A stretch of DNA of 64,000 bases from Termitomyces sp. T153 (lineage: Eukaryota > Basidiomycota > Agaricomycetes > Agaricales > Lyophyllaceae), in the NCBI GenBank assembly GCA_018296165.2, contig JACKQL020000005.1, positions 1,302,001-1,366,000 on the forward strand, read 5' to 3'. Numbering within the stretch: position 1 is the stretch's first letter; each line of letters opens with the position of its first letter. Under the pieces are notes generated by a model. It saw only the letters and a list, made by a program, of their open reading frames with translations, was not told where the DNA came from and searched no databases. The position numbers and the translations under genes are program-made. Below, piece after piece: positions 1-64,000 of this stretch.

Positions 1-27
1 AGAAAGCATCTTACTGCAGGAAAAAAC

Positions 28-270
28 ATGGTAACCATTGCATCTGGCCAACTAGGCAAGGATGCTGGACAATTTGCTACCTGTTACAAGTGCAGAAAGG
101 TTGGGCAGTTTGCCCACAAATGCAGAGCACTGGTGAAGCCAGCTCTGCAAGTGTTTGTGCAAACAGCATATACTGCTGCTCTCTTGGATGTGGAAAATGC
201 CAATAATGAGCAGGAGGAAGAGCCTGCTGAGGTTAACAAGGAGAATGCAGCTGAGTCCAAAGAGACTTAG
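28..270 (+). pseudogene. Gag C-terminus with a damaged zinc knuckle (family I)
   Basis: The reading frame contains CYKCRKVGQFAHKC, a retroviral-type nucleocapsid knuckle (CX2CX4HX4C) in which the expected His after Gly is Gln, so one metal ligand is lost although a nearby His remains. An acidic Glu/Asn-rich tail and a stop at 270 follow. In working relatives this domain binds the element RNA during packaging. The upstream gag is outside the window. The protease region starts about 230 bp downstream, in keeping with Gag-Pol order. Confidence 0.7.
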
Positions 271-504
271 GAGAATGTGGAGGAGTATATCAAATTGGAG
301 ATGTACAAAAATGATTACTAAGTGATAGTGAGGAACTGTTTGCTCTCATGGAGGTTTCTACCACCAAGTATGGGAAGAACAAACCTAGTAATTGGTTTGC
401 ATGCATAAGGTATGGATTATAGCAGCTAAAGACACCATGGACCAACCAGTGCTACCAGCCTGAGATAAAGAATGTCTTGTCACTTGGGTGGAGGTTAATG
501 GCCA

Positions 505-800
505 TTGAGCATGGACACTGTGGGATTCTCAAGTACAACCTCCAGAATCACACCATCATTTGCTCACATGGTTGAGATCCATGTGGCACCACTGACCACA
601 CCCATTACCCTGCATTTGGGAACAATTGGAAGTCATTCCATTGTGAATTATGGGGCCAGGCTGACCCTGAAGGTCCCTGGCAAGTTCTGCAATGTCTATG
701 TAGGCATTGCAAATTTTAATTGCTATAACATGATTGTAGGGACACCACTCATGAGGGCCCATAAATTCTTCTGGAATTTGAAAATGACCAGGTAGTCATT
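505..800 (+). pseudogene. Aspartic protease remnant (family I)
   Basis: A retropepsin-like domain of about 95 residues. The expected catalytic Asp-Ser/Thr-Gly-Ala is read here as NYGA, and the second family signature follows as YNMIVGTPLMRAHKF, where the usual form is Leu-Gly-Thr-Pro. The Asp-to-Asn change at the active site would abolish cleavage of the polyprotein. The stop at 793-795 follows the domain directly. It sits between the knuckle at 28-270 and the RT at 1715. Confidence 0.7.
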
Positions 801-1714
801 GATGGGATAGCAACTCCAGCTTAGAAGTTAGAGTTGAAGGATGCTGATGGGTATGCACAATGCTTCCATCTGTGGAAAAGCAAAATGATGAATGGCCATG
901 ACTCTCTAGTGGCTCCAAGCAGCCCACTGTGGAAGAGGTAGTGAATAACAATGAGGTGTGGGTAACAAACAGTGTACCCAAGGACCATCCATCTTTACTG
1001 ATTTCAGAGGAAGAGTATTGGAAGAGTACTCTTCAGGAGGGGAGGAGAGTATGCCAGAAGGATTGAATCAATCCTTTGACAAGAAAAGAGCAAAGGATTT
1101 GGGATAGACCAATCTCAAAGCCTACTCTTGAATGGGCATACAATCCACAAAAGCCACAGGAATAGAATCAGGTCATAGCAGATCTGACACAGCAGGAAGG
1201 GGTAAGAAGATTAACTCCTATAGGTGAAGTATACAGACTGGCTACAGAGGATGAAATATCTGAGCCAAGCAAGTTTGAGTACTCATGGAGCAATGCAAAT
1301 GGCAGAACAATCTGTTGCGCTGCCTGGCTAAACATACCAGACAAATCAGAAATTTGTCTGATGGCCTTGCAGGACAAGTATGCAAAGGTAGTGCTATAGT
1401 CAAAACTGGCCAAAGATGAATGTCACCCTTGGCCTAGAAGAGACAATGGGAAGGCACAGCCTCCCAGGCTAACAGAAGGCAATATTTCTTGCCTTCAACA
1501 GCAGTGGTACAATGAGTTACAGGACATAGTCAATGGAACCAAGAAGGAACTTACTCCATGGCATGAAGTGAATCATGAGATAAATCTCATTCATGAGACC
1601 AAATGGTACTCATACTTTATGCTTGATGCTGAAGTGCTCTAAGTCACTTCAGCAGTAGTTGTAAGATAAAATTGATTGTTATGTATATGCTAAGTGGTGG
1701 GAATCTTGTGCAGC

Positions 1715-2290
1715 CAGCCAGGCTGCACCATTATTGTATATTCCCAAGAAAGATGGATCCTTGCAAACAGCATCAGATGCATGCCAACACGACAACAATA
1801 CTATTAAGAATGTAATGCCCTAACCAGATCAAGAGGTCATTAGGGAAGATGTGGCTTACATACCAGTGAGGTCAAAAAATTGACCTCACAGATGCATATG
1901 AGCAAGTGAGGATACATATATCAAATGTACCCAAGACTGCATTCATGACCATCACTGGTACATATCACAGCAATATCATGCAAATTGGTGACTGTAATGC
2001 ACCAGTGACATTCCAACACCTAATGACATCCATATTTAGAGATGTTATTGAGAAATGGATCCATGTGTATCTAGACAACATTTTCATCTTCTCAGACTCC
2101 ATTGAGGAGCATGAGCAGCATCTCAGAGTAGTCTTTGAAAGACTATGCAAAAACAAGCTCTACTTCAAATAGAAAAAGTGTGAGCTATATGCTGAGTGCA
2201 TAGAGTGTCTTAGCCATGTTATTGACTTGCAGAGTATACACTCTGATATGAATAGGTTAAATAGGATCCAGGAGTAGTGCACTCCTAGAA
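1715..2290 (+). pseudogene. Reverse transcriptase (family I), broken
   Basis: The segment begins with an IPKKDGS motif (RT finger, about 1737) and continues through a long open stretch at 1906-2172 with the polymerase motif read as YLDNIFIFS; the canonical motif is Tyr-x-Asp-Asp, so the second catalytic Asp is Asn. Downstream the thumb-like region reads KKCELYAECIECLSHVI. Several stops interrupt the frame (about 1821, 1878, 2170). The enzyme would copy element RNA to cDNA in cytoplasmic particles, but this copy cannot be active. Confidence 0.85.
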
Positions 2291-2439
2291 CCTACAATAA
2301 TATCCAATGCTTTGTGGAGTTGGTGAACTATATTGGGAACTTTCTTCCCAATATCTCTGCATATATTAGGCCACTAATGGCCATGATAGAGAATGGATCA
2401 CCATTTCACTAGTGCCCTATTCATTAACACTGTTTAACA

Positions 2440-2880
2440 TGATCAAACAGATCTGTGCCAAAAGTCCTATTACTAGGCCAATTGATCCTTGACACAAGAA
2501 TCCCAGTTGGCTAATCTGTGATGCCTTAAAGACAGGCATTGGAGCTATGTATGAACAAGGCCCAAGCTGGCAGAAATGTTGGCCAGCTGGGTTCATGTCT
2601 AAAAAGTTCACAAATGCACAGCAAAATTTTGCCATGCATGAACTAGAGATGCTAGCTATTCTAGACGCTCTCCTCAAATGGGAGGATAAGCTTCTGGGAT
2701 ATAAGATCCATGTTATAACAGATCACAAAGCCCTTGAGTTTTTTAAAACTCAACAGAATCTATTACCCCATCAACAGTGGTGGATGGATTATATGTTGAG
2801 GATTTTGACATTACATATGTGAAGGGTGAGCTCAATAAAGTAGCAGACTGTCTATCCCACAGCTTTGAGAGCAACTCTCT
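2440..2880 (+). pseudogene. RNase H domain (family I), broken
   Basis: Readable as a Gypsy RNase H: an ICDALKTGIGAMYEQG segment at about 2515 (normally ICDAS), a FTNAQQNFAMHELEMLAI segment carrying the conserved Glu, and VITDHKALEFF carrying the Asp-His of the family. The domain would degrade RNA in RNA:DNA hybrids during cDNA synthesis. It follows RT directly, as in Ty3/Gypsy pol. Stops close the frame near 2413 and 2820. Confidence 0.85.
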
Positions 2881-3079
2881 TTGAGACATACACCACATCT
2901 ATAACTATATACAAGCAGATATGCATATCAATCCAGAGGGGGATGATTGGCTCTCAATGCAACTGCAGAGAGTGGCCCAGTCTCTGTAACCTCAGAATAG
3001 GTCTGACACAGAGTTCCTCCATTGGATCCAATTGCTGTACAGCAAAGACAAGCTCTTTGCTGAAGTTATAACTTGGCTG

Positions 3080-3443
3080 AAGGACTATAAGTCCTTCTGA
3101 CTACACAACAAGCTGATTCGGACTGCCAATCTACTAGGCCACAAGGTTATATGCATACCTTGTGAGTGGGAGGTGGTAACCAAGTTGCTTGACCAGGTAC
3201 ATTGTGCAGTGGGGCACATTGGTGCCTAGAGAATGACAGAATATATCTGTCACTGATACTGGTAGCCAACAGTGGCTGCAGATGCATGTGCATTCTGTGT
3301 CACATGCCAGCTATGCCAGCAGGCAAAAGGGAACAATCACCTTCCTTCAGAAAAATTACACTCCCTGCCTGTTCCAGTTAAACCATGGAATTCTATAGAA
3401 ATGGACTTCATAGGTCCATTCTCCAAATTTAAGGAGTATAAAT
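3080..3443 (+). pseudogene. Integrase zinc-binding region and start of the core (family I), cut by insertion
   Basis: Contains an HH-CC type segment (a GHIGA-like stretch, then CVTCQLCQQAKG) and the entry to the catalytic core, SIEMDFIGPFSKFKEY. The frame then runs straight into the truncated LTR of copy A at 3444-3451. Comparison with the related copy at 27251-27540 (minus) shows that the core between this point and 13150 is deleted. The remaining integrase resumes at 13150. Confidence 0.8.
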
Positions 3444-4312
3444 GCAAATGACAGGAGTGGAGCTGGAATTCTGATGGGGGATCAACAGAGATTGATAGGG
3501 TTCAGAGCTGAGCATATAGCGAGGTCCGGAGTTGGTGAAAGAGTGTCAGAGGTTTGTAATTGTAATTGCGGAGTTTGTGAGGGCGTTATGGTTGGGAGGA
3601 CTTGAACATAATAGACAGAATCAAACAAGATGAGACAGAGTCAAACAAAATGAGACAGAGACGAGATGAGAATGAGAATAGATTCAGGCAGAGACACAGA
3701 ACAATAATGAAATGACAATGGAATAGAGACAAGACAAGACCGGGAGACTGGGAATAAGGAAAACGAGACATGGAACATGAAATACGAGAAGAAACAATCA
3801 GAAACACATCAGGTAAGGCAGGTAATCTCAAGACTAGAGTACAAAGAGCTACTCTACGTCTTATATACTGACTACTGGAGAGCTCTGGGAATGTCAGCTG
3901 TGGCAGCGGGGCTTGGTGGAGCTTGATGGAGTCGATGAGTGTCAGTTACAACCAGAGAGCAGGCTGCATTAATATGTTGATGGGATCAATTGTTGACATG
4001 GGCTGTTCCAAGGTCATTGTAATACTCCAAGGTAAGTCAGAGGAACTGGAGTGTTGAGACAATGACATGTAATGGGGTTAGGCATGGTAGGGGAGTGGTC
4101 CCAAGGGCTCAGGAGATCCAGGGGAAGTGCTAGCAGCTGTGGGGAAGATGTCGGAGTTGGCCAGGAGGCCATCAGAGTTAGCCAAGAATGTGTCGGAGTT
4201 AGCTGGAGTAGGTGCAGAGTGCTGGGGAAGTTTGACAGAGTGTCAGAGGAGGTTCTGGGGGGAGGGGGGTTTGTTGGGCAATGTATGGGGGTCCAGAGAA
4301 TGGGTTGTGACA
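3444..4312 (-). repeat. 3' LTR of copy A (truncated)
   Basis: It matches the right LTR from 12281 to 13149 throughout and ends ...GGGTTGTGACA at 4312. The first 265 bp are missing. The junction with family I sequence shares an 8-bp microhomology (gcaaatga), which suggests a deletion rather than the original insertion edge. Confidence 0.85.
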
Positions 4313-4330
4313 TCACTCCTCCTTCAGCAT
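4313..4330 (-). other. Polypurine tract of copy A
   Basis: Read on the minus strand, this is a purine-rich GAAGGAGGAGTGA-type run directly before the LTR start TGTCACAACCC. It is the expected plus-strand primer site and fixes the element's orientation. Copy C has the equivalent run at 41552-41567. Confidence 0.75.
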
Positions 4331-4917
4331 CGAGACTCTCAAGATGCGGGGAGTGGGTCGGGGATCGGCAGGGGCATGGGAGTCAAAACCAAGTAATATT
4401 GATCAATCCACAGCGAGTGATGGTGGTGTGGGAGGTGAAGTTGAAGCGTGGCCACTGCTTCATCAGGGGGTTCTTCCCAATCAATTAAAAAGCCTTGGAC
4501 GTACCCTGGGGCTTCCCAAATCTTTTGTCATGTCTTCTCCCAGTTACTCAGCCACTTTCCCTGCCCCGCTGTTTTCAGACACGGATGAGGTGATTGTGTA
4601 CAACAGCAAGGGGGAGGAGTTTGAGCATTGGCACCGAGCTAGTGCCATGGACCGGAGTCATGAGTAGTGTCAACTTGTTTTCTCAGGGTGGCTGATGGAG
4701 TTTTGCAGAGTTGTCTGCAGTGGTGGTGGGTTCCTTGGGAGGTCCTAGGCAGGCCAAATTCCATCCCGTGATGCCCAGATTGGCAGCAGGAGACACAGAA
4801 GGGGTCCTACTGTTGCAGTGAATCCCTCAGGCAGAGGTGATGGCAGAGAAGTTTGCAAGGGCATTGGCACAAGCTTGGGGCCCCCCAATGCTAGAATGGT
4901 GTCAAAACAAGGCCTTA

Positions 4918-4966
4918 GTGAGTCTTGAGTTCTCTTTTGTCATGTGTGCTGACTAGTTGTTTTTAG
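4918..4966 (+). other. Intron 1 of the antisense gene (copy A)
   Basis: 49 bp with GTGAGT donor, GCTGACTAG branch region and TTTTTAG acceptor. The corresponding segments in B (28775-28823, 49 bp) and C (42180-42229, 50 bp) keep length, branch and acceptor, but both donors have changed from GTGAG to ATGAG. Confidence 0.75.
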
Positions 4967-5146
4967 TGTGTCCTCTGTGCATGGCAGGGTGAGGCCTGCA
5001 TTTTTGATGTGCCCTCCATGGGCTCACAATGTGACACTTCTGTCACAACCCATCCCCTGGATCCCCGCACATTGTCCAGCAACCTCCCAATTCCCCAAAA
5101 TCCCCGACACTCCGCCAAACCTCCGCCCATGCCCCGCGCCTATTTT

Positions 5147-5230
5147 GGTTAGCTCCGAGGCAACCTCAGCTAACTCTGAGGCCTCCCTGGCTAACTCCGA
5201 CAGCCCCCTGGCCAACTTTGACGCCTTCCC
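5147..5230 (+). promoter_or_regulatory. Four 21-bp repeats in U3
   Basis: Four consecutive 21-bp units sharing a GCTAACTC(C/T)GA core lie about 275 bp upstream of the TATA box. The same array is found in the solo LTR at 8691-8774 and in degraded form in other family II LTRs. Regular spacing near two helical turns suggests repeated protein-binding sites; this is inference. Confidence 0.6.
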
Positions 5231-5504
5231 CACAGCCACTGACACTTACCCTGGATCTCCCGAACCCCAAGAACCACCCCCGCTGTTCCCGATCTTTGCC
5301 ACTCATCATCAACTCAACACCCTGGTTCCTCCAACCCATTCCGGAGTATCACAACAACCTTGGGGCGACCCGCATTCCCAAATGATCCCATCAACGTATC
5401 AGCATGGCCCGACCCTCGATTGCAACTGACACCCACCCACTCCGTCAAGCTCCGCCAAGCCCCACCGCTGCAGCTGACATACTCCAAAGTTCTCTGGTAG
5501 TCAG

Positions 5505-5512
5505 TATATAAG
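5505..5512 (+). promoter_or_regulatory. TATA box of solo LTR 1
   Basis: TATATAAG, 32 bp before AGTCTTGATATT, the segment complementary to the family's primer-binding site. The element transcript probably starts there. The same TATA-to-AGTCTTGA spacing is seen in the LTRs at 8583, 12016 and 50573. Confidence 0.75.
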
Positions 5513-6961
5513 ATGTTGAGTAGCTCTTTGTACTCTAGTCTTGATATTGCTTAACGTTACCTATAGTCTGATTGTTTCCTTCTTGTGTTTTGTTTTCCTT
5601 ACTATCAGTCTCCCGGCCTTATCTCAGTCTCCCGGTCTTATCTCAGTCTCCCGGTCTTATCTCAGTCTCCCGGTCTTGTCTTGTCTCCATTTTGTTATCA
5701 TTCTTGTCATTGTTTCGTATCTCCACTCGAATCTACTCTTGTTCCATATCAACTCATCTCATTTCGTCTGACGCTGTCTCGGTGACTCCGTCCAACTGTT
5801 GTGCCCAAGTCTTCCTCAAACTTAATGACCTCATGAACTCTGCAATTACAATTACGAATCCCAACACTCTTTCACCAGGTCCGAACCTCGCTCTTTGCTT
5901 GGTCCTGGACTCCATCAACTCCAATTGATCTTCCATCAAACTCCAGCTCTGCTTCCATTGATTGCATAGCTGCCTACTCCTTCACGTCTGCAAATCTCCC
6001 ATATGGTCTTCTGCCTGAACCCTGCCAAGCCCGTCCCGTTTCCTCACAATCTGACTTCTCTGGACTTTCCCGGACCTGTCCGGATCACATCCCACCAACT
6101 ATCCACACAAGCCATCAGTGCCCAGAACGCTTTCGAGTGTTCAGTTGCCAGTGCAAGGGGATCACGCCCACCTAGTAAGGACTCGCCCAGTGCAGCTGAG
6201 CCCCCAGGGTCAGTAGAACCTGACAACTTCCATTTGCCTTCCATGTTGCACGAGCCACAGGAAGTGCTCGATTTTGTTGGAGTGGCAAGTGGCATGCATT
6301 GCCATGGAGCAGGGGTGGGACAAGGACTGGGTGTGGGGTCAGCTGGGCAAGGTGCATAAGACCTGGGTGTTGGGGGAGGGGAGCGCAGGGCAGTCTGCGG
6401 GGAAGGTGGGGCCTCTGCAGGGTGGGCAGAGGGAGGGGGCATCCTTGGTGGCGGACCATGAGAAGCAGAGAGCTTCTCCACTGTCAGGGGTGGGGCCCAG
6501 CAAGAGGCCATGGGGGCACAAGCCAATGGTGGGGCCTACAGGGTCTCACATTTACTCTTCTACCCTGGGCATGCCCTTGGAATGGGTGTCAAGTTCTCTG
6601 GAGCCTGCGCCTTTGATCATGGAGGTCCTTCTTTGCAAGCAGGTGGAGGTTCTAACGGCAGCATTGATGGCACGGAAGGGGGAGCTCCAACGGGTGAGGG
6701 AGGATTGAGACACGGCATGAGTGGAGAAGGAGGCATTGGAGTGGGCATGGAACATCTCAGTATGAGTGGCAATGGAGTGAGCATTAAAGGTACGGGGCTT
6801 GCAGGAGCGTCTGATGCAGTGGGAGGTGCAGCCCATGGAGGAGGTGGAGGAGCAGGGAATGGTGCTGGAGGGTGGTTTGCTGTGGGCGGAGTTGGAGGCA
6901 GCAAGATGGAGGGAGGATTGGCTGGCCAATGAGGCTGCTTCAGGGCGCATGGGGATCCTTT

Positions 6962-7018
6962 GTAAGTGTCTTTCCCAATTCTCTGCCTGTTACTAAAATA
7001 GGTCGTTTTTGGGGTCAG
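6962..7018 (+). other. Intron 2 of the antisense gene (copy A)
   Basis: GTAAGT donor, TTACTAAA branch region and CAG acceptor before ACTGGG. The corresponding segments are 29617-29665 in copy B (ends TAG before ACTGGATC) and 43091-43139 in copy C. An acceptor at 7001 is also possible. Confidence 0.65.
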
Positions 7019-7320
7019 ACTGGGTGCAGAAGCACTAGGTTCTCTTGAATGGTGCCTTTGCAGCATTTGCATCGATCCAAGATGGGTTGGCACAGATGTT
7101 CCTGGGTCAGCCTCTGGAGTTGCAGCAGGGGATGGCAAGGGTGGGGAGGTTGCTGGTGGGGCATTGGCAATGTAATGCTGTGGCCCCGGGGTTATGGTGG
7201 GAAGTGGCAGCGGACACGGGGGAGGCTTTGCTGGAGTTGGCAAAGGTCTTGGCAGTGGTGCGGGCCCAGATGGAGATTGATTTGGGGGTAGGGATGGCAG
7301 GGCTTCTGGAGGAAGAATGA

Positions 7321-10300
7321 GGGGGCGGTCAGGCCCCACTTCTTGTCGCCTTCAAGTTTGCTGCCTCATTCCACCTTGTATTATATTTTTTTGTACTTCC
7401 AATGCATCTTTGTCATTCCTGGGTGTGTGAAGTGAGACTTTAGTTTGTGTGAGGGTGAGGTAAGTAAAACACGCAGGGGTGCTGGTGGGAGTTGAATCCC
7501 TAGTGGATCCAGAGGTGAGGGTTAAGCCCACTAATGCTGTCTGTGTTGGCTAGTCCTGGGGTTGTTGGGATGGGACAGAGTGCCGTAGGAAGAGTTCCCA
7601 AGGCTCAGTGGGGGTGTTGGGAGTCTTCCTGTGGAGTTCTGTGGCATTTTTGGGTGGTGTTGCTGGGTTTAATTCTTGGGGTCTCAGACTAAGGGTGTAG
7701 GGGTTTTCTTCAGTCTGCAGCAGAGATGTGCATTGTGCTGGTTCAAGGGGGTGGACCTCCAAGTCTTCAACGTGTGTTTGGGGTGGTCGGGGCTTTGGTC
7801 TTTTGTTAGTGTGGCTGGTGGGAGGAGCAGAGGTTTTCCAGCGGTCTGGCCTTTATGCCAATGCAGATGGCGGGGTGGCAGAGGTCCTTTTTAACAATGG
7901 TGGGGGTAGTGGAGTGAGGTTCATCCTCAGGGCATAATCAGTCAGAGGAGGGAGTCCCTGGTGGCTTAGTGGCAGAGCCCCCAGAGTAGGGTGGTCCCTG
8001 TAGTAAGTTGGCGGGGGGCTGTTTTCCATGCCATCTATGCTGTGGGTTTGGTCAGCATGGAGGTGGAGGTACTCTCTCAGGGTGAGGGTTGCAATTCCTT
8101 GGTTGGGGGTGCCTAGAGGTTTACGCTTTGGTGGGGTTGTATATGGTGGAGTTTTGTTGAGCTCCAGAGTATTGTATTTGGTGGAGGGCATGCAGGATTG
8201 GGGCTTTGCTGCACTTTGGAGTGTTGGTTCTGGTCAAAGTCATGCTCCAGAGTATTGCATCTATGGGCAGGCATGCTTGGGTGGTGCTTTGGTGTGCTCT
8301 AGAGTGTTGATGACGAGGGGGCAGGGTTTGGGGTGATCAGTCCCAACAAGTTCCTTCTGGTCTGGAGTTGAGGTTTGTGGGTTCTAGGTCATCTATGTGA
8401 CATTGCTTTCCTGGCCAAGGGTAAGTGCAGAGATGGGCAGAGGGGTCTTACGTATTTCTGACACTCCCTAGAGTTTGGAGGGCTGTTGGGGTTGTATTGG
8501 TGGATGCTTCTTTGGGCAGGGGCAGTGCGGTGGTTGGTTGGGGAATGGCTTGTCCCAGTGGAGATGTTTTGGGGATGAGGGGTATCACAACCCATTCCCT
8601 GAAGCCTCATACATCGCCCGACAAACCCCTGTCCCCCCAGAACCTCCCCCAATGCTTCATCAAACTTCCCCAGCACTCCATGCCTACTCCAGCTAACTCC
8701 GATGCATTCTTGGCTAACTCTGACACATTCTTGGCTAACTCCGACAGCCCCCTGGCCAACTCTGACATCTTTCCTGCAGCCGCCAGCACTTCCCCTGGAC
8801 TTCCTGAGCCCCTGGGACCACTGCCCCACTGTGCCTGACCCCATTACACATCATCAACTTGACACTCTGGCTCACCCAACTTACTCGGAATGGACCACAT
8901 CACAATTGATCCCATCAACATATCAATGCGGCCCACCCTCTGGTTGTAACCGACACCCATTGACTCTGTCAAGCTCTGCCAAGCCCCACCACCACAGCCA
9001 ACATCCCCAGAGCTCTTTAGTAGTCAGTATATAAGACATAGAGTAGCTTCTTGTACTCTAGTCTTGAAATTACCTACTTACCTGCCTTGCCTGATGTGTT
9101 TCTGATTGTTTCTTCTTGTGTTTTGTGTTCCGTGTCTCGTTTTCCTTATTCACAGTCTCCCAGTCTTATCTCGTCTCTATTCCATTATCATTTTATTATT
9201 GTTCCGTGTCTCCGCCTGAATCTATTCTTGTTCTCGTCTCATCTTTGTCTCATTTCGTCTGACTCCATCTTGTCTTGTTTGATTCTGTCTATCATGTTCC
9301 AGTCTTCTTAACCATAACATCCTCATGAACTCTGCAGTTATGATTACGAACCTCCAACACTCTTTACTAACCCTGGACCCTGCTACACGCTTGGCTCCAA
9401 ACCCCATCAATCCCTGTTGATCCTCCATCAGAACTCCGGTTCTGCTCCTGTCATCTGCATAGCCTCCACCTCCTCCACACCTGCAATACTCATACACAGA
9501 CTTATGCCTGAACCCTGCCAAGCCCATTCCCTGTCCCTGCGACTCATCCTCTACTCCTCCGGACCTCCCCAGACTTGCTCAGATCAATCTCCACTAACTA
9601 TCCTCACAAGCCCCCAATGTTTGAAACACCTCCGAGTGCCCGGTTGTCAGTGCAGGGAATCACATCCACCTAGTAAGGACTTGCCCAGTGTAGCTGAGCC
9701 CCCGTGGTCAGCAGAACCTGACAAGGGGGAGTTTGGGGGCTGTTGTCCCATGGATTGTTCCTTCTGGAGGTAGGTGTTTCTTTCATTGGGGGAAAAGTTA
9801 GTAGTCTGGAGTCAACATGAGGGTCACTCGGTGGGGGGTTTGTTGGTTGTGTTGGCTTTGGAGGTGGTGTGGGGCTAAGGAAGGGGTCCAAGGTGCATTT
9901 TGTTGGTCCACCATTCCTAGCACAAGTACCAGGGGTCTGGGGTCGATGCAGGGGTTGGGATTGGGTCTTAACTTGTTGGTGGGGTTGTGTCGCAAATTGG
10001 AGGGGAAGCTCCAGAGTGAGATTTTCCTCTAGGTTCACGTCAGTGCAACAAGTGGATGTTTGATGGACATTACCACTGAGCAGCAGGGTTGTTGTATAAG
10101 AGTGGTGGTGGCTCCTGGAGCCAAGCTTGGATGGGGGGAGTGGGTCTAGCTGCCTTCCAAGGTTTTGGATGATTCTGGCCATTGTCCCTCTGTGCAAAAT
10201 ATTTGCTGCATTGGGGGGAGGTGGTTGTTCACCATTGTTGGAGGGCGGCAGAGAAGTTGGTTGCAGGGGAGCATTGGTTTGGACTCCCTAGGAGTCATGG

Positions 10301-12002
10301 CAGGGTTGGGGCAATTCTTCATTTGTGCTTTGGAGCGGTCTGGAGGTTATTGTGAATGTGGGTGGGGGTTGGTTACTTCTTTGGAGAGCATCATTGGTCC
10401 CTTGATTGTTGGGGCAGAGTCGGTGAGGCCACTTCATTATTCTTGGCTTCAGAGTTGGTCTCCATCAGGTGTGGTTGGATTTGCCAGAGGTGTTGTGAAT
10501 TTTGGGGGGAGAGCTACTTCAAGGGTCCCAGAGTTTATTCTCTTCTTGGGGAGCATTTTGCATTGGAGGAGGGGAGTGGGATGGTGGCAGGGCTGGGACT
10601 CCGAGGGTGGGATTGCAGCATGTGATGTCCTTTGCCAGTTTTAGATGTTGATTTGGGGTAGGTGGCAATGGGGGGAAGCACTGCTCACCTCTTGGAGAAG
10701 GCATCAGCAACTTTAGGGTACTCCGGAGAGATTGAGCTGGCATTGTAGGTCCCCTTGGTTGGATGTCAGAGTTGAAGTGGGGGCCCCAGAGTTGTGTTGC
10801 TAGGGTCCGGAGTTGCATGGAAGGGTTCAGAGTGGGTCAGATGGGTGGATCAGGGCAGCTTTGAGTCAGTGCAGGGTTATTTGGGTCATCAATCCTGGCA
10901 GGGAAGTCCTCCAAGGATGTTGGAGCATATGCTCTTTGGGTCGTCAGGACATTTGAGTGGGTTGATTAATAGATTCTAGGATGATGGTGGGGCTTCTCCC
11001 TCCCTTATATGAACATGTCAGCAAATTTAGAGTACTCCAGAGAACTACTTTGTATAGGGCCATCTTTCCTATGGTTTGTTCTGGCGGGGCAACTCCTATG
11101 CTGGGAGTTCTTGTTGTGGGAGGTGGCATAGTCTGATGGCAGGGTCCACGTCTGATGGTGTTGTGCAGGGAGGGTCGGCATCAAGGATTTTCAATGTCCC
11201 AGGTTCTGGATTGAATGGGGGGTGTCAAAGTAGTGGGCAGGACTCCGGAGTTGTTCCTTATCAAGAGTCGGGGTGCCATGGTTCTCCTTATTAATTTTGG
11301 GGTTGTGCTTTGAGAGTTGGGGCAGAGGTGCATATCCCTTCCTTCCTTGATTGCCTAGAAGCTTGGGGATTTCTTGGTCTTGTTCCAGGGTTGTTGGGGT
11401 CAGGTCAGAGGCGTCAGGCTCCATTCATTTGTTGGGTGGAAGTGACGGCCAAGTCGACCAGAGGGTCCTAACTGATTCTGGAAGTGGTTTCTATAATTTG
11501 GGGCATAGCATCAGTCTTGGAATCTTGCGTTATTGTGGGTGGGGCTGCTGGGTTGAGCTTGATTCCAATCAATGGTGGGGCTAGCTTGGAGGGTGGTCTT
11601 TCTTGGGGAGGGTTGTGGGTGAAAGTTGGATGATCTGTTGTGTGGTGTTGGAGAAGTTGTCAAGCAATGGACTGAATTGTCGCCAGGGTTCTGGGTAAAG
11701 CCTTGGTGATGCTGAGTTTGGTCTTTGTGGGGAAGCAGAGCTGGCAGAGAAGGTACAGGAAAGGTGGGGGGTGGTTTGTGGGTTGGGCATGGGTTGGGGA
11801 GGGTGTCCATGGAGAGAACCATTGTATGGGTGTAACTGGAGTGGAAGGGACATTTAGTGTCAGATCCATGACTCAGTGTGCCTTGGCAAATTGGGCAGGG
11901 CCATATGAATTATAAGAGTTTCCTGGCATGGGTCAACCATAGACATTGGAATTGTTTGGCAAATGTGGGGCATGTGCGGACATCACAAATGAGGTAAGGT
12001 AG
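7321..12002 (-). pseudogene. Collapsed pol/gag interior of copy A
   Basis: Minus-strand interior apart from the solo LTR at 8583-9723. About 7330-7550 aligns by eye with the post-chromodomain end of pol in copy C (43455-43690). About 11500-11880 resembles the protease region, and an EYSKFADMF segment near 11020 resembles the start of RT. Catalytic motifs of RT, RNase H and integrase are not visible, and no zinc knuckle is seen. The sequence is comparatively GC-rich. The many ORFs on both strands here show no conserved domains and I do not treat them as genes. Confidence 0.55.
8583..9723 (+). repeat. Family II solo LTR 2, TSD AGGGG
   Basis: A 1141-bp LTR beginning TATCACAACCC (the terminal TG has become TA) and ending GAACCTGACA, flanked by AGGGG at 8578-8582 and 9724-9728. 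TATA box 9028-9035; predicted RNA start AGTCTTGAAATTA 9060-9072; four 21-bp U3 repeats at 8691-8774. It is opposite in orientation to its host element. Confidence 0.93.
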
Positions 12003-12015
12003 AGTCTTGAGATTA
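12003..12015 (-). other. Self-complementary primer-binding site of copy A
   Basis: On the minus strand this reads TAATCTCAAGACT, directly after the 5' LTR end. It is the exact reverse complement of AGTCTTGAGATTA in the same LTR (plus 12660-12672), about 32 bp after the TATA box. This is the arrangement of Tf1/sushi self-primed elements. There is no tRNA-type TGG start. Confidence 0.8.
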
Positions 12016-13149
12016 TGTCAGGTTCCACTGACCATGGGGGCTCAGCTATACTGGGCAAGTCCTTACTAGGCGGACATGATTCCCTGCACTGACAACTGGG
12101 CACTCAGAGGTGTTCCAAACACTGGGGACTTGTGAGGATAGTTAGTGGGAATTGATCCGAGCAAGTCTGGGGAGGTCCGGAGGAGTAGAGGATGGGTTGC
12201 AGGGAAGGGGGACAGGCTTGGCAGGGTTCAGGCATAAGTCCATATGTGAGTATTGTGGGTGTGGAGGAGGTAGAGGCTATGCAAATGATGGGAGTGGAGC
12301 CAGAGTTCTGATGGGGGATCAATGGGAATTGATAGGGTTTGGAGCCGAGTGTGTAGCAAGGTCCAGAGTTGGTGAAAGAGTGTCAGAGGTTTGTAATTGT
12401 AATCATGGAGTTTGTGAGGGCGTTATGGTTGGGAGGACTTGAACATGATAGATGGAATCAAATGAGATGAGACAGAGTTGAACAAAATGAGATGGAGACA
12501 AGACAAGAATGAGAATAGATTCAGGCAGAGACACAGAATTATAATGAAATGACAACAGAATAGAGACAAGACAAGACCAGGAGACTGAGAATAAGGAAAA
12601 CAAGACACAGAACACGAAACATGAGAAGAAACAATCAGAAACACATCAGATAAGGCAGGTAATCTCAAGACTAGAGTATGAAGAGCTACTCTACGTCTTA
12701 TATACTGACTACTGGAGAGCTCCGGGAACGTCAGCTGTGGCAGCGGGGCTTGGCGGAGCTTGACAGAGTCAATGGGTGTTAGTTATGACCAGAGGGCAGG
12801 CTGCATTGATATGTTGATGGGATCAATTGTTGACATGGGCCATTCTGAGGTTGTCATGATACTCCAAGGTAAGTTGGAGGAACCAGGGTGTCGAGATGAT
12901 GATGTGTAATGGGGTCAGGCATGGTGGGGGAGTGGTCCCAGAGGCTCAGGAGATCCAGGGGAAGCACCAGTGGCTGTGGGGAAGACATCAGAGTTGGCCA
13001 GGGGGCCATCAGAGTTAGCCAAGAATGTGTCAGAGTTAGCCAGAGTAGGCACAGAGTGCTGGGGAAGTTCAATGGAGCATCAGGGGAGGTTCTGGGGGGA
13101 TGGGGGTTTGTTGGGCAATGTATGGGGGTCCAGGGAATGGGTCGTGACA
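12016..13149 (-). repeat. 5' LTR of copy A
   Basis: 1134 bp, with LTR ends TGTCAGG and GTCGTGACA in plus-strand reading. The TATA box (minus TATATAAG) is at 12698-12705 and the predicted RNA start at 12660-12672. Family I integrase resumes right after it (13150), matching the sequence around 27240-27290. Confidence 0.92.
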
Positions 13150-13700
13150 CACATCCTTCTATCCACAGATGGATGGACAGACCAAACATGCCAATAGGAA
13201 CATTGGTCAGATATTGCATGCTGTAGTGTGCCCAGACTAGAAAGACTGGTTGAGTGAGATAAACTTAACTGAGTTTGCAATAAACATGAGCATCTCAGAG
13301 ATAATGTGATTTGCACTGTTCAAATTGAACAGTGGCTACATGCCATCTATGATTTATGAGATCAAGTCAGATACTGCTATTTCCAAGGGAATTCAGCAGT
13401 TTGCTTACTAAGCTCTAGAAAATTTGGCAGCAGCCCACAATGCAATAATTGAAGTGCATGTCTTTCAGACACACCTTGCTAACTCATGTCATAGGCCTGA
13501 TACAGAGTTGGATAAAGGTGTGCTGGTGTATCTCTTGACAAAAAACCTCAACCTTCCAAAGGGAAGAGCCAGGAAGCTCTGTCCGAAGTTGGTTGGATCA
13601 TATAAAACTTTGGAGATCTTTAGTGAGACCTCCAACTATGTGTTGGAGTTGCCTATGGCACTCTAGGAACAAAGAATTCATCTTAAGTTCCATGTGTTGC
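13150..13700 (+). pseudogene. Integrase C-terminal half and GPY/F module (family I)
   Basis: It begins inside the conserved Q-T-D-G-Q-T-E region (read here as STDGWTDQT) and runs through SELN/Y-x-P-type segments, a stretch of charged residues, and a GPY/F-like module (VGSYKTLEIF...NYVLELP, about 13584-13660). The minus-strand relative at 26704-26967 keeps GPYKILE intact. The module helps integrase bind DNA. Stops and frame shifts are frequent. Confidence 0.8.
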
Positions 13701-13779
13701 TGCTGCAACCATATAAGGCCAGCAACAATGCACTGTTTCCTAACCAAGCAATGCCAGAGCCATATAACTTTGGTGCTCC

Positions 13780-13950
13780 AGACAACTAGGGATGGTTTGT
13801 CAATGACCTGTTATGTCATCAGTAGGATGGAAAGTGGAGCCTGGGAGACACCACTTGGGAGTCCCTTGTAACTTGCAAGGACCTGGCAGCCCTTGACAGA
13901 TATTTGCAGTTGTAGGGCATAAAATGCCCTGCACAGCTGGCTAGAAGGCC
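13780..13950 (+). pseudogene. Chromodomain-like C-terminus of family I pol
   Basis: One frame with two stops reads GWFVNDLLCHQ, then a Lys-Trp segment, TTWESL and a helical LAALDRYLQL. The aromatic, TWE and helix arrangement is that of a chromodomain, although the sequence is divergent. The same segment is present on minus at about 26440-26600 (NTTWESL...LDKYLELQG). It would steer integration to modified chromatin. Assignment by pattern only. Confidence 0.5.
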
Positions 13951-14173
13951 TAAGTCAACTTAACTTAGTCCAGAAGTTGGATAGGCTGCTGTCCCAGCAG
14001 CCATCAAATATTATGTCAGCCAATTTTTTGGCTGAGCATGAAGTCCAACTGCTCTTTGTCTTCTACCCCATTGTTGGTGTGATGTGCCAACATAGTGTAA
14101 GAGGACTCCTTGCCCAATGGGCAAGAAAAAAAAATGACCAGGCAAGGCAGATGCAAGTCTGCCAGAATATTCA

Positions 14174-17100
14174 GTGAGCTCTGGACAGAGCTCAAGAGGG
14201 GGAGGACCAGAAAGTAGTTCACTCCCTGGGTTTGGTGGCTTTGCTGCACTAGTAGGAGGCTTAGTGCCTGGAGATGTAGTGCCTCCAGTAATAAAAAGAG
14301 TGGCCCCAGCTCCAAGAAAAACAAGACCCATGGATGGAGGATTTGCAGCATTGCCAGGATCTATGGCCCTGCCTAGCTATGCAGTGGCAATGCAGCAGTT
14401 GCCAGTGTGGAGATGTAAAATGCCCCTGCAGCATGAAGAAATGGGAAGAGGATGTGGGAGACCTCAGGTGCTCCCACTCATGAACTTTGGATACCCTGTG
14501 GGCTTACAGCCTATGTGGTCCCAGGAGTTTCAACAATATGTGATGCCACAATTCACTGTGGCCCCACTGCCAGTGGCTGGGACCAGCCATATAATGGGCA
14601 TGGCAGGTTAACAACAACCTGCCACTATGTCTTCATAAGTAGGGATTTTGGTCCCTGCTTCTGCTCCATCAGAGGCAGTGGAGGTGGATGACAATAGCCC
14701 AGAGTTGATTATGGCTCTGATGCAGTTGTTGGCTCCTCCAAGGTGGTCATATCTGCCCTTGCCTACTACAGTGTGTTCCTAAAATGCCCCATCCTCATTA
14801 TCAAGTGCATCAGGGTGTCTAGCAGCTGCCTCAACCAATAAAGAAAAAGTAAAGGTGACTGCAACATTGCCTCTTTCACTGGCCTAGGGGAGTAGCACTA
14901 CCTTGTTGACTGCCTGGAAGATGGTAGAGCAATGCTTCTCTGCAAAAGAGAAGGACAAGGGTAAAGCTAAGGAGCCCAAGCCTTCTACTGCCATGGATGA
15001 GCAAATTGCTCACCTCCTTCAGTGGCTCCATGAAGCCAGAGTGCCAGAGGATGTTGGAGCTGATGTCCTTAACAACTTTGTAGTGCAGCTAGCACTATCT
15101 CAAGTTCTGAATGAACTTGATATCATTTGTGACCAAAGGGATGAGGCATGTACAGACCTCTTCCACTCAGCTTTGGGGAAGTAGAATCATGTAGCATTCC
15201 CTCCTCAACTTCTAGAAGCAAAGAAGGCTTTCACAAAGCCTTCTTTGTTTGTTGAGGGATCCTTGACTCAGAGGGTACTACCTGTGCCCTATGATGATGA
15301 TGTATCTGCTGGTGATGACCAGATGATGGACAAGCATCCTGATTTCATGGCACCTTCACCCATTGCTGGACCATCAAACCCAGCAGTGGCCAAAGCTAGG
15401 CTGCCAAAACTAGCAATGGCTAAGGCTAGACCATCAAGGTCTGCCACAACAAAGGCTGGTAATGCAAAGCCAGTCATAACTCCAGTAGTGGCAGACAACC
15501 CTGTAGTTCTTGCCACCCCAATTGCCTTTCTTGCAAACATGCCATGGGAATCAGAGGTGGGGATGATTGAGGTCCTTGAATAAAGGACCTATACTGTCCC
15601 CAGCTCTCTGTCCCAAGAGCCTACTCCAGTAGTGCACCAGGACCCCTGTAACAAAGAGTTTTTTGTCACCCAAGTGCAAGCTGCTCAAGCTGCTATGGAT
15701 GCCCCATTAGCATCTGATTCAGGCAGCAATGATGATGATGATGTTCCTATGTCTAAACAACATACTTTGGACAGTGACTCCAATGACAACACTAACAAGT
15801 GTCATCACAAGAAGCAACACAATGCTAATGCCAAAATGCTGTTAGCTATTGATGCTGAGAAGGCCAAACTGAACCTTAAGCATCTGAGTAATACAGTGCC
15901 TGGCCACCTTCCAGATGGCTGGGAGACTATGATGGTTTGTGGGTGCCACAAGTGCCAGAATGATTTCAGGGGTATTCTTCATCCCAACTTTTACTGGTCA
16001 CCAACAACCAATGTGGTCTTTGTTGGTGACAAAGCAGTCTTTGCCCACTCAACAGGGATGGCAGGGATATCCTATATATCCCCACACTATGAGTTGTTAT
16101 ATTGGTGGGCTCCACAAGGGATGCCCATGAACCCAGAGCAGCTCCACTTGCTCCTGAAGCTCATTCAGGAGGGCCAAGCTAGAGTTACAATGTGGGAGCA
16201 GATACATGCTGCTCTTGTTGTTCAGAAGTTCCATCAGATCTCCTTCTATACTGCTCCAGACCTGCAAGACTGCACTATGTGGCAGGTCATGGAGCTAACC
16301 CCAGCAGAGCTGGAAACCTCTCTGCCCAAAGGGAGTGCCATTGGATACCAGTCCCCTTGCCCTCATGTTTGTCAGCCATGCATGGTCACACAGATAACAA
16401 CATGCAGAGAGCAGGACTTAGTCAAGTCCTGATCAATTGTCATTTCAACATTGATGCACAGGCACAGTACATTCTGCACTATAGCCACCCAGGTTCTCAG
16501 ATCCTGTACTCAGGTGTGGCCATTAATGCTTTGTTATGTGTACATGTAGACTGACATTCAGTCTTTGGATATGTTCTAGGTCAGGTACTGGCCCCAACTA
16601 CACCACATGTGCAAATGGCCTATATGAGCCTGTTTGCTATGTAGTGGCTCAGCCCCAACTCTATCAAGATGTGGTTGACAACTACTGAGTTCATGTAGAG
16701 GAATTCAATCCTTTCACCCCCTACACCTTAAGCTGCATAGGCTGCAAGTGCTGCCTATACAAGTCAACAATTTCAGTGAGATGGAGGTTTTGTCACCTCC
16801 TCACAAACCATGTGCCCCCCGTCTGGGTGAATCATGCATATACTTATGGTATATGCTTCTTCAATCACCACTGGTCAGGAAGTACATTGCATGTGGACCT
16901 GTTGATGTGGGTTGACAATGAACACCATTGTTGACTCCAAACTATTAGCATGCCCCCTGCTTTGGTGGGCTACAATGGGTGGTATGGCCCCACCACTGAC
17001 AATTGGAAGTGCTTCTGAGTGCTTCTTCAACTCTATGAGAGTAGGGGCCACTCTTCACTCAGCACAGCCATTTGGCTATGCTATATTGAGGCAGGCATCT

Positions 17101-17474
17101 TCACTCACCTCCTGCACTGACCTGCAGAGGTGATGAGAGCTGTGCTTGCACAAGTGGAGGAGCCATTTTTTGTGGATTCTTCCACAAATGCAGCTCCAAC
17201 TGAGGAGGGTCCCTCTTTGTCAGTGGCAATGGCCACTACAGACTGTACTACAAGCTCTGGTGCATCCTCTCAGAATGCACCTACAGAGGAGTCCATGGAA
17301 CTGGACTACACTGATGATTCTGTGGTGCCCACAAATCCCCAACCAGAGGTGACTCCTCCAGTCATCCCCAGTCCCTTGGATGCAGCTGTAACAACTAATG
17401 TTGCTACTCCAGCTGCTCCAGAGGGTGGATTAAGTGGTTCCATTGATATGGCTAACACTATACTGGAATGCTAG
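14174..17474 (+). pseudogene. Family I accessory ORF downstream of pol
   Basis: A long broken coding region on the same strand as pol, not part of the usual Gypsy set. Open pieces are 14174-14611 (starts MSSGQSSRGG, Gly/Pro-rich), 14903-15184, 15245-15583 (Ala/Lys-rich repeats), 15632-16432 and 16912-17474. The central piece reads LPDGWETMMVCGCHKCQNDF, then an aromatic-rich fold. Many Cys/His/Gln residues sit where Arg would be expected. The minus-strand copy of family I retains the first half (25414-26229), so it belongs to the element. I do not recognise the fold. It could be a capsid-like or regulatory protein; there is no direct evidence. Confidence 0.6.
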
Positions 17475-17799
17475 GTGGACATTATGAGCAATGAGGAAAT
17501 GGTGGCCTCAAAAATGGATGAATGGGCTGGGTGAACTACTATTGTAGTTCACTAGTAATATTAGACTAACATATGCAGGTGCACTGAGTACCCTTTGAGC
17601 ACCTAGCACAGTTGGACAGTGCAGTGGGATGGTACCATGTCCATCTTATTGAGTAGGATCACTTGATCTTACCACTTGTAAAACATAGGGGTTCATGCTC
17701 AAACTCTGGTGAGAATCTTGGGTAGGATGCCATATCCCACCCCCTTTTTTTCTTGTTTACTATGTTACTTTGATTTTTGTGTGAGTCTGTTGACAGACT

Positions 17800-17811
17800 C
17801 AAAAGGGGGGA
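17800..17811 (+). other. Polypurine tract of family I
   Basis: AAAAGGGGGGA directly before the LTR start TGTAATGG. It is the expected primer for plus-strand cDNA and defines the 3' LTR start. Confidence 0.85.
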
Positions 17812-18019
17812 TGTAATGGAGCACCTGTTACCTCCTTAGTATCTTAGTAGTAATATGTATTTATATATTATACTATAAGGTAGCATTACATGATGCTACC
17901 TATAAATACCCATACTTTAATTACATAAGGCAGTGCCTTACTTCATACTTCATAGATTAGAACCTATCAACTGGTTTTGACTTATGAGGTGTGAACCATA
18001 AGCTGTGCAACCCATAACA
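17812..18019 (+). repeat. 3' LTR of family I (208 bp)
   Basis: TGTAATGG...CCATAACA with TG/CA ends, AT-rich, with TATATAT- and TATAAATA-like boxes inside. It is short compared with the 0.4-1.2-kb LTRs of the other families here. The 5' partner is outside the window, so the target duplication (GAAAT on this side) cannot be checked. Confidence 0.8.
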
Positions 18020-18544
18020 GAAATGTTACAAGGTGCCATTTGACTTTCAAAAGACACTACATTCCATGTTTGAACCAAACACATTGACATCCACTTTCAT
18101 TTCATTCACCAAACTGTCTCCTCTAATCACATTCATTTACACTACATTCCTACTCTCAACATGATTGAGGACATCTTCTTGAAATCCCTTGCTAGAGTCA
18201 AGTCCAAATGTTTCTGTGGACTACTCAACATTCAGTAACCTGTGTTCACATTGAGGGGGACTTTTGAGGACATGCACCTACAGTATTATGTAATTGTTGT
18301 ATGTTTTATTTTTCTCTGTACATCACCACACACCTCAGTGCTTTGCCAATCACTGAGGTGTAAGCCCACACATTCTTTGCCTCATTTACAATTACTTATA
18401 TTACTAGTATCATCTCTTTTTTGTCCACAGGTAGATACATAATATAATACTTAGTGCTTTGCCAATCACTGAAGTTATCACCTCTTTGTTTTCACAGTCC
18501 TATCTCTCAGTCACTCTGCTCCTCTGAGACCAGCTTTGCTCAAC
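18020..18544. other. Intergenic, no gene seen; two copies of a 22-bp direct repeat
   Basis: No coding signal. The segment TCAGTGCTTTGCCAATCACTGA (18335) recurs as TTAGTGCTTTGCCAATCACTGA at 18451, 116 bp apart; each copy holds a short inverted repeat (TCAGTG/CACTGA). Confidence 0.5.
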
Positions 18545-18716
18545 ATTATCCTCTGTAACTTAAGATTAAGTACTGCATAGAAGTAATGCATGACATTAAT
18601 GCATAACTGATGCATTAGGAATAAAAAAAACTAGATTACACTGGGATTGAAACAAGATCATCATGCATATAAATGTACAACAAAACACCAATGACCATTA
18701 GACCAAACAATCATAG
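18545..18716 (-). repeat. tRNA-derived SINE-like repeat, copy 1
   Basis: Read on minus, an A box TGGTCTAATGG (plus 18695-18705) and a B box GTTTCAATCCC (plus 18643-18653) have tRNA-like spacing. A tail follows that closely resembles that of the plus-strand copy at 18930-19097 (CCTAATGCATCAGT...CAGTACTTAAT...AAGTTACAGAGGAT). It is not a functional tRNA: no cloverleaf is evident and a tail follows. It is probably mobilised by another element's machinery. Confidence 0.6.
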
Positions 18717-18929
18717 GAAAAAAGTCAAGATCAGATAGATTATCTAAGGGGAGCAAGCTCCCCTTTGATAGATATCCCTGTTCAAAGCATTAACCAACCT
18801 AATGGTAATGTTAACAAACTCTAATCAACCTAACAAAAACCCTAACTGAACCATAATTGGCTGACAGTGCAAGCCATAGACAGCTCCTTCAACACCACAC
18901 ATATCCATGCTGTCAATGCAATTTTATCA

Positions 18930-19097
18930 TCACTCTGGTGTACTGGTTATGTTGTTTTTTATAGTATGTGCATATCTTCTCTGGAGGCTGTTGGTTCAAT
19001 CCTATGGTAAGGCACTTTTATTCTGTTCCTAATGCATCAGTGCATTAGTGCCACACTTCCATACAGTACTTAATTTAAGTTACAGAGGATCATATTT
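18930..19097 (+). repeat. tRNA-derived SINE-like repeat, copy 2
   Basis: A-box-like TGGTGTACTGG (18936-18946), B box GGTTCAATCC (18993-19002), then the shared tail ending GAGGATCATATTTTT, whose T run could end a Pol III transcript. It is head-to-head with copy 1, with about 210 bp between them. The tRNA-like heads differ more than the tails. Confidence 0.6.
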
Positions 19098-19667
19098 TTA
19101 CTGTAATTACACAGAATAATGGATCACTTTGTCAGGATCAGGTGCACCCTCAGCCGTCTACACCGAGACTCTGAAGGTGAGCTCTAGTTACATACTTCTA
19201 CCTACACTTTTACTTATCTCGCCCTGTAGACGCAATACTGGATTTCTCTGCAGGTAATACATGCAGCCGTCTACGCTACTGACGAGACTCTGAGGACTAA
19301 ATACTGCATTTCTCTACAGTGGCTGAGACTAACAACTGGGGTTCAGACTATGGATTCAAACTTGTTGGTGAACTATGTATTCAGACTCGCCTGTCCCACC
19401 ATTTCAAAATTATCTATCTGTTAGGCCCACGCGTTGCCGACACAATTTCAGACTCCTGTCTCAAACTTGAAGAAAGAGTTCCATCTGGATCCATCCTTTC
19501 TGAACCTACGGATTCATTTCCACCGAATTCTCCTAATCACTGGTCCATTTTGAGTTTATTTATTTGTCTCGCTTTCAACTTCAACTATCCATTTCTTCGA
19601 ACATATAGATTGAAACGCATTAACAAGAGTCAGGTATGCCAGCCCGTCTCTGAGCTAGTCCTTTATG
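19098..19667. other. Intergenic; duplicated short motif, possible unassigned exon
   Basis: CAGCCGTCTAC occurs at 19151 and 19264, each followed by a GAGACTCTGA segment, so a ~113-bp stretch is imperfectly duplicated. An ATG at 19119 opens a short frame ending at a GTGAGC splice donor-like site. The longer ORF 19319-19801 overlaps the hydrolase on minus and shows no known domain. No confident gene. Confidence 0.35.
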
Positions 19668-20812
19668 CTAATCCTCCTCCTTCGAGCCTTTTGACCCTTG
19701 ACAGAGCCAGACCGAAATCTTCGGTGTCAAATCACCCAGGTGCCTTTCTCCAGCAAGAAAGTCGTAGAAAGGATCATTGTGAACTCCATTGTCCTGCATA
19801 ATTAGCCTGACTTCACTGTGAATTTTGGAGATCTTGTGTGAAACCTGGACAATGTCATTCCGCAAGCATTCTACTCCTCCAGCGGTGATCAGAATACGGC
19901 TCACGAGCTTGTCAATACCTTTGAACCACGTATCTGGAGCTTTGCTGATCTCCAAATACATGCGAAGCGAATTCGGAACATCTTCGAGCACCTTGCGACC
20001 GCAATACGCAAACGTCTTGGTTCCAACAATGTCGAAGGAGTCATTCAGAAAATGAGATCCCGTGTCTCCAGTCAGCGAGACCCATGGAGACATGAAGAAG
20101 ATGCCACCGATGCGGGAGGCCAATGAGATCGGCGGTACATTATTTATGGGATGCAACATGTGCGAAAGTAGGGCAAGGGCAAGGTTTCCGCCTGCAGAGT
20201 CGCCGACAATGTGGATGTTTTGTGGGCTGCACCCACTCGCTATGATATGGTGTAGGGCCTCAACGGCTTGTACGAACTGCGTAGGAAATTCAACTGTCGG
20301 GATCATGGCTGATCATACGTGGGTCAATGTTCTGAACTTGACATCAACCGGCACTTCGCTCACAGTAGCTCATTATAGCGAATCCAGCCGATGTTCCTTC
20401 TTTTTCGCGCTTCAGCCGAATGTAATTCCGAAATGTCACACTAAAATCCTGCAATGGAATTATATAGCCTCCGCCTGCAATAGTATGCAATCAAGTGTCG
20501 CATACACAGGCTCAAAGGACACAGTACCATGAAGGTAGAGAACGACTCTTGTTTTATTTCGCGGGCCAATCCACAACAATCGTCCACCGTGAGTTCCAAT
20601 GTCGTCCACGAGCACTGGAAAGCCGTGACTTCTTTCCCAAACTTCATATATATGAAGGCTCGTTCAGAAAACGAACCGAAACTGTTTGATGTTCCAAACA
20701 TCAGCAACCGATCGAAAGGCCGTGTCCCAGAGGAAACGCCTCCAAGACTTGCGAACTTTTGGACAAGCAATGAATGTGGTTTGGACCGCCCTCAGTAAGA
20801 GTACAATCGCTG
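19668..20812 (-). pseudogene. Alpha/beta hydrolase (steryl acetyl hydrolase-like), probably inactivated
   Basis: Spliced on minus: the exon ending at 20528, intron 20475-20527, exon 20349-20474, intron 20294-20348, and the last exon 20293-19668. Splicing rebuilds the oxyanion-hole motif HGGGY. The nucleophile elbow is GDSAGGN and the His region is GVHNDP. The catalytic acid position reads ECLRND, Glu as in the neighbour. These are HSL-type (alpha/beta hydrolase fold-3) features; relatives deacetylate sterols or esters. An in-frame TGA at 20664-20666 stands where the paralogue at 21549-22828 has Gly, so the N-terminus is cut. An undetected intron or a sequencing error could remove this. The start was not found. 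Confidence 0.7.
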
Positions 20813-20945
20813 ATCAAAGTGAGGATAAGAATTTGAAAAGGGCGGACACAAGGGATGGATGGACGAGTAGACAGAAACGTTCGAAAGCTGTTTGATGCGG
20901 CGTATTGAAAGGATCATCTTTGTCAGATGCATATCGAACGAGGTC

Positions 20946-21340
20946 AGGGTCGATTGGTCCAACTCGATCCCATCAGGTCCAACTCGATCCCATCAATGAT
21001 CAGATCAACCAACAATTTAGCACTTGCTGTGAGGCGGTGGACAGCTTGTTTATCTTCCGGTCATTCCAATAAAAAACAAAATGAAATTTAACAGACGGGC
21101 TAACTTCGTGGCCCTTGATTGAGCTGAAGTGTGGAATCCTAAGCATAACACAAACCTCTAGGCTTACACTGACCGAACCCAAAAATTAACGTTAACGTTG
21201 ACCCAGCACGCAATGTTACTCATGTTGGTGTATTTTTCCCAGTGGTTGTTTACACTTCGTGTTTTGACAGGAACCAACACCTGTCAAGATCCTTCAAAAT
21301 AAGGTTCATTGATGGGATCGAGTAGGACCAAATCGACCCT
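20946..21340. mobile_element. MITE-like inverted-repeat element
   Basis: 395 bp bounded by ~35-bp terminal inverted repeats. The left end begins AGGGTCGATTGGTCCAACTC and the right end (21306-21340) is its near-perfect complement, ending ACCAAATCGACCCT. At the left end an inner 20-bp unit (GGTCCAACTCGATCCCATCA) is doubled. There is no transposase inside and no clear target duplication. It lies exactly between the two hydrolase paralogues. Confidence 0.6.
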
Positions 21341-21548
21341 TCCCTCGGTGCTAGATTAGCAAAGGTAACAGCGCTTGGTGATAGGGAATCTCGGGGTCCT
21401 CCTTGTCCAATCAATAATTAAGTAGCTTACACACGTTCCTCCCCATCCTTCCTTCCTAAATCAACGCCACGTTATGCGATAAATCTTTTGAAGTCAGCTC
21501 AATTCGAGATCTCGTAATCTGGTAAATACATACGTGATGTGTTACAAT

Positions 21549-22828
21549 TTATTCAAAGCCCGAGGCAAAAAAGTCCAAAATCAAAGGGGTCAGGTCATTC
21601 TGGACCTTCTGGGGCCATAGTAAGAAATCAAAATACGGATCATCGTGTATACCATGCTTCTGAAGGATGAACTGCATTCTGGGATGTTTCTTGCTCAAAT
21701 GGTCCGCCACGGCAGCGATCTCGTCCCTCAAGCACTCCGCATCACCATCCGTGACGAATACACGCCGCACAACCGTCGACAGATCCATAAACCAGTCTTC
21801 GGGCGCATAGTATGGCTCGAGGTACGAGCGGTACTTTTCTGGTACGCCATCAAGGACGATACGTCCCCAATACGTCAGTGCCTTGATGCCAACGGAATCG
21901 CTATCATCATTTGTAATCATAGAACCGGTTTTGCCTGTGAGAGATACCCAAGGGGACATGAGATAAACGCCACTAAATGGAGCAGTTATAGTGAGGCGTG
22001 GGACGTCCGTGACAGGATGGAGCATATGTGAGAGGAGCTGAAGCACAAGGTTCCCACCAGCAGAGTCGCCTGTAAGTTGGATATTCTGCGGTTCGACACC
22101 CATAGAGATAAGGTGCTGAACGGCAAGGACAGCTTGCTTAAGCTGCGTAGGAAACGTTGCGGTTGGTACAGGTGCTAAGTAGTACGAATTACTGTAATCT
22201 TCTCACACATACTTGTTTTTATATGGAAACTTACAATATTGAAGCAGGGCGAAACCGGTTTTTTTGCCTTTTGCCTCTAGCTCACTCCGAACAAGTTTCC
22301 AGAACGATAAAACAAAAAACGGCACGGAGACAAGAAAAGCTCCACCTGGCGAAGAGTAAATCAAAGTCCCAAAGGACTGGTCTTTTCTTGCGTACCATGG
22401 AAGTACAAAATGACGCGATCAGTGCGACGCTCTCCAAACCAAAGAAGTCGGCCGTTTTCGGCCAATTCGTCGGTCACGAGAGGAAACCCTTGGCTCTTCA
22501 TATAATTTTTGTACACTTCTTGTGTATCGCCGAGGACCCATTGCAACTGCTTTATGTTGAATCGTGCACTGAGGAAGTAGAACAGCCTGTCTCCAACTAT
22601 CCTCGTCCAGGTTTTGTGCTTGTTGGTACGATGAAAGGGTGAGTTTATGAGGGTCCAGCCAAGGAATAAGGCTATGTACATCACGATTCATCATTCAATA
22701 TTTAGTGTATGTTGTGTGAAGTGTGAGTAAAAAATATACGCACGCAAATACAGGATGATTGAGGCAACAGCACCCACTTTCTCTAGCAAAGAAGGGTTTC
22801 CACAGGACGTGTCTTTGACTGAGGGCAT
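21549..22828 (-). CDS. Alpha/beta hydrolase, steryl acetyl hydrolase-like (spliced)
   Basis: A paralogue of the gene at 19668. Exons on minus: about 22672-22396, intron 22346-22395, 22345-22235, intron 22175-22234, 22174-21549. The upstream exon is uncertain; a candidate ATG is at 22826-22828 (MPSVKDTSCGN) and the acceptor is at 22673. Splicing joins HG to GGA for the oxyanion hole. Further motifs are GDSAGGNL (nucleophile Ser), AECLRDE (acid, Glu) and GIHDDP (catalytic His). The family works on acetyl or acyl esters, often at the ER. A hydrophobic segment, MMYIALFLGWTLI, near the start may be a membrane anchor. No stop or frameshift was seen from 22672 on. Confidence 0.75.
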
Positions 22829-23982
22829 TGCGGGCAGGATAGATTTGGGGACAAGGAAATGTCAAAAGATAAGATTTTGCCAAGTAGTACTCGCTTATAA
22901 GTCAATTCGAAACTTCGATTTGTCACCCTTTCTCATTGAGATATTTTCGCATGCCGCACGCATATCCACGTTTTTATGATTATAAATGCTGCCCGTTGCG
23001 CTGGCCACTGTGGGATAATCGGACGACGGCCCAGCACTTATGTTACACCTCCAGTAGCTCGGAATGGAGCCGCAGGGAGCCTCCTAAACTAAATATGGCA
23101 GTCTTTTCAAATAAGCGGCAGAGTGATTGTATGATCGAAGGACAGGTGAGGGTGACCGTGTATCAACGATGAGGGAAAATCGTTTGGAAGGCGGTGGTGG
23201 CGGCGAACGTTTGTCAAAAACCTAAAACTTCAGTATGCTGCTTGCAGCTGCTCAGGTGAGGGTATAAAATTAAGTGGAAATTCACCGAAGTACTCAAGTG
23301 CAACAGAGTGGATCGAGACCGCCCCTCCACGGATATGAGTCTCCCGGATGAAACTGAGTTTATATTCGGCAGGACACCATCAATGATTTAAGTCCGACGG
23401 ATATGTTACAAAGTTGAGTATATCGTCCAAATTGGGAACAACCCGCGTCACGTATTTGAGTCGCGTTGTCTAATTTCGTGTCATACACTTGTGCATATAT
23501 CTGCCTCTGATTCTATGGAGAATACACTTATCTCATTCTACAAAGGATCATTTCGACTGGACGGTACTGCTGACTACTCGAATCTAGGATGTCACGATGC
23601 GTCGCGTCCGACTTCAAAAAACTGACCCCGAGTGGAGCTTGAATTGAGTGTGACAAATTTGTGACGTTCGTAGTCCGGATAGTTGTATCCAAATTTTGAA
23701 AAACTAAACCTCGGGATTGTTCCGAGGATGGGCAGCAGCGAAACTCTCAATGGAGACTTGCAGCTTTAAAGTTAGAGTGGCTTGGGAAATCGAAGGTTAT
23801 TACTTCCGCCATCACATTCATCTTCGATTGATGTATGGATCGAAGCTTGAACCTGTTCAAAATCATTACGGCTACGATGCTTCTGAACCTTCATCCCTTC
23901 ACAGCAAATCCGGATCTCTACGAACCCACGTCGTCGAACCTCGGGTCTTGGGCTTACCTTTTTCCTTCTAACATTCTTTAAC
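22829..23982. other. Intergenic between hydrolase and surface-protein gene
   Basis: CpG-containing, non-repetitive DNA without a convincing gene. A short ORF at 23717-23971 (+) has no recognised domain; its location just upstream suggests leader or promoter sequence of the next gene. No transposon sequence was recognised. Confidence 0.4.
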
Positions 23983-25271
23983 ATGGACTCTACAGCCGTC
24001 AAAACAAACATCACTGTGGATGATTTTGACAGTGTACTCTCCTATGCCGACCAATCTTTATGGGAAACACCTGACCCCTCAAGGCCCTCCTTTGATGCCA
24101 TTGCAACACCATGGTGGATGGAAACACACCATAAAACAGACATTGTTGGCGCTTCCGTGGCTTTTAATTTCACTGGTGAGTTCGTACTTGTTTGCACACC
24201 AGACGCGCATCTGATCAATGGATGTGTGGTAAGGCCCTGCGATTTTCATATACGGACAATCTGGCCCATTGTACGGTTCTTATGAAGTAGAGATCGATTC
24301 AACAGTATCGACGCTGAGCCCATATGCGGCAAGTGATGTGTCGGACTGAGCAGACACTTCTTTATGGAACGAGCAACCTTTCATATGCCTTTCATACTCT
24401 TATTCTTCGCAACGTGGGTGCCAAGAACGCAGACGCGGGCGGAAACGCACTCCTATTTGATTATCTTCGAACAACAATACAACTTGCACCGGTAGGGTAC
24501 GTCGCCCTCGCCTATGATCAATGAGCTTAATCATGGAGATCAACAGTGCTACCGTGTCAAACGTGACATGTGACGAGGATGATCCTGCACTTATATACTC
24601 GGGCACCTGGAGTTCAAACAAGTCACCCAACTTCAGTGGTGGTGGTACATCGTAGACGAACGAGGATAAGGCAGCTGTCTCCCTTTCTTTTCACGGTACG
24701 GCGCATTGCTGTCATCATTTACATCGTCTTGATCCTTGCCAAATGAACTATCATATTCTAGGTTGTTCTGTCTACGTCTTCGGCGACAAGAAGAATGATC
24801 ATGGTCTGTTCAGCGTCATCCTCGACAGCAAAACCGCCGAGGTCTACAGTGGCGCATCAGGATGCGGTGGGACATCTGGCGGGACCTGTGAGCAAATGAA
24901 GCCGACTCTAGAATTTATCGCATCCAACCTTGATGATTCTTTACATACTCTGACAATCGAAAACCTTGCGGGCGTCAACAGATCGTTTTTTGGTGGGTGT
25001 TTCTGACATGGCCTTAGCTCGGCGTCCATTGACAGAGTTACGATGTTGGCATGCAGATCTGGATAGCATTGTTATAATTGTTCCATCAGTTTATGCCCCT
25101 CGCCAGCTTTCCGAATCAGAACCTGGGTCAACTTTCACCTCATCTCCTCCGGCACCTTCGGCCACTGGTGCAACTCAAAACAATTTAGCGATGAGACTCC
25201 TTCCGTCATCAAACTTGCTCCATTTGCTGTGTCTCGCTGTACTGTTTCGCTTCGGCACCTGGCAGTTGTAA
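23983..25271 (+). pseudogene. Two-domain surface protein with GPI-anchor-like end, apparently damaged
   Basis: Five exons: 23983-24175, 24234-24496, 24547-24695, 24762-24992 and 25057-25271, with GT-AG introns of 50-66 bp. Two similar beta-rich domains follow each other. The first has FNFTG|PAIFIYGQSGPLYG (joined by splicing) and LLYGTSNLSYAFHTLILRN; the second has LSFHG|CSVYVFGDKK and LHTLTIENLAG. This pattern is common in fungal secreted or membrane proteins with jelly-roll-like domains. The end is Ser/Pro-rich followed by a hydrophobic tail (SSNLLHLLCLAVLF), like a GPI signal. No signal peptide was seen at this start, so an upstream exon may be missing. A frameshift near 24340 and a TAG at 24653-24655 (probably from TGG) break the frame. 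Confidence 0.55.
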
Positions 25272-25429
25272 TTCAATACCCTTTGAAATATACCCACTCA
25301 TTTCACTGGTCATAGAAAGGTGCTATTTGGCCAAATATCATGGTTAATTCCTGAAAAAATATGTCTCAAATTCATCAATTGCTTCAGGTGTGAAGATGCT
25401 TTTTGACATCCCATCATGACCTTTCAATT
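25272..25429. other. Boundary of host island and family I fragment
   Basis: AT-rich 3' flank of the surface-protein gene. The family I accessory ORF on minus loses similarity near 25430. No LTR is present at this edge, so the fragment is truncated. Confidence 0.5.
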
Positions 25430-26229
25430 TTGATGATTGTGTTATTATTCAGACACTTGAGGTCCAGTTTGGACTTCTCAGCATCAATAGCTAACAGTTG
25501 TTTGGCATTAGCATTGTGCTGCTTCTTATGATGATGCTTAGTGGCATTATCTTCCAAGTTGTTGTTCAAAATATGTTGCTTAGACATTGGGACATTGTCA
25601 TTGTCATTGCTCCCCAAATCAGATGCCACTGGGGCACTCACAGCAACTCAAGCAGCTTGTATTTGAATGACAAAGAATTCTTTGTCATGGGGGTTCCAAT
25701 GCACAGTTGGAAAGTACTTGTGGGACAGAGCAGTGGGGATCTCATAGGTCCTTGGTTCAAAGACCTCAATCATTCCTGTCTCTGATTCCTGCAGCATGTT
25801 TGCAGGAAAGGCTATTAGGGTGGCAATGACTACAGGGGTGTCTGCCACTACTGAGTTGTAGCTGGCTTCACAGAGCCAGCCTTAGCTATTACTGGCCTTG
25901 ATGGCCCAGCCTTAGCCACTGCTGCTTTCAATGGCCTAGCCTTGGCTGCCACTGGTTTTGATGGTCCAGCAGTGGACAGGGATGCCTTGAAGTCAGGGTG
26001 CTTGTCTATCCTCTGGTCATCACCAGCAGGCACAGCATCATCAGAGGGCACCAGTGGTGCCCTCTGAGTTGGAGAGCCCTTGACAAACACAGAAGGCTCT
26101 GTATGAGCCTTCTTTGCCTCTGGAAGTTGAGGAAGGGATGCTATCTGCTAACACAGCAAAACCACCAAACCCTGGGAGTGAACTACTCCCTGGAACTCCT
26201 CCTCCTCTTGAGCTCTGTCCAGAGCTCAC
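25414..26229 (-). pseudogene. Family I accessory ORF, first half (copy 2)
   Basis: It starts MSSGQSSRGGG at 26229, as in the copy at 14174, followed by a Pro/Ser-rich stretch, Ala/Lys-rich repeats (25848-26090) and an acidic segment ending NANAKQLLAIDAEKSKL. The rest of the ORF is missing. Stops and frame shifts are present. See the full description at 14174-17474. Confidence 0.6.
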
Positions 26230-26439
26230 TAAATATCCAGGCAGACCTGTGTCTGCCTCACCAGGCTATTTCTTTTTCTTGCCCATTGGGCAACACATCC
26301 TCTCACTTAATGTTGGCACATTGCACCAACATTGTAGTAGAAGACAAAGGCCATTCAGACTTTGCAACTAGCCAAAAAAACTAGCTGATATAATATTTGA
26401 TGGCCACTGGCATGGCAGCCTGTCCAACTTCTGGACTAA

Positions 26440-27540
26440 GTCAAGTTAGTCCTTCTAGACAACTGTGCAGAGTGCTGGACACCCTGCAACTCCAAATATT
26501 TGTCAAGGGCCTTGAGGTTTTTGCAGGTAGTGAGGGACTCCCAAGTGGTGTTCCCCAGACTCCATTGAACCCCAAATTTGAGGCTTGCCTGATTCCAATA
26601 ATGACCTAACAGGTCATTGACAAATCACTCTTGGTTGTCTGGCACATCAAAGTTGTATGGTTCTGGTGTTGCCCTGTTGGGGAACAGCACATTGTTGCTG
26701 GCCTTATCTGGTTAACAGCACATTGTTGCTGGCCTTATCTGGTTGTAGGAGCAACACATGGAACTTAGAATGTATTCTTTGTTCCTGGAGTGCTGTAGGC
26801 AACTCCAATACATAATTGGAGGTCTCATTGTAAGCCTCCAAGATCTTATATGGCCCAAACCATTTCAGACAGAGCTTGCTAGCTCTGCCTTTTGGAAGGT
26901 TGAGGTTTCTTGTTGAAAGGTACACCAATGCACCTTTTTCCAACTCTGGATCTGGTCTATGATGCAAATTTGCAGAGTGTGCCTAGAAGAATGCACTTCA
27001 ATTATTGCATTGTGCACTGCTGCTAAGTTCTCAAGAGCTTGGCAGGCAAACTGCTTGATCCTCTTAGGAATTGCAGTATCTGACTTGATCTTGTGTATCA
27101 TCAATGGTATGTAGCCACCATTCAGCTTGAATGGTGCAAACCATGTCATTTTAAGTCTATCTGACTTGACCAGTCCTTCTGATCTGAGCACACCACTATG
27201 CACAATATCTGACCAATGTTCCTATTGGCACATTTGGTCTGTCCATCCATCTATGGATGAAAGGATGTTGACATTGAGAGCTGAGCTCCTGATAATTTAT
27301 GCAGTGCACACCACCACTTGGACATGAACTTAGAGTCAAAACCACTGATAATAGAGCATGGGAGACTGTAAAGTCTCACAATCTCACACATGTAGATCCA
27401 GGACAGCTGTGATGCTGTCATGGTCATGTGCACCAGTATTAGATGCACCATGCTTGTCATGTGACAAATAACTACCCACAGGTAGTTAAATCCCTTGGAC
27501 TCAAGGAAGGGACCTATAAAGTCCATTCCTATTAAGTTCT
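26440..27540 (-). pseudogene. Integrase core, GPY/F and chromodomain-like end (family I, copy 2)
   Basis: In coding order: MDFIGPFLESKGFNYLW (core entry, 27526), the TSFHP-x-DGQT segment with a stop, EIKSD-like and FACQALENLAAVHNAI helices (27203-26865), GPYKILEA (intact GPY/F, about 26850) and NTTWESL...LDKYLELQG (26440-26600). This copy supplies the integrase core that is deleted at the 3443 junction of copy 1. Confidence 0.8.
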
Positions 27541-27675
27541 ATGGTTTAACAAGCATGGGCAGAGAATGTCATTTTCCTGAAGGGAGTTGGTTACTTTCTT
27601 TTGCCTGCTGACATAGCTGGCATGTGGTGCAGAGTGCATGCACATCTGTGACTACAGTTGGCCACCAGTACCAAC
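27541..27675 (-). pseudogene. Integrase zinc-binding remnant (family I, copy 2)
   Basis: The Cys pair region (C..CQLCQQAK-like on minus) and the HSLP linker before the core are recognisable by comparison with 3290-3410. It is cut by the LTR of copy B at 27676. Confidence 0.6.
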
Positions 27676-28109
27676 TGTCAGGTTCTGCTGACCATGGGGG
27701 CTCAGCTTAACTAGGTGAGTCCTTACTAGGCAGACATGACATATGGTGCTTATGACCTAGCACTCTGAGGTGGTCCAGACTTCAGATACTTGCAAGACTA
27801 AGTGAAGGGAAGCAGTCCAAGCAAGTCTGGGGTGGTCCAAGAAAGTCTAAGACCAGGTATGGTAAAGTTTGAGTTTAGGGGCACATCAGGTACAAGTCCA
27901 TAAACAAATGTGTAGGCAGCAGGCCTGCAGAGGTTATGCTGGTGTTTTCCAGAAGATTGTTGGGGTTTTTCAAGGAAGTGTTGGAGATAGCTGGGGTGGG
28001 TGTCTTAAGTGAACAAGAGTTGGGGTGAGTTAAAGAGATGTTGAGGGGAGCTCTGGGAGAGCAGGGTGGCTTGGAAGGAGGTCTGGAGGTCTGGGAGTGG
28101 GTCATGACA
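27676..28109 (-). repeat. Short 3' LTR variant of copy B
   Basis: 434 bp only, with standard family II ends (TGTCAGG...GTCATGACA in plus reading). The middle differs: the TATA/RNA-start block and the 21-bp repeats are absent. The last ~60 bp resemble 35724-35790. It is either an LTR subfamily or an internally deleted copy. Confidence 0.8.
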
Positions 28110-28323
28110 TCACCCCACCTTCAGTGTCAAGACCCTTGAGGTGCATGACATGGGTTTGGAGATCAGTGGGGATATGGGAATCAAAGCTCAAGCAATATTT
28201 ATCAAACTGCAGCAAGCAGCAGCATGGGGAGTGAAGTCAAAGCATGGCTACCATTTGTCAGGGGGTTTCTTCCAATCAAATAAAAGGGGCAGACATACCC
28301 TGGTATGCCCTGACTTCTTCAAA

Positions 28324-29980
28324 ATGTCTTTGTCCTCAGCCCCAGTGTCAGCAACCTCATCATCCCTGACTTCCCTGCTATCAGATGACAATTGTGTCAA
28401 TGTTTGGGCTGAGTACAAGAGCTGGCAAGAGGAGTTTGACCAATGCCAAGATAAGTGGAGAGTGAACCAGATGTACTGGAGTCATAAGTGTGGCAGTTCC
28501 TCACCTGTTGCTGTGCTGACTCAGTGGAGTAGAGTTGTCCATAGCAGTGGCAGGCCCATTTGGAAGTACTTCTCAAGCTTTGGAATTGTTGGCATGATTA
28601 GCCCTGGCTTCTTTGACATGTTTTTCAAGGCCTAGTCTGGAGCTAGGAATGGTCCAGGTTGTTCTGGAGGCATAGAGAGTTCCCTAAGTGGAGGTGATGG
28701 TAGAAGTGTTTGTGAGGGTGCTTGAGTGGGCATAGGGTCCCCCAACTTTGGAGTGGTGTTAGAATGAGGCCCTGATGAGCTGTTGACATGTTCTACTTGC
28801 ATTCTGTACTGATCATTGCCTAGTGCACCCTCTGTGCCTGATGGGAGGAGTTGTGCAAGTTTGATGGGCCAACTGTGGGGTCCCACTGAGATTTGTTGGT
28901 CTGCCTTCCATGTTGTTTGAGGCACAATAAGTGTTCAATTTTGTTAGAGTGGTGCATGGCCTACATTGCTGCAGAGCAAGGATGGGAGTTGGATTGGGTT
29001 CAAGGGCAATTGGGGGTGGCAAGGAAGGTGAGAGTGCTGGAGAGTGGTGCAGAGCATCTGATAGGGAAAGTAGAGCCCCCATAGGGTGGGCAGAGGGAGA
29101 GAGCTGTGGTAGCATGTGACAAGGAGAAGAGAAGAGCCTCTCTGTTGCTAGAGGCTGAGCCCAGCAAGAGGCTGTGGGGTGAGGTGTCAACAGCAGGCCC
29201 TCCAGAGTCACAGGTGTATTCTCCTGGCTCAGAAGTGCCAGTGGATCAGTCTGCAGAGTTGCTGTGGTTAGTTCCTGAGGCCTTTTTGCATTGCCAAGTA
29301 GAGGGGTTACAGAGGTTGCTGGGAATCTGCAAGGAGGAGGCCTGGAGGGTTGGAAGGAAGCAGGATGCAATGCAGAGGGAGCAGGATGCAGTATGGCAGG
29401 AGTTGGAGGCTGCTATGCAGATGGCCACAGAACAATCATTGGAGGTGCAGGAGCTGTGGGAGCAGCTGGAATGGGGGGAGGTGCAGGCAGAGCAAGAGGC
29501 AGAGGTGAGGCAGGGCACCCCTGAGGCTGGGGTGTCCCCTGCATTATTGGAGGCTGCACAGAGGCAGGGGGAGTGGCTTGCCAATGAGGCAGCCTCAGGG
29601 TGGAGAGAAATAATGCATGAGTTTCTTTTTCTTTCTACTTCAATCCTACTGATATAACCTTATAGACTGGATCTGTGAGCACAGGATCCTCCTTGATAGA
29701 GCAACCACTGCTTTTGTGTTAATCCAGGCCAGGCTGGCATGGATGCCTGGAGATCATCCAGCTGGGCCAAAGTGTGAGTTGCATAGGGAGGCTGCTGGTA
29801 GGGCATAAGCAGAGGAATGTGATGGAGCCCAAGTCATGGTGGGAGTTGGTGACAGATATGGAGGAGCCCCTTCTGGGTTACCCAGAGACACTGGCCATGG
29901 TTGTGGCCCAGATGGAGGTGGACCTAGTGGGAGGGAGGGGGGGAATAGCAGGAATGGTTCTGGATGAGGAGGGGGAGTAG
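28324..29980 (+). pseudogene. Antisense accessory gene of family II copy B
   Basis: ATG at 28324 (MSLSSAPVSATSS), exon 1 with a W-x-EFDQC segment, intron 1 28775-28823, exon 2 starting with Cys spaced CX2CX6CX15CX2CX6C (two stops inside), then EQGWELDW and the best-preserved part, 29106-29616: EKRRASLLLEAEPSKRLWGE, a coiled-coil-like Glu/Gln-rich stretch (about 60 residues) and EWLANEAASG. Intron 2 is 29617-29665; the tail ends at 29980 with an acidic EEGE. The 3' end lies ~250 bp from the chromodomain codons on the other strand, so the two genes converge. A DNA- or chromatin-binding role is inference from the Cys pattern. Confidence 0.7.
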
Positions 29981-30249
29981 CAGGAGTCCCAGACTTTATT
30001 TTCTTGCCATTCCAGACCTTCTGCTATTCTGTTTCTATACATGTTGTATGTTAGTAGCCTTGTAACCATTGGTTTCTGTTCCCTGGTCAAGGCTAGTGTG
30101 AAGTAAATGGAATTTCAAATCTTAAGTGAGAAAATAGGAAATAAAACATGCAGAGGGGTACTTGTGGGAGTTGGATCCCTAATAGATTCAGAAGCAGGGG
30201 TTACACCCACTATTGCCATCTGTGTCAACTAGTCTTGGAGGTTTCAGGG

Positions 30250-30445
30250 CTTAGTAGAGTGTTGTTAATAGAAGTCCCAGAGTTTGGCAGGGGCTCCAAA
30301 GATGTTTTTGCAGGTTTTCAAGTGTTGTCCTCTCCATAGCCTTTCCAATGGACCAGATAGTGGAGTCAACTATGGACAAGGTAGGAGTCAAGGATTTGGT
30401 CAACTTTGTAGTGATACTTGCCCTTAACTTCAATGGGGGGCAGTT
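30250..30445 (-). pseudogene. Chromodomain of copy B
   Basis: On minus, YHYKVDQILDS, HYLVHWKGYG and EDNT with the WEP region changed to a stop-KP. This is the chromodomain pattern (aromatic residues, WKGYG, TWEP) at the pol C-terminus of chromoviruses. Copy C has the same at 43690-43890. Confidence 0.75.
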
Positions 30446-30649
30446 GGCTGGAACATTTTCCAGGGAAGGGGTCTGGAGTGTACTTCTTGAGGAGGTGGAT
30501 GTGAAAAACAGGGTGGAGGCCCTTCAGGCCTGGAGGCAGGTTGAGCTTGTAAGTATGGGTTGAGACCTTCTAGAGGATTTTGAAGGAGCCAAGTCACTTA
30601 TGGTCAAGCTTGACAGAGGGCCTCTGGATCTTGAGGTTACATCAATTGA

Positions 30650-31480
30650 GCCATACTAAAGTGCTAGGGGACTAGTCAGGGGTGGAGTCACATTGGGCAT
30701 CAACCTGCTTGGAGTAGGCTTGATTGGTAGTGTGGTTTTGTCTTGGAGGAACTGGTGGAGGGACTGGAGGTCTTCAGCAACTTTGTGGGTGACATGGGAG
30801 GGGATGTCCTTGAGGGATAAGATGAGCTGGGGGTTGTAGCCCTTATTGGCATAGAAAGGAGAAGACTCCAGTGGCAGAGTGAGGCATATTATTATAAGTA
30901 AACTTGGCAAGGAGAAGCTCTGCATGCCAGTCATTCTATGAATAGTTAACATAGAGGCTGTTCCAAGGTCTGGTTTACTTGTTCAGTCTGTGCATTGGTC
31001 TCTAGGTAGTAGGCAGTCAATGGGTTGGTCTTTATTTTGAGAGCCTTGCATAATAATTGCCAAAAGCAGGAGATGAACAATGGGCTGTGATTGGAGATGA
31101 TATTGTCCAGGAGTCTGTGCTTGGAGAATATGTATTTGAGGAATAGTTTGGCAAACTCTGGAGCATTGTCAGTGGTGTGGCAGAGATGAAAAGGGCTTGT
31201 TTGGTGAGGTGGCAAATGATTACAAAGATTGTGTTGAAGCCCTCAGAGTTAGGAAGTTTGACAATGTGGCCCATTGATATTGAGGACCAGGGGCAGCAAT
31301 CAATGGGGAGGGGCTTTAGCAGGCTATAGGGGCAATTGTGGGGTACTTTGGCCTGGAGGCATGGTTTGCAGGCCCTTATGTATCATGTGACATCCTTCTT
31401 CATTCCTGGCCAAAAGTAAGTTCTAAAAAAGAGTTCAAGAGTCTTATAAATCTCTAGATGGCCTTAGAGCTTGTGATTGT
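30650..31480 (-). pseudogene. Integrase of copy B
   Basis: In order on minus: GHLEIYKTLELFFRTYFWP and C-x2-C (ACKPCLQAK) of the zinc-binding module (31350-31480), PNSEGFNTIFVIICHLTKQALF, FSKHRLLDNIISNHSPLF and NAQTEQVNQTLEQ, the last containing the conserved Glu region. The second catalytic Asp is Asn (SNHS). Frame changes occur near 31215 and 30950. Confidence 0.8.
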
Positions 31481-31723
31481 GGTGCTGCCAGAATATGTTG
31501 AGGCAAATGGACTTGTAATCCAGAGCATAAATGTGTCCTTTCCAGAGTAGAAAACAATGGTCCAGAGATAGTACAAAGGATTGGTTGATGGCTGGCTTGT
31601 CAGCAGAGTTGTTGCAGGGGTTGTGCTGGGTGAAGAAGGAGTCTGAGGGTGCATTTTTGATTTGGTGGAGGATTCCTTGTTCATTCATAATCAGCATGGT
31701 ATGCAGATGCTCAGGGGGGATTA

Positions 31724-32102
31724 CTACTCAATGGTTAAATGCATTCCACTCCACCTCAAATGACTTCTTTGGATACATATTAGGCCTCCAGGTAAGGGCA
31801 TTGGGTTTTGCACCAAGTCATCTGGGGCAATAGTGGATGGTGAAGTCATACTCTGAGAGGGTTTTGGACCAGCAAGTCTGATGGTGGCTGAGTTGTTCTG
31901 TGGTGGTGAAGTATTGCAAGTTATTATGGTTGGAGTAGACTTGGATGCAGTGTGAGGATCCCTTGAGGTAGGCCCTCCACTGCCAGAAGGCTTCAACAAT
32001 GGCAAGGAGTTCTTTATTGTAAATGTCATAGTTGAGCTCTGCAGAGATCATTGAGCAGATGTAGAAGGCAACAGGGCAGAGATCTTTGCTGCCAGAGTCC
32101 AT
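31724..32102 (-). pseudogene. RNase H of copy B
   Basis: SGSKDLCPVAFYICSMISAELNYDIYNKELLAI and HCIQVYSNHNNLQYF correspond to the P-V-A-F-x-S, YxxxxKELLA and D-H-x-N-L blocks of Gypsy RNase H, the Asp of the last block being Asn. The frame is open over 94 residues. Confidence 0.8.
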
Positions 32103-32459
32103 TTGGGAGAGGATGCTAGTAATGGTGTAGTTGGAGGCATCACATTCAAGTATATCAGTAGGGAGGGGTCAAAATGGTGGAGAATTGAGATGGAGGTGAA
32201 GGCTTCCTTGAGGAAGGTGAACACACTTTGGCACTTACTGTTCCAGTTCCAAGAGGTGTCCTTCTGAGTGAGTTGATTGAGGAGTTTGGTGATTCCAGAG
32301 TAGTTGTTAATGAACCAGCAATAAAAGTTAGCAAGCCCTAGGAATGACTGTACCTCCTTGACATTCCAGGCCAGAGGCCAGTTGAGGATGGCCTTGACCT
32401 TAGTAAGGTCCATGTGTATGCTGTCCAGGGTGACAATAACTCTGAGGTATTTAACTTTC

Positions 32460-33205
32460 ATGGTTTGGAAGGAGCACTTTTTAGGTTTGGCATGAAGGTG
32501 GTACTCCCAGAGTCATTCTAGGATGTGGCAGACATGCTCCAGATGTTCCTCCAGTGAGTTCAAGTAGATCAGAATGTTGTTCAGATACACAATAATGAAG
32601 ACATTGTTCATGTTGTGAAAGATGTTGTTTATGAAGTACTGGAAAGTGGCAGGGGAGTTAGTCATTCTGAAGGGCATCACTAGATACTCAAAGAGGCTGT
32701 AGTGGGTGCAGAAGGCAGTCTTGCATTCATGCCCTGGAGCAATCTGGACATTGTTGTAGCCAGAGCAGAGGTCTATTCTTATGTAGATCTTGGCATTGCA
32801 AAGGTGGTCAACAAGGTCTCTGATCAAAGGGAGAGGATACTGGTTCTTTTTGGTGACTTTGTTGAGTCCCTAGTAATCAACACAGAGTCAGAGGGAGCCA
32901 TTCTTCTTGGCAAACAGGACTGGAGCTCTGGTGGTGGAGATTGAGGGGCATATAAAACCTTTGCCAAGCATGTTGTTAAGGTAATTCTTCAGGGCTTAGA
33001 GTTCAATTTCTGACATGTTGTAGATCTTGCCAGATGGGGGGAAGGTGCCTTCTTTGAGATCAATTTTGTGATTGTAGGAGTGGTGTGGGGGAAGTTCTTT
33101 TGCACTCCCTTCAGAGAATACATCAGCAAATTTATGATACTCTGGGGGAACTACTTTGTGTAGGATTTGTTCCTGTCTTTTGTTCCAGTGAGGTAGTTTC
33201 TGCAT
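32460..33205 (-). pseudogene. Reverse transcriptase of copy B
   Basis: [20 protein letters not shown] at the start (33130), LFAKKNGSL, NQYPLPLIRDLVD, IYIRIDLCSGYNNVQI, FEYLVMPFRMTNSPATFQ and VYLNNILIYLN. The catalytic pair Asp-Asp is Asn-Asn. Stops interrupt 32830-33000. The upstream linker to the protease is split by LTRs at 33379-35790. Confidence 0.85.
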
Positions 33206-33378
33206 GTAGATATTCTTCTAGTAGGGCTGGCATGATTTGAAGTTGGAAAGCAGCAGTACTGTCTTGTAGAATGTGTGCAAAGGGGATGGCACCAATGATT
33301 CTGATGTCAAGAGCTTCTAGATCAATGGGGGTGGGTGTTGGAGTAGTGGCAGCTAGGTCCAGAATTGTGGCAGGGTTG

Positions 33379-35723
33379 TGTCAGGTTCCACTGACCACAG
33401 AGGCTCAGCTACACTGGGCAAGTCCTTACTAGGTGGATGTGATTCCCTGCACTGACAACTGGGCATTTAGAGGTGTTCCAAACACTGGGGACTTGTAAGG
33501 ATAGTTGATGGAGATTGATCTGAGCAAGTCTAGAAAGGTCTGGAGGAGTAGGGAACAAGCTGTGGGAAGGGGGACAGGCTTGGCAGGGTTCAGGCACAAG
33601 TCTGTATGCAAGTATTGTGGGTGTGGAGGAGGCTGTCAGGTTCTGCTGACCTCGGGGGCTCAGCTGCACTGGGCGAGTCCTTACTAGGCGGGCGTGATCC
33701 CCTTGTACTGATAACCAAACACTCGAAAATGTTCTGGGCACTGATGGCTGGGCACTGATGGCTGGTGCGGGTAGTCGGTGGGATGTGATCTGGACAGACC
33801 TGGGGAGGTCCGGAGAAGTCAGATTGCGAGGAAATGGAAGGTCTTGGCGGGGTTCAGGCAGAAGACCGTATGGGGGGATTTGCGGAAGCAAAGGAGTAGG
33901 CAGCGGTGTGATCAATGGGAGCAGAGCCGGGGTTTGATGGGGGATCAATGGGAGTTGATCGAGTCCGGGACCGAGCGAAGAGCGAGGTTCAGACCTGGTA
34001 AAAGAGTGTCGGGGTTTGTGATTGTAATTGCGGAGTTTGTGAGGTTGTTTAGGTTGATGAGGACTTGGGCACAATGGCCAGATGGAGTCACCGAGACAGC
34101 GTCAGACAAAATGGAATGGGGCTGATATGGAACAAGAGTAGATTCGAGTGGAGATATGAAACAATAACAGGAACGATAACGAAATGGAGACAAGACAAGA
34201 CCGGGAGACTGAGATAAGACTGGGAGACTGAGATAAGACTGGGAGACTGAGATAAGACTGGGAGACTGAGAGTAAGGAGAATGAGACACAAAACACAAAA
34301 CACGAAAGGGAAACAATCAGACCATAGGTAATGTTAAGCAATATCAAGACTAGAGTACGAAGAGCTACTCGACGACTTATATACTGACTACCAGAGAACT
34401 TCGGGGTATGTCGGCTGTGGTGGCGGGGCTTGGCAGAGTTCGACGGAGTGGGTGGGTGTCGGTTGCGATTGGGGATTGGGCCATGCTGATACGTTGATGG
34501 GATCATTGGAGAACGCGGGTTGCCCCAAGGTTGTCGTGATACTCCGGAATAGGTCGGAGGAACCAGGGTGTTGAGTTGATGATGGGTGGCGAAGATCGGG
34601 AACAGCGGGGGTGGTTCTTGGGGTTTGGGAGATCCAGGGTAAGTGTCAGTGGCTGCAGGGAAGGCATCGAAGTTGGCCAGGGGGCTGTCGGAGTTAGCCG
34701 GGGAGGCGTCAGAGTTAGCCAAAATAGGCGCGGGGCATGAGCAGAAGTTTGGCAGAGCGTCAGGGGTTTTCTTGGGGGTTGGGGTTGCTGGGCGATGTGT
34801 GGGGGTTCAGGGGACAGGTCGTGACAGAGGCAGAGGCTACATGAGTGATGGAAGTGGAGCCAGAGTTTGATGGAGAATCAATAGAGGTTGAGAGAGTTCA
34901 GAGCTGAGTGTGTAGCAAGGTCTGGAGTTGGTTAAAGAGTGTCTGGGATTTGTAATCATAATTGCAGGGTTCATGAAGGTGTTAAGGTTGGGAAAGATAG
35001 GAACATGATGGATGGGACAGATCAAATGAGACAAGACAGAGTTGAACAAAATGAGACAGAGTTGAGACAAGATGGAGACAAGAACAAGAATAGATTCAGG
35101 CAGAGATACAAAATGATAATGAAAACAATAACGGAATAGAGATGAGACAAGATTGGGAGACTAAGAGTAAGAAAACAAGACACGGAACATGAAACACGAG
35201 AGAGAAACAATCAGACCATAGGTAATGTTAAGCAATCTCAAGACCAGAGTACGAAGAGCTACTCTATGTCTTATATACTGACTACTGGAGAGCTCTGGGG
35301 AACGTTGGCTGTGGCGGTAGGGCTTGGCAGAGCTCAACAGAGTCAACAGGTGTTGGTTACAATTAGAGGGCGGGCTGTGTTGATGTGTTGATGGGATCAA
35401 TTGGTGATGTGGGCTGTTCTGAGGTCATCATGATACTCCAAAGTAAGTTGGAGGAACCAGGGTGTTGAGTTGATGATGTGTAATAGGGTTAGGCACAGCA
35501 GGGGAATGGTTCCAGGGGCTCAGGAAATCCAGGAAAAGCATTGCTGACTGCAGGGAAGACGTCAGAGTTGGCCAAGGGGCTGTCAGAGTTAGCTGAAAAT
35601 GTGTTGGAGTTAGCTGGAGTAGGCACAGAGCACTGTGGAAGTTCAGTGAAGCATTGGAGGAGGTTCTGGGGGGGTGGGGGGTTGTTGGGCAATGTGCAGG
35701 GGTCCAGGGAATGGATCATGACA
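33379..35723 (-). repeat. Family II LTR inserted in copy B, itself split by a younger solo LTR
   Basis: The outer LTR occupies 33379-33633 and 34832-35723 (TGTCAGG to ATCATGACA in plus reading) and is strongly CpG-depleted. Its TATA/RNA-start block is near 35240-35280. No clean target duplication was found at the outer edges; a further LTR end follows at 35724-35790. Confidence 0.75.
33634..34826 (-). repeat. Family II solo LTR 3, young, TSD GAGGC
   Basis: 1193 bp, TGTCAGG...GTCGTGACA, with GAGGC on both sides (33629-33633 and 34827-34831). CpG-rich. It contains four ~20-bp units (GGGAGACTGAGATAAGACT) at 34200-34270. Inserted into the older LTR of the same family. Confidence 0.95.
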
Positions 35724-35790
35724 ATGGGTACTCTGGGGAGGTGTAGGGCTGCTGGGGAGAGGTCTGGAGGCCTGGGAATGAGTTGTGACA
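35724..35790 (-). repeat. Terminal fragment of a family II LTR (short variant)
   Basis: 67 bp ending GAGTTGTGACA, closest by eye to the end of the short LTR at 28050-28109. The pol linker resumes at 35791 (ATCATTAGTC, compare AGCATTGCTGATT in copy C near 46870). Confidence 0.6.
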
Positions 35791-36039
35791 ATCATTAGTC
35801 AGGATGCTGCAGGCCTTTGTATTGATTCCTGGGTGTGTTGGGAGGAAGCTATTGAGTTTTATTCAAGGAGAATCAGGGCAGAGGTGTGCTTTTCTCCCTT
35901 TCTTGGTTGTCCTTGAGAGTTGAGAGAGCTTGGATTGCTCTGGAGGTGCTGGAATCAATGCTGGGGACATTGGAGTTCAAGGAGGACTGAATGCAGAGGA
36001 GGATGGTGGCTGCTAGGCTTGCTCCAGGGCCTGTGAATT

Positions 36040-36460
36040 GTATTGTGAGGTTCTTTCAGTCAATGTTGGGGTTGACATCCTGCAGCCAAGAGAGTCCAAG
36101 CACAATTGGAGTTGATTCTGAAAGCTGAGTGATAAGGAGCCAGACCTGAAATCTTAAGTTGTTGTCAAGGATGAGGGCATTGTCATGGTATTGGGTGATT
36201 CCAGTTGAGGTGGGGCTTTCATTGAAGAGCTGGAGCTCAGGGGTTTGTCAAGGGTGTTGTGGGAGAGATCAAGCTGACTGCTAACAAAGGTGCTGGAGCC
36301 TCCACTGTCAACAAGGGCAGGGAGGACTATTGAGAAGCTGTTGAGCCAAACAGTGATCATGTGGACTTCAAATGGAGCTGTGGAGGGTCTAGGAAATGTC
36401 AATTGTGCCTTCAGAGCCCTTGGAGTGGAGTGAGACATCAAAGGGAACTGGTCCAGAGTT
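36040..36460 (-). pseudogene. Second retropepsin-like domain of copy B (PR2)
   Basis: On minus: LPALVDSGGSSTFVSS with an intact catalytic Asp-Ser-Gly (about 36300), GITQYHDNALILDN and STPIVLGLSWLQDVNPNID (about 36060-36130), the second half-site signature. It lies directly downstream of PR1 in coding order. Frameshifts occur near 36240-36330. Confidence 0.75.
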
Positions 36461-36479
36461 TGTTAGGCTATCCTGGTTG

Positions 36480-36850
36480 AGATGGAGAGTGAGGCTGGGC
36501 CAGTTAATGCAGGAGTTGGTAGGGCAAAGCCATGAAAAGCCTAGGACAATGGGAGTGGAGATGTGTAATTTGGTGACTAGTAGCTAGAGGTCCTGTTCTT
36601 GTTCATTGGCATAGGTCACAGTCATTTCCATGCAGTGTGTAATGTCTCTGGTGGAAGTAGGATTGCTGTCAAAGAGCTTGAGGAGGCCAGGGGTGGGGAG
36701 GCATCAGAGGTGTTGGGGAGCAAGTGCTACCAAGAATTTGTCAATGAAGTTATTGGTGGTGCTGCTATCAACTAGAGTGGGGATGGAGTTGGGGGAGGAA
36801 GAGAGGGTGGTGCAGAGGAGGAGGGTGGGGAAGGTGTATGAGGGGAGGTG
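36480..36850 (-). pseudogene. First retropepsin-like domain of copy B (PR1)
   Basis: On minus: IPTLVDSSTTNNFIDKFLVAL (Asp present, Gly to Ser), DITHCMEMTVTYANEQEQDL and TPIVLGFSWLCPTN. It is separate from PR2 and related to it in layout: catalytic loop, flap region, IVLG-x-x-WL-x-x-x-NP. Confidence 0.75.
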
Positions 36851-36921
36851 TGCTGGGAGAGTGTCCAGAGAGAAAACCATTGTGTGGAGGGATGCAGCCA
36901 GGGCAGAGAAGACATCAGTGT

Positions 36922-37961
36922 TGATACAATGTTGTCACACCATTGGGAACATAATAAACACCAGAAGTCAAAACAAACATTTATTAAGGCTGAAAACTGT
37001 AAGCCTCCTGGTAAAACAAGTCCCAGCAACATTATCCCTTTAAATACACCAGAAGAAAGACAGAACAGGATAGGACAAGGACTATACTAGACTATACACT
37101 CAATAATAGTCCAATCACTGTAATGGGAGGGGAAGCATGGGACTGGCAAAAGCACCTGAGTGGCATCAATTCTGGCAAGATCTAGATCTGATCTAAGAAT
37201 AACCAGATTGGAATGTTGACTGAAAGGAGGTAAAGGGGGAATGAATGGAATGAAGGGAAGGGAAAGGAAGATGAATGAATGAATGAGAAAGAATGGAATG
37301 AAGGGAAGGGAAAGGAAGATGAATGGAAGAATATGAAATGAATGGAATGAATGGGAGGGAACAGATGAATGGAAGAATCTGAATGGGAAAGAACCTGAAT
37401 GGGGAAGAATATGAAATGAACAAAGGAAGATGAATGGAATGAATGGGAGGGAACAGATGAATGGAAGAATCTGAATGGGAAAGAACCTGAATGGGGAAGA
37501 ATATGAATGGGAGAAATACAAAGGAGGGAGAGATAAATGGGGCAAATGGAAGCTAAGAATGCAAAGGAGGAATGATGGAACCAGGAACTGGCCTGTGGCA
37601 CTGAAACAGGCATGCCAAAAGGGGGAATTAGAATAACAGTTATGAATAAGGGGCTGGAAAGTATGGAACCAAAAGTCACATGTAGGGGGTGGTCTGTGCA
37701 CTGTAGAAAGAGGTATAAATAGCCCAAGTAGAGTAGCAAATGGACAGGCAATTAATAGGCAAAGGCTCGGTGGTTCCCAGGGAGTGAATCACTTAGGCTG
37801 GAGTTTGTTGAGACCCCTCTGCATTCAGAATAGAAATATTTTGGAAGTAAACCCCTTCAACTTCAAGCATTCATCAAGACATCAGTGTGGAATTGGAGTA
37901 GACTGCCTAAGTCTTCAAGAAAGCCCCAGAACTATCAGTATTACTCTAACCCAGTACTACA
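36922..37961. repeat. Solo LTR of a fifth family (1040 bp), TSD GTGT
   Basis: TGATACAATG...AGTACTACA with GTGT on both sides (36918-36921, 37962-37965); AGTGT is also shared if the end is set one base earlier. The interrupted gag-protease linker of copy B closes when it is removed. A plus-strand TATAAATAG is near 37712. It holds a purine-rich, GAATG-based repeat block (37230-37540). No other copy is seen in the window, so family assignment is open. Confidence 0.7.
37230..37540. repeat. Purine-rich GAATGG/GAAGGGAA minisatellite
   Basis: Irregular tandem units of gaatggaatgaa and gggaaagaacctgaatgggg; a ~100-bp block recurs almost exactly (about 37325-37415 and 37430-37520). The minus-strand ORFs across it (Phe/Ile/His-rich) are products of the repeat. 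Confidence 0.8.
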
Positions 37962-38029
37962 GTGTCTGATCTATGATTTAGTGCATCTTTGAGATCTAAA
38001 CTGCTGGCTTGTTTTCTATAAACTGATAA

Positions 38030-39686
38030 TTGCAGTCTTCTCCATCAATGGTTCATATGGCATGTCCCATCACCTGGCATTTAGGGCAACTACTAATGAA
38101 ATGTCCCTGCTCACCACATAAAATGCATATATCCTCCTTTCAACACTTCTCCTGAGTCTGCTCTGGTATGTCAATCCAAGGCCTATTCTGTATCTTGTTT
38201 GCACATAGAGCCTCCTGGTGGTCAGCAGAGTCTGGAGTGACTTTGAGGTCCTGGGAGTCATTAGGGTTGGTGTCCAGGAGCTCTGGAGCTTTGTAGAAGT
38301 TGACAGCATTGAGTTGGGCAGGTGGGTGGGGTCCTGGAGGTTGATTGGCACTGAAAGGCCCTCATCCTGGGGAAAAGCAGGGCACAGGGTTGGTGGGAAT
38401 TGTGGGAATTGAGGGTCAATTGCCATTGGTTGCTTTGGCCTGCCACTTGGTGTTGCTGAAGGTGTTCCAGTTGGTTTGTGGTGCTGTGTTCTTGCTCCAA
38501 TCTTTCCAATAGCATTGATTCACCTGTGTGATGAGTGCCTTGTAACCATTATATGTGGTTTGCTTTGGTATGAAGCAGAGGACATTCTTGATACATTAAG
38601 AAAGTACACAGCAGAGGGCAAACTGGAGGGCATTGAAATTCCATCCTGTTTCATAGGCTTCTCACTCAAACTGGACAATAAAGGTGGTCAAGTGTTTATT
38701 ATTGTGCATCTGAAGATTGAAGAGATTTTCCTCCACTTCCACTACCATGTCAAATACACCAAACTTACTGGAAAATTCCTGGATGAAAGTGAGCCAGTTG
38801 GAGAGCACAGGGTTGTTGGGGTCAAACCAGAGCAGTGCCATGTAGTGATTGAAGGCAATGCTCTGTAGGTAGGAGGTGGCAAAGGCCACCCATGAGCTCT
38901 CAAGTTGGAAGGTGATAGGCTTAGCTTGGATTATAGTAAGGCACTATGTCAGGAAGATTCTCCATTTCTAGGAGTCACAGCTAGTGAAGGACTTGGGCTT
39001 CTGGATGTTGAGCTTTCCTTCTCAGGCCAGTGTGTTGCAAGTATCATCCTGGGTGTTTTGATTTTGGGGTGGGGGTCCAGCATTGTAGTAGTAGTAGTAG
39101 TAATAGTTGTTGTTGTTGTTGTTGTTTCCATTGCCACATTAAGGGAAGAAGTTGTCCATAGCTGGGCCTCATCCTTGTAAGGTCTGCCATTGGGAGATCC
39201 ACCACCAGGAAGTTGGCCAGCATTGCCTGGGAGTGGGCCTGGGGCCCAGCAAGGAGGAGGGGGTCAGTGGTCCAAAATTGTTGTTGTTGGCATGTCAGTA
39301 AGGTAAAGGGATTAGTGGGGGTTGAGGAGGATTGTTGGGGAAGGGGGGCTGGGGTGTTCCAGGGCCTGTGGGTTGACACTGAGGAGCTGGGACATTCTGG
39401 CATGGCATGTTTAGAGGAGCATTTCCATGAGGGGCATGGAGATTGAAGTGGGGAGGTCTGTCCTAGAGAGGACCTGGGATGTTGTTGCAAGAAGCAGGCT
39501 CTCTGCTAGGGTTTCTGGGCTCATCAATGTATGAGAGGGTTTGATTGGAAACAATGTCATTGTCAATGCATGGAGGGGGCCTCTGAGTGTGGAGCATGGA
39601 GGCAACAGGTTGGTCCCAGATACAGAAGATGCTGAGATTGGAGTTTGTCCTGGGACAAGTAAAGAGGGCTAAGGTATGAGTGGCAG
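38030..39686 (-). pseudogene. Gag of copy B (N-terminus cut off)
   Basis: In order on minus: a Pro/Asn-rich stretch with a homopolymeric Asn then Tyr run (39085-39130), a capsid-like core (EGKLNIQKPKSFT, WVAFATSYLQSIAFNHY, EFSSKFGVFD, EENLFNLQM), and the knuckle CILCGEQGHFISSCPK (CX2CX4HX4C intact, 38084-38131). Upstream gag and the 5' LTR are removed by the family III LTR at 39687. Stops are frequent. Confidence 0.8.
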
Positions 39687-40503
39687 TGATAAGACCCATT
39701 TGTTGCTGAGCACTGTTTTTGGCATTTCTGATGGATCAGCAGCTGACTATGTTGAACATGACCCAACATGAACATGACCCAACACAAGTCATGATACTCA
39801 GCATGTGGAATCTAGCCCCAAGGTCTGGAACAATGTAGCCTTTGCATGGGATTTGAGCAACAACAAAACTTATAGATCATGAGCCACATCACTTAGAGTC
39901 TGGACTCTGGATTGAGAACAACAAGGCCAAGACTTTTCTTAGTGACAACTGCTAGCAACATTTCTTAGCAACAACACTACCTTCTCTCCAAAAAGGGATA
40001 TATTATAATCATGTGATTTCTTACCTATCCTATTTCTTGTTGAGCTTACAAACAGACTTGAACAGCATCTACACTTCAAGTATTGACATTGGAAATGCTC
40101 TTTTCTTGTGATTGACAATTTTTATGCATTATATCAACATCACATACTTTTACTTGGCTACCAGACTGACACTCAGTATGTATTATAAACACCTGGCAGA
40201 CACTGTTGCTGGCAGCAACTAATATCTCCTTTCTATTACTATACCTACAAACAATATAAATACTGCCTGTACATAGAGACAAAAAAAATAAACAGAGAGT
40301 ACTGTTCCTCCTCACTAGCTCTAAGTTTACCAGCTTTAGATCTCTTGTTGTTTTCTCACTTGTCATCACCAACAACTTAGCAAAAGCCTTAATGACCTTG
40401 ATTTTAACTTAGGGTGGTACCAACTACAGATACTCTTCATGTTATTTCAACTTAGCAATGCTAGCAAATATGGCTAGCAACTAGTTTGCATTCATCCCCC
40501 AGC
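39687..40503 (+). repeat. 5' LTR of family III, first part
   Basis: Starts TGATAAGACCC, the same start as the minus copy, where a polypurine tract precedes it. TATAAAT at 40255. The LTR continues at 51694 after copy C, whose target duplication CCAGC is at 40499-40503 and 51694-51698. Confidence 0.85.
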
Positions 40504-41551
40504 TGTCAGGTTCCACTGACTATGGGGGCTCAGCTACACTGAGCAAGTCCTTACTAGGCAGATGCAATGTCCTGCACTTATAACCTAGTGCTCCAGGGTT
40601 GGTGTGGAGTGGAGGGACTTGCAAGGGGAATCTAAGGGGAGTGGTCCGAGCAAGTCCAGAGTGGTCTTAGTAAGTCTAAGACCAAGTATATTAAACATTA
40701 GGCTTGAGCAGGCATTAGGAACAAGTTTGTAAGAGCACAAATAGATTGTGGGGCAAATGGAGGCTTTGCAAGTGATGGGGGCAGAGCCAGAGTTTGATGG
40801 GGGATCAATCAAGACTTGATGGTTTTGAGGCTGAGCAAAGAGCAAGGTTTGGAGTTGTCATAAGAATGTTTGGAGTTTGTAGCATGTGCATGGAGTTTGT
40901 ACTAATGTTGGAAATGAAAAGAACTTAGAGAAACAAAGGAAATAGAGACAATTGAGATGAGATGGAGACAAGATGAGACAAGACTGAGAAAAAGATGGAT
41001 TTGAGACTAAGAATAGAAATAGAAACAGAAAGAGACATAAGACACAAGTAACTAGTTAATGTAATATCAAGACTAGGGTATGAAGAGTTATTCTATGACT
41101 TATATACTGACTACTAGAGAGCTCCAGGGAATGGTGGGCATGATGGTGGGGCTTGACAGAGCTATGTGGAGTTGATGAGTGTCAAGTATGATCAAGGGGC
41201 AGACTGTGGCAATATTCTGATGGGATCAGTTGGGAATGCAGGCTGCTCTGGGGTTGTCATAATGCTCTGGAGCAGGTCAGGGAAATTAGGGCAGGGGGTT
41301 GGGAGTGTATGACATGGTCAGGAATGGTGGAGGAGGCCTTGGAGCTCAGCAGAGTCAGGAGAAGCATTGATGGCTATGGAGAAGGCGTCAGAGTTGACCA
41401 GGGGGGCCATTGGAGTTTGCTGAAAAAGCATCAGAGTTGGCCAGAGTGTGTGCAGAGGGTGTGCATCAGTTGGAGAAGTTTGACAGGGTATCAGGGGAGA
41501 CTTCAAGTGGGCTGGAAATGATATCAGGGGTCCAGGAAGCAGGTTGTGACA
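40504..41551 (-). repeat. 3' LTR of copy C
   Basis: 1048 bp, TGTCAGG...GGTTGTGACA. Degraded 21-22-bp units with GAGTTG/TTTG-CC cores at about 41385-41455 correspond to the U3 repeats of younger copies. Somewhat shorter than its 5' partner because of different repeat numbers in the GAGACAAGA region. Confidence 0.92.
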
Positions 41552-41567
41552 TTACCTCCCCCTCAGC
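41552..41567 (-). other. Polypurine tract of copy C
   Basis: Minus reading GCTGAGGGGGAGGTAA directly before the LTR start TGTCACAACC. Confidence 0.8.
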
Positions 41568-41765
41568 ATTGAGACCCTTGAGACACAGGGCATAGTTTGG
41601 GGATCAGCAGGGTGTGGGAATTGAAGTTGAGTCATATTGATCAAACCATAGTGAGCAGCAGTGGCATGGGGAATGAAGTTGAAGCATGGCTGCCATTTGT
41701 CAGGGAGTTCTTCCCAAGTCATTAAAAAGAGTCAGACATACTCCAGAATTCCCTAACTTTCTACA

Positions 41766-43454
41766 ATGTCCTCCTTTGCATATTCCTCAGTAGCATCCCC
41801 ATCCCTCTTGGCACAATCCTCTTCTTCTTTCTCTGAGGACTCCAAGAGTTGTTGGGATTGCAGACATGTCCAGGTGATGTATTACAGTCATAAGTGCAGT
41901 TTTGTTCTTCATGCTCTGAATGCTGACAGAATCTTGGCAGAGTTGTCAGTGGCAGTGGCAGGGCCCTCAGAGCTTTCATCAGGGGGGGTCCCAGCACAGT
42001 TGGTGGCAGGAGTGGCCTCTGCCTTGCATTCCAGGCCTAGTCTTGGTCTGGGGGTAGTCTGCCCCATTCCTACAGGTTCAAGAGTTGTGCAGGTAGAAGT
42101 AATGCTGGAGCAGTTTGCAGAGGCCATAGGGCAGGCGAGGGGTCCCCCAATATTAGAGTAGTGCTAGGTGGTGGCCCCCATGAGTAATTGACACATTTTC
42201 TCCTTTTCCAAGCTAATCCGCTTCCATAGTGCATGTTCTATACCTAGTGGGGAGAGCAATGTGAGTTCAAGGAGCCTATGCCAGAGGTGCAGCAGGACAT
42301 GTTGGTGTGTCTCCCATGTCACTTGCAGCATGAGAGTGCTCTGTCACTCTGAGCTGGCATGCTGCCTGTGTTGCAGCAGAGCAAGGATAGAATGGAGAAT
42401 AGGCTGCAGCATAGCTGGAGGAGGGCTGGAGGGGCAGAGTGTTGGGGTGGGGTTCTGGAGTAGGGGGAGGGGGCAGCATGGGGCAGTCCATGATGAAGGT
42501 CAGGCCCCTGTGGAGTGGATAGAGGGAGGGGGCCCCTGCAACACATGATAAGGGTAAATAGAGGGCATCCCCTTTGCCGGAGGTGGGGCTGAGTAAGTAG
42601 GCATAAGGGGAGCAGGTGATGGCAGGCCCCCCTGGGCCCTGCAGTATATTTCCTGACCTTCAGGGCCCTAGTTGAGCAGTCTGTGAGGAGGTCATGGTCA
42701 GCCACCAAGGCTTTTCTGCAGCATTGGGTGGAGGAGTTGGAACAACTATTGGCCACTTGCAGGGAGGAGGCTTAGAGGGTAGGGGAGGAGGGATGGGATC
42801 TAGAGGAAGTGGGACAAGGCTTGGAGAGAGAGAGATGCAGTGTGGAGGGACAAGGACATAGCTGTGAGAACTGCCACAGAGCAACTGTCACAGCTTCAGG
42901 AGCTGTGAGCATGGATGGGGCCATTGGAGGCACAGGCAGAGATGGCAGTGTGGTGGGTGGAGGGCTCAGTTGAGCAGGGGAATGAGGGGGCATCCCATGT
43001 AGGGGTCTCCAGGATGTTGGTAGAGGTGGTGAGGAGGTGGGAGGAGTGGCTTGCCAACAAAGGTGACCTCAGAATGGAGAGGGATTCTCTATAAGTTACT
43101 TTGTTCTCACTCCAGCTCTCTTTTTGCTAATCTAATGAGCTATATTGGGCCAGGAAGCACCTGATTCTCCTTGACAGAGCATCTGCAGTGCTCATGTCAA
43201 TCCACAATGGGCTTTCAAGAATATGTGGGGACCTCTCACTGGAGTTGGGCTAGGAGGTTGGGCAGATGGGTTGTTTGCTAGCAGAACACTGGCAGAGTGC
43301 CATGGTAGATTCTGGGGCATAGTAGGAGGTGGCAATGGATGTGGAGGAGCTGCTCCTAAGACACTTAGAGGTCCTGGTGGTGGTGGTGGCCCAGCTGGAG
43401 GTGGAAATAGTGGGGAGGAGGGTGGGAGTGGATTTGGAGGAGGATGAGGAGTAG
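41766..43454 (+). pseudogene. Antisense accessory gene of family II copy C
   Basis: ATG at 41766 (MSSFAYSSVASPSLL). Exon 1 ends EQFAEAIGQARGPPILE, matching EKFARALAQAWGPPMLEW of copy A. Intron 1 42180-42229 (donor decayed to ATGAGT). Exon 2 keeps CX2(Tyr)X6CX15CX2C: the second Cys has become Tyr and the last Cys is lost by frameshift. WEEWLAN before intron 2 (43091-43139) and an acidic end VDLEEDEE, stop at 43452-43454. Same layout as copies A and B, more decayed. Confidence 0.65.
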
Positions 43455-43689
43455 GGAGACTCTTCTTGGGACTTAATTCCTTGCACCCCATGTCTGTACC
43501 TTGTAGCATTATGCAGTCTTAGTAGCACATATATAAGATTGTTCTTGGACTTCCAGCCTGGGAAATGGAAATTTTTCAGTGTCACATGAGGAGGAGTGAG
43601 TAAAGCATATAGGAGTACTTGTGGGAGTTGAATTCCTAGTAAATCTAGAGGTGGGGGTTACATCCACTAATACCATCTGTGTTCACTAG

Positions 43690-43890
43690 TCCCAGGAGTC
43701 CCAGGGCTTGGTGGGGTGCCATCAATGAAAGTCCCAGAGTTCATTGGGGGCTTCATCAAAGTTTTTTCAGGGTTCCCAAGTGTTATCCTCAGGTCCATGG
43801 CCCTTCCAGCAGACCAGGTACTGGGGTCAGCTACAGACTATGTAGGAGTCAAGGATTTGGTCACCTCATAGTGGTATTCATCCTTGACTT
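43690..43890 (-). pseudogene. Chromodomain of copy C
   Basis: DEYHYEV and then, after a frameshift, ILDSYIVC, PQYLVCWKGHGPEDNTWEP and NELWDFH: a clear chromodomain with the three aromatic positions and TWEP. Arg positions are Cys, Trp or stop. It recruits the integration complex to modified histones in related chromoviruses. Confidence 0.8.
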
Positions 43891-43959
43891 TGACAGGGGG
43901 CAGTTGACTAGGGTGTTGCCTGGAGAAGAGGTCCAGGGCATGTTTTTTAAGGAGTTGTA

Positions 43960-44950
43960 CATGGAATATGGAGTGGAGGCCCTTTAGGCCCAGGAGTAGA
44001 TTGAGCTTGTAGGCATGTGTGGAGACCTTCTAGAGGACTTTGAAAGGGCTGAAGCATTTGTGATTGAGCTTGATAGAGGGCCTCTAGATCTTGAGATTGT
44101 ATTGATTGAGCCAGACTAAGGTGCTGGGGGGCCAGTCAGGAGTCAGTTTGCATTGGGTGTTGGCATGCTTGGAGTAGGCTTAATTGGTGGTGTTGATCTC
44201 ATTCCAGAGAAACTGATGAAGGAATCAGAGATCTTTGGCAACTTCATAGGTGACATGAGAGAGAATGTCCTTGAGGAATAGTGTAAGCTGGGGGTGGTAG
44301 CCTTTATTGGCATAGAAAGAGGAAACTCCAGTGGTGGAGTGTGGCATGTTGTTGTAGGTAAACTTAGTGAGGAGGAGTTCTGCATACCAGTCATTCTGTA
44401 AATAGTTAATATAGAGGTGGAGATACTGTTCCAATGTCTGGTTTACTTATTCTGTCTGTTCTTTGGTCTCTGTGTGATAGGCAGTGGAGAGATTGGTTTT
44501 TATTTTGAGTGCCTTGCATAGCAATTGCCAAAAATGGGATATGAACAGAGGTCCATGGTCAGAGATGATGTCATCTAGGAGTCCATGCTTGGAGAATACA
44601 TGTTTGAGAAATAGTTTGGCAAACTCTGGAGCATTGTTGGTGGTGTAGCAGGGGATGAAGAGGGCTTGCTTGGTGAGGTGGCAGATGATGACAAGGATTG
44701 CATCAAAACCTTCAGAGTTGGGGAGTTTGACAATATAATCCATTGAAATTGAGAACTAGGGGCACTAACTGACAGGGAGGGGCTTCAATAATCCATGAGG
44801 GCAGTGGTGGGGTACCTTGGCCCAGAGACAAGGTTCACAGGCCCTTATATATTGCATGGCATCCTTCTTCATTCCTAGCCAAAAGTAAGTCTGGGAGATG
44901 AGCTGAAGAGTCTTATGAATTCCTAGGTGCCTGCAGAGCTTGTGGTTGTG
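43960..44950 (-). pseudogene. Integrase of copy C
   Basis: In order on minus: LPNSEGFDAILVIICHLTKQALFIP (from 44743), FSKHGLLDDIISDHGPLFIS with Asp kept, TAYHTETKEQTE with the Glu region kept, NDWYAELLLTKFTYNN and the GPY/F-like region. The zinc-binding part is around 44820-44950 with CEPCLWAK-type Cys. Broken near 44440 and 44220. Confidence 0.8.
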
Positions 44951-45299
44951 ATATTGCTGGAGTATGTCAAGGCAAATGGACTTTTGGTCTGGAGCATAAA
45001 TTCATCCACTCTGGAGCAGGAGGCAGTGGTCCAGAAATAGCATAAAGGGGTTTTTGGCATTTGACTCTTTGACAGAGTTGTTGCAGGGGTCATGCTGGGT
45101 GAAGAAGGAGTCCAGGAGTGAGTTTCTAATTTGGTGGAGGATCCCTTCTTCATTTAAAATCAGCACAGCATGTAGATGTTTGGGGGAGATTACCACTCAA
45201 TAGTTGAACACATTCTGCTTAGCCTCAAATGACTTTTTTGAATACACATCAGACCTCCACATGAGGGCATTGGGTTTTGCACTGAGTCATCCAGAGTGG

Positions 45300-45600
45300 T
45301 AGTGGATGGTGAAGTTGTACTCCAAGAGGGTTTCAGACTATCAAGCTTGGTGGCAGTTGAGTTGCTTTGTAGTCATGAAGTATTGCAGATTGTTGTAGTT
45401 GGAGTAGACTTGAATGCAGTGAGGGGATTCCTCAAGGTAGGCCTGCCACTGACAGAAGGTTTTGACAATTGTGAGGAGTTCTTTGTCATAGATGTCACAG
45501 TTGAGCCCTGCAGAGATCATCAAACAGGTGTAGAAGGCAATAGAGCACAGGTCCTTGCCTCTGGAGTCTGACTGAGAGAGTATTCCAGCAATGGCATAGT
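45300..45600 (-). pseudogene. RNase H of copy C
   Basis: GKDLCSIAFYTCLMISAGLN, CDIYDKELLTIV and HCIQVYSNYNNLQYF. The Y-D-K-E-L-L block with the catalytic Glu is intact; the later Asp-His is Asn-Tyr. Confidence 0.8.
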
Positions 45601-46720
45601 CAGAGGCATCACATTTGAGCACAATTGGCAGGGAGGGGTCAAAATAGTGGAGGACCAGAGCAGAGGTGAAGGCCTTCTTGAGGAGGAGGAATACACTCTG
45701 GCATTTGCTGTCCCAATCCCAAGAAGTGTCCTTCTGCATAAGTCAGTTGAGGAGTTTGGTGATCCTGGAGTAGTTGTAGATGAATTGGTGGTAAAAGTTA
45801 GCAAAACCCAGGAATGACTGTACCTCTTTGATGTTCCATGGCAGGGGCCAGTTGAGTACAGCTTCAATCTTGGCAGGGTCCATGCACACACTATTGGGAG
45901 TGATGATGACTCTGAGGTATTTGACCTCCATTGTGTGGAAGGAGCATTTCTTGGATTTGGCATGGAGGTGGTACTTCTGGAGTTGCTCTAAGATACAGTG
46001 GACATGCTTCAGATGCTCCTCCAGTGAATTTGAGGAGATCAATATGTCATCCAGGTACACAATAGCAAAAACATCATTTATATTATGGAAGATGTCATTC
46101 ATGAAGTACTGGAAGGTGATGGAGGAGTTAGTCATTCCAAAAAGCATTACTAGGTACTCAAAGAGGCCATAGCAGGTGTGAAAAGTGGTCTTCCATTCAT
46201 GTCCTGGAGCAATCTGGATGTTGTTGTAGCCAGAGCAGAGATTGATCTTTGTGTAGATCTTGGCACTGCAGAGACAGTCAACAAGGTCTCCAATCGGGGG
46301 AGGGGATACTGGTTCTTTTTGGTGACTTTGTTGAGTCCCCAATAATCTACACAGAGTTGGAATGATCCATCCTTCTTCTTGGCAAACAAGACTGGAGTGC
46401 CAGTGGCAGAGATTGACAGGCATATGAAGCCCTTGTTGAGCATATTGTTGAGGTACTCCTTCAGGGCCCAGAGCTCAATCTTGAACATGTTGTAGATCTT
46501 ACCAAACAGGGGTGAGGCACCTTCTTCAAGGTTGATCTTGTGGTTGTAGGAGCAGTGTGAGGAAAGTTCCTTGGCACTCCCTTCAGAGAACACATCAGCA
46601 AATTCATAATACTCTGGAGGAACTACTTTATATAGGATCTGTTCCTCTGTTTTGCACTCTGGCAGGGTAGTTTCTGCATAGAGGTGCTCCTCTGGTAGGA
46701 CTGGCATGATTTGCAATTGG
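45600..46720 (-). pseudogene. Reverse transcriptase of copy C
   Basis: [20 protein letters not shown] (start, 46620), [53 protein letters not shown] and IVYLDDILISSNSLEEH with the catalytic YLDD intact, then KKCSFHTMEVKYL and WPLPWNIKEVQSFLG. One frameshift near 46300 separates two long open pieces. The best-preserved family II RT here. Confidence 0.88.
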
Positions 46721-47084
46721 AAGGTGGGGGTGCCATCTTGTAAGATGCATGCAAAGGGGACAGTGCTGATGATTTTATAGTTGAGGTTTCCAGAGTTGAC
46801 AGGGGTGGGTGATGGGGCAGCAGTGGTTGAGTCTGGAGTGGTAGTGGAATTGTTTGGAGGGTTTGAGCATTGCTGATTGGGGTACCACAGGCCTTTGTAT
46901 CAATTCCAGGATATGTTCAGGGGCAGCCATCATAATTTGATTGAGGGTGACCAAGGCAGGTGTGCATTTTCTTCTCCTTCTGGGTCACTGTTAAAAGTTG
47001 AGGGGCTTTGGGTTGCTCTAAAAGTGCTGGCGCCAGGGTCAGAGATGTCAGAGCCCAAGATAGACTGGAGGCAGAGGAGGATGG

Positions 47085-47445
47085 TGGCTGCTAGATCTGC
47101 TTCAGGGCCAGGAAATCACATGGTGAGGTTCTTCCAGTTGATGTTGGAGTTGACATCTTGTAGCTGTGGAAGTCTGAGCATAATTGGAGTTGATGGGGAG
47201 AGTTGGGTGATAAGAAGCTGGGCCTGAAACTGCAGGTCATTGTCAAGAGTGAGGGTGTTGTCATGATATTGAGTGATTCCTGTCATGGCAGGGCTTCTGT
47301 CAAAGAGTTGGAGCTCAAGGAGTTTGTTGAGGTTGTTGTGTCAGAGGTTGAGTTGACTACTGACAAAGGTGCTGGAGGTACTGCTGTTGATGAGAGCAGG
47401 GAGGACTTTGGGCAAGCTGTTGAGTCAGACATTGATGACAAATGA
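47085..47445 (-). pseudogene. Second retropepsin-like domain of copy C (PR2)
   Basis: VLPALINSSTSSTFVSSQLNL (Asp to Asn, Gly to Ser), GITQYHDNTLTLDNDL and STPIMLRLPQLQDVNSNINW. Aligns with PR2 of copy B, which keeps DSGG. Confidence 0.75.
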
Positions 47446-47569
47446 CCATGCAGACCTCAAGTGGAGTCATAAAGAAGTCCAAAGTTGGTTGATCACAGCC
47501 TCAGAGTTCTTGGAGGGGGGTGAAACATTAAAAAGTACTAGTCTAGAGTTAGTCAGGTTGTCCTGGCCA

Positions 47570-47900
47570 AGGCAGAGGATGAGGCTGGGCTAGTTGATGT
47601 GGGGATTGGTGGAGTGGAGCCATGAGAAGCCTAAGATGATGGGGGCAGAGGAATGTAGTTTTGTGACAAGTAGTCAGAGTTCTTGCTGTCATCCATTGGC
47701 AAATGTCATAGTAGTCTCTAGGCAGTGTGTAATATCTCCAGCAGGGGTGGAGTTGCTATCAAAGAGCTTGAGGAGGATCAGAGTGGAGAGCCATCAGAGA
47801 TGTTGGGGAGTGAGCACCACTAGGAACTCATTGATGAAGTTATCCATGGCACTGCTGTTGACTAATGTGGGGATGGGGTTGTTGGAGAAGGGGAGGGTGG
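47570..47900 (-). pseudogene. First retropepsin-like domain of copy C (PR1)
   Basis: IPTLVNSSAMDNFINEFLVVL (Asp to Asn in a GTC-GAC context), GDITHCLETTMTFANG and APIILGFSWLHSTNPHINW. Lies upstream of PR2 in the polyprotein; about 150 residues separate the two active-site loops. Confidence 0.75.
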
Positions 47901-48099
47901 TGTGAAGGAGGAGGGTGATGGAGGAGTGGGAGGGGAGGTGTGCTAGGAGGTTGTTTGGAGCAAGTACCATTGCATGGAGAAGTGTGGCCAGGGTAGAGAA
48001 GACATTAGGGTTTGGTCCACAGTCTAATGTGTCTTTAAGACCTAAACCACTGACTTGTTTTCTATAAACTGGTAATTGCAGTCTTCTCCATTGATTATC

Positions 48100-50540
48100 C
48101 ACACAGCATGTCCCATCACCTGTCATCTAGGACAACTGCAAATAAAGTGTTCTTGCTCACCACATAGGATGCATGTGCTATCTTTCCATCATCTCTCCTG
48201 AGTCTCCTCTAGTACATTGATCCATGGCCTATCCCAGATCTTGTTCACACATAGGGCTTCCTGGTTGTTGGCAAAATCTGGAACATTGTTGAGGTTGTCA
48301 GAGTTGGCATCCAGGAGTTCTGGAGCCTCATGGAGGTTAGTGGCATTGAATCGGGCAGGTGGGCATTGTCCTGGAGGTCAAATGGTGCTGAAAAGTCCTT
48401 AGCCTAGAGGAAAATGGGGTGCAGAGTTGATGGAGATTGAGGATGGAGTGCTGTTGATTGCTCCAGCCTGCTAGTTGGTGTTGCTAGAGGGGTTCCATGA
48501 GGTCTGTAGTGCCATGTTCTCACTCTGGTCTTCCCAGTAATGCTAGTCAACCTGGGTAACAAGTGCCTTGTATCCCTCATATGTGGTTTGCTTGGGTGCA
48601 AAACAGAGGATGTCCTTGATCTGTTGAGGCAGGGTGCGATGGAGAGCAAATTAGAGAGCATTGTAATTCCACCTGGTTTCATAGGCTTTCCATTTGAACC
48701 ATATGATGAAGGTCATAAAATGCTCATTGTTACACATTTGGAGGTTGAAGAGATTTTCCTCCACCTCCACTATAGTATCAAAGATGCCAAACTTACTAGA
48801 GAATTCCTGGATGAAAGCAAGCTAGTTGGAGAGTACAAAGTTGTTGGAATCAAACTGAAGTAGTGCCATGTAATGGTCAAAGGCAATACCCTGCAAATAT
48901 AATGTGGCAAAGGCTACTTGTGAGCTCTCAAGCTGGAAGGTAATGGGCTTAGCTTGGAATATAGTTAGACACTGAGTTAGGAAGATGCACTACTTCTAGG
49001 GGTCATAGCCAGTGAAGAGTTTGGGCTTCTGAATGTTGAGTTTCCCTTCCTGAGCCAGTGCATTGCAAGTGTCATCCTGTGTGTTTTGAGTTTGGGGCAG
49101 GGGTCTAGCATTGTAGTAGTAATAATAGTTGTTTCCGTTTCTGTGCTGGGGGGGAAAGTTGTCCATGGCTGGGCCACATCCTCCAGGTAGTCCACCATTG
49201 GGAGGTCTGCCACTGGGGAGTTGGCCTGAAGTACCCAGGGAGGGCTCTGGGGCCCATTGAGGGGGAGGGGATCCTCTGGGGATGAGGAGTCCAAAGTAAT
49301 TAGTGTCAGCAGGAGGGTTGGACATCAGAACAGGTGGGGGATGAGGGGGGTTAGTGGGAAAAGGGGGTTGGGGTGCCCTGTGGCCCATGGGCTGTCTTGG
49401 AGGGGCTGGGATGTTCTGGTGGGGTGGAGGAATGTTAGTACAGGGGGTGTGGAAATTGAAGTGGGAAGGTTTATCTCATGGAGGACCATCATGTGGGGCA
49501 GGCATGTTGGTGGGGTTACTAGGCTTGTTGATATAAGAAAGAGTTTGGTTGTCATTATTGACATGTGGGGGCAGCTATTGTGTGTGGGGTTCAGGGATGG
49601 CAGGCTGATTCTATGTATGGAAGGTGCTGGAGACAGAGTTGGCCCAGGGACAAATAGAGAGGGCCAGGGTGTGGGCAGCAGGTTGGTCAAACAATCCTTC
49701 TATGGGGTTGAGGCTCCTCAAGATGCTGGAGGGCACATTAAGTTCTTTTTGCTGGTGGAGAATGGGAGGCAGGGCTTTGCTTCATGTCCCAACAGGTTTC
49801 TTGCATTGCACATGGAAGGAGTGGGAGGGGTCCAGAGAGTCTTTGAATGGGCAGGGTTTTGGACTGGTGTGGATTTCTTCAACCAATGCATGGAGCTTGT
49901 TCCATAAATTAGTATCAATGCCCAGAGTGCCTTGCATAATTTCTAGGAGGTTTTCTTGCAGATAGCATTTATAGAAGTCAAGGAGTTGATCTGCTTAAAC
50001 TTCCAGAGTTGTGGGGGTGTCAGAGTAGCCTAGATTGATGAAGAGAGTGTGAGCATGCTTTGCAAACTCTGTAGGAGAGAGGCAGAGGAAGCAGAGGACT
50101 TTGTTGCACTGTTGGACATAGGCTTTGACCCTTTGCTGTCTGGAGAAAGGAGGGACTTGAGCAGAAAATGGCAGATGAGGAGAATAATTATCTGGGTGCT
50201 CTAGAGGGGCTGGAGCTGCAGTGGGGACTAGATATGTGTAGTAGTGGGTAGGGGGAAGGTAGGTGGAGTTGAGGGGTGCTGTGGAATATCCTCTAGGATA
50301 TGTGCAGGAGTTGTTGCCATTAGCATGGAATGCTAGAGGGTGGCACCAGCCCAGAGGTACTCCCTGGCTGATAAAGGGGGCATAGAATGCCTGGTTGGGG
50401 TCAGGGGTCCAATGGTGGGGAACATACTGATCTGCAGGAGGACCCAAGTAGAACAGAGCATATGAGTTCTCAGGGACTGGCCAACTATAGACATTGGTTA
50501 GATAGCCGGCAGGGTTGTATGTGGGGTTATATGCAGACAT
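48100..50540 (-). pseudogene. Gag of copy C
   Basis: It starts MSAYNPTYNPAGYL at 50540, only 33 bp from the LTR. An open 181-residue N-terminus rich in Pro and Tyr is followed by Pro-rich linkers, a Tyr run (YYYYYN, about 49110), the capsid-like core (EGKLNIQKPKLFTGYD; VAFATLYLQGIAFDHYMALL; EFSSKFGIFD) and the zinc knuckle CILCGEQEHFICSCP at 48127-48180 (CX2CX4HX4C intact). It would form the particle and bind element RNA. Stops occur at 49995 and after. Confidence 0.85.
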
Positions 50541-50559
50541 TGAGAATGGGGTAAGGGAG

Positions 50560-50572
50560 AGTCTTGATATTA
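50560..50572 (-). other. Self-complementary primer-binding site of copy C
   Basis: Minus reading TAATATCAAGACT directly after the LTR end CCTGACA. Exact reverse complement of AGTCTTGATATTA at 51205-51217 (minus), about 32 bp after the TATA box at 51242-51249. Copy A has TAATCTCAAGACT with a matching change in its LTR. Confidence 0.85.
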
Positions 50573-51693
50573 TGTCAGGTTCTGCTGACTATGAGGGCTT
50601 AGCTACACTGGGCAAGTCCTTACTAAATGGACATGATGTCCTGTGCTTATAATCTAGCACTCCAGGGTTGGTGCAGAGTGGAGGGACTTGCAAGGGAAAT
50701 CTAAGGGGAGTAGTCCAAGCAAGTCCAGAGTGGTCTAAGTAAGTCTAAGACCAAGTATATTAAATGTTGGGCTTGGGCAGGTGTTAGGAACAAGTTTGTA
50801 AGTGTGCAAATAGATTGTGGGGCAAATGGAGGCTTTGCAAGTGATGAGAGTGGAGCCAGAGTTTGATGGAGGATCAATCAAGACTTAATAGTTCTGGGGC
50901 CAAGCAAAGAGCAAGGTCCAGAATTGTCATAAGAATGTTCAGAGTTTGTAGCATGTGCACAGAGTTTGTACTGATGTTGGAAATGAAAAGAACTTAGAGA
51001 AACAGAGGAAATATAGACAATCAAGATGAGATGGAGACAAGTCAAGATGGAGACAAGTCAAGACAGAGACAAGATGAGATGAGATGGAGACAAGACAAGA
51101 CAAGATGGAGACAAGACAAGACAAGACTAAGAAAAAGATAGATTCAAGTCTAAGAATAGAAATAGAAACAGAAAGAGACATAAGGCACAAGTAACTAGTT
51201 AATGTAATATCAAGACTAGAGTACAAAGAGTTATTCTATGACTTATATACTGACTACTGGAGAGCTCTAGAGAATGGTGGGTGCGATGGCAGGGCTGATG
51301 GAGCTATGCAGAGTTGATGGGTGTTGGGTATGATCAAGGAGCAGGCTGCAGCAATATTCTGATGGGATCAGTTGGGGATGTGGGCTGCTCCAGAGTTGTC
51401 ATAATGCTCTAGAGCAGGCCAGGGGAACTAGAGCAGGGGGTTGGGAGCATATGACATAGCCAAGAATGGTGGAGGAGGTCTCAGAGCTCAGAAGAGTCAG
51501 GGGAAGCATTGATGGCTGTAGATAAGGCATTGGAGTTAACCAGAGGGGCTGTTGGAGTTTGCCAGAGAAGCGTCAGAGTTGTCTGGAGTGGGCACAGAGA
51601 GTGTGCATTAGTTGAGGAAGTTTGACAGGGCATCAGGGGAGACTTCAAGTGGGCTGAGAACAATGTCAGGGGTCCAGGGAGCAGGTTGTGACA
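50573..51693 (-). repeat. 5' LTR of copy C
   Basis: 1121 bp, TGTCAGG...GGTTGTGACA in plus reading, followed by the TSD CCAGC. TATATAAG (minus) at 51242-51249. Tandem GAGACAAGTCAAGAT/GAGACAAGACAAG units at 51025-51125 lie in the transcribed part. Confidence 0.93.
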
Positions 51694-52060
51694 CCAGCCT
51701 TCTGTCTTCACTTTCCTCTTTATTTTTCAACTACCTTTCTACTGCTTAGTTCCCCCCTTTCTTAGCAACTCCTTTGCCCTTGTTCTTTTCCCTTTCTTTT
51801 ACCTAGTGACCTTTTATAGCAGACTTTTTTCACTTCTTGTTTACTCCACACCCATTAGCTCTCATTCTCTAAAATGGTTACTGACTCACCCTCTATGAAC
51901 TTTTCTACTGCCAGCTACCCTATCTAGTTGCTAGTGTTTAGGTCTCCCTTTTTTTTGGTTTCCTGCATGGCACTAGGTGGCATAGGAGCACATTATTTTG
52001 GAGCCCACTATAAAGAACTTTCAGTTAACCATTCTGCCAGAAACCAGAGCTCAAGCACAA
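51694..52060 (+). repeat. 5' LTR of family III, second part
   Basis: Continues the LTR of 39687-40503 after copy C. Matches the minus copy (62276-62600) up to GCACTAGG(T/C)(G/A)GCATA near 51992; the exact end is unknown because the minus copy is cut there. Confidence 0.75.
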
Positions 52061-52369
52061 CATTGCTTCGAAGTCTCTAATGAACTACCACAGCATTCTT
52101 TGTCAACCCTTCAAAATTCCCTACCCACTACTCAATCTTGACTTCTTGCCAACAAACTCAAAACTGCTAGGAACCTTCATGATGTTAGTAAAATCCTTGC
52201 TGACTGTCCTGGCACATTCATAGAAAGTTTTCTCAATGCACTCCTCTCACCTCTAACTCCTACCAACTTTATATTCTTTCCAGAAGCACTCTCCATCCCC
52301 TCTTCTCTAGTCAACCCCCAGAACCCACTTCCACTGCTAATACTGACAATCACTAATATGAACAATGAC

Positions 52370-53320
52370 CCTGCTGCTTGGCATGCTCCAATGCTGCTAT
52401 GCAATGACACCACTGCACCTAAATGGGATGAGAGTTGCCCCAGGGAACTCCCTCAATACTTCAAGGAACTAGAACACTTTTTTGCTGACTATGGCATTAC
52501 TGATAATACCCAATAAAAAGAATATGCAACTTACTACATCTCTTACAACATAGCAGAAACTTGGCTTGGCTTACTGGAATTTGACAACAATGTGACTATT
52601 GGCAACACACCTCAACCCTACACCTATCAGGAATGGAAGGCAGAAGTGCTTAGGTTGTACTCTGGTGCTAATGTTAGTGCTTGTTACAATATTGGCAACC
52701 TCAAATGTGATCAAGTCTCTGAAGATGCTAAATGGATTTTGAAAGGCACAGATATGTCTACCACCAAGACCAGCAATGGCACCACTGGGATCACTTCATT
52801 GCCAGTCACAAACACCCAAGTTTTGCCATTGCCTACCTCTAAGTGGTAAACCCTCAAATTAGCAACAACCACAGCAATTGTCAGTGCCTTGGAACATCTG
52901 GAAGCCCTCTTGACCAACAACAATTAGCCTCATCAACAGTTTAACAATAGCACTTGCCACTTCTGTGGCAAAACAGGTCACATGATGGTCTGTGGCAACT
53001 GTATCAAGTTGGAACATATAATTCAACAAGGCAATATCCATTGCAATGCTGAAGGAAAGATCATTTTACTATCTGGCACTATGATTTCCAACTATTTTAG
53101 CAAGTGGCTCTACATAGAACATGTCAAGGAATGGCATCAACTTAACCCAGGACAAATCATAACAGGCAGACTTTCATCCAATGCTTACTCCAACCCAGAG
53201 CAAGCAGCTATGCAGCAGTTGCTAATCCATGAGGTAATGCAACAGGATGTTGCTATAGGCCAAGCACTAAGCAAAGAAGAACATATTGAGGCATTGGAAC
53301 AAGAACTATTTGCACTTTAG
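52370..53320 (+). pseudogene. Gag of family III
   Basis: Readable frames: PKWDESCPRELPQYFKELEHFF (capsid-like N-terminal helix), YTYQEWKAEVLRLYSGA, and a Cys/His segment CHFCGKTGHMMVCGNC (52960-53000). The knuckle spacing after His is altered (HX3C or HX6C instead of HX4C). NAEGKIILLSGT and WHQLNPGQI follow. A stop at 52848 and others break it. Confidence 0.75.
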
Positions 53321-53919
53321 CAACCAGGTGAAAAGTTTGACAGTGTACCAGTCCCTCATGTGGCATATTGACCAGCAAACAATACCTCCAATGTGACACT
53401 GATGACTAGCAACACTCTAGCAACTACTTCTTCTTCTAACTCTGGACCATCCCCTGCCACTAAGTCTGCAGACAAAGGCAAAGCATCTGAACAACCCATT
53501 GCTAACAAACAACCCACATCACTAAGGAACCTGTTGCCCAGCCTCCTGTTTACCCATTTTCTGGCATCTCAGATTGCTACCCCCCACCCACTAATAAAAG
53601 CTTTGCTGCTCCTGACAGAACTAACAATGGTGCATATTGGACTATGCCACCAATTTACAACATCAAGCAATCCAAAGCAGTTTTTGAAAGGGTTTTAAGC
53701 ACAAAGGTTACAGTATTGGTTAGAGAACTCTGCTCAGTATCACAGGATATCAGGAATCAGTTTAGGACCACTGTCACACCCAAGCAACTTGTAGGAGCTA
53801 GCACCAATACAGTCCAGGACTCTAGCAACATTTTCAAAGATGCATTACCAACTTTTGATATAATAGAACCCCAGTTTTTGCTAGGATCAAATGTTGCTAT
53901 TGCTAATGGACTTACTCCA

Positions 53920-54420
53920 GACTAGGCCCAAGTTGCATCAGTTGACCCCATCAAGACATACATCCATTTGTTACCCCTTGGAGAAGAGCCTGTGGTGCTC
54001 ACTGTTGCTAAGGATTTCCAGTCACTCTGGTCTATAATGATGCTAATTAACAACAGAGAGGAAATTGAATGCATCACTAATAGCAGTTTCCAAATTATCT
54101 CAATGTCTGCCAAAATTGCTAGCAACCTTGACTTATCTTACAACCCTAGCATTGTGTTGAATATGCAGAGTGCCAATGGAACTATGGATCAATCACTAGG
54201 ACTTTCTCACAATGTTCTGTGCACCATTGGTGATATAATTCACAGATACATTTTTTACAATCCCCCACCTATGACATCTTACTTGGTCACTCATTTGATG
54301 TTTTAACCAGGAGCATGGTCAGCACCCTTAACAGCATCAAGACCACCATTACTATCATGGACCCAAACACTGGCATACAACAAATGATACTAACTTTTCC
54401 ATGTGGTAAATCAAAAAGAA
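53920..54420 (+). pseudogene. Protease region of family III
   Basis: LWSIMMLINNREEIECITNSSFQIISMSAKIA, in which ITNSS stands where an Asp-x-Gly active site is expected, then LNMQSANGTMDQSLGL and the IGDI-type flap and YLVTHLMF end. Layout of a retropepsin-like domain in basidiomycete Gypsy elements; the active site is lost. Confidence 0.65.
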
Positions 54421-54999
54421 ACAATTGCCAAAATGTTCATTACAAACCAAACCACTCCACTTCTTTTATCACTGGAACATTGATAACAACAATAGCAACA
54501 TAGTGGTCATTATCAGCTATGATCATTCAACTGGGCTAGCAACTTGTATAGCTTCTTGTGAATTGGACAAAAATGTTTTACTTACAGAACCTTCTTGCAC
54601 ACAGACAAACCCTGCTCTAGCTTATATTTATGCTACTGCTTGTGATCTTTCTGAATTCTCTCTACCCCCTTGTTCATATCTTGTTTCTACTGATTCTTCT
54701 ATTCCTTTGATTATTGAACAGACACTTCCTATTGATATAAGCAACACAGACACTACCTCCACTTATGTTAACATCCCTTTTCCTGCCCAATTTGTTGCTA
54801 ACAAATCTGTTAGAAGAAAAGGAGTACAGGTAAAGAAGAAGTACAAGCCCATTTCCATAAAGACCAAACCTGTTGCCAGCCATGTTAGCAAAGACTTCAG
54901 AATCAAGCAACATATCATTGGCAATCCACTAGCAACTATGCCAGCACTCAATCCAAACCCTTTACCATTTGTTCCAACACAGCAATTCACTAGCAAGCC

Positions 55000-56110
55000 A
55001 CAGGCAAAATTCATTAAAGACCATGACACTGGATTTCTCACTAGTGACAAACTCAATGTACTCATTGACATGATCACCAAACAAGAAAAGGCTTTTGCTT
55101 GGGAGGATTCTGAATGGGGAAGTTTGCACCTTAACTTCTTTCTGCCAGTACACATACTGACAATTCCTCATGTACCCTGAGTTCAGCACAATTGCCCCAT
55201 TCCTCCAGGGCTAGAGAAAGAAGTTTGTGAAATCATTTGCAACAAGATCAAGGCTAGCATTTATGAACCTTCAAACTCAGCTTATCACTTATGCTGGTTT
55301 TGTGTCTTCAAGAAGAATGGTAAACTCAAGATTGTACACAGTTTAGAGCTGCTAAACCATGTCACCATTTGCCATTCTAGAGTTCCACCTTTTCTAGATC
55401 ATGTTGCTGAATCTTTTGCTGGATGCATATGTGGTGCCATGCTCAACTTCTACATTGGATATAACAAGTGACTAATCAATCCCACTTCACATGACTTAAC
55501 AACATTTCAGACTCCTTTTGGCACACTTCACTTAGTGACCTTGCTAATGGGTTGGACAAACTCTGTGCCAATATTCCACAATGACATTATGTTCATTTTA
55601 CAGCCAGAGATCCCTCATCAAATACTCAGCTTTATCAACAATGTTGGCACCAAAGGACTCAAAGACTGGAAAATCATTAATGGTATACCCACTAAGCATC
55701 CTCCTAACCCAAATATTTGCCTAGCACTATGGGGGTTCTTTGAACTTCTCAACCAAATCCTCCAGCAAATGAAGTATTGCAGTGGTACATTCTCTAGTCA
55801 CAAACTCATTGTATGCACTCCAACCTTCAAGATCCTTGGTCATGTTTGCATGCCTAGTGGTTGAATTCCCATTGAAAGTTACTTAGCCCTACTCAAGCAC
55901 TGGGGCCCTTGCAAGTTGCTATCAGAAGTTTGAGCCTTTCTGGGTACAGTTGGAGTTCTTAGGATTTCTATCAAGAATTTCCCTCACTGTACCAACAACT
56001 TAACAAAACTTACTTGTGTTGGTGTTTCCTTCAAATTCGGCCTGTATCAGATCAATGCTCAGCAAGACCTTGTTAAAGCCTTACAAGATGCTAAGCCCTC
56101 AGTTCTATTG
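55000..56110 (+). pseudogene. Reverse transcriptase of family III, cut at 3' end
   Basis: KASIYEPSNSAYHLCWFCVFKKNGKL, LELLNHVTI, LTTFQTPFGTLHLVTLLMGWTNS (55495-55560) and ILSFINNVGTKG, where the catalytic pair Asp-Asp is Asn-Asn (55632-55650). Then KYCSGTFSSHKLIVC, ILGHVCM and AFLGTVGVLRISIKNF. The family IV LTR begins at 56111 and the rest of pol is absent. Confidence 0.82.
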
Positions 56111-56395
56111 GTAGGTGGTCACATGCCAGGAGTCTGGAGATCAAGGCCATTTACAATGGATTTCCACTTTTTAATTGGACTCTGAATTTGGTTGTTGTTG
56201 GGCATTTTTTTCAGAAGCTCTAGAGTAAATTTTCTGAACACTAGCATTGGAGATCCTTAGACTTGTTCTCTTTGGATCTTCCTCTGCCAGATGAGTAGCT
56301 AAAACTCTAGAACTTCTTGTAGATACTGAATAGACTTTGGATCTCTCTCTACTAGTTGTGTGATTGAGCCACAGCCTCCAGAGGTTGCCCTTACA
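56111..56395 (+). repeat. 5' LTR of family IV, first 264 bp missing
   Basis: Matches 61983-62275 from GTTCTATTGGTAGG to GTTGCCCTTACA. The junction with family III RT is abrupt, so the true insertion edge is lost. Confidence 0.88.
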
Positions 56396-56397
56396 GC

Positions 56398-56408
56398 AGA
56401 ACAAGTCT
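56398..56408 (+). other. Candidate self-priming site of family IV
   Basis: AGAACAAGTCT, 2 bp after the 5' LTR. Exact reverse complement of AGACTTGTTCT at 56259-56269 in the same LTR, ~33 bp after a TAAATTTT box. One base differs in the 3' LTR (AGACCTGTTCT). Confidence 0.6.
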
Positions 56409-56549
56409 CTAAATTTAGTCTGGGAGCCCCCTTTACACTTGCCTGAGTTTCTACTTGGTTCCTCAAAAGGTCTCTCCTCCACCAGTGTTTTAGTGTCCCC
56501 TGTGTTCCTCCCATGACCCAACTAACCCCTCTAGCACCCCCCTGATGCT

Positions 56550-57720
56550 TCAAGCCTCCAGGATGATGCCTGGAGTTGTTTGCTATCCCTGGAGACACAG
56601 GTTCAACTTACTCAAGCCTCCCTTACCTCCCACACTGCTGAACTCTCCAGGCTCCATCAAACTACTGAAGCAGTGTCCCTCTCTCTCCAGGCTCTCCTGG
56701 AACATCTCCCCCTTGCTCCTACTCCTCCACCTGGACCTCCAGCAGCTGCAGCAAGGTTTTCTTCTGCACCTAGCTTGGAGGTTTCAGCACCCTGCTCCAA
56801 ACTTTCTCACTCTGCACCCCCTAGCATCTTTGATGGGGACTATAGAGTTAGGGAACATTTCCTCCAGTCTTGCATCACCTATATCTAGTTGAGTGGTGAA
56901 ACTGTCACCTCTGATGCCTTGAAAATTGCCTGGGTTCTCTCCCACATAAAGGCAGGCCAAGCCCTGACCTATGCACTGCACATTTTTTGACACCCAGAAG
57001 GAGTTGAGAGTTTTTCTGGCTGGATGAAGTTTGAGAAGGAGTTCTAAGCTAAGTTCTTTCTCCTTGACCCTGCCAAGACTGCAGCTCTTTCCATTCAAAA
57101 CCAAACCCAGTATGATCAAGAGAAGCAGTCACTTAATGAGTACATTGACTCATTCTGTGCCTTAGTTGGATAAGCTGGCTATCCAGATAGTCTACAACTC
57201 TGCCTCACCTTCTATGATGAACTCTACCCCTCTCTCATGAATTGTATTGATAGTATGGCTAAGGAGCACTGAAATGATGAGCATATTGATACCTGGTACA
57301 AGGTGGCACATGAACAGTGGCAGTTGATGGAACTGCAATGTGAGCTGCAGTGGATGCAACCCTCAACATTTCCTTTCTCTTATGGTGGGTTCACCCCCCA
57401 AGCTTCCCTTTCCATGCATGCTCTAGCAGCCCTACAAGCAGGTACAACTTTTCCCCTTCCATACTTTGTTGCTCCCTTGTGCTCCCTGCTCTAAGGAGTC
57501 CCAATAGACATTGACACCTCTTGATAGCAATCCTCTACCCCCCTGTTGTGTCAATGCTGCAAAAAGGCAGGTCATTTTGCTTGCTGCTGTCCTTAAAGAC
57601 TAGAAGTCTGCTACCTGTCTGCATCAGAGCAGGAGGAGCTGCTTGTCCAACTCCTGGCAGCAAGGAATGCAATAGGAACCCCCTCTTCCAACACACCTAT
57701 AGCTATCCACTCCAATGAGG
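56550..57720 (+). pseudogene. Gag of family IV
   Basis: LETQVQLTQASLTSHTAELS (coiled-coil-like), a Pro-rich spacer, SIFDGDYRVREHFLQSCITYI, an ALTYALHIF-type helix, SLNEYIDSFCALVG, and the knuckle CQCCKKAGHFACCCP with C1, C4, H9, C14 intact (57549-57593). About five stops. The C-terminal part is Ser/Pro-rich up to the protease. Confidence 0.8.
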
Positions 57721-57929
57721 TGGCCAATGTACTGGAGGAGGCTCCTGCAGAGTTGAAGAAGGATTTTTGAAAAGGAAATGGATGAACTGTATGCCACTAT
57801 TGCTTAGTACTAATCCTTTAAGTCTCTGCTGGAGACACACCTCATAACTCATGCCTCTAGATTCCTGCATGGGAACACTGTCTCCTCCATTGTTACATTG
57901 TGGCTTCCACTCCTTCTGCCAACTCTCTA

Positions 57930-58270
57930 AAGCACAGGTAGAAATTGAGATGATGGATACACAGCAGACCCAAAGTGTGGTTGCCCTGCTTGACAGTGGC
58001 ACAACAGGTCTCTTCCTCAACACAAACTATGTGCAATGACATTATCCTACCACTTGCCCTCTAGCCCATCCTATCCCTGTGTATAATGTTGACAGCATGC
58101 TCAATGAAGCTGGCTCTATTTCCTCAGTGGTGGATCTGGTCCTTCATTACAAAAACCACTCTAAACAAGCCACTTTTGCTGTCACTAGTCTGGAAAAACA
58201 AGACATGATCTTGGAGTTCACTTGGCTACATGAACACAACCCTGAGATTGACTGGACAAAGGGTGAGGTG
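57930..58270 (+). pseudogene. Protease of family IV
   Basis: VVALLDSGTTGLFLNTNYV with intact Asp-Ser-Gly-Thr (57989), HYKNHSKQATFAVTSL, and DMILEFTWLHEHNPEIDW, the second signature (usually ILG-x-x-WL). One stop after YV. A single protease domain, unlike family II. Confidence 0.8.
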
Positions 58271-58659
58271 AAGATGAGTTGCTGCTCTCATTACTGCACA
58301 ACTTGTGCTAAAGAAGCCTATAAGGAGCATAGAGCAAAGGTTTGTGAGTGTGCTGCCATACATGCTTATCATGTGGGGCATCTCCCCTCTGCTAATTTTG
58401 ACCTCCTGAATCCCCCCCTCCTTTGGCATTTCCTCCTAGAGAGGCCCTCTACAAGGATGTCCAAGGTGCTGGGTGTGAACCTTAGGAGAAAGAGGAAGGC
58501 AAAGGAGAATCCACCAGTACTTTGGACTCAGAGTCTCCAGATGAAACCATTGAGGTAGGTGATATGATCTATGCTACAATCCTCTGCACTGCTCCTATAG
58601 TGGCAGAGATTCAGGCCAGTCAGACCACTTCTCAACATCTGGCTGAGGCATTTGTAGCA

Positions 58660-59450
58660 AACTCCCAGCCCAAGCCTTTCCATAGCATGGTTTCTGATCA
58701 CCTCCACAATTTCAAAGATGTATTTTCCAAGGCATCCTTTGACTCACTCCCAGAGTACAAGCAGTGGGATCATGCCATTGAGTTGATACCAGACACTAAA
58801 CCTTCCAGCTACAAGGTCTATCCTCTTGCACCCCATGAGCAGGATGAGCTGGATGCATTCATACAAGAGAATCTTAGCTCTGGCCCAATAGCCTCCCCAG
58901 TCTTTTTCATTAAGAAGAAGGATGGGTCTCTTTGTCTGGTTCAGGACTATCAAGTCTTGAATGCAATGACTGTGAAGAATTGCTATCCTTTGCCACTCAT
59001 CTCAGAACTTGTCAATAACCTTCAAGGTGCATGCTACTTTACCAAGTTGGATGTCTGCTGGAACTAAACAATGTGTGCATTAAGGAGGGAGATGAGTGGA
59101 AGGCAGCATTCCAAACCAATTGTGGACTCTTTGAACCTTTGGTGATGTTCTTTAGCCTCACTAACAGCCCAGCCACCTTCCAGACTATGATGAATAACAT
59201 CTTTCATGACCTGATTGCAGAGGGTGTTATTTGTGTGTATCTTGATGATATCCTCATTTACACTAAAACCTTAGAGGAGCATTGCCAGGTCACACACATT
59301 ATCTTGGAATGCCTCTGCCAACACCAGCTCTATTTAAAGCCTAAGAAATGTGAATTTGAGCAGACTAAGGTGGAGTACTTAGGATTGATTATCTTACATG
59401 GGATGGCCAAGATGGACCCCATTAAGGTAGCAGGTGTAGCAGAGTGGCCT
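58660..59450 (+). pseudogene. Reverse transcriptase of family IV
   Basis: HNFKDVFSKASFDSLPEYKQWDHAIEL, PVFFIKKKDGSL, NCYPLPLISELVN, then after a frameshift at ~59065 FEPLVMFFSLTNSPATFQTMM and VICVYLDDILIYTKTLEEH with an intact YLDD (59237). KPKKCEFEQTKVEYLGLI ends the palm. The best catalytic core among non-family II copies here. Confidence 0.88.
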
Positions 59451-59639
59451 GACCAAGAAACAAGAAGGAAGTACAGGCCTTTCCTGAGTTTGTCAACTTC
59501 TACTGGAGGTTTATACAGGATTTTTTCTACTATGCATGTCCCCTCTTTGACCTCACTGGCAAGGATGCAGCATGGCAATGGGAACCCCCACAACAAGCTG
59601 CCTTTGACACCCTCAAACAAGTGGTTACCTCAAAACCTG

Positions 59640-60070
59640 TTCTCCTATTTCTAGATGATGACTCTTCCTTTCATGTTGAAGCAGATAGCTTGGACTTTGC
59701 CACAGGAGCAGTTCTCTCCCAGCAGTCAAAGGAGGATGGCAAGTGGCATCCAGTAGCCTTCTACTCTCTAAGAGCCTCAATGCAGTAGAATGGAACTACG
59801 AGATCCATGACAAAGAGATGCTTGCCATTATTTGATCCTTTAAAGAATAGTAGCATTTTCTTGAGGGTGCATGGCATAAGTTTGAAGTCTAGATGGACCA
59901 TAAGAACCTCAAGTACTTCTGCATAGCTAAGAAGCTGAATCAACACCAAGCTTGGTGGTCCTTGTATCTGACTAACTTTGACTTCTCACTGCATCACAAG
60001 CCAGGACAGAGCATGGGCAAACCAGACACATTGTCTAGGTGGGCTGACCATGGCATGGGGGCAGGAGATA
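59640..60070 (+). pseudogene. RNase H of family IV
   Basis: An E-A-D-S-L-D-F-A-T-G-A-V start (59675), NYEIHDKEMLAII with the catalytic Glu, WKHNL-type MDHKNLKYF with Asp kept, and KPDTLSRWAD at the end. Several W/R codons are now stops (for example two TAG codons near 59848). Confidence 0.82.
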
Positions 60071-60279
60071 ATGACAACATTGTCCTCCTCAAGCCAGAGC
60101 TCTTTGCTATCCATGCTCTAGAAGGAATTGTGGTCCAAGGAAATGAGGCAAACATCCTAAGAGACATCTGAAGAGAGAATCTGGAGGGTGTACAAGAGGA
60201 TGTTGTTGCCTAGGCTGCACAGGCCCTATAAGCTTGATGAGCAAGCAGAGTTAAGTCTGTGCATGCAAATGAGTGGAGC

Positions 60280-61060
60280 CTTCAGGATGGACTTCTGACC
60301 TTCCAAGGATGCATCTATGTGCCTAACATTCCAGAACTTTGCCAATGCATTGTAGAGCAATATCATAACTCTCAAATAGCTGGACATTTTGGGAGGTGAA
60401 AGATATTGGAGCTGGTATCCTGGAATTACTGGTGGCCTCAAATCTCCCAATATATAGGCACCTACACTAGCACCTGTGATCTCTGTCTCTGCACCAAGCC
60501 TCACCACCAGGCACTCATGGGGCAGCTCCACTCTCTCCCTATTCCAACTGCTTGCTAGAGTGTTGCATCAGTGGATTTCATTATGGAACTCCCCAATGAT
60601 TATGGGTATGATGTAGTGATAGTAGTGGTGGACCTCTATGGCAAATGGGCCCACTTCATTCTTACCCACACCACATGCTCTGCCTTGGGAGTGGCCAGTC
60701 TATATCAGAAGAATGTCTGAAAACTCCATGGTTTGTCAGATGGATACATCTCTGACCAAGGCCCCCAGTTTGTGGCAGAGTTCACTTGGAAACTGTATTG
60801 CCTGCTAGGAGTGAAGCTCCATACCACCATGGCCTATTACTCTCGGTCTGATGTGCAGAAAGAATGTGTTAACCAGGAACTGGAACAGTATCTCCACCTG
60901 TTTTGTAATGAGAGACAGAATGACTGGGATGAGCTACTGCCAGACACTGAATTCCAATACAACAACCACATTCACTCTTCCACACAGATGACCCCATTCT
61001 TTCTGGACACTGGCAGGCACCCTCACATGGGATTTGAGCCTTGAGCACACCCCTCTGGGA
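60280..61060 (+). pseudogene. Integrase of family IV
   Basis: CIVEQYHNSQIAGHFG and CDLCLCTK (zinc-binding His and Cys), SVDFIMELPNDYGYD, IVVVDLYGKWAHFI (first Asp), SDGYISDQGPQFVAEF (second Asp), DVQKECVNQELEQYL (Glu region) and NDWDELLPDTEFQYNN. The three catalytic acids appear present. GPY/F-like GPFIMEKKVG follows near 61265. Confidence 0.85.
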
Positions 61061-61454
61061 ATCACTCTGTTAACAAGTTTGTAGACCAAATGAAGTGGGC
61101 ACAGGAGAAGGCAAAAGCTGCATTGGTGAAGGCCAAGGAGGACATAGCATGGTACTACAATTGCCAATGGACACTAGCCCAAGTTTACAAGCCTGGAGAC
61201 CATGTGTACTTGAATAGCTCAGACATCAAGACAATGAGGTCATCCTAGAAGCTGTTGCATTGTCATCTTGGCCCTTTCATAATGGAGAAGAAGGTAGGGC
61301 CTTTGGCATACCAACTTAAACTGCCACCAAGCCTACACCAATTGCACCCAGTCTTCAATATTGTCAAGCTATTTCCAGCCCTAGAGGATCCAATCCCAGG
61401 CCACCACCCTAAGCCACTCTCACCACCAGTTCTGGTCAACAATGAGGAGGAGTA

Positions 61455-61650
61455 TGGAGTGGAGAAAATCTTGGATAGCAGATTGTTCTGAGGAAAGTTG
61501 CAGTTCAAGGTGAAATGGAAGGGATATGGCATTGAGGACATTTCTTAGAAACTGCAGGCTAATGTATGTGCACCAACCCTGGTCCAGGACTTTTATTGTA
61601 GGCATCTTAATGCCCCAAAAGCCATTCAGGGCATCTACCCCATCTCAACA
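61455..61650 (+). pseudogene. Chromodomain of family IV
   Basis: YGVEKILDSRLF, stop, GKLQFKVKWKGYGIEDIS, stop, LQANVCAPTLVQDFY: chromodomain with the VEKIL start and KWKGYG. Two stops stand at expected Arg and Trp. Confidence 0.85.
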
Positions 61651-61706
61651 GCTGATCAAGCAATTTGTGACTTCTTCTACCCAGTACATTGAGACACTAC
61701 ATGCTA

Positions 61707-61718
61707 GAGGGGGGGTGA
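61707..61718 (+). other. Polypurine tract of family IV
   Basis: AGAGGGGGGGTGA run directly before LTR start TGTCAGGGG. Confidence 0.85.
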
Positions 61719-62275
61719 TGTCAGGGGATGTCCCATTCCTCCTTTATTCTATTCTCCCTCCTTATGTTTTTTCTTTATTCTCCTTTTTTTTCCTTGTCTG
61801 CTGGTCCCAGTTCTAGCCCTCAGGCTGCAGCAGTTCTCTGTCTGTAATGCTGACAAGTGTTGCCCCTTTCACATGGCTGCTTATCAGACCCCTGGATTGT
61901 TTCCTATATTCCAGGCCTACCACTCATTGTAGGCCTCCCATCTTTAAACCACAAGTACTTTTGACCACAGGCTATCCTTTGGTTCTATTGGTAGGTAGTC
62001 ATGTGCCAGGAGTCTGGAGATCAAGGCCATTTACAATGGATTTCCACTTTTTGATCAGACTCCAGCTTTAGTCATTGTTGGGTGTTTTTTCCAGAAGCTC
62101 TAGAGTAAATTATCCAAACACTGGCATTGGGGATCCTTAGACCTGTTCTCTTTGGATTTCCACCTGCCAGGTGAGTAGCTAAAACTCTAGAACTTCTTGT
62201 AGATACTGAATAGACTTTGGATCTCCTTCTGCCAGTTGTGTGATTGAGCCACAGCCTCCAGAGGTTGCCCATACA
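61719..62275 (+). repeat. 3' LTR of family IV (557 bp)
   Basis: TGTCAGGGG...GCCCATACA with TG/CA ends. Shares its last ~290 bp with the 5' LTR. Family III LTR (minus) starts at the next base. Confidence 0.9.
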
Positions 62276-63387
62276 TATGCTGCCTAGTGCCATGCAGGAA
62301 ACCAAAAAAAGAAAGACCTAAACACTAACAACTAGATAGAGTAGCTGGCAGTAGGAAAGTTAATAGAGAGCAAGTCAGTAACCATCCCAGAAAACAAAAG
62401 CTAACAGGTGTGGGGTAAACAAGAAGTGAAACAAGTCCACTATCCCTAGCCTAAGTTGCTAGACAGTCACAAAAGGTCACTAGGTAAAAGAAGAGGAAAA
62501 GAACAAGGGCAAAGGAGTTGCTAAGAAAGGGGGGAACTAAGTGGAAGAAAGGTAGTTGGAAAACAAAGGGAAAAGTGAAGACAGAAGGCTGGGGGACAAA
62601 TGCAAACTAGTTGCTAGCTATATTTGCTAGCATCACTAAGTCAAAATAATATGAAGGGTACCTGTAGTCAGTACTGCCCTAAGTCAAAATCAAGATTGTT
62701 AAGGCTGTCACTAAGTCATTGGCAATGACAAGTGAGAAAACAACAAGAGATCTTAAGCTGGTAAGCTTAAAACTAGTGAGGGGGAACAGTACTCTCTGTT
62801 TGTTTATTTTTGTCTCTATGTACAGGCAGTATTTATACTGTTTGTAGGTATAGTATTAGAAAGGAAATGCCAGCGACAGCATCTGCCAAGGTGTTTATAA
62901 GACATACTGAGTGTTAGTCTAGTAATCAAGTAAAAGTACATGATGTTGATATGATGCATAAAAATTGTCAATCACAAGAAAAGAGTATTTTTGATGTCAA
63001 TACCTGAAGTGTAGATGCTGTTCAAGTCTGTTTGTAAGCTCAACAAGAAATAGGATAGGTAAGAAATCACATGACTGTCAATATATCTATATTCCTATTT
63101 GGAGTGGAGGCAGTGTTGTCAACAAGTAGTGTCACTAGTGGTCATCACTAAGGAAGGTTTTGGCCTTGTCATTCTAGATCCAGAGTCCAGACTTCATGTG
63201 ATGTGGCTTGTAATCAATCAGTCTCATGGTTGCTAAAATCCCATGCAAAGGCTACATTGTTCCAGACCTTGGGGCTAGGCTTTACATGCTGAGTATCATG
63301 ACTTGTGCCATGTCATGTATAATATAGTCAGCTGCTGTCCAATCAGAGATGCCAAAAATGGTGCTCAGCAACAAGTGGGTCTTATCA
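62276..63387 (-). repeat. 3' LTR of a second family III element (minus)
   Basis: Reverse complement of 39687-40503 plus 51694-~51992. LTR start TGATAAGACCC at 63387 is preceded (plus 63388-63397) by a polypurine run TAGGGGAAGA on minus. The end is cut by family IV. Confidence 0.85.
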
Positions 63388-63569
63388 TCTTCCCCTATGC
63401 TCAAATCTTGACTGTCCTCAGTCAACTCAAAGTCTTGTGATTGCTTGCCTGGTCTGTATGCCTAGAACGGTAAGAATAAAAAGTGGCTAGCAATTCAGCT
63501 GGACTTTATCAACTCTTCCTTCCATCTTCTTATTTCTCAACCCCCCTTTACAATCTAAATTTTATCACT

Positions 63570-64000
63570 ATGTCTTCAGATCTTGCTTTTCAGCTTGAGA
63601 AGATTACTATGATCCATGCCTTCCTTGATTGAGTCAACCATCTGCTTTCTGTGGCATGTGCCTTATTAGCAACAAATTCTTAGTTGGCAGTAAACACCAT
63701 CTTCAAAGCCTGATTGTGCTGGTTCAAAACTGCTGGGAGTGGAGTTGAGTGGTCTGAGTTGGCAGCAGTCAACAAGGAGTGTTGCCAACTATACAAGAAG
63801 TACAAAGGAGAAGATTGGATTTGAGAATTTGATGCACACTTTGTAAGTTCTTTATTTACTTCCTTAGCAACAATGTTAATGGTTTTGCTAGGCTCCTATT
63901 CCTCCTTCATTGGAGTTTCTGATGGAAGATTTGGCAGCTGGTATAATGGTGAGTGCCAGCAATGTTGCCAAGGCTAATGACACTGCTAAGGTAATTTTAG
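63570..64000 (+). pseudogene. Antisense gene at the 3' end of the family III element
   Basis: On the strand opposite to the element, 180 bp inside the LTR edge: ATG 63570 (MSSDLAFQLEKITMIHAFL), exon 1 to 63842 with a GEDWI-stop-EFDAHF end, a 49-bp intron 63843-63891 (GTAAGT...TTGCTAG), then an open frame APIPPSLEFLMEDLAAGIMV to the window edge. Four stops lie in exon 1; three are TGA where CGA (Arg) is plausible. The position and the W-x-EFD segment resemble the antisense gene of family II. Function unknown; the rest is outside the window. Confidence 0.55.

What the first reader, a model, noticed from the sequence alone, without database searches (positions are those of the whole stretch)
28324..29980. 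A spliced antisense gene conserved in three family II retrotransposons
Copies A (4530-7320), B (28324-29980) and C (41766-43454) each carry, on the strand opposite gag-pol, a gene with the same start region, two introns at the same places (intron 1 49/49/50 bp; intron 2 about 57/49/49 bp) and the same end. Shared protein segments (GPP-LEW, EQGW, EK-RAS, SKR, WLANEAASG) survive although the copies are decayed. Sequence shows: position, introns, shared segments. Inference: an element-encoded accessory protein with its own promoter, possibly regulating transcription, silencing or targeting.
Basis: partly seen in the sequence, partly recalled or inferred. Interest (0 to 1): 0.85.

Follow-up and report, generated by a model that had tools for sequence, protein, structure and literature searches.

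The report
Spliced antisense gene in fungal retrotransposons
Retrotransposons of a termite-farmed mushroom carry an extra gene on the strand opposite their own replication genes; selection has preserved its protein, even in a lineage that has lost the replication genes, so it probably helps the element control its own activity.

Summary
Window copies B and C are CpG-decayed members of a large Ty3/chromovirus family in a Termitomyces genome. In 90 of 104 listed pol hits the antisense gene lies just 3' of pol on the opposite strand. It has three introns, not two. Diverged copies show purifying selection in the exon frames (pN/pS 0.16-0.50; 0.63-0.67 between the most distant subfamilies), mostly below neutral simulations with CpG decay. 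The protein has a cysteine-rich module resembling fungal Zn2Cys6 but below Pfam's cut-off, a basic stretch and a predicted long coiled coil. All listed database relatives are Termitomyces.

Correction: copy A is not opposite gag-pol. It belongs to a pol-less, non-autonomous lineage whose youngest family (98-100% identical copies) keeps the gene. All five sequenced members other than A, two of them from that youngest family, lack the cysteine module, yet the lineage shows selection.

Most likely it is an element-encoded nuclear regulator, working like HTLV HBZ or plant Grande/Retand antisense proteins. Splicing, expression and DNA binding are not shown. New variant of a known kind.

The parts
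28110..28122 (.). polypurine tract (on the minus strand) next to the inner end of the 3' LTR of element B (LTR ends ...TGACA at 28109)
   Evidence: alignment of 16 of 20 genome loci (L084 poorly aligned) and the 3 window copies; sequence
28110..28323 (+). leader of the antisense gene, copy B; putative core promoter with TATA-like block about 28279-28286
   Evidence: between subfamilies 1 and 3 the leader is 80-83% identical, the gene about 65%; promoter function inferred
28324..28483 (+). exon 1, copy B (ATG at 28324)
   Evidence: model P0003
28533..28774 (+). exon 2, copy B
28824..29616 (+). exon 3, copy B: cysteine module remnant, basic stretch, coiled-coil region
29666..29980 (+). exon 4, copy B, stop TAG 29978-29980
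30306..33377 (-). pol of element B (RT to integrase); its first part lies beyond a nested insertion, at about 35987-36499
   Evidence: tblastn with L069 pol pieces
41766..43454 (+). antisense gene, copy C (introns about 41890-41940, 42180-42229, 43091-43143)
43689..47217 (-). pol of element C, convergent with the antisense gene
   Evidence: tblastn, 64-72% identity to L069 pol
4530..7320 (+). antisense gene, copy A, split by an inserted reverse-oriented LTR (about 5041-6225); lies in a pol-less element

Best explanation
The feature is a real, spliced protein-coding accessory gene of a Termitomyces chromovirus family, on the opposite strand between pol and the 3' LTR and convergent with pol. 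It is probably transcribed from its own promoter in the conserved leader beside the 3' LTR. Its product is most likely a nuclear, coiled-coil, cysteine-module (Zn2Cys6-like) regulator that acts on the element's own LTR or leader, tuning transcription or protecting the element from silencing. A pol-less derivative lineage keeps a shortened version. Shown: position, intron positions shared between copies, selection in the exon frames, linkage. Inferred: promoter, splicing in vivo, zinc and DNA binding, target.
For: Linkage: 90 of 104 listed pol hits (104 scored of 3,741 candidates) have a gene hit on the opposite strand within 4 kb 3' of pol, 0 on the same strand, 0 on the 5' side. Selection: pN/pS 0.30-0.38 in the four pairs between subfamilies 1 and 2, about 1 or more in the other frames except reverse frame -1; 0 of 60 neutral simulations as low in each of 9 settings for three of these pairs. 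Exon 4 is constrained in its own frame (0.16-0.36 in six comparisons, 0.49 in the most distant); in L077 exons 3 and 4 lie in different frames, 55 bp apart, so a product of both needs a splice or a frameshift. Seven cysteines in 8 of 8 and an eighth in 7 of 8 diverse members chosen by me; weak Zn_clus match in 7 of 8 of these pieces, best E 1.2e-4. Helix 273-368 predicted, pLDDT block means 85-96 for residues 281-360. The gene is kept in pol-less elements: 39 of 40 scored interiors linked, lineage under selection.
Against: No RNA evidence. Zn_clus stays below Pfam's gathering score and AlphaFold2 leaves the cysteine region at low confidence. In the five sequenced pol-less members other than copy A the cysteine module is gone, so DNA binding through it cannot be the only function. 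Splice donors are eroded: GT at intron 1 in 15 of 20, intron 2 in 15 of 15 that have it, intron 3 in only 8 of 20 genome loci. In the module-less lineage the intron 3 donor reads AT in 5 of 5, yet exon 4 stays constrained. Recent pairs show weak or no constraint (L069-L072 dN/dS 0.86; L076-L077 pN/pS 1.51 on very few changes). Some simulations reached the observed ratio in three other pairs (see Tried and rejected).
Confidence: 0.6

Rival explanations
1. Anti-silencing factor: the protein binds the element's leader or LTR and counteracts cytosine methylation, as Arabidopsis VANC proteins do for VANDAL transposons.
For: Decayed copies are CpG-poor (window o/e 0.16), which suggests CpG methylation; young copies carry open genes and CpG o/e up to 1.12; the gene is kept by pol-less elements, which also need to escape silencing.
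Against: Young copies are CpG-rich simply because they are young. The cysteine module is lost in both sequenced members of the most recently amplified family. No methylation data.
Confidence: 0.2
2. Negative regulator of copy number: the antisense protein or RNA represses sense transcription from the LTR, as HBZ/APH do in HTLV; the form without cysteine module acts as a dominant-negative partner through the coiled coil.
For: Position beside the 3' LTR and spliced antisense layout as in hbz (PMC10186651, passages); APH proteins lack the bZIP domain and APH-3 and APH-4 still suppress LTR transcription (same passages), a parallel to the module-less form; long predicted coiled coil.
Against: No expression data; nothing here separates repression from activation.
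Confidence: 0.25
3. The open frame is a by-product: a non-coding antisense RNA or a constrained sense-strand RNA region, with no working protein.
For: The leader is more conserved than the gene (80-83% against about 65% between subfamilies 1 and 3). Reverse frame -1 also has a low ratio (0.42-0.51 in the four subfamily 1-2 pairs).
Against: Third codon positions diverge about twice as fast as first and second in the gene frame; reverse frame -1 shares those third positions, has the higher ratio in all four pairs, and is broken into shorter frames in L069. Exons 3 and 4 are each constrained in their own frame. 56 of 133 listed hits are open.
Confidence: 0.04
4. A captured host gene recently carried along by a few copies, with no role for the element.
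For: Gene transduction by LTR elements is documented (review PMC7264820, passages).
Against: Found in at least five Termitomyces strains at down to 32% identity to P0003, in several subfamilies and the pol-less lineage, at a fixed position, with selection. No host paralogue was recognised, though none was specifically looked for.
Confidence: 0.05

Closest known systems
Antisense ORFs between pol and 3' LTR of plant Retand/Grande/RIRE2 elements (TRP28 proteins, GENE23)
   Same: Position, orientation, presence in most recent copies, nuclear or DNA-binding role suggested (PMC11963269 and PMC7264820, passages)
   Different: Host is a basidiomycete; element is a chromovirus, Retand is not; protein is cysteine module plus coiled coil with no TRP28 match; three shared introns; frame-specific selection measured; kept in a pol-less lineage, mostly without the module
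brtn, antisense gene of Boty-like chromoviruses in Botrytis and Sclerotinia (Zhao 2011; only citations and short passages in other papers seen)
   Same: Fungal LTR element, antisense extra gene; the Boty gag-pol carries a chromodomain
   Different: brtn sequence is not held here, so homology is untested; ascomycete host
HTLV-1 HBZ and HTLV-2/3/4 APH proteins
   Same: Antisense, spliced, 3'-LTR-proximal gene; HBZ is a bZIP protein, a regulator type with coiled coil (recalled); APH proteins act without that domain (PMC10186651, passages)
   Different: No bZIP match here, fungal host, no sequence relation expected; function unknown here
VANC anti-silencing proteins of VANDAL DNA transposons
   Same: Element-encoded sequence-specific factor acting on the element (PMC10398659, PMC5735166: search listing and start of abstract only)
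   Different: DNA transposon, plant; no homology tested

Membership tests
Ty3/Gypsy chromovirus (host element of copies B, C) | RT, RNase H, integrase and C-terminal chromodomain in pol | tested here: met
   L069 pol: RVT_1 4e-37, RT_RNaseH 2.4e-33, rve 2.9e-9, Chromo 8.8e-15; B and C pol homologous to it
Ty3/Gypsy chromovirus (host element of copy A) | pol present | tested here: not met
   one weak tblastn hit only (31% over 105 aa, window about 3104-3412, plus strand, before the gene); colinear with the pol-less C16 element
Antisense accessory gene between pol and 3' LTR (aORF-3R) | opposite strand, 3' of pol, before PPT/LTR | tested here: met
Antisense accessory gene between pol and 3' LTR (aORF-3R) | present in most copies of the family | tested here: met
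   90 of 104 listed pol hits, the best-scoring of 3,741 candidates; the 14 unpaired were not inspected
Antisense accessory gene between pol and 3' LTR (aORF-3R) | own promoter and transcript | not testable with these tools
   TATA-like block and conserved leader only
Plant TRP28 antisense proteins (PF04195) | match to the Pfam model | tested here: not met
   not among the hits
Fungal Zn2Cys6 cluster (PF00172) | score above gathering cut-off (21 bits) | tested here: not met
   best bit score shown 19.7, for a piece; 19 of 34 members match weakly, best E 0.0052
Fungal Zn2Cys6 cluster (PF00172) | six cysteines CX2CX6C-linker-CX2CX6C, first half before second | tested here: inconclusive
   six cysteines present, linker 15 (10 in P0116); first block matches profile 13-35 in 4 of 5 pieces, second block gave no match as a piece (0 of 5) but matches 2-14 in whole proteins L069, L073, P0003, i.e. 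swapped order
Boty brtn | sequence homology of the protein | not tested
   sequence not held; no Botrytis protein among listed hits

The most novel reading that the evidence does not exclude
The gene encodes a transposon-owned DNA-binding factor built on a circularly permuted Zn2Cys6 cluster that opens or controls silenced LTRs. A pol-less LTR family has kept only this gene, stripped of its DNA-binding module, and spreads as a parasite of both the autonomous element's enzymes and its regulator: a regulator arms race inside one family of selfish elements.
Probability: 0.2. Interest if true: 0.85.

Novelty: new variant of a known kind. Interest (0 to 1): 0.62.

Why it matters
Antisense accessory genes of LTR elements have been suspected regulators for years without a tractable system. 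Here many near-identical open copies, a pol-less derivative that kept the gene, and measurable selection make the question testable. It also bears on how a fungal genome with strong CpG decay still hosts freshly amplified LTR elements.

Tried and rejected
Family searches: Pfam on decayed window ORFs gave no usable domain for the gene; NCBIfam nothing; PDB search with one protein nothing, with the cysteine-block profile four chains at E 0.8-1.6, three of them Zn2Cys6 proteins (PUT3 twice, CBF3 subunit B). A third homologue search restricted to the cysteine region found only Termitomyces (3 proteins). AlphaFold2 gave mean pLDDT 54.7, so no fold search was run. The idea that contigs starting at LTR ends mark telomeres was dropped: C112 starts a few bases inside an LTR end, as expected for assembly breaks at repeat borders. 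Non-coding explanation rejected on frame-specific selection.

Results against or weak: neutral simulations (CpG x1, x5, x20) reached the observed ratio in 1, 1 and 4 of 60 for L087-L077, 0, 2 and 1 of 60 for L079-L081 and 0, 0 and 1 of 60 for L082-L077. Homologue searches scored only about 8,000 candidates (349), and 21 of the 141 hits were not listed, so absence outside Termitomyces is not shown. Genome searches scored the best 104, 133 and 40 of 3,741, 1,561 and 535 candidates. The pairing used 77 of the listed rows (151 matches reported). One search used 13 of 20 fetched gene loci (those with a long open exon 3). In one search L082 dropped out because my pattern did not catch its exon; one search was a first try whose pattern missed several loci. 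In one search the subfamily 2 copy L079 matched the C16 element at only 71% over LTR end plus leader, less than the 80-83% quoted for subfamily 1.

Full report
WHAT WAS CHECKED. The window is G000:C5:1302001-1366000 of a 72.4-Mb assembly in 307 contigs. Protein relatives of the gene are all Termitomyces in the listed results (120 rows listed of 141; 40 of 40; 3 of 3). Gene copies L079 and L081 encode nearly the same proteins as P0069 and P0091 of strain T112 (98.8-100% per matched piece for P0069; 94-100% for P0091, the lowest over a gapped stretch), so the genome is probably T112 or close kin. The window is strongly CpG-depleted (observed/expected 0.16).

THE GENE. Aligned with 20 genomic copies the gene has three introns. 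Donor GT is present at intron 1 in 15 of 20 loci, at intron 2 in 15 of the 15 loci that have this segment, and at intron 3 in 8 of 20; every other donor, including all three in B and in C, reads AT. At intron 1 the broken donors read C|AT, as expected from CpG decay. The public model P0003 (strain J132) removes the same three introns (read); what evidence lies behind that model is not known to me.

LINKAGE. In a young copy (L069, LTR pair 96.1% over 487 bp) pol with chromodomain reads on the minus strand, and the gene on the plus strand ends 230 bp from the pol stop. One in-frame stop separates the protease part from the rest of pol in that copy. Genome-wide, 90 of 104 listed pol hits have a gene hit on the opposite strand within 4 kb on the 3' side, most at about 597 bp (distance from pol query end to gene query end), none on the same strand and none on the 5' side. 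Of 133 listed gene hits 56 have no stop. The 14 unpaired pol hits were not inspected.

SELECTION. In the four pairs between subfamilies 1 and 2 (L069, L072, L087 against L079; L087 against L081) pN/pS in the gene frame is 0.30-0.38 and dN/dS 0.17-0.24, with third positions differing at 44-47% and first and second at 19-25%. Other frames give about 1 or more, except reverse frame -1 (0.42-0.51), which shares the third positions. Against subfamily 3 the ratio is 0.63-0.67. Neutral simulations with CpG rates of 1, 5 and 20 never reached the value for the three subfamily 1-2 pairs tested (0 of 60 in each of nine settings); results for other pairs are under Tried and rejected. Exon 4 alone gives 0.16-0.36 in its own frame in six comparisons and 0.49 in the most distant. 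For the window copies, B and C against two young copies give 0.37-0.50, with 0 of 100 simulations as low in each of eight runs. Recent pairs show less or no constraint (0.44-0.86 within subfamily 1; L076-L077 1.51), as expected after insertion.

THE PROTEIN. Eight diverse members that I picked share eight cysteines, seven of them in 8 of 8 sequences and one in 7 of 8. Six follow CX2CX6C-X15-CX2CX6C (X10 in P0116). Pfam's Zn_clus is the commonest weak match (19 of 34 members, best E 0.0052; 7 of 8 short pieces, best E 1.2e-4); no reported score reaches the gathering score. The first block matches the second half of the profile (13-35) in 4 of 5 members tested as pieces; the second block as a piece gave nothing (0 of 5), but in whole proteins it matches the first half (2-14). 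That order suggests a circular permutation; it is a lead, not a result. A basic stretch follows (nuclear-signal-like by recall), then a helix predicted at residues 273-368, with pLDDT block means of 85-96 for 281-360.

LEADER. Between the polypurine tract and the ATG lies a conserved leader of roughly 210 bp with a TATA-like block about 40-45 bp before the ATG (16 of 20 loci and the three window copies aligned). Between subfamilies 1 and 3 the leader region is 80-83% identical, the gene about 65% and the matched LTR piece about 70%. A promoter is the natural reading but untested; the same stretch is also the sense 3' end, so other roles are possible.

THE POL-LESS LINEAGE. A locus on C16 (L077 with L089) has LTR pieces 96.2% identical, 4.9 kb apart, and no gag-pol hit. 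Its interior was scored in 40 places of 535 candidates, 35 of them full-length at 98-100% identity, and 39 of the 40 have the gene at 853-909 bp. Among the 60 best gene rows, counted by eye, 57 are open. The five sequenced members L075-L077, L082 and L083 lack the cysteine module and intron 2; only L076 and L077 belong to the 98-100% family, and whether its other copies lack the module was not read. L075, L082 and L083 are colinear with the C16 element past the stop, where autonomous copies have pol; their remaining interiors were not fetched. Within this lineage pN/pS is 0.23, 0.28 and 0.32 (L075, L082, L083 against L077) and 0.46 for window copy A, downstream piece only, with 0 of 100 simulations as low in each setting. 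Copy A is colinear with this element, still has part of the cysteine module (read), and has no pol beside it. One thing is unexplained: the intron 3 donor reads AT in all five sequenced module-less members, yet exon 4 stays constrained.

MECHANISM. Steps shown: a protein-coding gene with shared intron positions, linked to pol, under selection, and kept by elements without pol. Steps inferred: own promoter, splicing in vivo, nuclear action, zinc and DNA binding, effect on the LTR. Keeping the gene without gag-pol argues that it serves the element's expression or its escape from silencing and is not a helper of reverse transcription alone. Whether it activates, represses or protects cannot be told.

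KNOWN KINDS. [quoted passage not shown] the original paper was not seen). HTLV HBZ and APH are the functional model (PMC10186651, passages). My ten paper searches listed no title that reports this gene in Termitomyces or another mushroom; most subscription papers are not in that library and most listed papers were not opened. Hence: new variant of a known kind.

Noticed in passing
19668-22202: Two neighbouring minus-strand open frames with a GDSAGGN motif (recalled as alpha/beta hydrolase, HSL-like) look like a tandem gene pair among the repeats.
   Followed up: no
G000 contigs C10, C109, C112, C181, C241, C289, C306: Seven contigs begin about 1.6-1.7 kb before the antisense exon 3, i.e. at the LTR border of the element (sequence checked for C112 only); probably assembly breaks at repeat borders.
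   Followed up: partly
L075, L076, L077, L082, L083 intron 3: Splice donor reads AT instead of GT in all five sequenced module-less copies although exon 4 stays under selection in its own frame.
   Followed up: partly
33377-35987: Pol of element B is interrupted by a nested insertion that carries LTR sequence 81% identical to that of the pol-less family.
   Followed up: partly
54410-59654: Further plus-strand open frames that look like pol of other LTR elements (by eye), not examined for antisense genes.
   Followed up: no
P0048, P0062: Public gene models of strain T112 run the antisense gene on into what reads as the antisense of pol, probably an annotation artefact.
   Followed up: partly
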